Shown here one piece after another: positions 1 to 64,000 of a DNA stretch of 64,000 nt. The position numbers and the translations under genes were made by a program. This DNA is from Ceratobasidium sp. AG-K. Lineage: Eukaryota > Basidiomycota > Agaricomycetes > Cantharellales > Ceratobasidiaceae. Below the pieces are notes generated by a model. The model saw nothing but the letters and a program-made list of their open reading frames with translations, did no database searches and was not told the origin of the DNA. Position 1 is the first letter of the stretch; each line of letters begins with the position of its first letter. The stretch is from positions 372,001-436,000 of the forward strand of contig JAWNGF010000014.1 of NCBI GenBank assembly GCA_037039685.1, in the 5' to 3' direction.

Positions 1-20
1 TGGCTTGAATGACGGAATAG

Positions 21-1682
21 GCGGTATATGGTCACGGTAGTGGCCTTCCGAAGTCAGAATTTTACAAGGCACACAGCGTTGGAGAACCCGGTATATTTAG
101 TGTCCAGGATAGAGCCGAACATACAAGTAGGTGACATTCACAATTTATCTATGAACTCAAATCACGGTTCTTATGCTACTATATCCAAAGGAAAACGCAA
201 GCGGGTAGCGAACATTTTCAGCCAAAAAAACATTCTTGCCTTCGAGCCTCGCGTGCAGATCCACGTTCAAAACCTGTGCATCCAGTTGGATATGCGTTGC
301 GAACAGGCGCTGCGAAACATTTCTGGATTCAATTGGATTGCGGACGATGGTAGAGCTGTGATCAACTGCTGCCCCCGTAAGTGAAATTCTGAAGTTTTTC
401 GTATAACTCATTTATCAGCCAACCACTGATAGAGTTTACGTACCTTGCGTTCGACATCATTGGCGATCTTGCTCTGGGATCACCTTTCGGAATGGTTGAA
501 GCACAGAAAGACGCTACCCCTCTATCACAATCAATTGAGGAATCTAGGGGCTCGAATACCGTGCCAATAGCTAGCACCATAGCGGAAAGTGGAAAAACTA
601 TCATGTCGGTCAGCCCATACCCATCTTGGGCGCACAAACCCCTGCAACTTCTTCCGTGGAGGATTCCCGGGCTATGGAATCGAGTGAACTTGCTCCGCGT
701 GGCAGTGACATCTGTTAACGTCAAGCAAAAGAAGGTAGCTGAGGGTTCAGTCAACGACCAAGGATCCGTCGACGTAATGGACAAGCTGTTTCAAGTAAGG
801 AATGAGGACGGGACACCCTTATCAAGGAAGGAGCTTATTGCGGAAGCGTTGCTAATGATAGTTGCAGGGGGAGATACCACTAGCCAGTAAGTGTACTGCT
901 GAACTAGCATGGATTATGAACTAAAAACCGTAACACCCTACGTGGATTTGTGTATAGCACCTTGAGTGCCCTCTGCTACTATCTTGCTGTCAACCCACGC
1001 TCCCAACTTAAGCTCCAAGCTGAACTCGATCATCAGATCGTCGCTAAGGCCCAAGACGATAACGAAGAGACGTTATCCTGTAATATTGTCACGTATGAAC
1101 AGGCGAAGAACCTGCCTTATCTTAACGCCTGCATCAAGGAGGCCCAACGTCTTCACTCTACTATTGGCACGGGACTACCACGCGTCGTTCCATCGGGGAA
1201 GACATTTAAAGTCGCTGGGGAGACGTTTAACGCTGGGAGTGTCGTCAGCGTGCCGTCGTTCACCGTCCATCGGTCGAATATATGGGGCCCGGACGCAGAA
1301 GAGTTCCGACCGGAGAGGTGGATGGAGGTTAGATCAAACGGACTGAATAAGTACTTTGTACCTTTCTCTGTTGGGCCAAGGTGGGTTCTGGTTTACACCA
1401 ACATGCATACATGCAAGATACTCACGGGATCACTGCAATATCGCACAGGGCTTGCCTAGGACGAAACCTAGCCCAGATGAATATGGTAGTAATCATCGCA
1501 ACTCTCTTCCGCCGATATAGTTTCGAGGCTATTCCCACCACAAAGGTATTTCTTGCTTATTACCAAGTTATGCATTGTGTTCAATCAGGGCTTGGGGTTC
1601 GCAGCTGGATATCCATGAGGCCTTTATTCGGGAGGCTACTTCCTGCGAAATAGCGATCAGGCGACGGGAGATCACAGGTTGA
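21..1682 (+). CDS. Cytochrome P450 monooxygenase, 5'-partial (tandem copy 1)
   Basis: Six exons are visible: 21-126, 191-376, 433-886, 958-1380, 1449-1545 and 1605-1682; the N-terminal exons lie before the window. The first 20 bases are intron ending in AG. Landmarks in order are the helix-C basic motif RKRKRVANIF, an I-helix AGGDTTS, the K-helix ExxR (KEAQR), FRPERW, and the haem loop FSVGPRACLGRN, whose Cys is created across the 1381-1448 intron. It ends RRREITG then TGA. P450s are haem-thiolate oxygenases, normally ER-anchored, that use NADPH through a reductase. Intron positions and sequence match the P450 at 2480-4542, so the two are tandem duplicates. Nothing visible disrupts the part present. 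The substrate is unknown; the terpene synthase at 27.4-28.8 kb makes terpenoid oxidation one possibility. Confidence 0.9.
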
Positions 1683-2479
1683 GGGGGAAGTAGTCAGAAG
1701 AAGGTATGAACATCTTGTCGTGCAATCGACGACCAGAGCCATATATATAGCGCTATTCTTCCCCTCTTCATGGGTTTCTAGTTGGCAACTTTGTAAAGAT
1801 TATTGCAGAGCATCCTTGAAGTTCATATCCTTTACACCGTACTATAACTCCACAACTTGGATCATGGAAATATTAATGTACTAGTCAACCAACTACAGAA
1901 ACACTTGCACGGTTCCAGAAAGCCCCTTGTCACGACAGTACGACAGTACCTCACGAGGGGAATTATGTGCATCTTATTCGTCCTGGGATCATCTTCTCCA
2001 GCTTTCCGTGTATTTTGCTGATCGTTTCTCGCGCCCCAACTAAAGCCTGCCATATAGAATCCGGATATAGGATATTACTTGAAAATGGGGGGAAGTGGAG
2101 CGAGCACCTCTCGTTCCATCGCAATGGCAGGTACCCGCATCCGTTCTAGGAGCGAACAGATCGAGGTAAACGGCGAGAGCGAGTCGTACGGACACCCCCC
2201 CCAATAACCGACGGATTCAATGCCAACTGAAACTCGTCTTGTTATCAATCGCTTGCGACATGTCGACCTTCACATCTAGGTATATGCTCTCGAGACCTGT
2301 CAACGTCCTGCGGTTTGGTAGATTTATCCGCGGATTGACCCAATTGGTTACTCCGGTGTTTCATCAGAAGATTACAAGACTTTTTGGTAATGGATCTCAT
2401 TTAAGCAAGCAACGACCATCCCAGTAGCGGCTAGGTATACTGCCCCCCCCCCCCTCATCACGAACAATTGAGGAGTGCC
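1683..2479. other. Intergenic region between the tandem P450s
   Basis: No coding exon could be supported in these about 800 bases. The stretch includes a C-rich run near 2440-2454 directly before the downstream P450 start. It presumably holds the terminator of the first P450 and the promoter of the second, but I see no convincing motif. Confidence 0.5.
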
Positions 2480-4542
2480 ATGTTCACCGAGGTAGTTAGA
2501 CCCACCCATTACTCGATAGCCTTCGGAACTTTTTTGGTTGGTGATGCTGCTCTACTTAAAGCGTCGGGATACCTAACCAAGGCCTACTAGGTTGCGTACT
2601 ACTTAGTTCCTTACTTGCGTGACCCGCACGATTACAGGCGCCGGTTCTCGGGCCCATGGCTCGCTGCCTTTACCGGCTGGTGGGCATCGAGACTTACAGG
2701 AACTGGACGCCAGAGTGAAATTATGAAAGAAATTCATGAGCAATACGGTGGGCGGATATCCGGATTGACCTGGATCCCAGACTGATATTAAACTCCCACG
2801 TACCGACTATTAACGCAGGTACTTTTGTGCGAATCGGGCCAGACCATATCAGCATTGCAGACCCGGATGCTTTAGAGGTAAGTGCTGGCACTTTTGATTA
2901 CCTGGGCCTCGCGGATTGATGGAAATACAAATTAGGCCGTGTATGGCCATGAAAGCGGTCTTCTCAAGTCAGACTTCTACACGGCGTTTGACGCTGCAGA
3001 ACCGGGTATATTCACTGTACAGGATAAAGCAGAACACGCGAGTAAGTCTTTCGGATTTCTGGTACGCGTTCGGGTACTCATGGTGCTGTATGCGCAGGAA
3101 AGCGCAAGCGGGTGGCAAATATATTTAGCCAGCAAAGCGTGCTCGGCTTCGAGCCTCGTGTGCGACGTCATATTCAGAAAGTATGCGCCCAGCTAGACCT
3201 CCGCTGTAAAGAGGCGCTTCAAGGTGCCTCAGGATTCAACTGGGTTGCGAAAGACGGCAAGGCAGTCATCAACTGTTGTCCTCGTATGTTATCCACCAAG
3301 CTATCGCGGAATATTGAATCGACGAACTCACCTTCTAGAGTTTCTATACCTCTCATTCGATATTATCAGTGACCTCGCGCTCGGCTCTCCTTTTGGGATG
3401 ATTGAAGCACAAAAGGGTGCGACACCCATAGCCGGCCTTTTTGGTCCGACTACAACGCCAATAGCCCGCGCGATAGCAGACAGCGGAAAGACGATAATAT
3501 CTGTGGCCGCTTATCCTTCTTGGATGTATAAGCCTTTACAACTCCTTCCTTGGCACATCCCTGGGGTGTTGGGCCGGATCAACCTGTTTCGGGTGACGGT
3601 TACTGGGATCGACGCCAAGCAAGAGAGGATGTTGGAGGGCGGAGAGAGTGAGAAGCGGGATGTGGATGTGTTGGATAAGTGGTTAGAAGTAAGAAAAGAA
3701 GATGGGTCACCATTGACGAAGATGGAGCTCATCGCAGAGGCTTTGATAATGATTGTCGCAGGTGCCGATACTACTAGCCAGTAAGTGCATTCGTTACTTG
3801 CATAGCTCATTTACTCACCATGATCACTGCTCTCCGTGTTGGACAGTACGATGAGCGCCCTATGTTACCATCTCGCCACCAACCCACACCTCCAACGTCG
3901 ACTTCAAGCTGAGCTCGACGAACACGCCCCAATCCAATCTTCGGGCGATGATAGCATCGCGACCGTCGAATACGCACAAGTCAAAAACTTGCCTTACCTC
4001 AACGCCTGTATCAAGGAAGCGCATCGCCTCCACTCTACTGTTGGCAACGGACTTCCGCGAGTTGTCCCACCCGGCAAGACATTCACTTTCGCCGGCGAGA
4101 TTTTCAATACCGGAAGTGTTGTCAGTGTACCGTCGTTTGTAACTAATCGGTCAAGGGTATGGGGCCCAGACGCAGGAGAGTTTCGGCCGGAGCGGTGGCT
4201 GGAGGACAAGTCGAATGAACTGAACAAGTATTTCGTGCCATACTCTATCGGACCAAGGTAAGTCAGGGTTTAGATTAACGAAACCATGTGGCTCGTGCTT
4301 CCTGAACGTATAGGGCTTGCCTCGGTCGTAATCTTGCGCAGATGGACTTGCTGTTGATTGCGGGTACCCTCTTCCGTCGGTATAGCTTCGAAGCTCTGCC
4401 AACCACAAAGGTTAGTCCTCCGTCAGTGCAAAATGTAGTCCTCTATTAAACCCATCGCCTTTAGTTGATCGTTGACGAGAACTTTACTCGGGAGACGACG
4501 TCGTGCGAGGTCGCGGTCAGGCGCCGACATATCTCAGGTTGA
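2480..4542 (+). CDS. Cytochrome P450 monooxygenase (tandem copy 2)
   Basis: Nine exons, 2480-2536, 2591-2747, 2819-2877, 2936-3041, 3098-3283, 3339-3780, 3847-4257, 4314-4410 and 4465-4542, give 530 codons plus stop. The N-terminus carries a hydrophobic ER anchor (IAFGTFLVAYYLVPYL), followed by a proline-rich RRFSGPW hinge. The I-helix AGADTTS is near residues 329-335, ExxR is E393/R396, FRPERW follows, and the haem ligand is Cys475 in YSIGPRACLGRN. The first exon runs into an in-frame TAG at 2588, but a 54-nt intron (2537-2590, GT...CTAAC...CTAG) removes it and joins the two halves of the membrane anchor, so the gene looks intact. It is the paralogue of 21-1682 with the same exon plan. The substrate is unknown; the family is certain. 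Confidence 0.92.
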
Positions 4543-4703
4543 AGGGGTACGGAAAGATAGCTGATAACGTCTCATTATGTGCCTAATCAAACATACAATC
4601 TGCTGAAAGATGCGCCAGCATCAGGCAAAGCTGTCAATATAACCAAACACTCACTGTATTAATGTGCTATATCCAAAATCCCGTAACAGTTACAACGGCA
4701 TGC

Positions 4704-7003
4704 TTATGAACTCTCCTCGCCCTCCCTAGGCACACAAGCCAGCAAACAATGTTGCCCTCCAGCCGCAGCCTTGACAACTTTCCACGCATCCCCTCCCTTC
4801 CACCTAACACGCTTAGGTACACTCTGTTCCTCCACGTCTGGGCCCAATCCGAGCTGACACTGGTTCCCGTATCCCCAGGAATAGGCGTATCCGGTAGTCG
4901 AGACGGCGAGGTTATGCCTAGTCCCTGATGAAATAGCCGCTATTTTGGTCGTCTCGTCGCCGTACACTGGCGGACCGTCTGGGTCCGATGGGTCCGAGGC
5001 CACGGACGATCCAGGCGGGAGTGGGAAGAAGACCTGCACGGGTTCGGACACGTATTCGTCGACGATGTATGGAGGCATCTCTTCGAGCGTTCCGCCATTC
5101 TTGACCCATTCTTCTTCGGCGTCCTTCTTGCCCGAGGCTTTTCGTTCCTTGAGATCCTTCATCGCTGGATGGTCTGGGCCCAGCCCGAGCTCGAATCCGT
5201 CACACCGACCACAAGCGTAAACCGTCCCGTCCGAAATGAGGAAGATGGTATGATGTTCGCCTCCAGCAATCGCCACCACGCGTCGGCCCGATCCAAGTTT
5301 AGACGGACTGAGCGAGGGTACAAGCGTAGGCTGCGTAACCACGTCCTCGTCGAGCCCAGTTCCACACTGCCGCATCGAGTTGAGACCCCAGGCGTAGACC
5401 TCGCCCTTGACGTCCACCGCAAACGAATGATAACTCCCGCTCCCCACAATCTTGACTTTTCGAAGCGCTAGCCGATGGGGAACGAGTCCGTTGACTTTTC
5501 GTCGCTCGATGATCCGACGTCCGAGTTGGGCTTGTTGACCGTTGCCCCAGGCTACGATCACACCTTTCGAGGTGAGGGCAAGTACGTGGTCGGTTCCGCA
5601 GGTGACCTGGGAGAATCGTTCCGAGACGAGTTTAGGGGGTAGGGTTGGGAGAATTTGGGTCACGCGTGGCGCGTTTGCCGAGAAACCGAGTAGGCCATCT
5701 GAAGACTAATGAGTTGTTAGTTTCTTCCGAAAAATGTCTACCTAGGATATTGAGCGGACTCGGCGCACCACTCTAGTTACGTACCCTAAAACTTCCCCAA
5801 ACTCGAAGGGCGCCCCCTTCTCCGAGCGCCACACTGATCGAGTCTCCGGCACAGACGTCTACAGCCCTAAAGTCCTCGTTTACCAGCGCCTATATGGTCA
5901 TTTTTAGTGGTCAGATCTACTTTGTGCTGAAATTGCGGTGCTAACCTTGACAACCATTGGCTCTGTCTCCAATACTTCCGCCTCGACAATCTCATTTGGC
6001 TTTTCAGGATGAGCTACGTTGACCGTCGGGCGGCCAAGTGCAGCATTGTCGTTGATACCCTAGATACCCGAACCATTAGGCTGTTTCTTTGTACACGTTG
6101 CGGTTGGACATACCCATGACCAGACCTAGAAATTAACAATGAGTTTGGGCTTGACATAATTCATTGACAATGGCTACTAACCCTTCCCATTTCGTCGGCA
6201 ACCAACGTATGCATTCCTCCGGCACAAAGGGCGTCTATACCCGCTCCAGGCCCAGTTCCCAATAATCCAGCCTCGACGGCTTCCTTGAACCAAACATGTT
6301 GACGAGGACGAGATATATCTCCGAGTGCGCCTAAAGCATCGACTCTGGTAAGTTTGGCTCTTTCTTCGGTAATAAACGGATCCGCATACCGGTTCCAAGT
6401 CCGAATTGGCCCATGTCCCCGTTTCCAAACACAAATAATTGCATCGCTGGACGTGTCGGGGCGCGGGAAGTAGGAAGAGGGTTGAATGTTGGTTTCTTGA
6501 CGGGTGGGAGCTGAGGCAGCCTCCGAGGTGTACGAGGAGAACGAGGCGCTGAACCAGCACGCGAGCGTGGAACAGAAGACGCCCGAGCTGAGCGCGCTAC
6601 CGAAGCAGCTCGAGTAGAACGCGCCACAGATGGGGCCCGCGTCGAGCGAGGTACAGATGGCGCTCGAGTGGAGCCTGCAACAGAGCCTGCCCGCGTCGAA
6701 CGTGGCACTGACGGTTCTCGCGCGCTTGCGGTCGACACAGGTGGACGGGACGAGTCTCGTGCTTTGTTGGTTGGTGGCTGTATGGATAAAATCCGAGTTA
6801 AAAAGTCCATTAAAGCACTATAACTCCAAGCATTGACTTGCCTCGTCTTCGTCCCTCACGTGTGTCCTCTTCCTCTTCTTCCCTGGCGGTGGCATCCCCT
6901 GGTCTTTAGCCTTTGACGCCGAGGGTTTGGCATTATTTTGTTTCTTAGGTGTCGGGGGTAGAGGTAGCTCAACAGACACAGAAATACTTCGTCGTGGAGG
7001 CAT
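4704..7003 (-). CDS. RCC1-repeat protein, probable Ran guanine-nucleotide exchange factor
   Basis: Exons on the minus strand: 6860-7003, 6390-6777, 6182-6363, 6114-6125, 5946-6059, 5785-5889 and 4704-5705, about 648 residues. A basic N-terminus (GKKRKRTH) looks like a nuclear localisation signal. It is followed by a low-complexity Ser/Arg tract of about seven heptad-like STRAPSV/PRSTRA units, then an RCC1 beta-propeller (FGNGDMGQFGLG, AGGMHTLVADEMGRVWSWGINDNAALGR, GGQHCLLAC). RCC1/Prp20 proteins charge the GTPase Ran on chromatin, so this is probably an essential nuclear gene. A 12-nt micro-exon (6114-6125) encodes only VWSW. One junction is uncertain: frame is restored by a 26-nt interval at 6364-6389 that is short for an intron and could instead be an indel. 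A LINE now begins 87 bp upstream of the start codon. Confidence 0.88.
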
Positions 7004-7090
7004 ATGAGAGACCGAGCGGAGATCAGGTGGCACTGAGGGTCGAGACCAGAAACAAACAAAAAACGCGTGAATAAAATGTTTGGTCATATA

Positions 7091-7107
7091 TGTCACGTGA
7101 TGCGTCC
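7091..7107. repeat. 17-bp target-site duplication of the LINE (copy 1)
   Basis: TGTCACGTGATGCGTCC occurs here directly beside the LINE A-rich tail and again at 27176-27192 directly beside the LINE 5' end. A perfect 17-bp direct repeat at both borders is the signature of target-primed reverse transcription and fixes the LINE ends at 7108 and 27175. Confidence 0.95.
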
Positions 7108-7288
7108 TTTTTTTATTTTTATTTTTATTTTTAAAATACGTTATATTGGCTACAAGAACACAAGGTCTAACCGCCGAGAGACAAAGCCGAGACAAGTATA
7201 TGAAGGTAAAGAAGAGTAGTGCAATGGCTGGTAGGTGTACGTTAAGCGATCGCCTAAGGCGCGTGGAGAAGACTAAGGACCGACTATA
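7108..7288 (-). repeat. LINE 3' UTR with A-rich tail
   Basis: From the ORF2 stop at 7289 the sense strand runs about 180 nt and ends in short AAAAAT units followed by a run of A (plus-strand T-rich stretch 7108-7136), then directly the target duplication. Tails of short A-rich repeats rather than a pure poly(A) are common in fungal LINEs. Confidence 0.85.
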
Positions 7289-9720
7289 CTATTTGATAAA
7301 CGCAGACGATTGAGAAATAAAAAGCATGATGGCCGAAAGGCCCTCAGCTTTGCCAAATAAGGCGTTGAAGGATAAAAACGAGGAGGCCTTGTGTAGGATC
7401 CTACGCTCGTTGTCGTGGCGTGGGCAATCAATTAAGATGTGCCGTACCGTTTGCACCCCCACCTCGCCACAAGGGCAGCCGGTGTCCTCCGAGGGTACAA
7501 ATCGTTGGTAGTACTCGCCAAAGAACCCATGACCAAGAATAGCCTGAGCAAATCGGGTGAGAGCCAAGCGGGGAGCTTTGGCTATGGATGGGGCGTGGAA
7601 CGAGGGGTGGAGCTTCCAGGTGGGAGATCGAGGGAGTGTGTGGAGTACGTGATCGGAACGCCGCGAGGCATTCCAGGACCGGGTCCAATCCCTGACCGCC
7701 TGAGTCTTAGAGCGAGCCCGAGCCCAGGTTATGGTGTGGTGGAAGAAGGGGGTAGGAGGCGTAAGTCCGCCCTGTTCAGCTAAAGTGTCGGCGCGTTCGT
7801 TACCAGCGATGCCAGTATGACCGGGGACCCAGAGGATCTCGACCGAAGCATTAGGATGACGAGTGAGAAAATCATCGATCGCCTTGCGGAAGACAATCGA
7901 GGTGCTTTGACATGAGTGGCGGGATAGATCAGCGATGGTTTGGACGGCAGCGATATTGTCAACGCAGAACACGAGCTTGGGAGGGGCAGGAACAGAAGCA
8001 ATGGCGTTAGCCGAGAATGCAGCTGACGCAAGTGCCCACATCTCCGCGTCATAGACTTCAGCCTTGCGACCTAAGCCTAGACATTTGGCCTTGATCTCAT
8101 GACCGAACCGGTTAATGGAGTACCCGGATCCGACGCGACTGATACCGCGGACGACTTGCTTGGACCCATCTGAGTAGCAGACTAGAGAACCGTCGGAATC
8201 GGCTGACCCAATGCGTTTCAGCTGCTCTGAGACGAAAGCCTTGCGTTCTTCCTTGGTGGAGTTAAGCTTGGGTATGTGCACAGAGAGTCGGTCGCCCCAG
8301 GGATGTGGTGCGTCCCAGGGTGCAACGAGGTATGGAATAATATGCTTGGCGTCAGGGTGCGACATACCAGCGAGTCGGTGGATGATGGTGGGTTGGGTAA
8401 GGTTCAGTCGTTGAGGGTGAGGAACCTCCGGGTTGTGAGTGTCCCATGATTCAGGCAAGCGTTGGGCAAGTTGGGATGCAGGTGGGAGTGTGCGGAGACG
8501 GTTTGCAACATTCTTGGAAAGACGACGCAATGCAAGGGGGATGGGTAGGATGGAGGTGAGATGCTCCATGGCAGGGATCGGGGACGTCCTGAAAGCACCA
8601 AGTAACCAGCGGAGGCCGACATTTTGGGCTTTGATGAGTGGTTTGTATAGATAAGTTTGACGTGTTCCAGTGTACGAAAGAGGTGATCCGTATGTAAGGA
8701 CAGGCATTACACAGGTTTTGTAAAGAAGGCGGGCGTGGGCAGTGGAAATGCCACGAACACAATTGGCAAGTATCCGAAGGCTAGCAATCACTGAGAGGCC
8801 CTTGGTAGCCATCTTCTTCACGTGATCTCGGAAGTCAAGACGGCGATCTAGAAAGAACCCAAGCCAGCGCATGGAGGACAGTGCACGTACAACGTGGGTA
8901 GCTCCATTGGGTTGATCTAGGGTGACGTCAGGGTTGGAAGACATGGCCATCTTGTTTTTGGCAAAATGCACCAGCTCAGACTTGGGAAGTTTGAAAGAAA
9001 GACCAAGACGAGAAAGAACATCAGAGACAGAAGAGACAGCATCACGGAGAGTTTCACAGTTATCATGGAAAGAATGGGAATAAGTGAGTATGGAGAAGTC
9101 GTCAATGTATGCTTTGGTAACAGTATTGTTGAAATCGTTGAGAGCCAGAAGAACCGGGAGAGTGTAAATAGAGCTGAGGATGGGAGAAAGAGGAGAGCCT
9201 TGAGGTACGCCAACAGGAGAGAGATTGATGGGATCACAGAGATGAGAATCAATACGGAAGCACACAGAACGGTCAGAAAGATACAAAGCAAGCCAGTCGC
9301 AAATACAATTAGAGAAGCCCAGAGTACGGAGAGTAATGATGAGACGTTGATGGTTAATATTGTTAAAATAGCCAGAAATATCAAGAGTGAGCAAAGAAGG
9401 GTTTTTGTTGTTTTTCCAAGCAGATTGAATGTCGTGGACAAGAGAGAGTCCAGCATCTACACAAGACGACGAGTCACGTCCGCCAAATTGAGTGAACGGG
9501 ACTAAGTTGAACTTGCCAACTTCAAACGACAGCCGGTTTGTAATAACTTTTTCCAAGCACTTACTGAGACACTCCAGTAATGCGATAGGGCGGTAGGATT
9601 TTGGATTGGACATGTCGGCCCTCCTAGGTTTGGGAATGACTGAAATGACGGCTTTGCGGAGGCATAAAGGATGGAAGCCAAGGTTGAGACAGCCATTGTA
9701 TAGGTCCATGAGGAGGAGCG
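7289..9720 (-). pseudogene. LINE ORF2, C-terminal segment: reverse transcriptase and RNase H
   Basis: This is the last 809 codons of LINE ORF2, open to the stop at 7289. RT motifs include [31 protein letters not shown] and the catalytic AYIDDFSIL. An RNase H domain follows with the acidic residues in [25 protein letters not shown] and [11 protein letters not shown], then a terminal Cys/His cluster CPCGEV...HILIDCPRH. The segment starts at the GAGCG duplication of chromovirus A (9716-9720) and continues the frame of 16647-17029. It would copy LINE RNA at a nicked target; this copy cannot be made as one protein. Confidence 0.92.
9716..9720. repeat. 5-bp target duplication of chromovirus A (left copy)
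   Basis: GAGCG flanks element A here and again at 16647-16651. It matches the 5-bp duplication typical of Ty3/gypsy integrases. Confidence 0.93.
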
Positions 9721-10126
9721 TGTCCCGACTTGGGTCAATTAGGTATATAAAAGGTTAAGGGGTTCGACTTAGACAAGTCTTTGAACCCAAGGAATGGTGA
9801 TGAGTAAGAGGATTTAATTGGGCAAGTCCTAGTGGAGAGGAGGTCAAGCCTTGTCGTTAACCAGCTTGACCTCTGGGTTTATATACATGAGGGATCAGTG
9901 CCACGTCATCATCTATCAGTGTGGGAAAGCCAAGTACAACCGAGATAAGAGACGTGACTCGACATTCTGGAAGTTCCGGAAGCATCACCAATATCAAATG
10001 AAAAGACAAATACATCACATGATACAAGTTTAAGCGCCAGAGGACATTTGTACCAAAAAAGGAAAGTGTTCGGAAAAAAAGATATAAAATCGGAATAAAA
10101 TGTCTGAGCTTAGTCAGCTCATGACA
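9721..10126 (-). repeat. 3' LTR of chromovirus A
   Basis: 406 bp starting TGTCC and ending GACA on the plus strand; I see no difference from 16241-16646. In sense direction it carries TATATAAA, the self-primer, and a 10-bp inverted repeat GAGGTCAAGC/GCTTGACCTC around the expected transcription start. A 60-codon open frame inside it (9851-10033) is chance. Confidence 0.95.
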
Positions 10127-10136
10127 TTACCCCCTC

Positions 10137-13100
10137 CTAAGGGCCTGGCGCGGTGGGGTGGAGTTTGTGAAATTTATCCACCAGTTCAGGAGCGTTCTTG
10201 AGATCTTCCTTTGACTGCCAAGAGTTGTCTGCATGAGAGTATCCTTTCCACTTAACGTAATAGTGGAGTTGACGGCGGATTTTCTTGGAATTGAGGATTT
10301 CTTCGACTTCCCATTCTTCCTCTCCCTCTTGTGTGACAATAGGGGGTGGTTGAGCGGGTTCGCGGCCGTGGGGATCAGAGTGGAATTTCTTGAGCAGCAT
10401 GACGTGGAAGACAGGATGAACTTTCATTGATTTTGGTAATTCCAGTCTAAAGGCATGAGTTCCTACTTTTTCTATTACTTTGTAAGGGCCTAAAACTTTG
10501 TGGGAGAGTTTTACTGAGGGTCTGTCTGTGGAAATGTTCTGATGATTAAGCCAGACTTTATCCCCCGGGTTTATCTCTTCTGGTTCTTTGGCTCCTTTAT
10601 CAAAGTAGTATTTATAGGACTGATTTGCTAGGATAAGGGCAGCTTTGACTTCGTCGTATCCTTTCAACAGGAATTCCGCATGGGCATCAGCTTCAGGAAC
10701 AGTATAGTCTGATTCTTCCCCAATGTTCATTCTAGGGTTGAAACCCTGGCAGATTTGGAAAGGGGTTTTGCCAGTGGATGCTTGGATTCCATTGTTGTAA
10801 GCAAATTCTGCCATAGGGAGTAAGGCTACCCAGTTGTTTTGCCTATGGTTGACAAAAGCCCTGATAAAGATTTCAACGACTTGGTTTGCTTGTTCTGACT
10901 GTCCGTCTGTTCTTGGATGGTAGGCTGTGCTGAAGGTCGGTTTTACGTCCAACCGTTTGTACAGATGCCTGATGAACTTTGAGTTGAAAGTGGATCCTCT
11001 ATCCAAGACTGTTGCTTTTGGGGTGCCGTGAAGTTTCCAAATGTTTGCAATGAAGATGTTGCCTATGTCTACTGCTGTGGCCATTGATTTGCAAGGGATA
11101 TAGTGTGCCATCTTGGAGAACCGATCTACCACTGTCAAGATTGCGTCATATCCTTCTGATTCTGGGAGCCCTACAATCATGTCATAGGAGATCTCTTCCC
11201 AGGGTCTCTCAGGAATATGTAAAGGACGCAGTAGTCCTGTGGGGAGTTGGTTCGATGGTTTAATTCGAATGCATGTTTCGCAGTGTGACACATAAGAATT
11301 GACAAATTTCTTCATGGTTGGCCAGTAATAAGTTCTTGAGACTAATTCTAATGTTCTTGCTTGTCCAGGATGCCCAGCTGTAATGTTGTCATGGCGCGAT
11401 TCCAATATCAGGTTTCTGATGGTTTCATCCTTGGGGACAAAGATCTTCCCTTTGAACATTAGGAGTCCTTCTCTGTATTCCCAATCTTTGACTTTTTCTC
11501 CATTTCTCAGCTTATTGTGGGCTTCTTCTAATCTGGAATCTTCAAGGATTGCTTGTCTGATTAGGTCGTTGATTTCCTGGTCAGGGGTAATAGCCGAAAT
11601 AAAAATGTCTGGTTTGAGGAGAACTTGGTTCTCTACCCCCCCAAAGGTTCTAGGTCGTATCGCCTTGAGAGAATGTCTGCTTTTTTATTTTGGCTTCCTG
11701 GCCTGTATAAGATTTGGAAGTTGAAGTCTACCAAGAAATTCATCCAGCGGATTTGGCGTTGATTCAATTGTTTGGATGATGAGAAGTATTCCAAATTTTT
11801 GTGATCTGTCATCACTTGAATGGCTTTTTCTGTGCCTTGAAGTAAGTGCCGCCATTCTTTGAAAGCTCTAATTATTGCCAATAGTTCTTTGTTGAAAATG
11901 TCATAGTTTCGCTCAGCTGGATTTAGTGATTTAGAAAGAAAAGCTACAGGGTGTAATTTCCCTTCTTCATCTTTCTGAGATAAAACTGCTCCTGTGGCGA
12001 ATCCCGACGCATCTGTCTTGAGGAAAAATTCCTTATTCTGATCGGGCTGCATCATTACAGGTGCCACTTTAAGAGCTTCTTTTAGTGCAGTCATGGCCTC
12101 TTGTTCTTTGCTTGTCCACTGCCACTTTTGATCCTTCTTAAGTAGGTTGTACAGAGGTCTGGCTTTGCCGGCAAAGTCTTGAATGAATCTTCGATAGAAA
12201 TTGACAAATCCTAGGAATTCTTGAACTTGTTTGACGTTTTTGGGAGCCTTCCAATTCATAGCCGCCGTGACCTTTTCCTGATCCGTTTCGATTCCTTTAT
12301 TGGAAATTACCAATCCTACCCAGTCCAGTTTGGTCTGGTGGAACTTGCATTTCCTCAATTTCGCAATCAGCTTGTGTTCCCTTAGTCTTCTTAGCACCTC
12401 TTTCATGTGTCCTGGATGATCTTTGACTCGTTTGGAAAAAACAAAGATATCATCAATGTATACGAGTACGAAAACCCCCATAATGTCCCTGAATATAGAG
12501 TTCATTAGGGACTGGAAGCTTGATGGAGCGTTTTTGAGACCGAAGGGCATGACTTTCCATTTGTACATGCCGTATTGAGTTTTGAATGCTGTTTTCCATT
12601 TGTGGCCTGCTGCTATTTGGGTTTGATGGAATCCTTGTGCCAAGTCTAGAGTGGTGCCAATGACAAATCCTTCCAGGGCCCTTAACCATTGATCCAATAG
12701 AGGTATTCCACTTGCATTGAATTTGCATAGCGAATTCACATATCTGTAATCAACGCAAAAGCGTAATTCTGGGTTGTTTGGATCTTCTGGATGTGGTTTT
12801 TTGACAAACAAAACCGGGGAAGCCAAAGGAGACTTAGAAATCTGAATGTGTCCCCTTCGGATAAGGGTTTCTAGTACCTTCTTCATTTCTTTGTCTTCAG
12901 CTGGGGATGTTTTATAAATAGGGCCATGCTTTAGTTTAGCTTCTGGTAGGAGGTCGAGCGTAATGTCAGTTGGCCTGTGAGGTGGGAGTTCCTCTAATCT
13001 GGACTCGTCGAACACATCTGCAAACTCTTTGTATTCCTCTGGTAATGTAGTTTCTGCTGCGATTTGGAGTGTAGATGGGACTTCTAGGCAGTTTTTTGAG

Positions 13101-13534
13101 CAGAATTCGCTTGTGTATGCAATTGTCCTATTTTTCCAATTAATTTGTGGGTTATGTTTCTTGAGCCATGACATCCCGAGTACGATAGGGTGTCTTCCAA
13201 TGTTTGTAACATGACATTCTATTTCGCTGGAATGTGTTCCCATGACAAGTTTGAATTTGGTATAGTGGGTGACTTTTCCAGACGAGACTTCTCGTCCGTC
13301 TATAACTCGCAGAGTCTTGGGTTTTTTGTGTTGGAAAAGGGGAAGGTTTGCCTCTTTTGCTAGAGAAGGGTTGATGAAACAGGAGGTTGCGCCGCAGTCA
13401 AGAAGTGCTTGTCCAGAGAATTTTTTTGATCTGTTAACTGACTTAAAACCAGGAGCCGTAGCTAGTGGGTGAGCGGTGAAATCAAGGTATAATTGGTTTT
13501 CATTTGATATTGACATGATTTCTAGTTCATCCAT
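10137..13534 (-). pseudogene. Pol polyprotein of chromovirus A (frameshifted)
   Basis: Sense order: retropepsin-like ALLDCGATSCFI, RT with VLVYIDDIFVFS, RNase H beginning TDASGFATGAVLS, an HHCC zinc domain, integrase with acidic residues in VVDRFSK, DRGSTF and TDGQSE, and a C-terminal chromodomain (WEVEEIL...YYVKWKGY). Homologous element B reads this as one 1,132-residue frame. In A the sense G-run at the RNase H/integrase linker (plus strand 11636-11642) has seven G instead of eight. This gives an immediate TAG, and integrase (10137-about 11632) falls into another frame. It is otherwise about 97% like B at the protein level by eye. Translation would need the upstream -1 frameshift from Gag. 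Confidence 0.93.
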
Positions 13535-13569
13535 ATTGCTAGCTAATATGTCACCGAGTACTTGGCTCC

Positions 13570-14922
13570 TTAATAAGCCTCGGTGACGTCTTTTCCCGAT
13601 TCGATGTCTGAAGAGATTTCTTCAATCTGGGCTTCAAATCCTGACGCTGTGTTCTTGGAAGGACAGACTCTTGCTGAGTGTCCCTTACCGCCGCAGGTGA
13701 AGCAGATCATTGGTCCTTTTCCTTTTCCATCAAGATCCATCGCATTAGGGTCTTTAGCAGGAGTGGATGGTTTGGGTGTTTGGATGGTAGGAGCGTTGAG
13801 GTTACTGGTTCGGGTGTCTCTTTGAATTGCTCCAAAAGGGACATTTCCTTTTGTCCCATCATCCCAGGAGATCTGTGGAACTGGACGGCCCTTGGCGTTT
13901 CGGGTAATGCTTGAGATTTTGCCGTATTGCACCCCCCCTGTAGGTTTTGACATAAAGACTCGATCGTTTACATTGAATCTTTGACCTAGCGAGGCGTTTT
14001 GAGTACTTGTGGTTGTCTTTGAAGTACTTTGTTTTGAAGTGGTGGTTTGTGAGCTTTGCAACTTCTTGGGTGCGTTAATAGCGTTCATTGTGGAGTCAAT
14101 TTCCAGGGCTCTTTCGCGAACTTGGTTGAATGTCCTTGTCACTTCGTGGGGTTTAAAGTTCTGTGACACCATGGCCATCTTGATTTCATCCTTAAGACCG
14201 TCATAGAAATCGTCACGAAGTACTTGATCAGTGTACCCGAGTACCGATGAATAAGTGACAAAGTCTCGTAGATAATCTTGGACAGAGTTCTTCTGGATCA
14301 ATTTCTTGTATAATTGTCTATATCGGTCGATCTTGTGAACATCGCCAAACCTAGCTTGCATTTCGTTCCAGAATTCATCCATGTCGTGTAGCCAATTTGT
14401 TGCTCCCCTTCTTGCTGTGTCTACATCAATTCCAGGTTGCATCCATACATAGGCAGGCCCCTTGCAATAACCCATGATATAAGTGATTTTTTGTTCTGTG
14501 GTTGCTTGTGGCAACGTGTGATTTATGTACAAGGTACATTGCGACTTAAACTCGTCAAATTTATCTACATCTCCAGAAAATTCTTCTGGGGGATGCATTT
14601 TGAGTTTGTATCCTGGGGTGGTTGTTGACGCGGTGGTGGAGGGTGTTGCCCCTAGGTTTGCAAGTGACTGAGACACTGCATTCATTAATTGGTGAAGGGG
14701 TGCAATTTGTGCAGTTTGATTTTGAATTGCGTGAATATCTGCAATGTTATTGTCGATCCCCTGTTCTAGGGTAGAGGTGATACCATTTAAGGCATTAATA
14801 TGACCGTTAATTTTTCGCACTTTGTCTATTAAGGCATTGATTGCATGTGCAACTACCTCGGGTCCGGATGTTGCTGAGATTTGGGTAAATCCCCCTTGAC
14901 TAGGTGATGGGGCTCTTGACAT
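13570..14922 (-). CDS. Gag protein of chromovirus A
   Basis: 450 codons from the ATG at 14922 (MSRAPSPSQGG) to TAA. A helical capsid-like core of the Ty3 retrotransposon Gag type (YKLKMHPPEEFSGDVDKF...) is followed by a linker, an SH3-like stretch (RFNVNDRVFM) and one CCHC zinc knuckle (CFTCGGKGHSARVCPS) near the C-terminus for RNA packaging. This is the first AUG of the predicted transcript. The heptamer GGGAAAA lies seven codons before the stop. Confidence 0.9.
   Translation of the reverse strand: MSRAPSPSQGGFTQISATSGPEVVAHAINALIDKVRKINGHINALNGITSTLEQGIDNNIADIHAIQNQTAQIAPLHQLMNAVSQSLANLGATPSTTASTTTPGYKLKMHPPEEFSGDVDKFDEFKSQCTLYINHTLPQATTEQKITYIMGYCKGPAYVWMQPGIDVDTARRGATNWLHDMDEFWNEMQARFGDVHKIDRYRQLYKKLIQKNSVQDYLRDFVTYSSVLGYTDQVLRDDFYDGLKDEIKMAMVSQNFKPHEVTRTFNQVRERALEIDSTMNAINAPKKLQSSQTTTSKQSTSKTTTSTQNASLGQRFNVNDRVFMSKPTGGVQYGKISSITRNAKGRPVPQISWDDGTKGNVPFGAIQRDTRTSNLNAPTIQTPKPSTPAKDPNAMDLDGKGKGPMICFTCGGKGHSARVCPSKNTASGFEAQIEEISSDIESGKDVTEAY
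13591..13597 (-). promoter_or_regulatory. -1 programmed ribosomal frameshift heptamer, chromovirus A
   Basis: Sense GGGAAAA is read TC[G GGA AAA] in the gag frame, the X XXY YYZ phase for simultaneous slippage. Pol is in the -1 frame and is open from this point through the gag stop. A perfect 9-bp stem, GTCACCGAG/CTCGGTGAC (plus strand 13579-13587 and 13550-13558), starts 3 nt downstream, with an inner GGCT/AGCC pairing. Elements B and C have the same heptamer in the same phase. Confidence 0.8.
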
Positions 14923-14947
14923 ATCGGAGCGGGGAAAACAGGTAGAT

Positions 14948-15199
14948 TTATTGGGATCCCAGACCGTACAAAATATCACGGATTCTTCTTCGAACCCGTC
15001 TGTCTTTAATGATGCGCAAACTTCTCAAAAATATCAATTCAAGATTTTCGTCTTCCAAGAACAACGCGTTGATTACTCCTAGTTCGTCGTACTGTTCGTA
15101 TATGTAGTTACGATGAACGTCTTCAATAAAGAGTTTTAGGGACTCTAGTCTAAGTTGTTCCCTGTGTTGTTCCTGTGTGAGTCGAGGTCTTGGTCCCAC
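14948..15199 (-). CDS. AUG-less ORF b (about 83 codons) upstream of gag, chromovirus A
   Basis: An open frame rich in Leu, Arg and Glu (RLTQEQHREQLRLESLKLF...) lies between ORF a and gag and ends 25 nt before the gag AUG. It overlaps the end of ORF a by 55 nt and lies in its -1 frame. It has no methionine codon, and no AUG exists upstream in the predicted transcript. Element B keeps the same frame with three amino-acid changes in 83. A CCCTTTT sequence in C CCT TTT phase just before the overlap could allow -1 slippage from ORF a, but B has TCCTTTT there. I recognise no family. Confidence 0.5.
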   Translation of the reverse strand: MGPRPRLTQEQHREQLRLESLKLFIEDVHRNYIYEQYDELGVINALFLEDENLELIFLRSLRIIKDRRVRRRIRDILYGLGSQ

Positions 15200-15759
15200 T
15201 GAAAAGGGTTGGGTGCGATGGTATTAAGGTGATTTAGAAGGCGGTAATCCTGATTAATAGGAATACGCACTTCTGCTGCTTGATGACAGTATTTGCCCTT
15301 GATTTTATCTTTAAGGGTTTTGATAGTGCGCCACTGTCGCTTATTGTTGCTGATGAGACTTTCGACCTTTCGAGTGTGTTTTTCTTGGATTTTTATAAGT
15401 TGGTCGCAGTTTTCGATCAAGACACGGGTTTGTTCTTGCAATCGCTCGACTTCAATATTAGTGTCCGCTAGATTTATACTTTGGACACGATCTTGATCGG
15501 CTTGTTGCTTGTTTGTATTGTCAAGGTCAATTTCAATGAACTCAAGCCTTGAATGGAGGGATTGATAATCGGCTTCCAGTTGATTGTGGTTTTCGTCGTT
15601 TCTGGTACGTTCGACCCTTAAATCCTCTGCTTGTTCAACTTGATCTTCTTCTAGCACTTCAATTCGACTGTTTAATTCGTCGACTTTGGTGTCTAGATCA
15701 AGTACGAAGTCCTTTAGTCTAAAGACTGCTTTGCAGAGGCTAAAAAATGCGGGGAACAC
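15145..15759 (-). CDS. AUG-less ORF a (about 204 codons), coiled-coil-like, chromovirus A
   Basis: The frame runs from just after an in-frame TAA to a stop at 15145; the first near-cognate codon is GTG at 15759. The product would be charged and heptad-rich (LDTKVDELNSRIEVLEEDQ, LEADYQSLHSRLEFI), suggesting a coiled coil, with a basic C-terminal third. It contains no methionine. Element B has the same frame; I count about 50 nucleotide but only about 14 amino-acid differences, which points to selection on the protein. If translated, it must start at a non-AUG codon. Unknown function, possibly a Gag-associated structural protein. Confidence 0.55.
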   Translation of the reverse strand: MFPAFFSLCKAVFRLKDFVLDLDTKVDELNSRIEVLEEDQVEQAEDLRVERTRNDENHNQLEADYQSLHSRLEFIEIDLDNTNKQQADQDRVQSINLADTNIEVERLQEQTRVLIENCDQLIKIQEKHTRKVESLISNNKRQWRTIKTLKDKIKGKYCHQAAEVRIPINQDYRLLNHLNTIAPNPFQWDQDLDSHRNNTGNNLD

Positions 15760-16240
15760 TTTTAAGGTTAATTAGTTAGTTACTAATTAGTTTCTTTTTA
15801 GTGCGTACTGATGGAAACGACAAGTTGATGTGGTTCTTGATGGATGAGAGTGTTAACTTGGGTGGTGCTCCGACCACTTTCCAGTTTTGCTTGAGAGGAT
15901 CTGGCTTCCTCGAGATGTTGATTTGGATGTGAAGGGTGCTAGACGCTAAGCTTTTGCTTTATATACTCCTTATCTGATCTTATCAGTTATCAACAGCCTT
16001 GGGCGGGCGTGATAGCGACAGTGTATAACAGAGTAAGGGTGTATTTAGCTGACTAAAGCCGCTATGACCCGAAAGAGGATAACGATTGGGTTCACTGACA
16101 GTGTATAGTGACGTGGAACTCCTGGTCTATATCAAGTATAGCTCTTCGTTCGTTGTACTATGCCCGTTTTCCCGTGTACGTTCTATCTAATTGATGGAAG
16201 AGCAGGGGCTTATGGCCGATGCTTAGAAGGCTTGACCTAA
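15760..16240 (-). other. Leader of chromovirus A between 5' LTR and ORF a
   Basis: About 480 bp with no ATG in sense. Just before ORF a the sense strand reads CTAACTAATTAACC then AAAAG, which resembles a branch site and 3' splice site, so an intron ending at 15760 is possible; I cannot assign the donor. The primer-binding site lies at the LTR-proximal end. Confidence 0.5.
16227..16238 (-). promoter_or_regulatory. Self-priming primer-binding site, chromovirus A
   Basis: Sense AGGTCAAGCCTT starts 2 nt inside the 5' LTR. It is the exact complement of AAGGCTTGACCT in the same LTR (plus strand 16371-16382). That LTR segment begins 33 nt downstream of the start of TATATAAA (16408-16415), where transcription should start. 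This is the geometry of Tf1-type self-priming, in which the RNA 5' end folds back as the primer. I did not recognise a tRNA 3' end at this site. Confidence 0.85.
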
Positions 16241-16646
16241 TGTCCCGACTTGGGTCAATTAGGTATATAAAAGGTTAAGGGGTTCGACTTAGACAAGTCT
16301 TTGAACCCAAGGAATGGTGATGAGTAAGAGGATTTAATTGGGCAAGTCCTAGTGGAGAGGAGGTCAAGCCTTGTCGTTAACCAGCTTGACCTCTGGGTTT
16401 ATATACATGAGGGATCAGTGCCACGTCATCATCTATCAGTGTGGGAAAGCCAAGTACAACCGAGATAAGAGACGTGACTCGACATTCTGGAAGTTCCGGA
16501 AGCATCACCAATATCAAATGAAAAGACAAATACATCACATGATACAAGTTTAAGCGCCAGAGGACATTTGTACCAAAAAAGGAAAGTGTTCGGAAAAAAA
16601 GATATAAAATCGGAATAAAATGTCTGAGCTTAGTCAGCTCATGACA
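16241..16646 (-). repeat. 5' LTR of chromovirus A
   Basis: 406 bp that I read as identical to 9721-10126. In sense it contains the TATA box (16408-16415), the self-primer (16371-16382) and the inverted repeat around the start site. The GAGCG duplication follows at 16647. Confidence 0.95.
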
Positions 16647-17029
16647 GAGCGGGTGAGTGGCAAATACCCATTTGAGAAGTCGGAAGTTGGATCCAAAGGC
16701 CCCTGGTGCAGATGTATTGGACGAGGTGTCCAGGGCTTTTTTGATCTCGTGATGCGTGATTATGTGATGGGCCCTGGTGGGCCTGGATCAAATACCGAAA
16801 TCATCTTCAAGATCAACAGGGGGTATTTGCGTGGGGAAGAAGGCGGTGCAGAATGCGTTGGCTTGGTCGTCTGGGGTGATAGCCATACCGTCGGGTTTGG
16901 AGATGGGAGGCATACGAGACAAGCGTTTGCCAGAAGCCCAAGACGTAATTTTGTAAAGGTTGGTGAGGTGAACAATTTCACTGCAGATTTTGTCAGCGTG
17001 TTTGCGCTTGGCAGAGCGAATGGCTTGGC
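16647..17029 (-). pseudogene. LINE ORF2, middle segment between the two LTR elements
   Basis: These 383 bases contain the LINE stretch linking the endonuclease to RT, bounded by the GAGCG duplication of A (16647-16651) and the TTGGC duplication of B (17025-17029). The frame joins 23984-25045 and 7289-9720 in register. It contains one in-frame TGA (codon after DDFGI), consistent with CGA to TGA. Confidence 0.9.
17025..17029. repeat. 5-bp target duplication of chromovirus B (left copy)
   Basis: TTGGC here and at 23984-23988 flank element B exactly at its LTR ends. Confidence 0.93.
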
Positions 17030-17449
17030 TGTCCCGACTTGGGTCAATTAGGTATATGTAAAGGTAAAGGGGTTTGACTTAGACGAGTCTTAGAACCCAA
17101 GGAGTAGTGATAAGTGAAAAGGGTTTTTGATTTGGCAAGTCCTAGTGGAGAGGAGGTCAAGCCTTGTCGTTTAACCGGCTTGACCTCTGGGTTTATATAC
17201 ATGTGAGATCAAGGCCACGTCATCATTTATCAGTGTGGGAAAGCCGAGTACAACCGATGATAAGCGAGATAAGAGGTATGACTCGACATTCTGGAAGTTC
17301 TGGAAGTATCACTAATATCAAATGAAAAGACAAATACATCACATGATACAAGTTAGGCGCCAGAGGACAATTGTACCAAAAAAGGAAAGTGTTCGGAAAA
17401 AAAGATATAAAATCAGAATAAAATGTCTGAGCTTAGTCAGCTCATGACA
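17030..17449 (-). repeat. 3' LTR of chromovirus B
   Basis: 420 bp, TGTCC...GACA on the plus strand. Compared with 23564-23983 it shows TTTGAC for TTCGAC, CCGGC for CCAGC, TTCTGG for TTCCGG and TTAGG for TTAAG. Confidence 0.95.
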
Positions 17450-17459
17450 TTACCCCCTC

Positions 17460-20400
17460 CTAAGGGCCTGGCGCAGTGGGATGGAGTTTGTGAAATTTAT
17501 CAACTAGTTCAGGAGCGTTCTTGAGATCTTCCTTTGACTGCCAAGAGTTGTCTGCATGAGAGTACCCTTTCCACTTAACGTAATAGTGGAGTTGGCGACG
17601 GATTTTCTTGGAATTAAGGATCTCTTCAACCTCCCATTCTTCTTCTCCATCTTGTGTGACAATAGGGGGTGGTTGAGCAGGTTCGCGGCCATGGGGATCA
17701 GAGTGGAATTTCTTGAGCAGCATGACATGGAAGACAGGATGAACTTTCATCGATTTTGGTAACTCCAGTCTAAAGGCGTGAGTCCCTACTTTTTCCAGTA
17801 CCTTGTAAGGGTCTAAAACTTTGTGAGAGAGTTTTACTGAAGGTCTGTCTGTGGATATGTTTTGATGATTAAGCCAGACTTTATCTCCAGGGTTTATCTC
17901 TTCTGGTTCTTTGGCTCCTTTATCAAAGTAGTGTTTGTAGGACTGATTTGCTAGGATGAGGGCGGCTTTGACTTTGTCGTATCCTTTGAGCAGGAATTCC
18001 GCATGGGCATTAGCTTCAGGAACAGTATAGTCTGATTCTTCCCCGATGTTCATTCTAGGGTTAAAACCCTGGCAGATTTGGAAAGGGGTTTTGCCAGTGG
18101 ATGCTTGGATTCCATTGTTGTACGCAAATTCTGCCATAGGGAGCAGGGCCACCCAGTCGTTTTGCCTATGGTTGACAAATGCCCTGATAAAGATTTCAAC
18201 CACTTCGTTTGCCCATTCTGACTGTCCGTCTGTCCTTGGATGGTACGCTGTGCTGAAGGTAGGTTTTACGTCTAACCGTTTGTATAGATGCCTAATGAAC
18301 TTTGAGTTGAAAGTGGATCCTCTATCCGAGACTGTTGCCTTTGGAGTGCCGTGAAGTTTCCAAATGTTTGCGACAAAAATATTGGCTATGTCTACTGCTG
18401 TGGCCGTTGATTTGCAAGGGAGATAGTGTGCCATCTTGGAGAACCGATCTACTACTGTTAAGATTGCGTCATATCCTTCTGATTCTGGGAGCCCTACAAT
18501 CATGTCATAGGAGATCTCTTCCCAAGGTCTCTCAGGAATATGTAGAGGATGCAGTAATCCTGTGGGGAGTTGGTTTGATGGTTTAACTCGAATGCATGTT
18601 TCGCAGTGTGACACATAAGAGTTGACAAATTTCTTCATGGTTGGCCAGTAGTAAGTTCTGGAAACCAATTCCAATGTTCTTGCTTGTCCAGGATGCCCAG
18701 CTGTAATATTGTCATGGTGCGATTCCAATATCAGGTTTCTGACAGTTTCATCCTTAGGGACAAAGATCTTTCCTTTGAACATTAGGAGTCCTTCTCTGTA
18801 TTCCCAATCTTTGACTTTTTCTCCGTTTCTCAGCTTATTGTGGGCTTCTTCTAATCTGGGATCTTCGAGGATTGCTTCTCTGATTAGATCGTTAATTTCC
18901 TGGTCAGGGGTGATAGCCGAAATAAAAATGTCTGGTTTGAGGAGAACTTGGTTCTCTACCCCCCCCAAAGGTTCTAGGTCGTATCGCCTTGAGAGAATGT
19001 CTGCTTTTTTGTTTTGGCTTCCTGGTCTGTACAAGATTTGGAAGTTGAAGTCTACCAAGAAATTCATCCAGCGGATTTGGCTTTGATTCAATTGCTTGGA
19101 TGATGAGAAGTATTCCAAATTTTTGTGATCTGTTATCACTTGAACAGCTTTTTCTGTGCCTTGAAGTAGGTGCCGCCATTCTTTGAAAGCTCTAATTATT
19201 GCCAATAGTTCTTTGTCAAAAATGTCATAGTTTCGCTCAGCCGGATTTAGTGATTTAGAAAGAAAAGCTACAGGGTGTAGTTTCCCTTCTTCATCCTTCT
19301 GAGATAGAACTGCTCCTGTAGCAAATCCCGACGCGTCTGTTTCGAGGAAAAATTCCTTATTCTGATCGGGCTGCATCATTACAGGTGCCACTTTAAGAGC
19401 TTCTTTTAGCGCATTCATGGCCTCTTGTTCTTTGCTTGTCCACTGCCACTTTTGATCCTTCTTAAGTAGGTTGTACAGAGGTCTGGCTTTGCCGGCAAAG
19501 TCTTGAATGAATCTTCGATAGAAATTGACAAATCCTAGGAATTCTTGAACTTGTTTGACGTTTTTGGGAGCTTTCCAGTTCATAGCCGCCGTGACCTTTT
19601 CCTGATCTGTTTCGATTCCTTTATTGGAAATGACCAATCCTACCCAGTCCAGTTTGGTCTGGTGGAATTTGCATTTCCTCAATTTCGCGATCAGCTTGTG
19701 TTCCCTTAGTCTTCTTAGCACCTCTTTCACGTGTCCTGGATGATCTTCGACTCGTTTGGAAAAAACAAAGATATCATCAATGTATACGAGTACAAAAACC
19801 CCCATAATGTCCCTGAATATGGAGTTCATTAGGGACTGGAAGCTTGATGGGGCGTTTTTGAGACCAAAGGGCATGACTTTCCATTCGTACATGCCGTATT
19901 GAGTTTTGAATGCTGTTTTCCATTCATGGCCTGCTGCTATTCGGGTTTGATGGAATCCTTGTGCCAAGTCTAGAGTGGTGCCAATGACAAATCCTTCCAG
20001 GGCCCTTAACCATTGGTCCAATAGAGGTATTCCACTCGCGTTGAATTTGCATAGCGAATTCACATATCTGTAGTCAACGCAAAAGCGTAATTCTGGGTTG
20101 TTTGGATCTTCTGGATGTGGTTTTTTGACAAACAGAACCGGGGAAGCCAAAGGAGACTTAGAAATCTGAATGTGTCCCCTTCGGATCAGGGTTTCTAGTA
20201 CTTTCTTCATTTCCTTGTCTTCAGCTGGGGACGTTTTGTAGATAGGGCCGTGCTTTAGTTTAGCTTCTGGTAGGAGATCGAGCGTAATGTCCGTTGGCCT
20301 GTGAGGTGGGAGTTCTTCTAACCTGGATTTGTCGAATACATCTGCAAACTCTTTGTATTCCTCTGGTAATGTAGTTTCAGCTGCAATTTGGAGTGTAGAC

Positions 20401-20858
20401 GGGACTTCTAGGCAGTTTTCTGAGCAGAAGTTGCTTGTGTATGCAATTGTCCTATTTTTCCAATTAATTTGTGGGTTCTGTTTCTTGAGCCATGACATCC
20501 CGAGTACAATAGGGTGTCTTCCAATGTTTGTGACATGACATTCTATTTCGCTGGAATGTGTTCCCATGACAAGCCTAAATTTTGTATAGTGGGTGACTTT
20601 TCCAGACGAGACTTCTTGTCCGTCTATAACTCGCAGAGTCTTTGGTTTTTTGTGTTGAAAAAGGGGAAGGTTTGCCTCTTTTGCTAGGGAAGGGTTGATG
20701 AAACAGGAGGTTGCGCCGCAGTCAAGGAGTGCTTGTCCAGAGAATCTTTTCGATCTGTTAACTGACTTAGAATCAGGAGCCGTAGCTAGTGGATGAGCGG
20801 TGAAATCAAGGTATAATTGGTTTTCATTTGATATTGACATGATTTCTAGTTCATCCAT
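17460..20858 (-). CDS. Pol polyprotein of chromovirus B (intact)
   Basis: 1,132 residues counted from the first in-frame ATG (20858), although the natural product probably arises by -1 frameshifting from Gag. Domains in order: protease (ALLDCGATSCFI, Cys where many elements have Ser/Thr after the catalytic Asp), RT (LPPHRPTDITLD, FVDD-type motif as VLVYIDDIFVFS), RNase H (TDASGFATGAVLS; TDHKNLEYF), HHCC (HPGQARTLEL...HCETC), integrase core (acidic residues in VVDRFSKM, SDRGSTFNS, TDGQSE) and chromodomain (VEEILNSKKIRRQLHYYVKWKGY). Chromodomains direct integration to marked heterochromatin. The sense G-run broken in A is eight G here and in frame. Confidence 0.95.
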   Translation of the reverse strand: MDELEIMSISNENQLYLDFTAHPLATAPDSKSVNRSKRFSGQALLDCGATSCFINPSLAKEANLPLFQHKKPKTLRVIDGQEVSSGKVTHYTKFRLVMGTHSSEIECHVTNIGRHPIVLGMSWLKKQNPQINWKNRTIAYTSNFCSENCLEVPSTLQIAAETTLPEEYKEFADVFDKSRLEELPPHRPTDITLDLLPEAKLKHGPIYKTSPAEDKEMKKVLETLIRRGHIQISKSPLASPVLFVKKPHPEDPNNPELRFCVDYRYVNSLCKFNASGIPLLDQWLRALEGFVIGTTLDLAQGFHQTRIAAGHEWKTAFKTQYGMYEWKVMPFGLKNAPSSFQSLMNSIFRDIMGVFVLVYIDDIFVFSKRVEDHPGHVKEVLRRLREHKLIAKLRKCKFHQTKLDWVGLVISNKGIETDQEKVTAAMNWKAPKNVKQVQEFLGFVNFYRRFIQDFAGKARPLYNLLKKDQKWQWTSKEQEAMNALKEALKVAPVMMQPDQNKEFFLETDASGFATGAVLSQKDEEGKLHPVAFLSKSLNPAERNYDIFDKELLAIIRAFKEWRHLLQGTEKAVQVITDHKNLEYFSSSKQLNQSQIRWMNFLVDFNFQILYRPGSQNKKADILSRRYDLEPLGGVENQVLLKPDIFISAITPDQEINDLIREAILEDPRLEEAHNKLRNGEKVKDWEYREGLLMFKGKIFVPKDETVRNLILESHHDNITAGHPGQARTLELVSRTYYWPTMKKFVNSYVSHCETCIRVKPSNQLPTGLLHPLHIPERPWEEISYDMIVGLPESEGYDAILTVVDRFSKMAHYLPCKSTATAVDIANIFVANIWKLHGTPKATVSDRGSTFNSKFIRHLYKRLDVKPTFSTAYHPRTDGQSEWANEVVEIFIRAFVNHRQNDWVALLPMAEFAYNNGIQASTGKTPFQICQGFNPRMNIGEESDYTVPEANAHAEFLLKGYDKVKAALILANQSYKHYFDKGAKEPEEINPGDKVWLNHQNISTDRPSVKLSHKVLDPYKVLEKVGTHAFRLELPKSMKVHPVFHVMLLKKFHSDPHGREPAQPPPIVTQDGEEEWEVEEILNSKKIRRQLHYYVKWKGYSHADNSWQSKEDLKNAPELVDKFHKLHPTAPGP

Positions 20859-20893
20859 ATTACTAGCTAATATATCACTGAGTACTTGGCTCC

Positions 20894-22246
20894 TTAATAA
20901 GCCTCGGTGACGTCTTTTCCCGATTCGATGTCTGAAGAGATTTCTTCAATCTGAGCTTCAAACCCTGAGGCTGTGTTTTTAGAAGGACAGACTCTTGCTG
21001 AGTGTCCCTTGCCACCGCAGGTGAAGCAAATCATTGGTCCTTTTCCTTTCCCATCAAGATCCATTGCGTTGGGGTCTTTAGCAGGAGTGGACAATTTGGG
21101 TGTTTGAATAATTGGAGCGTTGAAGGTACTGGTTCGAGTGTCTTTTTGAATTGCTCCAAAAGGAACATTTCCTTTTGTCCCATCGTCCCAGGAGATCTGT
21201 GGTACTGGGCGGCCCTTGGCGTTTCTGGTAATGTTTGAGATTTTGCCGTATTGCACTCCCCCTGTAGGCTTTGACATAAAGACACGGTCGTTTACGTTGA
21301 ATCTTTGACCTAGTGAGGTGTTTGCAACGCTTGGGGTTGTCTTGGCAGTGGTTTGTTTGGAGGTACTGGTTTGTGGGCCTTGCGACTTCTTTGGTGCATT
21401 AATGGCATTCATTGTAGAGTCAATTTCCAGGGCTCTTTCGCGAACTTGATTGAATGTTCTTGTTGCTTCGTGGGGTTTAAAGTTCTGTGACACCATGGCC
21501 ATCTTGATTTCATCCTTAAGACCGTCATAGAAATCATCACGAAGTACTCGATCGGTGTATCCAAGTACCGATGAATAAGTGACAAAGTCTTGTAGATAAT
21601 CTTGGACAGAGTTCTTCTGGATCAACTTCTTGTATAATTGTCTATATCGGTCGATTTTGTGAACATCGCCGAACCTAGCTTGCATTTCGTTCCAGAATTC
21701 ATCCATGTCATGTAGCCAAGTTGTTGCTCCCCTCCTTGCCGTGTCCACATCAATTCCAGGTTGCATCCATACATAGGCAGGCCCCTTGCAATAGCCCATG
21801 ATATAAGTGATTTTTTGTTCTGTGGTTGCTTGTGGGGATGTGTGGTTTATGTACAGAGTACATTGCGACTTAAACTCATCGAACTTATCTACATCTCCAG
21901 AGAATTCCTCTGGGGGATGCATCTTGAGTTTGTATCCTGGGGTGGTTGTTGACGCGGTGGTAGAGGGTGTTGCACCCATGTTTGCAAGTGATTGAGATAC
22001 CGCATTCATTAATTGGTGAAGGGGTGCGACTTGTGCGGTTTGATTTTGAATTGCATGAATATCTGCAATGTTATTGTCGATTCCCAATTCTAGGGTAGAG
22101 GTGATGCCATTTAAGGCATTAATGTGACCGTTAATTTTTTGCACTTCGTCTATTAAGGCATTGATTGCCTGTGCAACTACATCGGGTCCAGATGTTGCTG
22201 AAATTTGGGTAAATCCCCCTTGACCGGGTGATGGGGCTCTCGACAT
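20894..22246 (-). CDS. Gag protein of chromovirus B
   Basis: 450 codons from the ATG at 22246 (MSRAPSPGQGG) to TAA at 20894. Same domain order as Gag of A: capsid-like core, SH3-like segment and zinc knuckle CFTCGGKGHSARVCPS. The sequence is about 94% like A, with most change in a Ser/Thr linker. Confidence 0.92.
   Translation of the reverse strand: MSRAPSPGQGGFTQISATSGPDVVAQAINALIDEVQKINGHINALNGITSTLELGIDNNIADIHAIQNQTAQVAPLHQLMNAVSQSLANMGATPSTTASTTTPGYKLKMHPPEEFSGDVDKFDEFKSQCTLYINHTSPQATTEQKITYIMGYCKGPAYVWMQPGIDVDTARRGATTWLHDMDEFWNEMQARFGDVHKIDRYRQLYKKLIQKNSVQDYLQDFVTYSSVLGYTDRVLRDDFYDGLKDEIKMAMVSQNFKPHEATRTFNQVRERALEIDSTMNAINAPKKSQGPQTSTSKQTTAKTTPSVANTSLGQRFNVNDRVFMSKPTGGVQYGKISNITRNAKGRPVPQISWDDGTKGNVPFGAIQKDTRTSTFNAPIIQTPKLSTPAKDPNAMDLDGKGKGPMICFTCGGKGHSARVCPSKNTASGFEAQIEEISSDIESGKDVTEAY
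20915..20921 (-). promoter_or_regulatory. -1 programmed ribosomal frameshift heptamer, chromovirus B
   Basis: Sense GGGAAAA in gag phase TC[G GGA AAA], as in A; the -1 frame is open through the gag stop into Pol. The downstream stem retains TCACCGAG against CTCAGTGA, with one mismatch relative to A. Confidence 0.8.
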
Positions 22247-22269
22247 ATTGGAGCGGGAAAAAGGTAGAT

Positions 22270-22521
22270 TTATTGAGATCCAAGGCCGTACAAAATGTTA
22301 CGAATTCTTCTCCAAACCCTTCTATCTTTAATAATGCGCAAACTCCTCAAAAATATCAGTTCAAGGTTTTCGTCCTCCAGAAACAACGCGTTGATTACTC
22401 CTAGTTCGTCGTACTGTTCGTATATGTAGTTACGATGAACGTCTTCAATAAAGAGTGTTAGGGACTCTAGTCTAAGCTGTTCCCTGTGTTGTTCCTGTGT
22501 GAGTCGAGGTCTTGGTCCCAC
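22270..22521 (-). CDS. AUG-less ORF b, chromovirus B
   Basis: Counterpart of 14948-15199: same length, same overlap with ORF a, no methionine. Three residues differ from A. Confidence 0.5.
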   Translation of the reverse strand: MGPRPRLTQEQHREQLRLESLTLFIEDVHRNYIYEQYDELGVINALFLEDENLELIFLRSLRIIKDRRVWRRIRNILYGLGSQ

Positions 22522-23081
22522 TGAAAAGGATTGGGTGCGATAGAATTAAGGTGATTTAGAAGGCGGTAATCCTGGTTGATAGGAATACGCACTTCTGCTG
22601 CAAGATGACAGTATTTTCCCTTGATTTTGTCTTTAAGGGTTTCGATAGTGCACCACTGTCGTTTATTGTTGTTGATGAGGGTTTCGACCTTTCGAGTGTG
22701 TTTTTCTTGGATTTTAATAAGTTGGTCGCAATTTTCGATCAACACACGGGTTTGTTCTTGTAAGCGCTCGACTTCGATATTGGTGTCAGCTAGATTTATG
22801 CTTTGGACACGATCTTGATCGGCTTGTTGTTTGTTTGTGTTGTCGAGGTTAATTTCGACGAACTCGAGCCTTGAATGAAGAGATTGATAATCGGCTTCGA
22901 GTTGATTGTAGTTTTCGTCGTTTCGGGTACGTTCAACCCTTAGATCCTCTGCTTGTTTGACTTGATCCTCTTCCAGTACTTCAATTTGACTGTTCAATTC
23001 GTCAATTTTGGTGTCTAGATCAAGTACGAAGTCCTTAAGTCTAAAGACTGCTTCACAGAGGCTAAAAAATGCGGGGAACAC
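22467..23081 (-). CDS. AUG-less ORF a, coiled-coil-like, chromovirus B
   Basis: Counterpart of 15145-15759, same length and boundaries, without methionine. The lasting openness of this frame in two diverged copies, with mainly silent or conservative change, is the main evidence that it is coding. Confidence 0.55.
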   Translation of the reverse strand: MFPAFFSLCEAVFRLKDFVLDLDTKIDELNSQIEVLEEDQVKQAEDLRVERTRNDENYNQLEADYQSLHSRLEFVEINLDNTNKQQADQDRVQSINLADTNIEVERLQEQTRVLIENCDQLIKIQEKHTRKVETLINNNKRQWCTIETLKDKIKGKYCHLAAEVRIPINQDYRLLNHLNSIAPNPFQWDQDLDSHRNNTGNSLD

Positions 23082-23563
23082 TTTTAAGGTTAATTAGTTA
23101 GTTACTAATTAGTCCTTTTTTAGTGCGTACTAGTGGAAACGACGAGGGGATGTGGTTCTTGATGGATGAGAGTGTTAACTTGGGTGGTGCTCCGACCACT
23201 TTCCAGTTTTTGCTTGAGAGGATCTGGCTTCCTCGAGAAGTTGATTTGGATGTGAAGGGTGCTAGGCGCTAAGCTTTTGCTTTATATACTCCTTTTCTGA
23301 TCTTATCAGTTATCAACAGCCTTGGGCGGGCGTGATAGCGACAGTGTATGACAGAGTGAGGGTGTATTTAGCTGACTAAAGCCGCTATGACCCAAAAGAG
23401 GATAACGATTGGGTTCACTGACAGTGTATAGCGACGTGGAACTACTGGTCTATATCAAGTATAGCTCTTCGTTCGTTGTACTATGCCCGTTTTCCCGTGT
23501 ACGTTCTATCTACTTGATGGAAGAGCAGGGGCTTATGGCCGATGCTTAGAAGGCTTGACCTAA
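23082..23563 (-). other. Leader of chromovirus B
   Basis: About 480 bp without a sense ATG, matching the leader of A. The self-priming PBS AGGTCAAGCCTT (plus strand 23550-23561) starts 2 nt from the LTR and complements LTR positions 23688-23699, which begin 34 nt after the start of TATATAAA (23726-23733). Confidence 0.7.
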
Positions 23564-23983
23564 TGTCCCGACTTGGGTCAATTAGGTATATGTAAAGGTA
23601 AAGGGGTTCGACTTAGACGAGTCTTAGAACCCAAGGAGTAGTGATAAGTGAAAAGGGTTTTTGATTTGGCAAGTCCTAGTGGAGAGGAGGTCAAGCCTTG
23701 TCGTTTAACCAGCTTGACCTCTGGGTTTATATACATGTGAGATCAAGGCCACGTCATCATTTATCAGTGTGGGAAAGCCGAGTACAACCGATGATAAGCG
23801 AGATAAGAGGTATGACTCGACATTCTGGAAGTTCCGGAAGTATCACTAATATCAAATGAAAAGACAAATACATCACATGATACAAGTTAAGCGCCAGAGG
23901 ACAATTGTACCAAAAAAGGAAAGTGTTCGGAAAAAAAGATATAAAATCAGAATAAAATGTCTGAGCTTAGTCAGCTCATGACA
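23564..23983 (-). repeat. 5' LTR of chromovirus B
   Basis: 420 bp with TATA box, self-primer and inverted repeat as in A. The TTGGC duplication follows at 23984. Confidence 0.95.
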
Positions 23984-25045
23984 TTGGCGCAGGATGGCAC
24001 GGGATTGTTCTTTGTCCTCCGGGGTGTTGGGACAGTTTTTGACGGAGTTGATTGCAAAATCGCAGTCCTCGTTCCACCAGAGAGCGCGAGCAGGGGCAGT
24101 GCCAACTTGGACCTTTTTCATGGAGCGTTCAGTGGCTTCGGACATGCTTTGGAGCAGCGAGGTTGCAGCATGTTCAAGGTCGTTATGAGTGAGGTACGAA
24201 AACGGAGCGAGTTTTTTGATAGCGCCAGCAAATTCCTGTTTCCATTCCTTTTGACGTGATGCATCAATTGGGAATCGGAAGGTAGGTTCAGGCGGTTCGA
24301 AGTGAATGTGGACGGGTGGTTGGATGACAAAGGAGATGGCGTGGTGATCCGAGTTAAGAGAGAAGCTATTGGAGCAATCCCATTCAATAATACATTCAGA
24401 ATCCGCAGCAGCGTGGCTGAGCAGAGTAAGGTCTATAATCGAATTGCGTTGGGTATGTGTACCAAGTCGAGTGGGTGTCTGATTGTTAAGGATGGTGATA
24501 TTGTTGGAAACGATCCACTCAGCAAGATCTTCTGCATGTGTATTCGATCTCGGGGCGTCAGGTAGCGACCAAAGCTCATGATGAAGGTTAAAATCACCAG
24601 CAAAGACGATGGGGATGAGGGGGTAGACGGGTTGATCAAGGAGAACCTGTAGAGAAGAAGCCATAGACGAGCCACGCAGATAAATACAAACCAGGCAGAC
24701 CAAGAACCCAGAAACCGAGACATCAATAGCAAGCACAGAAGGAGAAGACCGAACCGTAGAGGACAAAGCTGCCGACAGGTACGACCTACCTTTCCGCACA
24801 TAGATAGCCACATCGGGAGAACCAGAAGTCACAGGAGGCAAGAAACACGACCAGGCAGGACAAGCAACAGTACCTAGAATTTCGGTCTCAGCGGAGGAAG
24901 TCGAGTGCTCAACGCCAATCTTCCCCCACCAGGGATCCTGGAAAAGACAAATATCAAAGTGGAGAAGGTTGTTTAGGAGGGCGTGCATGCGAATGTTGGA
25001 CCGGGCAACGTTCAGCTGCAGTACTCTGCAAGGGCCGACACTCAT
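23984..25045 (-). pseudogene. LINE ORF2, N-terminal segment: APE-type endonuclease
   Basis: ORF2 starts at the ATG 25045-25043 (MSVGPCRVLQLNVARSNIR), overlapping the ORF1 stop as ATGA, a classic stop-restart coupling. The endonuclease has the LQLNVARSN start, an FQDPWWG segment, the catalytic AGDFNLHH motif and the NSDHHAI terminus typical of exonuclease/endonuclease/phosphatase folds. It nicks target DNA to prime reverse transcription. The frame is cut by chromovirus B at 23984 and continues at 17024. Confidence 0.92.
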
Positions 25046-27144
25046 TCCATATCCATGCCATTGGCGGCGGGTTGGGAGGACGGGATGACAGATGACTCGC
25101 AAGGGGCACGGAACTTGGAGCGACGGGGGCAAGAGGGGTCATTTGCCTGGTGTGGACCTTGGCAGTTGACGCATTTGAAAGGGTGTGGACATGGGTCCGA
25201 GACGAGGATGTTGGCGTCACAGCAAGGTTTGCACGAGACATTATGGTTGAAGGTTTTATGGGAACCGGTGCAGATGCTGCAAGCATCTTTGCGTTTGCAC
25301 GCAGAGGCGATATGGCCGAGTTGTTGGCACTTATCACATTGTTGAAGTATGGGTTTGTCTTCCCATTGTTTCGAACGGCATGAGTTACCAAACATCCAAA
25401 TGGGCTTGCGGAGGAAGTCGTGTGCAATGGCACCATCGGGATCTTCAAATGCTAGGACAACAGACGACATAGATTTTTTGATGGTATTGGGCTTGAGTAG
25501 CCACCTAGGACGCATCGTGAACTTGAGCGCCGATGCCCATTCGTTATCTCCAATAAAGTTATTGGTGACCGATTCGTCCGAGAACACCTTGTCCCCTTCC
25601 GCAACGAGGCCAGTTGGGACGTGCGTGATCATGATTTTCGACCACGCAACGTCACGAGACATGGCAGTGTCTGGTGGAAGACCGAGGGTTTGGAGAATGG
25701 CAGCACTGTGCGGGGTGATACGGTCGGGATTGAGCAACAACGGGAATACGAGGATGATGTTATTGCTGCGGTTCCAAGATGCACCAATAGCCCTAGGAGG
25801 GTTATTGCTAGCCTTCAAAATGATTGTGTTGACCTTGTCAACAATTGTGCGATTAGTGAGCGTGTTAGGGCCAATGTTCGACTTGTTGCAGCGGATGACA
25901 AAACGGACTTGGTCAACTTTGGGTAACGGTTTGGGTTTGGGTCTGTTTGGAGCCTGTGGACCATTGCCGCAAGGTTTAGGGGCAGCATTGACACGAGGCT
26001 TAGGTGCGGGAGGCTGTGGAACGGGAGCAGTAGGGATAGGGCAAGAGGGTTGAGACTGGGGGGCAGAGACGACTCGTTGGGAAGCAGGGAAAGGCGCAGG
26101 ATTGGCAAATGATCCAATTGAAGGCGTATGTATGGACTGGAATGTCCCTACGTTATGTTGAGATCGCCCTTCGATTTTGTCTAAACGGGTGTTGATAGAT
26201 TCAAGCATGTCAAGAATGCGATCGTTGGGTTTAGAATGGGTAGGTTCGGGGGTCAAGGACTTGCAAGACGCAAACAAATCCGTGTCCTCGAGACTGAGTG
26301 GTTTGATGTCTTTTGCGAATGCGATGGCGATCTCCCCGAATCAATGCCTGAGCTGCGAGTATTCGGTGGGGTCGGTGGTGAGTTCTTTGCTTTTGATGAT
26401 AATGGCGATGTCATTGAGGATTTGTGAGAACAGACTGACCGCAGCGACGTTCCCTTCGTCAGCGTATTGAGATTTGGCGTCTTTGGCTGCGTTGGTTTTG
26501 AGTGCGTAGGCAATTTGGTTGTATAGACCCCAGCCTTCCCTGCGATAACCGGGTAGGCCATTGTCAGACTTGCTCCAAGCTCTAGTGCTGAGTTGGGATG
26601 GCATCTCTTGAGAGGGAGAGCCAGCGCGTGAGGCTTTGGGCGTGTTATTGGACGGGCTGTCTACTTCTATGTCGTCGTCTGGGATAGTAGAGGCCAAAGT
26701 GCCGGCGTGGGAGGATTCCTGCGAGGCAACTGTAGCAACTGGGCGTTCGGGGGATGAGGTGCGAGACCTAGGTGTATATCGAGAGTTATCCGGGCCAGAT
26801 TGTGGGGACATGGACCTAGAGCGACGTTTGGACTTGGCTTGATCCTGGGGTTTAAGCCAGGGAACGATGATATATGCTTTAGAAGGGAAGATAAAGACTT
26901 TCCCTTCGCTTCGGGCGACACAGTATTGTTGTTTATCGCCCCTAGGAGCGTTGCGTTGGATGATACCCTTCGACTTGAGCCAGTCATTCGGAGGGATGGG
27001 GAAGTTATCGTCGAGCCACTCAATTGCAGGTACAGGCTCGTCGTTATGAGGTTCAGGTATGGGGGCAAATTTATTGTTCCAAATCGTAGAGTTATTAGCA
27101 GGAAAGTTGAAAGAAAAGATACCAGACAGTGGCGAAGATGGCAT
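25042..27144 (-). pseudogene. LINE ORF1 (Gag-like RNA-binding protein) with an internal stop
   Basis: 700 codons from the ATG at 27144 (MPSSPLSGIFSF), 31 nt from the LINE 5' end, to the TGA at 25042. An in-frame TGA at 26341-26343 splits it; flanking residues (SQLRH / FGEIAIAFAKDI) stay in one frame, so CGA to TGA is likely. The N-terminal half has an R/S-rich stretch (KSKRRSRSMS). The C-terminal half has three CCHC zinc knuckles (CDKCQQLGHIASAC, CSICTGSHKTFNHNVSC, CVNCQGPHQANDPSC) for binding the element RNA. Confidence 0.9.
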
Positions 27145-27175
27145 GGTGGTCGTCGTCGTCGTCGTCACGTGCTTT

Positions 27176-27192
27176 TGTCACGTGATGCGTCC
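27176..27192. repeat. 17-bp target-site duplication of the LINE (copy 2)
   Basis: Perfect match to 7091-7107. The DNA just beyond (27193 onward) was adjacent to the RCC1 gene before the LINE arrived and holds a TATA-like TGATATATCA in the RCC1 sense direction. Confidence 0.95.
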
Positions 27193-27386
27193 AGACAACC
27201 TGAGACACATGATATATCAGCCCCGGCTTAGCCAAACAAGGCTCTGAGACGATATGGCTGACGCTTAGCTTGCAATCACAAAGGCTCTCGATACATAGAT
27301 ATCAGATTTATCAAAATTTCCCGAGAAGGTAAGATTCATTTATTTGCAATACAACTTGGACAGATCTCTACGACATCAAACGTGGC

Positions 27387-28805
27387 CTATGCCTCTGCGG
27401 CGAGAGTCTGGACGCTTCGGGGTGTCACAATCTCAACCACGCCTGTCTCCCTTACTTTATTTGCATCCGCACCAAAGTAGCCTACCACCGCATTAGTATA
27501 CGGTTCCGAACGCGGGGCTGAGGTACTTACGAGGTGTCATGAACGTCCAGTCAATCGAGCCTTGGACACAGTACTCAATTCCTTGGATGTACTGTGCGAT
27601 CTGCGCGTCTAGCTTAGGACCAAACGAACGCAACTGTGCTTTCGCCTTCTGATATTCCTCCATCCGAGTGTGGATAAGTTGGTTCACAAAGTCGATGGCA
27701 CCTTCAAGGTCGAGGTCTTTGTCCCACATCGCGATGAACACCAAGTTCTGGGTATCGCCTCGTGCTAGCTCAGGCTAAGTCGGCAAATTAATTGGTAAGA
27801 TTGCGAGACACGCCACTATATTAGCCTACTCACCGGGAACGAATAGACGTCGTTTGCCCATGTCAAGAGGTCGTTGCCGGCTTCCTTCAGCTCCACCATC
27901 ATGGGGTCAGAGTGTACTTCTGCTGGCAAGTCTAGGTCAAGGGAGTACTCGATGATCGCTACGCAAATGCCAATCAGGATTCAGCACCTCAATAAGACCA
28001 CCATTGGACCCAAAGCTACTCACGATATGCCAGCTTCACCGCAGATGTATCCCGTCGTAACTGGATAAACTCATCAACTGTCGGCACCACGTCGACCGAT
28101 CGGTTGGCAGTTTGCTGCAGGCTCGCGCGCGTGTATAGATCGGTAGCTTCAATAAGGCGCTGAATCGCCGCCGGGCTTGCTTTTGGACGCATGCGGTTGA
28201 CGAAGCTGCACAAAGGTCCTTGGATGTCAGCAAAGTACCGTACATGACGCAAGTGACAGCACGCACCTTTGAAGGCATGCGACAATCTTGATATCTGGTA
28301 CAGGGGCCTCCGGGTCGCGTAGCGTTTTCATGGCAACTTCAACGATTCGTCCTACGGCTTCGGCGTCATTGCAGAGCTCGCTCTCGTCCGTCAGGTTGTC
28401 GAACTGGGTCGCAGGTTTAGCATTGGCTACAAGCTCGCAACAAGCACTAGCACCCACCGCAAATAGCCAGAGAACAAAGTCCATGGATGGACGTAGGCGC
28501 TCCAGATCAGCGTCTGCAAACGCTAAAGCACCCATAAGTCCGAAGGCGCTATCAAAGTACTTCTGGCGCTTGATTCCAGAGTAGATACCTGAGGTATATG
28601 CGCATATGTCAGCCAGGTTTATGACATAGGGTTGTTGCGTACCATAGCTATCAAACCAAGCATATGACTCGGCTTCGACTTGTTGCCAGTGAGGGTTGGT
28701 CTTCAGGGAGAAAAAGCTCCCGGTGTAACCCGCAATATCGGGCAACCGCACTTGGGAGGGGAAGGTCGAGCGGTCGATGAGATTGAGCTGCGAGTACTCA
28801 GTCAT
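27387..28805 (-). CDS. Class I terpene (sesquiterpene) synthase
   Basis: Seven minus-strand exons, 28643-28805, 28458-28588, 28267-28403, 28024-28205, 27834-27958, 27531-27774 and 27387-27481, give 358 residues, usual for fungal terpene cyclases. WFDSYGIYSG leads to the first metal motif, FDNLTDE (D100-E105), in which the canonical DDxxD reads DNxxD. The second metal triad NDxxSxxxE is intact (NDVYSFPPE, N240 to E248), and the C-terminal RY pair (R328-Y329) is present. Such enzymes ionise farnesyl diphosphate with three Mg ions in the cytosol; the product cannot be predicted. Neighbouring P450s on both sides could oxidise it. No disruption is visible. Confidence 0.92.
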
Positions 28806-30690
28806 GATAACGATAAATTTGTGTTTGGTAGTGAGGAATGATCAAGTATGGAAGAAGAGAGGATGAGAAATCTAGTGAATACGGCGGTGACTTAAATATC
28901 TCGGGGGCCTAATAGTCTCTGACAGCCGACGGCATCGGTCGTAACTTTACGACATTGCACATCTCTACACTTATTTCACAATCCTCCGCTTTTTGGAGCA
29001 TAAATCAGAACCACCGTCTTGGTTTACATTGAGTTTGTATGCTATCTAGTCACTCGGCGATACATGATCTCCTCGAGAACTTCGTTTGACAGCGCCCTTA
29101 CTCCGCCAACTACCCACAAACGAGATCGCGTCGTGCTTTCTTTGTGAAGCACTGAATAGCAGTGTTCCAATATTCTATTGAATAATCACCGCATTGGTGC
29201 AATTCACGGCGTGTAGTAGAGCGCTCATCGGCGCTAAACCGGGCCAACGGAGATGAGCGCCAGGAAGAGCTACGGCGCCAAAAACCAACTAGCGCTCTGA
29301 GTTCACGAATTTCACCTTAAGCCAACCGGGCTTTTCGGGAGATAGATTTTTGTAGGTAGGTTTGTAAAAGAGTACACGTATGGCAGCTGAATGTACCATA
29401 ATTGTGGTAAACGGCGATAGCCGGTGGGATCGTGGCAAGTCATTGACTTGGACACCCCACAAACACCTTGCAAGTGGATTAATTAGGTTGATGAAAGGTA
29501 CAACTCGTGTATGGGCACATGTTAATCCCACAAGCAGAGTTTCATTTTTATTGGCAATAGTGTTTCGATTAGCACAGCCTTCCTAGCGGCTATTTACCGG
29601 TGACATGAAAGTACACCTATCACTTACCGCCCGATCCGACATACCTATTCGCCGCCCCCTGTCATGGATACTTACCGAGACGGGCTGAATGTCGTGGGGT
29701 GATCAAACTACTTTCGGATGAGCATGATTTGATTTGTATCTTGTAGGATATACAAGCATGGACCCAACTTTGGGCGTGTATCACCCGCTGCAATTCCGCG
29801 CTCGACATGCTGTCCCTGTGCGGGCTCTCCAAATGGCGTTGAACCTTATCTGCACCATCTGTGGTCACCTTGTAGCGACAAGAGCATAGACTCGGATAAC
29901 CTGTGCACGGACGGCGAGAACGGGGACGGACGGGATATGGCACCAATCTGAGTTTAGCCCCACGGTGTATTAGCCCTATCACCTTGTTTGAACGGATATT
30001 GGCGCAAGTGGGGTAAAATGAATTGCAAGCTCGCTGGAAAAATGATCTAGGCGGTGAAGCAAGCTACCAAAACTATGATATCAGCCGCGATCCCCAACTC
30101 TTGCGATATGGCTATAATATACCCCTATACGAGGCCTCCACAGAGACACGAGGGTCAGGCTGTAAGAACTACATAGTTTCGAGTTTTAGTTCAGTCCATA
30201 GTCCGAGCAGCATCAATAATCGACTGAAACCACTGCGCAAAGACACGGTTAGCTTGAAACCAAGCGTGTGCCGGATGGAGATCACTGAGTGAGGGATCCA
30301 GCTTGGCTACATCGATCCACACCAACCTCACGTACCCGCATACATAAACAAAAATATGTGAGGACACAACATAGCAGGAGGTCTCAATGATGTACTTGTG
30401 ATTAATGAATAAAACAATGATTGCCTGATGTAAATGGTGCGATGGCATTTATAGTGCAAGGGGGTGTGACAACACCTACATCCTGGTACGCCAGCTTCAG
30501 GATTTGCCACCTCCAAGCGTCCCTCGTCACCTCTACCGGGCATGAAAAGGCGATGATATATTAGAGATGTGGGCTGTGAAACTTTTTTATTGGTTAGAGA
30601 ATGAATTCGTAGGTGAGATGCCAGAAATCACTATTCGATTGCCCTGCCAAAAAGGTAACCCGTAATGACATAAATCCACTTGTCAGGTGC
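28806..30690. other. Gene-free interval between terpene synthase and P450 relic
   Basis: About 1.9 kb in which no exon series can be supported. The first 100-150 bp should hold the terpene synthase promoter. A short inverted similarity occurs around 29218-29262 (GAGCGCTCATC / GATGAGCGC). Scattered short frames look like chance. Confidence 0.4.
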
Positions 30691-30699
30691 CGTTGGATC

Positions 30700-31573
30700 G
30701 GTCTCCACAACTTGCGGCGCACCTTTTTCTGCGCTTACATCCGCAATCTCATTTGCGAAGTCCTAAGATGGCGTCCCGTTGTCCCAACAGGTGCGTCACT
30801 TGGCACCATTACTATTAATTATATTCAAATACATCAACTTGATGTTCTGGATTCCAGGAGGAATGCCGCATGTATGCTTTCAAGACAACGTCTATAACGG
30901 GCACGAGATTAAGAAGGGGACTATTATGTGCATACAGTTGATACATTGATTGCCGAGAAAATTTATGAAGTCTAATAACTCTTTTGACGATGATAACGAC
31001 ATCAGGGTTGGGAATATCTGGTAAGAAGCTTGTGTTGACAGTAAACCAACGGGATTTAGGTTTTATATACGTGTAGGGCCATCAGCCGAGACGAGAGTGT
31101 CTACAAGGACGCAGAGGCCTTTAATCCTGATAGATTCTTAGATCCAAATGTTCCTGTTTTACCTGGATTTGGGTGGGGAAAGCGACAAGTCACTCGCTGA
31201 TACCCTGCACTTATATCATTCAATACTAAAACTTAAGCCTACTAGAAGATGTGCGGGAATTCATTTCGCCGAGGCGTTGCCGTTCATTGTACTCTCGTCC
31301 ATGCTCACCACGTATACATTCTCAAAGAAGAGAGATGCACAGGGAAACGAGATTGCCCCCGTAATCGAGGATGCAGCCAACGCTCTGGCACAGTGAATAA
31401 AAATAGATTGCCGATGGACTCTGGTATGGGGGTATATTAACTAAGTGCACCAGGGAACTCAAAACTTTTGAATTTGAATTCACACCAAGATCTGTGAAGC
31501 ACAAGCAACTGGTGCTTGATAGTGTCCCGAATATGACTGATGTCAATGAGGGCCCAAGAAAAGGAGATTTGTA
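30700..31573 (+). pseudogene. Cytochrome P450 C-terminal relic
   Basis: Only the C-terminal third of a P450 is recognisable. A K-helix with ExxR (ICEVLRWRPVVPTG) lies near 30743-30790. An exon from about 31079 carries ISRDESVYKDAEAFNPDRFLDPN and the FGWGKR haem-loop start, RCAGIHFAEALPF carries the Cys at 31245-31285, and the end resembles LKTFEFEFTPRSVKHKQL. Each piece matches the C-terminus of the P450 at 32894-35165. I see no anchor, I-helix or upstream exons. It is probably a decayed tandem duplicate. Confidence 0.8.
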
Positions 31574-32893
31574 AATTAGTAGTTTGGTAATCGATAGCTC
31601 TACAAAAAACGTGCATCTTATTAGCAACTATAGCCCCTGCTTGTATATTAACTCAATTATGAGAGCAACCAAAGTGTATATATGCATGCCTACGTGTACG
31701 TACATGGGGGAGAAGGAGGAAGAGGAACATACGTGCGCGATTTAATGAAAAGGTGATGTACAAAGTGGTTAACTAGCCCCTCATCAGGTACCAAAATGAG
31801 TAAGATCGTCGCACGGAACGAATAGATCAATCCTTGCCATCAGATGTAACTTTTGTAGATTTATACTAAATCCTTCTTTCCCCAAGTCTCCGTAATCATG
31901 TTTTTACCGCCTTGAACTCTCGATCTCAAAGAGGACTTTGGAGGGATCGATGTCTTAAATCGATCAAGTCTTTTTTCGGGCTCCCCTGCTGTGTTTCCAT
32001 TTAATCACGCCTAAAGACGTGAACACCCTTTACAATCCTGGTCTACTTGTTATCGGCCATATGCCTTGTACTCACGTGGTCTGATAACACAGAATCTCTC
32101 AGTCGGACTGAGTAGGGCAATGATTGAGGGGCTACCCCAACACCGTGGGTATTACCTTTAATTGGAACCGTCTTTCCCTCTCTCAGGAATTCGGTCGCAA
32201 CCGAGCGCTTTCAAACTGTCTTTCTAATAGGACCAACCTCATACTTCTATCACACATTCAGCCAAACTTTCTTACCACGTGTTTCCCTAAAGAAGCCAAA
32301 CAAACACAGTCCTTTGCACATTGCTGTGCACGGCGCTCATCAAGAATTACACATTATGTCGTTAACTTGTTGATTACAGTCATCATTGATAGTCTAGACT
32401 AAAACGAACAGGAATTAAGTTATAGCGTGTAAGTAGTTTCATAATCAATTCTTCTTTATTTTACTACCGGAGGAAAGGGATACTCCACCCGCTGTAGCCT
32501 GCTGCACAAGATGTTGTCGGCGCTAATCGTTATAAACCTGCTTTTAGATTACTCCACAGCTTCTCGAGTCGGTAGTAACCGAAGGAAGGGATTTGGTGGT
32601 AGATAAAGTGGATTTCATCCGAGCGATCGGCGAATAACTGAACATTGGATGTGATGCGAGTTGTGTACAACAAAGTCACTGTGCAAAGCGCCGAAGGCGA
32701 TTCGTTGCGAAATGATGAGCGCAATTGATTAAACTTTTATTCATTCGGTAAGAGATGCTTGACTCAGATATGTGCGTACGTGACATGATTTTTCCATAAA
32801 AGCCCATCCATCCCACTACTAGCTGCAAGATTCACCCCCGATATATTTCGCACTACGTTAACAACTGAATCGAAATTCAGGACGCTGTCTAGC
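31574..32893. other. Gene-free interval upstream of the third P450
   Basis: About 1.3 kb with no supportable exon, RNA gene or repeat. The last 100 bp presumably contain the promoter of the P450 starting at 32894. Confidence 0.4.
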
Positions 32894-35165
32894 ATGACTG
32901 TTCACACCTCCATATATGCGGCGTTGGCTCTATTGGTCTGTATGCTATTATGGTATTACCGGAGCAGGATACTGGGTCGAAACCCCCGCCAACCACCTTC
33001 TCCACCTTCTTTCCCCATTATTGGAAGCTTGCTTTCCATTCCTACTGGTCAAGAACATATTGCATACACGGAACTAGGTAAACGGCTCAATAGTCAGTCC
33101 GCGACCGAACCCACATAATCATGCCGCTGATTGCTTGCTACACAATAGGTGATATTATTTATCTAAGAGTCCTAGGCCTCGACATTGTGGTTCTAAACTC
33201 TGCTCAAGCCGCTTCGGACCTCCTTGAGAAGCGCTCGGCGATCTCTTCGGATAGGGTCTGCCCACCGATGGTCAAGGATTCCGCTCTGTATGTGTACACG
33301 TAGTAAACGCTAAGGTCTTTCTGGCTAACACATTCAATGTAGGCTTGACTGGTACGAATTTCCTTCAATGCAGGGGAATAATGAGCTTTGGCGCCATCAT
33401 CGGCGAATGCTAAACAACTGGCTGAATCCCCGGGCTGCTAGGCAGTTCGACAAGCTTCAAGAGGACGAAACCAAGTTACTTCTTTCGCGCTTGGTCGACG
33501 CGTCGAACGATCCCAAACCATTCGATCGCGTGAAGCACTACATCCTCTTGTAAGTAATCTTGTTATTGTTATTCCCGAAGTCAGCTCAACCGACATATGA
33601 CCCGACTCGATAAAGCGACATGGCATCAACGATGTTCCAGTTATCGTATGGCTATCGCCTTGAAAGGGCCGACGACCAATTCTTTCTTCAGAGCACGCAG
33701 ACTACGCATAATCTGTTCGACGCTTCGATGTACACCAGTAAGGCCCCAGACTTACTCTGGTTCTTCAAAAGCTCATGCACGAAAACGCAGACTATATCGT
33801 CAATATTATCCCAGCACTGTCTGTCCTTCCAGATTGGCTTCCCGGCATGAGTTGGAAGCGCAAGGCTAGCTATTGGCGAGCATGCAAAGAAAAGGCGCTA
33901 GACGATCCCTATGAATGGACAAAAGCACAAATTGTACGTCCGTGGCAATATTTCAATATTATGTTTCAAGCTAACTATCTACAGGCGGCAGGCAATCCGG
34001 AACCTTCAATTCTCGGTGCACTGCTCCAAGATCACGCACTAGTTTCAGATTTGGCTCCTAATGAAAGGGATAGTCGATTAAAACAACTTGGAATGCTGCT
34101 ATACATCGGTATGCACAAAACGTTATAACGATAGACATGAGGCTCTTACTAATTACATGTACATCAACCCTAAATAGGCGGGACAGATACTGTAAGAGGG
34201 GACACTATAATGGTTGGCCTAAAATAACTGACCATCCTCCTCTAGACCTCTACGGCGCTTATGAACTTCGTCGCTGCTATGGTCCTGAACCCTCATGTAC
34301 AGGAAAAAGCACAGTCGGAGGTCGATGCATTAATAGGCCAGGGTGCTCGGCTTCCAGCTATTTCGGACCCGGGCACAACTACCATACGTTCGAAATTTGA
34401 TTACAGAAGTACTCCGGTGGCGGCCTGTGGGTCCAACAGGTAAATGTCAGGCCTCCAATTAAAACAGAATATCATCACTTACTCGTCGAATAGGCGGGCC
34501 ACCTCATGTATCCTCTGAAGAAAATGTCTACCGAGGATATGAAATCAAAAAAGGTACTATCTTGTAAGTGAAGCGTTCTTATAGTACTTCCTTTATCTAT
34601 CAGTTGGCCCGTCTGCTGACTTGCCCAAATTTCAGGATCGGAAATCACTGGTAGGCGTGCCCAAGTCAGTCCATATCATATTTAAAATTAAATAACTCTG
34701 GATAGGGCAATGAGTCGAGATGAAAGTGTTTACAAAAACCCTGAGGTATTCGACCCTGATAGGTTCCTCGATCCTAATGTTCCGCCTCTACCCGCGTTCG
34801 GGTGGGGAAGACGGTGAGCAGGCCTACAGCTTGGATTGATCTCAACTTAACCTTCGGTATCAAATGCACTAGGAAATGCCCAGGTTTGAATTTTGCCGAG
34901 GCTACGTTGTTCATCGTCATATCCTCGCTCCTGGCCACGTTTACATTCTCAAAGAAGAAGGATATGCAAGGAAACGACATTATGCCAAAGCTCGAAGATA
35001 CGGGAAATGCACTTGCTTTGTGAGTGGGTCAGGCCGAAATCTGACCTATTACATGCATACTTACATATGAACACCAGGGAGCTGAAGCCGTTTGAATTTG
35101 AGCTAAGGCCACGGTCTGAAAAGCACCGGCAGCTCATCCTAGAAGCCACCTACAAATATGAATAA
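32894..35165 (+). pseudogene. Cytochrome P450 (copy 3) with a one-base frameshift
   Basis: Thirteen exons: 32894-33092, 33149-33287, 33343-33549, 33616-33737, 33791-33933, 33985-34108, 34178-34191, 34246-34439, 34494-34563, 34636-34650, 34706-34813, 34873-35019 and 35078-35165. They encode an N-terminal anchor (AALALLVCMLLWYY), a proline hinge (PPSPPSFPIIGSLL), WRHHRRMLN, I-helix GGTDTTS, ExxR (TEVLR), FDPDRF and haem loop FGWGRRKCPG, about 522 residues. Two micro-exons are 14 and 15 nt. The summed length is 3n+1: in exon 8 the CCCGGG at 34368-34373 has one base too many, throwing the ExxR region out of frame. If real this is a recent pseudogene; if a base-call error the gene is intact. It belongs to another subfamily than the 0-4.5 kb pair. 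Confidence 0.85.
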
Positions 35166-36374
35166 AGATATGAAGTTTGACAGGCCGCTCTATAGACGGT
35201 GGATACTGTAAATAATGATAATACTGTCGTGGCATGAAGCTTGGACGAAATAAGAATGATATGAGGGACGAGTTGACGTTTCAAGTTTGTATGAGATACA
35301 TCACGCCATCGAGAAGCTGTGACGTAAGCTGTAACGAACGTTACGAATTCGACCATGATCAGCACTCCCCGGTCGACTCGCTTGTCCCAGCATAATTTAA
35401 CACAACTCGCATCAGTTCTCCTCGATATGAGTGTCTCTCAACAGCGAACTTGTTTTTAAATTACAAATTCGTCCCTACCCCGGGGTTGTATATGTTTGCT
35501 GTACTCGTTGAGCGGCGTATCTCTCGAGTGCGCTCAAGGTTCAACTTGGTTGCTTCTCATGCGCCGCGTCCAAATTTCATCGGGCTTAACTGCCATTCAC
35601 TCACCAACTAATTCAAGGCAATCGACTGAATAGTAAGAGAGCTTTTGGCCCTCATTCGAGAAACCAAGGTTAGTCAGAGTTCAGCCCCCTCCAATTTGGT
35701 TTAGGCTCACGCGTATAACAGAAAGAAGCGCACTGCGTCGCATCGAAAACCAGCGCCAAACCCTTGTGCTATTTCTCTCCCCTGGTACTTCCCCATTCTC
35801 CTATTAGAAGTTTGATCATCTGGAGGGCTTCATCAAGAATGGGGATGTCGGTCAGGAACTTCCCAGTCTCTATATGGTCGTGCATAATCTTGCTTTGTCG
35901 AGTCGCTTGCCTCGCATCTGAGATTATGCTCATTGGAGTCCAAAGGTATGGGTGTAGGTGTACGAGTGGCGAGCAGCTTCTCTTGAACAGAGCGGCAAGC
36001 CGAGCCATGCGTGTACATTGTCTGGCCACTCGGCGATCAGTGTGGTGCCGTCTATTTCTGGCAGTTGATCACCGGAATCTTCTTGGTAGCTTTATTCTCT
36101 GGTTCTTCCGATGTACCTGGATGGCGCGGATCAGGCGGTCAAAGGTTTCGGAGAGCCGAGCGCTTGATGGTATATATTAGGCGCAAGTTTGTGGGGTTCG
36201 AGCCCATCGCTCGACGCTCGCTCTCTTTCCCACCGTTCTCTGCCTTTGTTTCGAACTACATCCATCCGTCGTTGACGTTGGTCCTTCTTTGACTTTGCAT
36301 TTGCTACTGGGGTCTCTGCGAGCAGAGTTAGCTTTCATCAACTCACGATCTACATATATCTTTCAGGTCTCGAC
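35166..36374. other. Interval between P450 and DUF3455-like gene
   Basis: About 1.2 kb. A minus-strand open frame at 35769-36029 (86 codons, ending IPILDEALQMIKLLIGEWG) has a TATATA about 140 nt upstream, but I recognise no family and cannot support it as a gene. The final 70 bp should contain the promoter of the gene at 36375. Confidence 0.4.
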
Positions 36375-37369
36375 ATGATTTTCTCGACCGTCATCGCCGC
36401 CTTGTCTCTTGTGAATGTTGTGCTCGGTGCTCCGGTTGCCCCGATCAACCCGTTGGCGATTCCAGTTGGGCTGAAGCTCTCTGGCTGTCCACTCACCAAC
36501 GCCAAGCTTCGTGTTCCTGCCAACCAGACTGCAGTAACGGTCCCTAGCGGCTCCCCCGCTTTTGTTGCACTGGGTGTAGGCGTACAGGTAAGTCACAGAC
36601 GCATCTTGGATTTATCTTCCATGCTAATCTAGATACATAGAACTACACATGCAGTGCAGCTGGTACATTTGCATCTGCAGGGGCTGTCGCCAAACTGTTT
36701 GACATCTCTTGCCTCGTCAACACTCCGTTCTTTGCCGGAATCCAGGATTTGGTTTTTGCAGTGTCGGGGAACGCCAAGGGACAAGCGCTGATCAGTAAAG
36801 TTGGTGAGTGCCCTGGCCGAGGCTTCGATCCGAAAAAGGTCTAACTTGGATCAATTCTATAGAGTCTGTGCTCAAGGCATCTCCCGTGACCCTCGGGGAT
36901 CATTACTTTATTCCGAACCCAGCGGTCAATGGCACAGGTCTCACCCCGGTGTTTGACTTTCGCGCCGGAGTAAAGAAAGGAGACACTAGCGGGTTTGTGG
37001 CGGTCAAGAAACTCGGCGTAAGTCCCTCAACTGTATCCAAAAAAACTCCTGCTGATGGTGATTGCATAGAATACACCCTCGCCCGCTGGAACTGCTAACG
37101 TTGATTGGCTCATGCTCCAGAACATTGGAGGTGCTATCGGCGGGTCGCTTGCGAACATGGTCATGCGCGTTGATACCAAGTCCGGCCAGCCTCCAGCTTC
37201 GGTACGTTCTCTTCACTCTACCGGCTGGTCATATGCTTATCAATATGCAATAGTGCACTCCCAATGCCACAATCTCAGTGCCATACACCACCAAGTACTG
37301 TGAGTAACCCCATTTATGAACCTCGCTTGAGCTTGATGATTGACCTGTGTTCTAGGGATGTACAAGTAG
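36375..37369 (+). CDS. Secreted DUF3455-like protein
   Basis: Six exons, 36375-36587, 36641-36803, 36863-37017, 37070-37201, 37254-37299 and 37356-37369, encode 240 residues. A signal peptide (MIFSTVIAALSLVNVVLGAP) predicts secretion. Features I associate with DUF3455 are present in order: GVGVQNYTCSAAGTF, GAVAKLFDISCL, LGDHYFIPN, TPVFDF, VDWLMLQ, VMRVDTKSGQPPAS, CTPNATISVPYTTKYW. The last exon is 14 nt and supplies only WMYK and the stop. The molecular function of the family is unknown to me; in plant-associated fungi such proteins are often in the secretome. Confidence 0.82.
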
Positions 37370-37984
37370 TTCGGATGAGGTCAAGATGGTAGATCCAATC
37401 CCAGTTTGTGTTGAGCGGCTAGCCCGCGTTGTGTGTTCTCCCCTTGGACTTCGTTCCTTTACCTTTAGGTTAAACTTGATTGATTGTATATAGTTCTTTC
37501 TTACGAATACTTCACCTTTGGGCTTGTGCCTAGTGAAATACTCGGGGCTGAGGCTCGGATTCGCGGTTGCCAACCGAGACGCCCGTAGTCAAATTCGGCT
37601 TGAGTGTAATAGCGAAAGGTCCAATTGACCCGTGTCGTATAGGAGATTAGACATCTAATGCGATTCCGCTATTCTTGTGCTCTTTGGAAGGTGCATGAGA
37701 GCATGAGTGCGTAACTCCCGCCGGATCAAAGTCGAAGGTGGTTCAGCGCTAAGCCAGGAACCTTGGTCACGTTACCAAGCCGTGCGGGCCGGCGGGCGGA
37801 AGCAAATGATGACCCTCTCATCTGCACCTTCGATTGACTTTGCTAATTGCCAACCTGCGTGCACCCACGCGTGGGTAACTAGTTGCTCCCATCTTCTTGG
37901 AGACTCTTCTTGATTCGTCTGGACATGACATTTGGTCTTATGACACTTTTACTATGCTTCAGTTCGTCTCATGGGACCGCCAAG
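37370..37984. other. Intergenic region
   Basis: No supportable gene. It presumably contains the terminator of the DUF3455-like gene. Confidence 0.4.
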
Positions 37985-38340
37985 CTTTGATACGATTGGC
38001 TGTTCCTGGTTCTTTAATTTCCACATATGACAAATAGAGGGCTTAAGGCTGCAGTGTTGTCGGCGCCAAGCCGGCCGGGGTCGTTGGTTGTCCTGCTGAA
38101 CGCACCGCTGTATCCACTTGCATGCTCCAGTAGACAGTCCTGCGGCTTGCCCATTCAATCTATGGCTGAGCTTTGGCATAGACGGAATGCGCACCATTAA
38201 AATTTCCGCGTAGCTTGTATCAACCTTTACAACGAGGATTTATCGGAGAATCATCGCTCAGCTCTTCGTGGGCGATGGCTACAGTCAGACTTCAGGGTTC
38301 GGGTTGTCATGGGATGTACGCATTAGACTGCCATCCAAGC
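37985..38340. repeat. Noisy direct repeat, copy 1 (left of poly-C)
   Basis: This stretch is nearly the same as 38816-39180. The two copies differ mostly by single-base insertions, deletions and substitutions scattered along their length rather than by transitions. That error pattern fits uncorrected long-read sequence better than biological divergence. No gene seen. Confidence 0.75.
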
Positions 38341-38366
38341 CTCGTAATTGAGCGGGCCGTCATGTG

Positions 38367-38805
<439 letters not shown>

Positions 38806-38815
38806 GTCCAAGCTT

Positions 38816-39180
38816 TAGATACGACTGGCTGATCCCTGGTTCATTAATTTCCCACATATGACAAATAGAGGGCTTATACGGCTGCAGTGTTGTCGTGCGC
38901 CAAGCCGGCCGGGGTCCGTTGGTTGTCCTGCTGAACGCAACCGCTGAATCCCTTGCATGCCCTCCAGTAGACTGTCCTGCGGCTTGCCCATTCAATCTAA
39001 GGCTGAGCTTTGGCATAGACGGAATGCGCAACCATTAATATTTCCGCGGTTAGCTTGTCTCAACCGTTACAACGAGGGATTTATCAGAATCATCCGCTAC
39101 AGACCTCAATCCGTGGGGCGTATGGCTACAGTTCCAGACTTCAGGGTTCGAGGGATGTCATGGATGTACGCGCTCCAGGG
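38816..39180. repeat. Noisy direct repeat, copy 2 (right of poly-C)
   Basis: Same order and orientation as 37985-38340, followed by the promoter region of the pectate lyase. If the poly-C and one copy are artefacts, this is the real single-copy upstream region. Confidence 0.75.
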
Positions 39181-39364
39181 CGTCATATCCACGAGCGTTT
39201 GTATCACCTGAGCTATCTTGTGCGGGCCGCTTAACGGCCCCGCTGGCAAGGTGAGTACATGACAGGCTATAAAAATCGGACGACCTATTAGCATAGGTAA
39301 CCATAGTCGTCACTCTCCTTACAGCTTTATCTCGTACCCTCGCTTCCCAAAGATATATTTCGTT

Positions 39365-41083
39365 ATGTTGGTCATTCAACTCTCCGTTACATTGCTCGCT
39401 GGACTCGTGAGCGCTGCGTCTGTCAAGCGCGCTGCCCCAGGTAGGGAGGCTGATGCTTTCTCTTAGATATTAGGCGGACTCAATTGTATTTATTCTCGAT
39501 CTAGTGGACGGAATTGCTGGATTTGCGACTCAGAAAGGTGGAACCACTGGTGGGGCAGGTGGAGCGACAACCACGTGAGTCTCAGGTTCCGCTTGTCTAT
39601 TGATTCCGTAGTAGCTTAGCTCGCTTTCCTAGTGTCACGAACCTCGCAGCCCTTCGTGCCGCGGTCCTCGGAACCTCACCCAAAATTGTAAAGATCTCCG
39701 GGATTATCACGGGTGGTATGTCGCTGAACCATCCACCGTGCAAGCGACTTATCCTCAATGAACAGATGGTAAAACCGTTGATATTGGAAGCAAGTAGGTT
39801 GGCCAACTAAGTCTCGATGGATACATTAACCCATGGGTCTTACTAGGACCACTATTCTCGGGGTCGGCTCTAACTCCGGACTGACGGGCGGCGGGTTCCG
39901 TGTCAAGGTATGAACCGTTGGGTTATTACTATCGATGGGTATTTTGAACTGTATTCAATCAGGATGGAACCCAAGTCATCATTCGTAATCTTCGCCTCTC
40001 CAAATCTCCCAAGCCAACGGATCTCATTGAGATTCAAAACTCCACCCAAATTTGGGTTGATGTGAGTAACACATAGTTACCGCTGGGTTGGCTTGATAAT
40101 AACGCGCATTTCTACTAGCACAATACTGTAGGCGTAAATAGCTTTGGGATTTTAGAGCTTTACTGAAGTTTGTCTAGTTCTCCTCGGATATGACCCACGG
40201 AAAGGATTATTACGATGGAGGGTTCGATGTTGGACATGGCAGCGAGTGAGTCGCTCTTTATTGGAGTGGCAATGTATTGGCTCATGACCTTGTTTAGTTA
40301 CGTTACTGCATCGTGGAATGTCTTCAGCGATCACTACAAAGTCTCGCTCGTTGGCCACTCCGATAAGAATAGTGCCGAAGATACCGGTCGTCTCCAGTCA
40401 GTCAATTTATTATATGAATATCATCCCTCCAGCTGATGCAAACCGAACACAGCGTTACATACCAGTAAGGAGCTAGATTTAGGACCCATAATGCTATATA
40501 TTGACCATCTTTCCAGTCACAACTACTTCCTCAACGTCAACTCTCGTTTGCCTTCGCTCCGCTTTGGCACGGGGTACGTAACTTGGCCTACAACCCGGTG
40601 ACGCCTACAACTCACTAAAATATAAAGCCACATCTACAACAACTATTATAAGAATGTCTTCACCTCGGGTGTTGACTCACGCCTCGGTGCTCAAGTGCTC
40701 GTCGAGGTACGTCGTCTATCTTGGCGCATACACCTTGAGTTAACATGCCCTCAAGAGTAACGTTATGGACAGCGTTGTATCCCCGATCGCAACCAAGCTC
40801 CATGGAGGATTGTAAGCTTGTTTTTTGATACTCCAAATGAATCGGCGCTGAAGATATCGCGATTGCAGTGCCGTGCAGCGAAATAATTTGCTGATCAACA
40901 CGACAATGAATACTGACCTTGTCGTTGGAACGATGACCACAGCCCCGTACTCTTATGTGTAAGTTTTCGTTGTGACACGGCATTAGCCCGAACTGACATG
41001 TGACTTATGGTAGTATTGACGACGCTAGCACTATCGCTGCCATAGTTTCGAAGAGCGCTGGAGCGGGCATCATCACGTTTTGA
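39365..41083 (+). CDS. Secreted pectate lyase, polysaccharide lyase family 1
   Basis: Fifteen exons, 39365-39440, 39505-39574, 39633-39715, 39766-39793, 39847-39907, 39963-40061, 40119-40127, 40178-40245, 40298-40396, 40453-40464, 40517-40573, 40628-40706, 40756-40811, 40869-40958 and 41014-41083, encode 318 residues. A signal peptide (SVTLLAGLVSAA) is followed by a Lys-Arg Kex2-like site. PL1 landmarks: GISGIITG-like strand, GVGSNSGLTGGGFRVK, IIRNLRLSK, WVDHNTFSSD (Ca-binding Asp139), WNVFSDHYKVSLVGHSD, and the catalytic R-x-P-x-x-R (R212-R217 in NSRLPSLRFG). The enzyme cleaves polygalacturonate in plant cell walls by beta-elimination. Two micro-exons (9 and 12 nt) encode HNT and part of HVTYH. 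No defect seen. Confidence 0.92.
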
Positions 41084-41609
41084 TTAGATACGACTGTTTA
41101 GCGTCTAGGTTATCCAACTCATAACATTATTGTACTGGTGGTAGGGTTTAGCCATATTCGTGTGTATCCGGATAAACGAGCTCGAGAGAAAGCCAATAGT
41201 ACAATTCACATTGGTATAACAAAGAATCACATCCTAAGCTACACACATCAGCACGATAGGCTAATCAGGGGGATTAGTATCTTTATCCCAGCGAGTCGGC
41301 GGCCCTTCGCGGTGCTTTTGGTAAAGAACGTTTCAGGACAAGCGCCTATCAAACCGAAATACCTTTTCACCCCACATGTATGCGTGGACGAACCTGTGAC
41401 GGAAGTGGTTGCTTTTAATATGAATTTGGAGACGAGCGGTCGTTGTGGAAGACCCAGGGACCTTGAGCTCACGGTATTAGTTAACGATGGAGCCTTCTCC
41501 CCGGTTATCAGTGAGCTACGTTCTGTCACGGCTCGCTTTGGACTCGAATTATGAGCTCGATGCACATATTTACATTTATCAGCGCAGATAAAAAATCTAC
41601 AACTGTAAT
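41084..41609. other. Intergenic region between convergent genes
   Basis: About 530 bp. A plus-strand open frame at 41138-41554 has no recognisable domain and no gene context, so I do not call it. Terminators of the pectate lyase and of the minus-strand gene starting near 43095 should l lie here. Confidence 0.4.
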
Positions 41610-43095
41610 TCAATGTATGCCAATTCGCTGTTTCAAGAGTTGTCTTGCATTTTCTTCCATTCCTGGCCTAATCCTCAGAATTTCCCCATCTTCAACAAGT
41701 TCGCTTCCGATGCTGTAAAACTGCAGATACCGGGCGAGTTCCTCAACCTGCAAAGTAGCAGCAAATGAAGAATTGCTATATCTATTCCCTTTGACTGTCG
41801 GGAGCCCGTGCATCTGTAATACCAGAATTCAAACGGATCAGGTTCGTCGAAAGTAAGATTGTGGGTGGCTAAATGTACGTACCTCAGGTATCTCGCCTTT
41901 CTCATTAATTATACTGTGCGCGCCAAGACTATAGCCGGTATTCGCAGTCTGGTAGCTGGAGTTGAAGCCCTGCTAATGTATTAGATCGTGGCGCGGAAAC
42001 TCAATGAAATGTCATGGATAAAACGCACCCTGGCTAAGCTGTTTTGACTGGCGACCATGATCTTCTTGATGTCCTGAAGCGTTTCTTGTACTTGAGCTAG
42101 GGAATTTGGGGATTCTCGTGACTCGCCATTCTTATGACCGGTGGTCGTGGATCCGCTGTCCCGCCGCAGAGTGCCTGAAGAGTCTGTACCAGTACTAGCT
42201 TCGGTGCCTGGCACCTCGCCGGAATCTTCGGTCTTATTCGAATCCGGAATGTTGGCACGTGCAAGGGTGCGACTTCGGGAGCCTTGATCGACCGGTAGCG
42301 GTTGCAATATATTCGAGCGTTGAATGCGTCGTGCTGATTGACATTTGAATCAGTAAACACGCGATTTTTAGCCAGTTTAGTGCTCAACCTAGCTGTAGGT
42401 CAAAAAGATGCTGCGAAAGTCCCATGTGCATATCCGGATCAAACAGCGAAGCAACTTCAATCGTTCTGGTTGATTAACGTTTCAGCTTGGCTATAGGTCA
42501 AGAGCCTACCATTCGCAAAGCTTTCCGTAATCCGTAGAGCAGAGTGAACAGCCTTCAAATCCTTATCCTGAGGAGGCCCAACCACCGGGTCTAGGGCGAC
42601 GGGAATGTGAGCCGGAAGATGGGGAGGAGTATATACAATATCCTGTATCACAGAGGTCATATACCGAAATGGACATCAAACCTAACCCTGGTCCTCAACT
42701 TACATTCGGGAAGATATTGACCGGATACTTTTCACGATAGCAAGCTGAATAATCCCGCTGAATCAAAGGGACCTGCATAAATAAACCTACTTACCGATTT
42801 GAACATCGAATAAATACTGAGATAGGTCAATCGGAAGATCGGAATCGCGCATCTCGGGGGCTGGAATCCAATGTGTCAGTATTATACATCACGTCTCCAG
42901 GTTCCTTACTCTGAGAGAGACTGTTCACAGTTCTTATGGCCGCATGAATAAGTTTCACGTCTTCGGGTTTTGGTGTACCGACGATCGGTCGCAAGTTGAA
43001 CACAGTTGATAGGAATGGTGGAAGTTGAGGTGGGAAAAGTGTGTCCACTACTTGTGTTGACCCAGCTTGAGCATCGACCGGCGAGGTTTTCCAGC
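41610..43095 (-). CDS. Laminin-domain-like fungal family protein, copy 1 (start unclear)
   Basis: Minus-strand exons 42910-about 43095, 42795-42860, 42704-42744, 42510-42642, 42389-42454, 42029-42333, 41883-41969 and 41610-41813. Repeated N-terminal modules (NLRPIVGTPKPEDVKLIHAAIR then LDPVVGPPQDKDLKAVHSALR, each followed by a DLSQYLFDVQ-type helix) lead to a Ser/Thr/Glu-rich linker and a C-terminal ARYLQFYSIGSELVE module. Exons 3, 4, 5 and 7 have exactly the lengths of the paralogue at 49283-50746. I remember this family as 'laminin domain proteins' expanded in Rhizoctonia; function unknown. No in-frame ATG is seen for the first exon, whose frame is open without one, so an upstream exon is missing or the 5' end is damaged. 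Confidence 0.7.
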
Positions 43096-43329
43096 ATTAC
43101 TCATTGTGTAGTATTTGGGTGAAAGTGGCCTGGGGGTGGGAGAGTCGAGCAGAGTTAGATCAAGCGTCCGCCACATATCCAACCCCGTGTCACGTGGAAA
43201 TCGTTACCCGATTTCCGTTTTCGAGTGCATAATTCGTTCACCCCGACAATAAATATGTATCTCGTGGAAGTGCGGTATGGGCCACCTTAGAAATATCACA
43301 CAAACATTCAATAGCTCTACTTCTGATTC

Positions 43330-44074
43330 CTACACAGCAGGGAGCAGTTTCTCATAGCAATTCGAAAACTTGGCGTCCTTGTAACTACCAAACAAGGGTA
43401 TCTCGGTGTACCCATGTTTCTGATAAAATCTTAAACATTCATTAGTACATGGTTCTCATTTTATGTCTAAGTGTTCAAACCTTTTGGCATCAAGTTGCAT
43501 GTTTCCTGTCTCGAGTCTCAGTCCTTGTGCACCCACTGCCCGTGCATAATATTCCAGTGATGTGAGTATAGACAGTGCGGCACCTGTTCCACGCGCGGCA
43601 GATACCGCATACATGCGCTTTATCTCCATAGCAACGCGTTAAAATTCGCCAAGGAATCAATTCAGAATAGAGCTCACCTCAAAATACCCGTCTCCCAAGT
43701 CTCGCAGTGCAGCACAAGCAACCGGAGGCCGTTCATCCTTCTTGCCCGCGGTACTGGCAATAGGTGAAGACACAATAAAAATTGCAACGTCCTCCGCCGA
43801 AGGTTTCACGCCGGGCTCCTTTCCTGTTGTCAATAGTTTGACGTATACTTAAATCGTCGCGATATCACTGACCTGGCTCGCCATACCGCACTTCGAATTC
43901 ATCCTGTTGGTCATTCCTCAGCGCAGCGCCCACTGAATCGGCCCAGGCCATCTCCTCAACGTAAAAATTTTCGACCAGAGGTGCTTCATCGCAGCTTTTA
44001 GTTCTTTTGGTTGTTGTGATTATTAAAGGAAAAGGTTCTTGATCGCTGGAGCCCAGTTGGGTAATATTAAGCAT
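43330..44074 (-). CDS. GNAT-family N-acetyltransferase
   Basis: Four minus-strand exons, 43873-44074, 43678-43823, 43481-43623 and 43330-43429, encode 196 residues from MLNITQLGSS. The fold signatures of GNAT enzymes are visible: DGYFEIKRMYAVSAARGTGAALSILTSLEYYARAVGAQGLRLETG, covering the strand-4 and acetyl-CoA pyrophosphate loop (here ARGTGAA where many enzymes have RGxGxG/A), and the C-terminal FYQKHGYTEIP motif. It should transfer acetyl from acetyl-CoA to a small molecule or amine; the substrate is unknown. It lies divergently clear of neighbours with its own promoter region. Confidence 0.88.
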
Positions 44075-44295
44075 GATGTGTGGAGGAAGGACGGTAAAGT
44101 AAAGGGTAAAGGAGCTGGGCGTATTTAAAAGGAGTCATACTGAGTTTGAAATGTGGCGGGGTGCTCGGCCTTACAAAGCTCCACAAACAATAGAATGGTC
44201 GTGAAGTATGTTGTGATGGCTTGAGTCGGGCGCATATAATCGGTTTCATGTGTCATTGGCAATCACATACAGTAACTCAATCAGTAAACGACCAA

Positions 44296-46306
<2,011 letters not shown>

Positions 46307-47056
46307 GTTAGGAGATGTGGGGATGTGGGGAGATAGCTGGGGCTTCCCCACTCATCCTGGTATTTAAGTACGCCATGTGGTGGCTGGCCGGCAGGATGTA
46401 CCGGCCAGAGGACGCACAAATGTCCGAGAGCAAGGCTTCATTCCCGTTGGTTTTGCAAATGGCGATGGTTGTTGGCCATCAATTCCCGTTTGGGATCGGA
46501 AATCCATTAGCTGACTAAGCGAGGCGGGAATGTGAATTTGCCGGCTCCTGACGGTCCCGCCATGACAATTTACAGTTAGGTATCTGTGCCTACCACCTCC
46601 ACTATCAGCAAAAAAAAGCCGCGCATCCGAGAAGTTCGGGCCAAAAGACCTTGGCTTCGGGTTACATCTCCACTCATGTAATTCATGTGGACTGGAATAT
46701 CGAGCACCCCAGTTCCACAACCAAAGAGCTGCAAGTTTAAGTTGGCCTTAGCATGGTACCGCAACATGGTCACCATTGTCAACGACTTGGACCTTTCCCA
46801 ACTGTCTTGTGAAAACCGCCAGAGATACTCGAACTCACCAGTGAATTCAAAACTACCCCACCAATCCAATTATCCCGATCACGGTATGTATCCCTTTGAT
46901 TTATTCATCGCTATGGATCCCAATAATTTTCTTGAGGTCGTAAAAATTCTTGCTGGATCGGGGTGCACTGGTGGGGTCTTAGTACAAGCGTCCTGAATAT
47001 TATATACAGGTTGTCTCATAATACTAGGCGGTTCCTGGTATTGAGTAGCAACACTC
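46307..47056. other. Region upstream of the beta-glucosidase
   Basis: No gene supported. The first part should contain the GH1 promoter. Confidence 0.4.
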
Positions 47057-47193
47057 GCTCAGCAAAAATGTAAAATGCTGGGGAGTGCTCCGTAGCTTGG
47101 TTTTGCTCGAGAGCGCTCAAGAAGCCTACGGAGGGTTCTGGAGCAGACCTTGGCTCCGGAGCACCCCGTAACATTTTTGATTTTTTGCTGAGC
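47057..47193. repeat. Fold-back (MITE-like) element, 137 bp
   Basis: The ends are inverted: GCTCAGCAAAAA opens the element and TTTTTTGCTGAGC closes it, and inner parts also pair (GGGAGTGCTCCG with CGGAGCACCCC). The whole unit can form one imperfect hairpin. There is no ORF. I could not define a flanking target duplication. Confidence 0.7.
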
Positions 47194-48233
47194 ATATGAA
47201 GGATCCTAGGAGACGATAGGGTTTTATTATGTTTTGTATCACTCGGCTGTCACAAGGTTTCCAAGGTAGTAAGGATTATATGAACTATTCCCCAACTCAG
47301 ATTTTACGTACAACGAGGGGGGCGCAGAAGATACTATGCCGAAAGATATGCTTGTTCATCGTACTTGAATTTTGTAAGAGCCCTCGTCACGAATATGCGC
47401 ATATAGTCACCATTCCGCAGCAATTTCCACCTGTGCCAGCGACCAGCTCCGCGTGGACATTAGTCCCCTCGAACTATGTCCCGGTTCTCGGAGCGATGTA
47501 TCGCTAAAGCACCGTCGCTATTGAGTCGAATTCTGTCCTCTCAATTACCAATACTACGCACCTACGAGGGCGTACCAATAAGGATAATTTACAGCCTGTT
47601 TCTGAACCGCAGGACGAGGTGACATGCTCAGTACTCGGATGCGAATAACATTTGATTAACGGATTAGATTGTCAGGGTGAACAGAGCAATTGGGGTCATT
47701 CATTATGCATTTATAGTTTGATAGCGCCGACCATGTGTCATCGATGCCAGGAGGCGGGCTGCTGCATGCTGTTTGCGATGGGCGTGAGCCTGTGTAGGCA
47801 GGTAGGTTTCCGGGAATCTCGAGCTCAAGTTCGGTTGACCTGTCGGTGGCCTCTCACGCCACATCCGCTCAATAATCACACACGCCACACATGCCTTTGT
47901 TGCATTGTAGACACGATGCCATGTTCTGGATTGTATCGATAAACTCAAGGTTAGGACTATTGAATTCGATCGGGAAACTCCAGTACCAAATCGTCCTGAT
48001 ATTATCGCCCACCACGTCATGAGCGGAATTATTCTTGGCGAACACGACAGATACGGACTCACCCGCTCAACAGTTGAGAGACGTAATGATGGAAAACGTC
48101 ACTTCAGGATACAACATCAAATACAAACACGCTGCCCAAGCCCGCGCATACAAGTACTCCGTAGCCTTGCTTCAGCACTCATCTACCACTTCCACCGGTC
48201 CTTCCGTCTTCCAACCACTTCTCTACACTCACC
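47194..48233. other. Intergenic region upstream of SET-domain gene
   Basis: About 1 kb with no supportable exon or RNA gene. Confidence 0.4.
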
Positions 48234-48939
48234 ATGTCTACCCAATCGTCCACATTACTCGAGTACCCCGAGCTGTATAAAGTAGATTACCAGCCCGGCT
48301 CTTTCACTTCTGGGCTGAAAAGCCAAGTAGTAAGTCATATTCGCTCATGAAGAATTTTCACTTATAGCCGTGCAGAGCTTTGAACGTGGACAAGTAATGA
48401 CTCGCTTGACCGGTGTAACTACCCCAACTCCGAAGACCTGGACCAGCGTTCAACAGGGGCTTGGCCCAAGCGATAACATTGAGTTGAACTCTGTGCTCGT
48501 TTATGGTGAGTAATGATAGACAACGCGTCAGCATGGCTATGGTGGCTGAGCTCGCTCACGTACGTACCAGCAAACCATTCCTGCTCTCCAAACGTCATTG
48601 TCGATTTGAGTTCGTCCAATCAGTCCGAGTGGCACTTTCGGGCTTTGAAGGACATATGCCCCGGCGACGACCTCACGTTCTTCTACCCCTCCACTGAATG
48701 GGATATGGAGCAAGGATTCGAGTGCACATGCAAGGCCGAGGTAAGTGTCTCAATGTCTGCTTTGTCGACCAGAGGTGACATCGTACGTCGGGTAGAACTG
48801 TCTGGGTCGTATCCAGGGATCCAAATATCTCAGTCGCGAAGAGATCGAGGGGCGTGGATTTGTGTCGGCGCATGTTTCTAGGCTGTTGGATGAGCGAGAT
48901 TCGGGATCGTCGGCTGAGTCTTCCGATGAATCGGCATGA
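48234..48939 (+). CDS. Small SET-domain protein with post-SET motif
   Basis: Exons 48234-48329, 48376-48505, 48571-48740 and 48796-48939 encode 179 residues from MSTQSSTLLEYPELYKVDY. The C-terminal half of a SET domain is clear: NHSCSPN (77-83, the cofactor-binding pseudoknot motif), GDDLTFFYPSTEW, and a post-SET CxC-x4-C cluster (C127, C129, C134) that binds zinc. The N-terminal SET half is short and divergent (GQVMTRLTG). SET enzymes methylate lysine using S-adenosylmethionine; the very short N-terminus leaves it open whether this one is active. The coding length is in frame across all junctions. Confidence 0.85.
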
Positions 48940-49282
48940 GCCCATATGTATGATTGAAACCTCGACGAGATGCAATGGATGTTGTATTAGTGCACTATGA
49001 AAAACGCGTCTCCGGCGTGAAGTACGGCCACGGGGAGAACTCATCCCCTTATCGTCAACTACGGGTCACAACCTCCCTACCCGCAAAGGCACCCCCATAA
49101 TGTACCTAAATCAATCATGTAGGCATAATACCTGCGTTTATTTACTTGTGCATCTGTTTTACATCATAGCCGTGAATCTCGTTGGTGACCGGAAAAATCC
49201 TCTGAATCGTGCGAGCCTTTGAGAATGGTATGGGCGTTTTAGGACATAGGTTACGTACTGCCAACTTACTCCCCAAGTACGC
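48940..49282. other. Intergenic region between convergent genes
   Basis: About 340 bp. Nothing beyond likely terminators. Confidence 0.4.
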
Positions 49283-50746
49283 TCAAGCTGAATAGCGTCT
49301 CATCAATGCCTCTGCCTTTATTCTCTGGCCACTCTTGATAGTTGGTGATTCCCCTTGTTCGATCACATCATTACCTATTCCATAGAACTGTAGATACTGG
49401 GACAGCTGCTTGTCGGAGATATAGGCATGTTTTTCCGGGTCGTAGCAATCCGATGTAATCCTTGGCAATCCTTGCGTCTAAACCATAAAGGCCAGCGACC
49501 TGAAAATCTAAATGTAATCGGGATTCATGAGCGTTCACTCACACTTGGCAGATCTCCGTTCGCATTGACAAGTTCAGAGCTGGAAGCATGTTCCTGCTGG
49601 CCGCCAATCAGGTACTGATAACACCAGCTCTGGAGGGATCGCAAGAATTCAGGCAAAATTAAGAATCAAAAGATGGCTAGACATACCATAGCATTGCTAT
49701 TCTGAGCTCCAACGAGCACCCGGTTCAAAGTATCCATTTTTTCTACAATTTGTTCCAGTAGTCGATCAGACCGGCCTATCGAGGCTTGGGGCCCATGAGT
49801 TTCGGGCAACACACTTCCCGTCGAAACGGAACATTGATGTTCCACTATCACGTCCTCGCCAGTCCCACGATTATTGGAGGTTGATGACGACCGCTCGTGA
49901 CTCGATACTGCAGGATCAGTGACTGGTTGAACCTCGGACGTAGGAGTCGTTGGTTTGGGGACAGCTTTGTAAGTCGGAAGAGTTTGAGTCGTGGGTTCGA
50001 CAGTAGCTCGCGGAGCCTGATGCATGTACCGCGCTGCTCCAGTTAACAGGGGTTTTAAATGAGAATTACAACGGTGGACCAACCGAATTGAATGTTGAAT
50101 AGATGTTGAGACAGATCCATGCTCACATTCACATCAAACATCGACGGAACTGCAAGCGTATAAAGTTAGACCCTGGAGATAGGGTGTTTGGAACTTACAG
50201 CTTGATGGTTGTTCGTAAGCGCGCACAGCTGCTTGCACGCCCTGGAGCTCCCTATCCGACGGAATTCCATGGATGGGCTCGAGTTTGATTGAGACTGTTG
50301 GAGGAATGGTGGGAGGCGTATGGACCATATCCTAGATCGAAGTAAGCTAGATAAGACAGGGCGGTCCATGTACTAATACCTCGGGAAACATTCCACAAGG
50401 GTACTCCTCACGATATTTAGCTACCATATTGTGAGATGGTTCTTGACGCAAGTAGCGTTCCCCGTTTCTCACCCATTTGGACCTCAAAAAGATGTTGTGC
50501 GAGGCTCATTGACAGGTCTGGATCGAACATTCCTGGGACTTTTTCGTCACCTTTAGCCTACGAGCAACTTTATACCGTGCTCGAAAATCACTCACTTTGA
50601 GAAGCAATATGTGCTGCCCGGATCACAGCGTGTATACCTTTGACTTGCTCGTCACTCGGGGTACCCACAATGGGTTCGAGATCGTAGACATTTTTGAGAT
50701 ATTCGGGAAGTGCAGGTGGATGATATATGGCGGCGGGTTGTGCCAT
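49283..50746 (-). CDS. Laminin-domain-like fungal family protein, copy 2
   Basis: Eight minus-strand exons, 50596-50746, 50473-50550, 50380-50420, 50199-50331, 50084-50149, 49687-50036, 49543-49629 and 49283-49477, encode 366 residues from MAQPAAIYHPP. Two internal repeats (YDLEPIVGTPSDEQVKGIHAVIR and IKLEPIHGIPSDRELQGVQAAVR) are each followed by a short helix (MSLAQHLFEVQM; MDLSQHLFNIQF). Then come a Thr/Ser/Pro-rich linker, a leucine-rich helix (RLLEQIVEKMDTLNRVLVGAQN) and the C-terminal QYLQFYGIGNDVIEQG module. No signal peptide or catalytic motif is seen. Same gene plan as 41610-43095; the family is known to me only by the name laminin domain protein. Confidence 0.8.
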
Positions 50747-52754
50747 TGTGGAGGTTAGTTGCGGCAACCAACATGAAGCGCACGTGACACAGCCCAGCAT
50801 CCACTGAATTTCCAAGTTAATCAGCTTATGCGGGTGAGGTTAAATGTAACATATTCTTCGAGACATCGTTTGTCTGGGTCGATGAACCTGTGACTGATTG
50901 TGGATGTTCGGGGTCTACCGAGTAACTTGCCATTTGAGTGCGGAAGCGGACTGAGGTCCCGGATGTCTTCCGTTGTCATCGCCGATCCCAGACCCCACAC
51001 TTCGATCGGAGTGAAATCCGCCGGTTAAAATGAAATACCATCAATCAGTCAGGGTTGACCCAACCTGTCCCTGTTCTCCCAAAGTACTACCAGCACAGAT
51101 ACAACGCTTTTCAACGCCCTGAAGTTGCCTGAGAGTCACTATTTGAGAGTCGATTTTCCGGCTTCACGTTGGTCCAAGCATCTTTGAGATGTACCTAGGC
51201 CAATTCTGACCATGAATTCCATTTAGGATTGGCGTAGTAATACTAGAAAGGTATAGATGAGCAATCGGACAGCCAAGTGTTGTGATAAGAGCACCGTTGT
51301 GTTGCAATTAGCACATTTTGCTGGGCTAAAGAGAATGTATCGCAGCTCATGCTAGCATCAGGAAAAGTCACCCGGGGTGACGAGTGCTTATCCTGGAGAT
51401 ATCACCCTAGATAACACTCATTCCTAGTATAAGATATTTAAGGTTGAGGAACACGTGTAAGGGTCAGATACCGGCCTTGCTGGTTGATAAGGATATAATT
51501 ATGAGCAATATTGACAAGTGACTAAATTGGTTGGCTGCCATTACCAGTGGTCTCAATCTTTCAGCCAGGACCATTGCCGTAATGCCATACCAGACTTGCA
51601 CAGTCGCCTCAGCCTTATTAGACTTGCTCATACTGATATCCGCACCCCAGATTTACACAGCTTGTTAGTTCTGACACTTTTGATAGTCTCACTCTTATTC
51701 TTGTCAGGTAAACAATGTATCAATTACGCTATATTGGGCTTAATGGTATATACATAAATAGCGTGACAACTGAAACCACAAGCTCAAGGGTGTACACATT
51801 CACAATGTGCACAAGCTGTCAGTTACTGTGAATGAATCTTTGTGTTTCCCCCATCTACCGTAACCACACACCCTGCAATTAACTGTTGGTTACTTGTGGA
51901 CCCTCTTGATACGACCTGTTGTCCCTCAAATGATTTAGTTTCAGCACACATGCAATCTACACCAATGTAAGGACTTGCTGTACACCCAAGTTTGAAAGCA
52001 AAAGGCTAACATACAAAAGTGCATGTAGCAATTGAAGGGGCAACTCAAACTTGACGAATCATTATTGTTGGTGTGAGGGGGGATGTGAGTATATGCCGGT
52101 CAGACTTGGCATGCGGCCTGGAGGAGGGAGGGGATGTGAGAATGGTGAAGCAAGCAACGGCTACTAAATAGACGTCAGCAGAGCCTCCCACGGACAAGAG
52201 TTTGTGCCGTATACACACCAAGGAGAAGACCCCAGGAGCACGAGCATGGACAGCACATGAATGGACAGCAGCACTCATTGAATAAGCATTTATGCCAATT
52301 GCAGTGCAATCAGTAAACTTGTAATAAATCACGTAGTAAGTAAGTCTGAAGTGGCACTTAGATATATTATATTGACACCCCCACATTGTCATGCAATTAC
52401 CGTGTCTCAACAGTCTTACAGGCCTTGACAAGCGACTACTCAAGTTGGCAGTGCTTATTCATGTTGTTATTCTTGCACCAGCGTGATGGATCTTATCAAC
52501 TATCTAATCACTGTCAGCGCTAACGACATTTCCTGATGTACGTGGAAGTAGAGAACTACCGTATATACTTAAAGAGAATGTATCTACAGGTATATTGTGA
52601 GCAGCAGAAATAGAAAAACAAAACAAAACAATGAAACCATACCACAGCTTGTGCTACGTGGAAGTGGAGAACTGAGGTTTGGCAAGACATGACACAGTCT
52701 AAACAAACTGACACGGGCAAATCCTGGTCACATGATTATATGCTATATGGGTGA
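50747..52754. other. Gene-free interval upstream of element C
   Basis: About 2 kb. No exon series, RNA gene or clear repeat; the minus-strand frame at 52045-52443 and plus-strand frame at 51518-51757 show no domain. The first 100-200 bp are the promoter side of the gene at 49283-50746. Confidence 0.4.
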
Positions 52755-52985
52755 GACTGAGATTCCAACACACTGCAGCCCCCTCCTGACCCTGCTTAGT
52801 GATGGTCTCGTTGCCCTCTTCAACCAAGTCAATGCCAATGCCATAAAATTGAAGTTACTGTGCCAGCTCAGAGTTGGGTATGACCAAACTGGTCATCCAA
52901 CAGTAATTCCCATCGTTACCAACCAGTGGGAGCCCTCTGGACTATATACCAAGGCAATCAGCTACTGGAATGGAGCTGCATAAGC
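52755..52985 (-). pseudogene. Relic of a third laminin-domain-like gene
   Basis: Read on the minus strand, the last two exons of the family remain: a stretch like ALVYSPEGSHW, an intron-like gap, then PNSELAQ, an in-frame TAA, and LQFYGIGIDLVEEGNETITKQG, which aligns with QYLQFYGIGNDVIEQGESPTIKSG of the copy at 49283. The stop replaces the conserved Tyr (TAC to TAA). No 5' exons are seen. Element C is inserted 26 bp beyond it. Confidence 0.7.
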
Positions 52986-53006
52986 ACTTGGCGGATGAGT
53001 ATTAAC

Positions 53007-53011
53007 AGTAG
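53007..53011. repeat. 5-bp target duplication of chromovirus C (left copy)
   Basis: AGTAG here and at 60278-60282 flank element C exactly. Confidence 0.93.
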
Positions 53012-53485
53012 TGTCGTGAGCCATGCTCTCGCCATTGGACTCGTCTACGCCTCTTCCTCTCTCGTTGCTTGTACTTGTGTTTGTTCCTTGTTTATCTTTC
53101 CCCTTGTTTTTCCTGCCATGTTGCCACCTTCTTGTGGTTATGTGTTACACTGTGTAATGCGGCTGTGCTTTGTACGAGTCATGTCTGTTCATACAGCATG
53201 ACTCACATGGACACTCCTGACTGGCTGTTTTTGTATGACTCATGTGGCTGCGCCTTGTATGACTCGGCCACTTTGTGGATATATATAGAGGACCAACAAG
53301 CCTGGTAACCCCAGCTTGTTTTGTCTCGTCAAAACATCCCCTTTGAGTGACACTTTAAACCACCCCTACCCTCAAGAGCCTACAGACACTTAAGTGTGTT
53401 GCGGTTCAAGAGGTCACTTAGGTCTTAGTGCCGTCCACTCTCCATCGCGGCTTGTCTCATAGCCACCAAGAAGAAGCTTATGACA
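53012..53485 (+). repeat. 5' LTR of chromovirus C
   Basis: 474 bp from TGTCGTGAG to ATGACA. A TATATATA box is at 53280-53287. The self-primer AGCTTGTTTTGT (53313-53324) begins 33 nt later, inside an ACAAGC/GCTTGT inverted repeat. Confidence 0.95.
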
Positions 53486-53487
53486 TT

Positions 53488-53499
53488 ACAAAACAAGCT
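53488..53499 (+). promoter_or_regulatory. Self-priming primer-binding site, chromovirus C
   Basis: ACAAAACAAGCT starts 2 nt after the 5' LTR and is the exact complement of LTR positions 53313-53324, at the predicted RNA 5' end. Same spacing as in elements A and B although the sequence is unrelated. Confidence 0.85.
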
Positions 53500-53514
53500 T
53501 AACAACATACAAAC

Positions 53515-55512
53515 ATGTCTATTCAAGAAGACGGAGGATCACGTCCCTCATCCACCATATCAGCAAGAAGAGGACCCAGTCAAGCCGCAAGACCCACAGG
53601 ATCACTAAACGAGCAAGATATTGCACAAGCTCAAGCGGGAGGACCTGCCCAATCACGTCCCCAAAGTCAAACATCAATGCCGGGAGCTTTCGGCATTGCC
53701 GACATGACAACAGTACAAGAAGAAGAAGCCACTATCACGAATAGAGAACCAGGAGATCTTACAAATGACCCCACTCCAGCTGTAATTCGTATTTCGACCG
53801 GAACTCCAGGGCCATTGCGTCCCTTGTGGCCACTAGGACCTAGGAGACAATTCTTTTCTCCCCAACCCAAAGCTCATGGGGGCGTGTCGCTCGCCCCCAT
53901 TAGACCTCCCCCTACACCACACATTCCCAATGTTCCTACAGTTCCTCAAATTGGAGGGACTATCACCAACGCAGGACCAATTCCAATGGCTTCCCAGCCA
54001 GTCACACCAGTGATTCCAGCACCACCATATGTTCCACAGGGTCACTCTGAACAATTGGCCCCGGTACAACAAAACGTTGGTGATCTAGGAAGCTCAAGTT
54101 CAAGCTCCAGCTCCAGCAGGAGGACCGTAATCAGTAATCTAGACGATCTGGACAATCTTCTAGAGGGAAGACACAACGCTGTCCTTAGGGTCATAGACGG
54201 GATGAGAGTCACTATCGATCGAAGGCTTGGCGGCCTAGAACAAGCCACACAAGTCCTGGCAAACAACCAGCAAATCTTTAACAACTCCATCAACACCCTA
54301 CAAGGGACCTTGACGGACATTCTGAACGCGGCTAGAAATGGCGAACATAACTCTTTCCTAGTTGGTCAAGACGTAACCCGCCTTCAAAATGAGGTTGCCA
54401 ATACTCAAGGACTTGTGAACAATGTGCGCAAAGAACTCAACACTACCAGACAAGGGCAACTCGAATGGAACGAGGCAGTAACACAAGGACTAGAAACCTT
54501 ACGACAGGAAGGAACTTCCTTCACTGCCAAAATCACTGAAGTTCAGGAAACCATCAACAATATGCGAGAAGAAATGGACGAAGCATCCCTGCACGGGATC
54601 CCGTCTAGGCGATCAAATTCTCCACCACATCCAGATGCAGAATCTACCAGGATTGACGAATTAGAACTGAGAATCCAACGACTGATTGAGAACCCAAACA
54701 TCGGTAGTGGACCGCGTCGTCCCAAGGTTATGCGTCCGGAAGCCTTTGACGGAAAGAAAGGAGAAGGCGCTGAAATGTTCATTATGCAAATGGAGAGCTA
54801 CTTCGTACGTCTAGGCAATCAATACACTTCCGATGAAGAAAGGATCCGCAAAGCCCTAGCAAACTTCAAATCCAAGAACAAGGCCGCCACCCACTGGGCA
54901 CAAGTACTCTTACGATCGCTGAACCAAGGAGGAAATAACCAAAATCTCGCCTCATGGGAAAGTTTCAAAGCAGACTTCATGGAACAGTTCAGCGACCCTA
55001 ACAAAAAAGCTAAAGCCAAATCGGACATCCGAAAATGCAAACAGACCAACTCGGTAGCAAACTATGCTTTGGAATTCCAATACCTTCTGGTAGACGTAAA
55101 CTGGGGACAGGAAGCTCTGATCAACCAATTCAAGGAAGGGTTGAAGCCAGAAGTCAAAACCGAACTGGCTCGTTTCGAACTAACCCTGATCAACAAGGAT
55201 GGGACAGAATGAGAACTATCCCTTGACCGATGGATATCAATCGCAATCTCTATTGATCAGAAACTACAAGCAATCAAGAACACGACAGGGAAGAAGACAG
55301 TAACAGCATCCTCTAGCTCTACAAAAAGACTTCCAGACAAGGTTTACAAGGCTAGGATTTCCTCAAAACGCTGCCTGAAATGCGGATCAGACAAACACAT
55401 GCTTGCCAAATGCCCAGAGAAGGAATGGAAAAAGGAGGAACCTAACCTCAAAGGAAGGGAAGGAAAAATAGAAGAGGAATCCAAGTCGGGAAAAGGCGAG
55501 GTCTCCCTCTAA
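53515..55512 (+). pseudogene. Gag of chromovirus C with an internal TGA
   Basis: From the ATG at 53515 (MSIQEDGGSRPSS) the frame runs 565 codons to a TGA at 55210-55212, then stays open 99 more codons to TAA at 55510. A Pro/Gln-rich N-terminus and a long helical region are followed by the capsid-like segment (VMRPEAFDGKKGEGAEMF...FMEQFSDPNKKAKA). After the TGA comes the CCHC knuckle CLKCGSDKHMLAKCPEK. Because essential nucleocapsid lies beyond the stop, TGA is a mutation, most simply CGA to TGA. Confidence 0.88.
55488..55494 (+). promoter_or_regulatory. -1 programmed ribosomal frameshift heptamer, chromovirus C
   Basis: GGGAAAA in gag phase TC[G GGA AAA] GGC, five codons before the gag TAA. 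Pol is in the -1 frame and open from here. Five nucleotides downstream a GGTCTC/GAGACC stem can form. Matches the site in A and B. Confidence 0.8.
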
Positions 55513-55514
55513 CT

Positions 55515-58500
55515 GTGTGTGGAGAGACCAACGAACCAGTAATGGAAACAATGTACCTTAGAGCTACTAGCAAATCAACAATTGTCTACACAAACATTAC
55601 TGGAATCACAGAACCCATCACTACTCTCATTGACTCGGGAGCATCAAGGAACTTCATTGACATCACTTGGGCACGAAGAAACAATGTGGCTCTAATTGAA
55701 CTGCCAACACCTAGAAAAATAATTGGAATCCAAGGGAAGGAACTGTCACATCAAATCCGATTCAAAGCAAATCTGGAATTTGAGTTACATGGAAAAAACT
55801 TCAAGCAAAACTTCTTTGCTATGCCTACTGGAGATACACACTTGATTCTGGGGTTAGAATGGCTAGAGGAAGCCAATCCAATAATCGATTGGTTATCAAA
55901 AGAGATTTCCTGGCGACCAGACAACATCCTTGGAAAAGCCACAGAAATCAAAGACATACCCGAAGAATTCAAAGATTATGCAGAAGTCTTTAGCGAGGAA
56001 AAATTTAAACGGATACCAGACCATCGTCCATACGACTGTTCCATTGATCTAGTGGAAGGAGCAGAACTTCCTAAACCGGCTAGGCCAATCCCACTCTCAC
56101 CCGCAGAATCCATAGCCCTCAGAAAGTACCTAGATGAGGAACTAGCGGCAGGCAAAATCCGACCAAGCAAGTCACCAGTAGCCGCAGCAACCTTCTTTGT
56201 CAAAAAGGGACAAGACCCAAAGGACCCGGAAAAACCTCCAGAGCTCAGGTTGGTTCAACACTTTGGCCCGATCAACGAAATAACAAAAGACGACCGCTTC
56301 CCTATGCCACTAATGGAAGATCTCCTTGACAAGATCAAGGACGCAAAAATCTTTTCTAAAATAGACTTGCATATGGGGTTCAACAACATCCGAGTTAAAG
56401 AAGGAGACGAATGGAAAACAGCATTCCAAACCAAGGAAGGCCTATTCAAATATATCGTCATGCCCTTCGGATTAAAAAACGCGCCGGCAACATTCCAACG
56501 ATATATGAATCATATTTTCCACGACCTGATTGACATCTGTGTCATTGTTTACATTGATGACATATTAATTTTCTCCAAAGACCAAAGCCAGCATGTGGAG
56601 GATGTTCGAAAGGTACTCAAAATCCTGTTGGACAACAACCTCTTTGCAAAACTCCCAAAATGCGAATTTTTCGTCAAGAAACTTGTCTACACAGGAATAA
56701 ATATCAGCAAGGAAGGAATATCAATGCAAGAGGAAAAGGTCAAAGCAATCAAGGAATGGAAGGAGCCAAGGACAGTCAAACAGGTCCAAGCCTTCCTAGG
56801 ATTTGCAAACTTTTACAGGCGATTCGTACCAAACTTTAGCGGCCTGGTGAAACCCTTAACCGTTCTAACAAGGAAGGACCAGAAATGGAAATGGGAAGCA
56901 GAACAACAGGAGGCTTTTGATAACCTGAAGAAGGAAATATGCAAGGAACCACTACTGCGACATCCAGACCCAACAAAACCTTACATATTGGAAACCAACA
57001 CAAGCGGCGTTGCTATGGGATCAATACTCTCTCAAAGACAAAACAACGGTTACTTACATCCCATCGCTTTCCTATCAAAATCCTGTAATGCTGCACAAAT
57101 GAACTACAATGTTCATGACAAGGAATTGATGGCAATTGTGGAATCACTAAAACACTGGCGATTACATCTAGAAGGAACAAGAGAACCAATAACAATCTAC
57201 ACCGATCACCGTAACCTGCAATACTGGAAGAAGGCAACTACATTTAACCGACGTCACGCTTGATGGCATCAAATCCTGGCTTCCTACAACTTTGAAATAG
57301 TTTACCGTCCAGGGAACATGTCAACACAGCCAGACCTACTGTCCAGAAGAGCGGATCATAGCGAAATACCAACAGCAGAGCAAATCATGATCAAGGAGGA
57401 ACAGTTCAGAGGATTCACCGGAGAAATCAAGTCAGATATCATTGCGGACATTAGGGAAGCACAAATCGAAGATGAGAGCATCAGGAAGATCATAGAATTG
57501 TGCAAAGACAAGGAGACCCTACCCAAATCTGTGCAACAAGGAATTAGGAACTACAACTTCAAGGAAGACCTGCTCTGGATAGATGGGAGAATCTACATGC
57601 CAGAAGACAAGGACACTAGACTAAGAATCCTCAGATTACACCACAATGCGCCAATGGCAGGACACCAGGGTCAAGCCCGAACGCTAGAACTAATCTCAAG
57701 AAAATACTACTGGCCTGGACTTAAGGCAACAGTAAACAAATACGTTGACTCTTGTGAGCAGTGCCAAAGGGCAAAAGGAACAAAAAACCAAGTACCACTG
57801 AAAGCACTCAAAATCCTGAACAGTCCATGGGAGGACATTGCATACAATTTCATCGTAAAACTCCCAAAATCACAAGGCAATGACAGCATTCTAGTTGTAG
57901 TGGATCGGTTCTCCCACATGGCACACTTCATAGCTTGCAAAGAATCAACAACTGCAGATCAACTTGCCGATCTTTTCCTGAAGAACATTTGGAGATTACA
58001 CGGCTTCCCACAAAGTACAGTTTCGGACAGAGGAACAACTTTCAACAGCAGGTTCCTGAAGGCCCTCTACCAAAGAATCGGAACAACACCGACGTTCAGC
58101 ACGGCATATCATCCACAAACAGACGGAATAACGGAACAAATAAACCAGTGGATAGAAGCATGGCTTCGCACATTTGTTAACTACAGGCAAGACAACTGGT
58201 CCGAACTGCTTCCTATCGCAGAATTCTGCTACAACAACCAACGACACGGGATCACAGGAAAAACCCCATTTGAGATTGTCAACAGCAGAGAACCGCTATG
58301 GAATGTCTTAAAAGAAGTTACCACGATTCCTGAAGCAAATAAGAAAGTGGACAACTGGCAGGAAGTATGGGACAAAGCAAAAGCAGCAATGGAATGGCAC
58401 AGGAGAAAGGACACAGTCAAACACCAACCAAAATACAAGGAAGACGACCTTGTCTGGCTTTACGGACAAAACATAAAGACAAGCCGTCCCAACAAGAAAC

Positions 58501-59381
58501 TTGACAACAAGAAATACGGTCCTTTCAAAATCAAAAAAATCATATCAAGTCATGCCTACAAATTGGAGCTTCCAAAAACCATGAAAATACACCCTGTGTT
58601 CCACAGCGATCTTCTTAGTCCATACAAAAAAGACAAAAACTTTCACAGAAACCAACCCCAACCACCGCCGATCACAACAAAAGAAGGAGAGGAAGAATAC
58701 GAAGTGGAGAAGATTGTGGACTGGAAGGAAACAAAGGACAGGTTGTTCTACAGGGTTAGATGGAAGGGTTATGATGAAAAAGAAGACACAGAACAACGGG
58801 CAGAGGATTTTGGCCACCTCAAGGTAATAATGAGGAAGTTCTTGAAGGATTTCCCAAATGCCCCAACACCGTCAAACTACAAAACGACAAGTATTAAAGG
58901 AAGGGCGGAGTGGGACAACAACACAACTTGCAAAACTTGCTCACTTTCCAACTTGCTCCACACACTTAAAGCCCTAAATCTCTTTTGCACACTATGCCCG
59001 CCGTCACCTGTACCACCATTGCCAGCAACCTTGTTCGCGTTCTCGACGGCCCAGCCTTCCAGACAGCCCGCATCCTTGACTCGGGAGCAGCCCTCTACGT
59101 CTTCAAAAGGTCCCAGCAGAGTCCAGGGCGGCTCCAATTCTGTGCCTCCGACGACATCCTGCACTCCAACCTGGGAGAGTTCGAATGGGTTGGCAAAAAA
59201 TGGCCGACACGCATGCAGCTCCAGCGAAAGGACATCTACGTATGCCAAGGATGCGCAGCCTTCCAAGTGTCCGAAGCTGTGTTGCTATCCATGCACAAGC
59301 TCAGGGTGGTCGAATGGGGACAAGAAGGAGCCTACAGCAGCAAATGGGTTCCAGGATACGAAGGCCGACCTCCCACTCTGA
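55515..59381 (+). pseudogene. Pol of chromovirus C with an internal TGA
   Basis: The frame is open from the frameshift site; there is no ATG at its start. Protease TLIDSGASRNFID, RT with VIVYIDDILIFSK, RNase H (ETNTSGVAMGSILS, where the first catalytic Asp of the usual TDAS is replaced by Asn), a TGA at 57261-57263 (RRHA stop WHQ), HHCC zinc domain, integrase core (VVDRFSHM, SDRGTTFNS, TDGITEQ) and chromodomain (EVEKIVDWKETKDRLFYRVRWKGY). Beyond the chromodomain, about 170 more codons of Ser/Pro-rich sequence run to 59381, overlapping the next ORF in another frame. That tail may be read past a lost stop. It has at least two defects. Confidence 0.9.
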
Positions 59382-59758
59382 GGCCTCGATGGAGCAACGC
59401 ATGGGACAAGAACTTCGAGGCAGACTTGGCAGATTGGAGGATGGAGCGGGGACGCTACCAGAGGGAGAAGTTCGAATGGAAGCCATTCTGGTGGCAGGAG
59501 AAGGATGCGGACTTGTTGGAATGGAAGGAGGTCGAGCCAGACGTACGACAATGGGACAAGGACCATGTGGAGGAGCAGGAGAGGGTCATGGACTGGTCCA
59601 AGGTGGACTGGACGGACGAGAAGACCTGGGAGAAGTGGGAGGAACACTGCAATGAACCAGGTAATACTGTGTTCAACCCCATCGACCTCACGGAGGAAAA
59701 GGAGGACGAACTCGACTCCATGGTTGAAAAAGTCAACAAGGACTGCTGGGTGCAGTAG
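58994..59758 (+). CDS. Accessory ORF between pol and 3' LTR of chromovirus C
   Basis: 254 codons from an ATG (MPAVTCTTIASNLVRVLDG) to TAG, overlapping the pol frame by 388 nt. The product has an N-terminal part with VCQGCAAF and a Trp-rich, highly charged C-terminal half (WKPFWWQEKDADLLEW, WSKVDWTDEKTWEKWEEH). No signal peptide or transmembrane helix is present, so it is not an envelope protein although it sits in the env position. I recognise no family; capture of host sequence is possible. Unlike Gag and Pol of this copy, the frame is undamaged. Confidence 0.65.
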   Translation: MPAVTCTTIASNLVRVLDGPAFQTARILDSGAALYVFKRSQQSPGRLQFCASDDILHSNLGEFEWVGKKWPTRMQLQRKDIYVCQGCAAFQVSEAVLLSMHKLRVVEWGQEGAYSSKWVPGYEGRPPTLRPRWSNAWDKNFEADLADWRMERGRYQREKFEWKPFWWQEKDADLLEWKEVEPDVRQWDKDHVEEQERVMDWSKVDWTDEKTWEKWEEHCNEPGNTVFNPIDLTEEKEDELDSMVEKVNKDCWVQ

Positions 59759-59803
59759 ATCGGCCCTTTCGGGTTCCCCTCAAGGAACTTAAGGGGGGAG
59801 TAA

Positions 59804-60277
59804 TGTTGTGAGCCATGCTCTCGCCATCGGACTCGTCTACGCCTCTTCCTCTCTCGTTGCTTGTACTTGTGTTTGTTCCTTGTTTATCTTTCCCCTTGTT
59901 TTTCCTGCCGCGTTGCCACCTTCTTGTGGTTATGTGTTACACTGTGTAACGCGGCTGTGCTTTGTACGAGTCATGTCTGTTCATACAGCATGACTCACAT
60001 GGACACTCCTGACTGGCTGTTTTTGTATGACTCATGTGGCTGCGCCTTGTATGACTCAGCCACTTTGTGGATATATATAGAGGACCAACAAGCCTGGTAA
60101 CCCCAGCTTGTTTTGTCTCGTCAAAACATCCCCTTTGAGTGACACTTTAAACCACCCCTACCCTCAAGAGCCTACAGACACTTAAGTGTGTTGCGGTTCA
60201 AGAGGTCACTTAGGTCTTAGTGCCGTCCACTCTCCATCGCGGCTTGTCTCATAGCCACCAAGAAGAAGCTTACGACA
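59804..60277 (+). repeat. 3' LTR of chromovirus C
   Basis: 474 bp; differs from the 5' LTR at seven CpG-type sites. The PPT precedes it at about 59790-59803 and AGTAG follows. Confidence 0.95.
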
Positions 60278-60282
60278 AGTAG

Positions 60283-60609
60283 GTTGGACTCTTGACTTGT
60301 GGGTTTGTGACTCATGTACTTATATTACTCATCTTCGCCCTCTTGCCTAAATATTCGGGCTTGCAAGCATGGTCACCCCCAAGCTTGCTTTGACTTGTCA
60401 AAATCTCCCTGGCAGTGTGTGAATCAGAGTGTAACACTTGGCTTACTTTAAGCCACTTACAGACAGCCACTTGAGATTATGGATGCTAGGACTTCTACTT
60501 AGAAGCAAGCAATTTCCCTTAGCAAATTAGTCTACTTCGACTTCTCACTCACAGTCAACAAGGCGATTAGCATGTTTTGTCAACTCTACTTACTTAGCAT
60601 GTTGCGACA
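60283..60609 (+). repeat. 5'-truncated solo-LTR relic (related LTR family)
   Basis: A plus-oriented sequence with a GACTCATG motif, an AAATATT box, GCTTGCAAGCATGG...CCAAGCTTGCTTTG and the ending TTGCGACA is organised like the C LTR and clearly related to 61115-61450. It has no visible 5' end and no internal region. Confidence 0.65.
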
Positions 60610-60617
60610 GTCATCCA

Positions 60618-60720
60618 TGACACCCTCTCTAAATCAAGTGGAGAGGGCTCAACAAATGAGAAGGGGTGTCTTAAGGCGCCAGAACGAGCCCACAACACTG
60701 CAAAGAGAAGAAGGAGGGTG
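60618..60720 (+). repeat. Dispersed repeat, copy 1
   Basis: Shares ordered blocks with 61466-61565: CACCxTxxCTAAA, GGAGAGGG, CTTAAGGCGCCA, CTGCAAA and GAGGG. No ORF; identity unknown. Confidence 0.55.
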
Positions 60721-61114
60721 AGTCTGGGATAACAACAGTGAAGTGACCTTTACTTTGGTGTCAATTTACGGGTTCTTCTTGAGTTCCCAATTGTTTCATT
60801 AAATATTGCCAATTCCTCCTGGGACACTGGTGGGAAGGGGGTCTTGATACACAGCGGGCGCTTCTTAAGTGGCAGAGTCAGGTCACCTGCCTGTTCTCTT
60901 TTGCTCATCTTGAGGGGTTTGATTGACTTCAGCTATTTGTGCTGGTTGGAGCCTTGCTCCTTAGGGGGGGGGAGACACTGCACTTGAGGATTGATTGTCC
61001 ATGTTGTCATTTTGTGACCTTGTTTTCTTGTGGCTCAGGTGTACTAAGAGCTTGCTTTGCAATGTTGCAATCTGCAAAATGCCTATGGTTGATGACTGCT
61101 AATGGCCTTCAAGA
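60721..61114. other. Interval between LTR relics
   Basis: About 400 bp with no supportable gene; probably decayed repeat DNA. Confidence 0.35.
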
Positions 61115-61450
61115 TGTTGGGAACAATATGTGATAAGTCTTCTAAGACTCTAATCACTAAGGTGGACAAATGCTAGTCTTGTCAGTACAAGTCACTAGCT
61201 CCTAAGTCCAAGTGGCTGCGCTAAAGGCTAAGTAGCCAAGTGCCTCTGATCAACACTGCAGGGAGAGTTGATGAGGTAAAGCAAGCTGGGGATGACCATG
61301 CTTGCAAGCCTGTAATATATACTCAGATAAGCAGGTGAGTCAAAGTAAATACATGAGTCACAAGTCTGAGTCAAAGTCTGAGTCATTAAAGGGGGGCTGT
61401 GCAGGCCAGCCAAAATAAAACAGCATGAGTCATGATGACTCATGGTGACA
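61115..61450 (-). repeat. Solo LTR (336 bp, minus orientation)
   Basis: On the minus strand it starts TGTCACCATGAG and ends TTCCCAACA. It has GACTCATG repeats, a GAGTATATATTA box and the GCTTGCAAGCATGG...CCCAGCTTGC inverted repeat seen in related LTRs. Flanks are CAAGA and CAACA, a plausible duplication with one change. Confidence 0.75.
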
Positions 61451-61465
61451 CAACATTCTATAACA

Positions 61466-61565
61466 CCTTACTAAACAAGGGAGAGGGCACATCAAAGAGA
61501 AAGGGCGCTTAAGGCGCCAATACAAGCCAACGAGTCTGCAAATGTAGACAGAGGGAGGGACAGGT
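61466..61565 (+). repeat. Dispersed repeat, copy 2
   Basis: See 60618-60720. Both copies are in the same orientation although the adjacent LTR relics are in opposite orientations, so this is not simply an LTR-internal sequence. Confidence 0.55.
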
Positions 61566-62049
61566 CATGACACTATCTCAGCAGTCTCTGGAGCACTTGG
61601 GATTGCTCATAAGCACTCAGGAGACAAAATGAGCAAAAGGCTTGTTTCTGCTCTGTAACATCTCATGAGCACTCACAAACCATCACAAGCTTGACAAGAT
61701 AGTTTTTGTGCAATCACAAGAACTCATGAGCCAAATGAGATTTCTCATGCTTTTGGTGTGAGTACGGACCATAAAGGGAAAAAGAGTACATGATCACTAA
61801 GTTTCAGTAGCCTCAGGCCTGATATTGTAATGATATAATTCTACACTGCACTGCATACAAGAGCAACTCAAAATTTCAAATTGCAGGACTTGCAGTCCAC
61901 CCAGCTACTACAGGCAAAAATCTGGGTTTCACTCAGAGTCTTGGCTGGTCAATGGTGAGTTGACAGAGAGGTACTGGGGCAATCAGATCAGTTGACATCT
62001 AAATTATAAAGATGTTGCAACCCAACACTGTGATGGTTGCCCGACTGTA
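61566..62049. other. Interval with no identified feature
   Basis: No gene; several CACTCA/TCATGAG-type short repeats near 61580-61760 suggest decayed LTR material. Confidence 0.35.
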
Positions 62050-62376
62050 ACTGTATGTGCTCAAGTCAAGACTTAGAGAGACATGGCACCCAAAGAACTG
62101 TGAACTGTAAACTTGTGAATGGCACTAAGACCTGAGGATCCAAGGTAACCCTGAGGGAAACCCAGTGAGAGACTATTTGTTGGGGAAATGACGAAGGCAA
62201 AACAAGATGGGGGGTCCCATGCTTGTTGTTGCCTCAATATATATTTCAGAAAAGACATGAGTCATACTCAAAGCCAAGAAACATGTTCATACAAACTAAA
62301 CCATCAGTAGAAAGCTTCTATGAGTCATGTCCAATAAAGGAACATGACTTTGCCAGGAAAGGGAAGTCATAAGACA
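62050..62376 (-). repeat. Solo-LTR relic (minus orientation), left end approximate
   Basis: The minus strand begins TGTCTTATGACTTCCC at 62376 and shows AAATATATATTG, then CAACAAGCATGG...CATCTTGTTTTGCC, aligning with the TATA and start-site region of the C LTR. The far end was not resolved and no target duplication was found. Confidence 0.6.
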
Positions 62377-62874
62377 AAAGAGAAATGAAGCAGCTTAATG
62401 CTGTGCAAGAACAAAGGAAACCAGAACAAGGGAAGGCAGGAACAAAGAGAAGCAAAAACAAAGGGAACATAAGACAGCAGCCACAAGACCAAGTCTATGG
62501 ATGGAGCCCTTGGTCACAACACAAGCCTTCAACTCAAATTTTTGTGTTCAGTTGGACCCCATCTGGATTTGTCAGGTTCACAGACCATTAATTTTGATGC
62601 TTTGGTGCCTCACTTCTCACATCATCTGTTTTGTTGCAGGCAACCCTCCTGTTGATTTGTTCCCTAACTGAAATATGTGGTAGTTATGTAGTGGTGTGTG
62701 AAATGGTGATGGGTAGTATCTTGACTCCATGGGTGTCTCACATTGAGCTTTGCACTATTGGCCACCATGAAGGTAGCAGCTGTATTCCTGATATGTGTAT
62801 GTCAGTCGTGGAACTGAGGTTAACTCGCGATTGAGCAAGCCACTGATATGCTACGCATGCATTCAAGTTAGATA
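62377..62874. other. Interval with no identified feature
   Basis: About 500 bp; nothing supported apart from the likely terminator of the gene at 62875. Confidence 0.35.
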
Positions 62875-64000
62875 TCAAGAGTCGCTATTCCCTCCTGCTC
62901 CCTCCTCAACTTTCGGCACTCCAACCTGCTTCAGTAGTTCCACCACCCCCTTCGCCTTGATCGCCCGAAGCTCGCCATCGCTCTTGGCCAGCAGCATCCC
63001 CGCAAATCCGAGCGAGTTAATACTCAGTCGCTGGGGCTTATGAGCCTCCTCGCCTTCCGCCCCCGGCTCAGGCTGTAGCTCATCCACAGTAGTCTCCCTC
63101 AGCCTCGGAATCAAGTGCATATGCTCGCCAGTAAGCAGAATATTATAGCTTGGTACCGACGCCCGTCCCGTGCCGGCTGGTCCGAGGTCGCTGCCCTGTG
63201 AGCTGTGGTATAATCGAACAGTTTGGACTGCTTCATCGAGGAGGCGCATGAATGCATGCGTGAGGGTGTTCGAGAGTGTTTCGAGGGATTCGGTGGAGAG
63301 GGGTTTGGTTCCTGTTTGGATGGGTTGGGGGAGGTCGAGTCGTACGGCCAGGTGGACGTAAGGAAGGGGTAGGGAGAATACTTTGGCTGAGGGGGCGAGG
63401 TCAGTGACGGCGCAAAGAGGTGCTTGGAAACGCACTATCATCCTCAAGCTTCAACGTCCGCACGTAAGCCTCCGCTGGCGGGCCACTACTTTCTTCTTCT
63501 TCTTCCTCGTCCTCGTTGGCATCCTGGGCGCTAGGGATGAACTGGATGTGCTTGTGAGGCTGACTTGCACCCGAGTTGGCTCCACAATTGTAAAAGGCGA
63601 AAAGGGGAGTAGGCGATTTTCGGGCCGCGCGGATGAGGAGGTAAGCTTGTGATAGATCGGAGGGCGTCAAAGGAGAGTCTTGCGGTTGGAACCCTGGCGA
63701 GCCATATCCGGGGTGAGAGCAAGGTGACTTGAATAGGGGGCCTACCTTTCGTGACCATTAAAAAGTGCCCAGATATAACGCTAAACTTGTTCAACTAGAT
63801 CCAAGTTAGATCCGGCGTAACTATCGTGCGACGCACGCACAAGAATCGCATACTCGTCGCCATCTAGTTCGTCTTTGATCTCGCCCACGAAGAGGTCCGT
63901 AACATAGGGCGGGGCAAACGGGTCTGGTTTATCCTGCTTGGCGAAATCGGGGGCGGGAAGTATGGGTTTCTTTTGTAGCGCTGGGCAGGTGCTGATTATG
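62875..64000 (-). CDS. Diadenosine tetraphosphate phosphorylase / ATP adenylyltransferase, 5'-partial
   Basis: Minus-strand exons 63841-64000 (continues beyond the window), 63746-63794, 63436-63693 and 62875-63386. Family marks of fungal Ap4A phosphorylases: DPFAPPYV, NKFSVISGHFLMVTKGFQPQ, FAFYNCGANSGASQPHKHIQFIP, whose HxHxQ carries the catalytic histidine, LPYVHLAVRL, YNILLTGEHMHLIPR and NSLGFAGMLL. The enzyme cleaves Ap4A with phosphate to ATP and ADP, limiting an alarmone-like nucleotide in the cytosol. An apparent stop after LRRH is removed by a 49-nt intron (63387-63435). An acidic loop (DANEDEEEEEESS) is inserted after the HIT motif. Confidence 0.9.

Follow-up and report, generated by a model that had tools for sequence, protein, structure and literature searches.

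Splicing appears to choose the first gene of the mRNA in a chromodomain Ty3/gypsy element of a fungus, in which two extra genes, ORF1 and ORF2, are placed between the LTR and gag. According to the proposed model, the leader is free of AUG, so that the first AUG of each mRNA would be set by splicing. The gag AUG would come first in the unspliced RNA and in RNA spliced at a distal acceptor. Splicing at a proximal acceptor would join exon 1 (...ATCA) to TG and create the AUG of ORF1, which encodes a predicted coiled-coil protein, while removal of a second intron of 72 bases would create the AUG of ORF2. We consider it probable that splicing of the AUG-free leader decides in this way whether ORF1, ORF2 or gag has the first AUG. 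We also lean, if only slightly, toward a wider reading of the leader as a start-codon switchboard, where A|UG splicing would let a single promoter serve any of three genes in first position, possibly including an mRNA-only transcript from an internal TATA box. If true, several proteins would be obtained from one retroelement RNA without non-AUG initiation, their start codons being built by splicing, and the 1.45 kb AUG desert would be explained. Fungal Ty3/gypsy elements would also gain two unrecognised genes, of a kind missed by gene finders that require a genomic ATG.

Element layout and the AUG-free leader

The window, a stretch of 64,000 nucleotides from Ceratobasidium sp. AG-K, is part of a 53.6-Mb genome in 17 contigs. 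It contains elements A and B, which are members of one chromodomain Ty3/gypsy family and lie on the minus strand. The LTRs of element A (5' LTR, 16241..16646; 3' LTR, 9721-10126) are identical at 406 of 406 positions and are flanked on both sides by CGCTC, a 5-base target duplication. Those of element B (23983-23564 and 17449-17030) agree at 416 of 420 positions, with GCCAA as the 5-base target duplication. Judged from their unaligned flanks, A and B appear to be inserted about 380 bases apart within one non-LTR retrotransposon (window 7289-25132), whose reverse transcriptase resumes at 7289-9709.

The pol product of element B contains PR (42-126), RT (262-409), RNase H (498-604), integrase (704-874) and Chromo (1075-1124) domains. 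This order with a C-terminal chromodomain is that of Ty3/gypsy chromoviruses, and is shared with the fungal chromodomain elements Tf1/Tf2, MarY1 and other clades; pol also carries an SH3 domain of the Tf2-1 type. In element B pol forms a single frame of 1132 codons, and in element A it is split into two frames of 633 and 440 codons (10137-13534) despite the identical LTRs. The gag product of element A (gene at 13570..14922) matches Retrotrans_gag above the cutoff (26.3 versus 24.1 bits) and zf-CCHC just under it (20.4 versus 20.8 bits), and was scored as having both a capsid domain and a CCHC knuckle.

A TATA box, TATATAAA (16398..16405), ends 26 bases upstream of position 16372, and six of its eight positions are invariant across 108 aligned copies, the remaining two being kept in 107. 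We place the predicted RNA start at 16372 on the evidence of this box and of the complementarity between the 12 bases that begin there (16361-16372) and a site just inside the LTR (16227..16238). Leader positions are given below as an index (idx), idx i being window position 16372 - i of element A. The complement is perfect in 96 of the 108 copies. In three more (L016, L019 and L107) the two sides carry corresponding substitutions, with A in place of G at idx 2 and T in place of C at idx 143, and 11 of 12 bases are paired; this compensated change is probably one event in related copies. By sequence, a primer-binding site complementary to the 5' end of its own RNA likens the element to Tf1, which primes itself by this mechanism.

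No sense ATG was counted at 14923..16382, as the first-pass annotation had reported, compared to 24 on the opposite strand. Its expectation of about 23 was too high, since dinucleotide-preserving shuffles give 13.5 for the leader of element A (minimum 4 in 2000) and 11.5 for that of element B (minimum 3 in 2000), where ATG is absent as well. The ATG-free runs at 16408-14922 (1486 bases, A) and 23736-22246 (1490 bases, B) far exceed all others in the window; the longest of these others, on either strand, has 496 bases. An upstream AUG in U3 was rejected as a start, as the nearest one, at 16408, precedes the TATA box. A gypsy-like element at 53280-59381 on the plus strand has a TATA-like box, only about 200 bases to gag and an ATG at 53480, ahead of that of gag, indicating that an AUG desert is not general among the LTR elements here.

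The evolution of the leader was followed in 108 copies, which remained from a set of 112 after L040, L041, L059 and L088, which do not cover the region, were dropped. The set excludes two copies equal to those of the window and one duplicate, and is a nonrandom sample from the best 150 of 268 candidates, 40 of those 150 not being included. Altogether 44 copies have no ATG in the leader, and 64 have at least one (1 in 20 copies, 2 in 28, 3 in 11, 4 in 4 and 5 in 1). Scattered ATGs of this kind had been named beforehand as evidence against the desert; they arose mainly as CpG changes on the terminal branches of the tree. Substitutions were assigned by parsimony to a single tree of the copies, which may have recombined, and expectations keep mutation classes and CpG; on this basis, ATG gains number 9 versus 53.2 expected on internal branches and 110 versus 186.8 on terminal branches, where 93 of the 110 are CpG transitions. 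The internal gain ratio of ATG over the whole leader (0.17) is the lowest among 64 triplets; its reverse complement CAT is also low (0.47). When the count is restricted to the first 564 bases, ATG ranks fifth from the bottom among 59 triplets, with 5 internal gains versus 18.7 expected (0.27). The number of ATGs climbs with terminal branch length (Spearman 0.51), as expected under decay after insertion: 16 of the 18 copies with the shortest branches have no ATG, compared to 2 of the 18 with the longest. Internal depletion together with this rise with age argues that the active lineage purges AUG and that dead copies regain ATG, mainly through CpG decay. The substitution record thus places the AUG desert under selection.

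Two coding frames upstream of gag

The two frames are as first described: ORF1 with 204 codons (15145-15759) and ORF2 with 83 codons from its GTG (14948-15199), overlapping by 55 bases and both without a Met codon. Their counterparts in element B lie at 22467..23081 and 22270..22521. That these were conserved extra genes beyond gag-pol is borne out on internal branches, where the ratio of nonsynonymous to synonymous changes relative to expectation (N/S) is 0.22 for ORF1 and 0.42 for ORF2, compared to 0.27 for the start of gag and 0.70-5.07 in seven off-frame controls. On terminal branches the values are 0.49, 0.79 and 0.41, respectively. The constrained frame switches at idx 1173, where the internal-branch ratio of the ORF1 frame goes from 0.08 before to 2.39 after and that of the ORF2 frame from 9.14 to 0.15, the two values after the switch being based on 12 and 13 changes. 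Judging by these substitution patterns, both extra frames are protein coding.

Stops scattered through both frames had been proposed as a refuting observation. ORF1 is clean in this respect, with 0 stop gains versus 14.2 expected on internal branches (15 versus 30.5 on terminal ones). ORF2 is less so, with 2 versus 3.9 (9 versus 9.9 on terminal branches), so its case is weaker on stops. ORF1 is free of stops in 129 of the best 150 matches among the 268 genomic candidates and open in 91 of the 108 aligned copies, the other 17 including three that lack an intron; ORF2 is open in 86 of the 108. Indels within ORF1 are limited to three on terminal branches, which are the losses of this intron. None falls on an internal branch, compared to 86 in the 5' part of the leader, where they cluster at a few homopolymer runs. 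The idea that both ORFs are untranslated, and that the leader lacks AUG only to let gag be reached, would agree with the avoidance of AUG in the non-coding first 564 bases; it is already contradicted by the frame-specific N/S, the absence of internal ORF1 indels also counts against it, and we give it almost no credence.

Structure models of modest confidence consist of two long helices for ORF1 (3-90 and 97-163; pLDDT 70.5, pTM 0.27), in line with its predicted long coiled coil, and four short helices for ORF2 (pLDDT 63.6, pTM 0.45), predicted to be a small helical protein. For ORF1, no Pfam family scored above its cutoff and no relatives were found in viral contigs; no Pfam family was listed for ORF2. 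A PDB search gave an unconvincing tropomyosin as the best match of ORF1 (E 0.2) and none for ORF2. Searches for remote relatives led from ORF1 to two database proteins, which a 21-row profile found again and did not add to, and from ORF2 to one; three database entries, from bacterial-style callers, are given a GTG or similar start. Our guess is that the two proteins may act at low dose as accessory factors, either of the particle or in the control of copy number.

Leader introns and the proposed assembly of start codons

Exon 1 of the leader (15809..16372) is AUG-free and ends in ...ATCA. In both elements, idx 564-632 match the pattern GTRNGY...CTRAY...YAG, which delimits intron 1 in its distal form (15740..15808 in A, 23062..23130 in B), 69 bases running from GTACGC to TTTTTTAG. 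Exactly these 69 bases are lost at three genomic places and kept at 213, while a reversed-pattern control gave no losses. Such exact losses indicate that leader RNA was spliced and then copied back, and the genomic copies in this sense record the splicing of intron 1 at its distal acceptor. The three intronless copies differ pairwise by 6.2-7.7%, have different nearest relatives and belong to different parts of the family. The losses look like separate events, suggesting that splicing and reverse transcription of leader RNA with a start upstream took place on more than one occasion. A splice that excludes the region would have counted against the first-pass annotation; a splice does exist, but it takes out only the ORF1 start. 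The earlier choice between non-AUG initiation and an untranslated leader had missed the introns, and splicing that assembles AUG would fit better.

On internal branches, 15 changes fall in the 69 bases of intron 1, compared to 346 in the 564 bases before it and 551 in the 817 bases after it. The final 20 bases of the intron are nonetheless coding sequence of the ORF1 frame, with 7 of 8 variant alleles and 23 of 24 change events at third positions. By codon position, variant alleles number 1, 0 and 7 at idx 613-633, compared to 8, 8 and 9 at idx 564-612 and 12, 12 and 14 at idx 523-563; neither the bases just upstream of the start nor exon 1 have a coding phase in the ORF1 frame. The onset of phase indicates that ORF1 translation begins at idx 613-614, inside the stretch removed by the distal splice. 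This splice, the only form found in genomic copies, thus destroys the ORF1 start. We rejected the possibility that the distal splice lengthens ORF1 at its N terminus with exon 1 sequence, because idx 523-563 lacks codon phase and a stop lies in frame upstream.

Each GTG triplet previously taken as a start coincides with an acceptor-like AG|TG sequence, and both upstream exons end in A. The ORF1 triplet reads AAAAG|TG, its AG (idx 612-613) being the first past a branch-like CTAAC. Use of this proximal acceptor would remove 50 bases (15759..15808, GTACGC...CTAAC...AAAAG; in element B the proximal form ends at 23081 and the distal at 23062). The predicted splice of idx 564-613 would give ATCATG TTC, in frame with ORF1. 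A563 (window 15809) and A560 (window 15812), the latter at -3, do not vary in any of the 108 copies, whereas idx 561 and 562 between them do. The ORF2 triplet reads TTTTCAG|TG, with GAA|GTGCGT 72 bases upstream. Removal of this predicted intron 2 (15199..15270 in A, 22521..22592 in B) would join GCAGAA to TGG as AGCAGAATGG; ORF2 would then be in frame, and its AUG would be surrounded by A at -3 and G at +4. In all 108 copies, both predicted spliced AUGs would be in a favorable context, with A at -3. We infer that the proximal acceptor and intron 2 would be used, and that they would supply A|UG starts.

The donor of intron 2 lies within the windows of ORF1 that have the fewest synonymous changes, 0 versus 13.7 at idx 1093-1107 and 1 versus 19.7 at idx 1099-1113, a constraint of about 1e-5 when corrected for the 182 windows. 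The acceptor of intron 2 coincides with the switch of the constrained frame from ORF1 to ORF2. The only GTRNGY donors in leader A are those of the two introns, each after A, and leader B has a third. Against the model, A before GTG is frequent in leader A (7 of 10 GTG). In 4000 shuffles, A|GTRNGY occurred 45-110 bases upstream of both starts in 0.1%, and in none of these cases was there also A at -3; the windows were set post hoc. The ORF2 acceptor TTTTCAG is strong, while AAAAG of ORF1 is weak. Neither the proximal intron 1 junction, nor a loss of intron 2, nor a splice from idx 564 to 1173 was seen in any genomic copy, two 3-mismatch matches to the intron 2 pattern being due to chance. The lack of these junctions excludes little, as there are only three spliced copies and mRNA-only RNAs need leave none.

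Frameshifting offers another route to ORF2, in which a -1 shift at CCCTTTT (15208-15202) would fuse it to ORF1. The canonical heptamer is present in 85 of the 108 copies and the constrained frame switches there; it was rejected for ORF2 because 15 related copies that read TCCTTTT retain the frame, with no broken ORF2 among the 15 and 20 nonsynonymous to 20 synonymous ORF2 changes. Frameshifting would, moreover, need no donor 60-70 bases upstream, and we regard it as very improbable.

A more serious competitor, though still rather unlikely in our judgment, is leaky scanning, with ORF1 and ORF2 starting inefficiently at GUG on unspliced RNA, most ribosomes reaching gag, and splicing of intron 1 only turning ORF1 off. 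Long upstream ORFs without internal AUG are present, the GTG is kept in 105 of 105 intron-bearing copies for ORF1 and in 108 of 108 for ORF2, and ORF1 has A at -3 of its GTG. Translation of intron 1 in the ORF1 frame from the GTG onward is also expected from intron retention, and the same strategy is established for ORF I of RTBV, with an AUU start and AUG-free ORFs (passages of PMC5902531). This explanation has to contend with a pyrimidine at -3 of the ORF2 GTG (T in 103 copies, C in 5) and with a competing upstream CUG in better context (idx 488, 107 of 108 copies); retention of the latter implies that near-cognate codons are not purged. It also leaves unexplained why the donor-like GTGCGT and its preceding bases are the most constrained synonymous sites, and why A563 and A560 are invariant amid variable neighbors. 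GUG initiation is possible, above all for ORF1. A mixed scheme, with ORF2 as the ORF more likely started by spliced A|UG and ORF1 by GUG on unspliced RNA, would suit the strong acceptor and weak GUG context of ORF2 and the weak acceptor and fair GUG context of ORF1, but not the invariant A563 and A560 of exon 1; it seems to us quite improbable.

Known systems and further features of the leader

Splicing likewise separates RNA pools in plant LTR elements that have a spliced leader or gag RNA, among them the barley element BARE (Ty1/copia). In these cases it concerns gag versus gag-pol, and we know of no assembled start codons in them. An extra protein from a separate RNA form is also produced by yeast Ty1 (Ty1i / p22); Ty1i is initiated internally within gag, whereas the ORFs described here precede it. 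Searches of open-licence full texts turned up no LTR element reported to build its start codons by splicing.

In outline, the element resembles RTBV and the badnaviruses (Caulimoviridae), which, according to passages of PMC5902531, also have two long, consecutive and slightly overlapping AUG-free ORFs before the main polyprotein on one RNA. For RTBV, leaky scanning through such ORFs is described there as established, and for badnaviruses as a proposal. In RTBV, ORF I starts from AUU and ORF II from AUG by leaky scanning, behind a structured leader with ribosome shunt; its leader is also spliced, which gives P4 its start (same passages). In contrast, the start-like GTGs of the present element sit on acceptor sites, and splicing appears to assemble its AUGs. 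No sequence kinship of the upstream ORFs with Caulimoviridae was found in viral contigs for ORF1 or in Pfam for both. For fungal elements, passages of a survey (PMC2864245) report one or two ORFs in most full-length elements and mention an additional ORF of unknown function in a figure legend; they describe no AUG-free leader with two coding ORFs for chromodomain Ty3/gypsy elements.

Further conserved features occur within the leader. A second TATATAAA is located at 15958-15965, in a block (idx 401-426) that is nearly invariant among the 108 copies except at idx 411 (T in 95, A in 11, C in 2). It is a candidate internal promoter, from which the RNA would lack the primer-binding site. The conserved stretch before intron 1 (15838-15887) is predicted to form a small hairpin, GTGGT/ACCAC, and includes a CTG in the context AAACTGG that is kept in 107 of 108 copies; it is possibly a packaging signal or a short CUG-started frame. 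Elsewhere in the window, a long low-complexity stretch at 38320-39031 reads as poly-Pro or poly-Gly in several frames.
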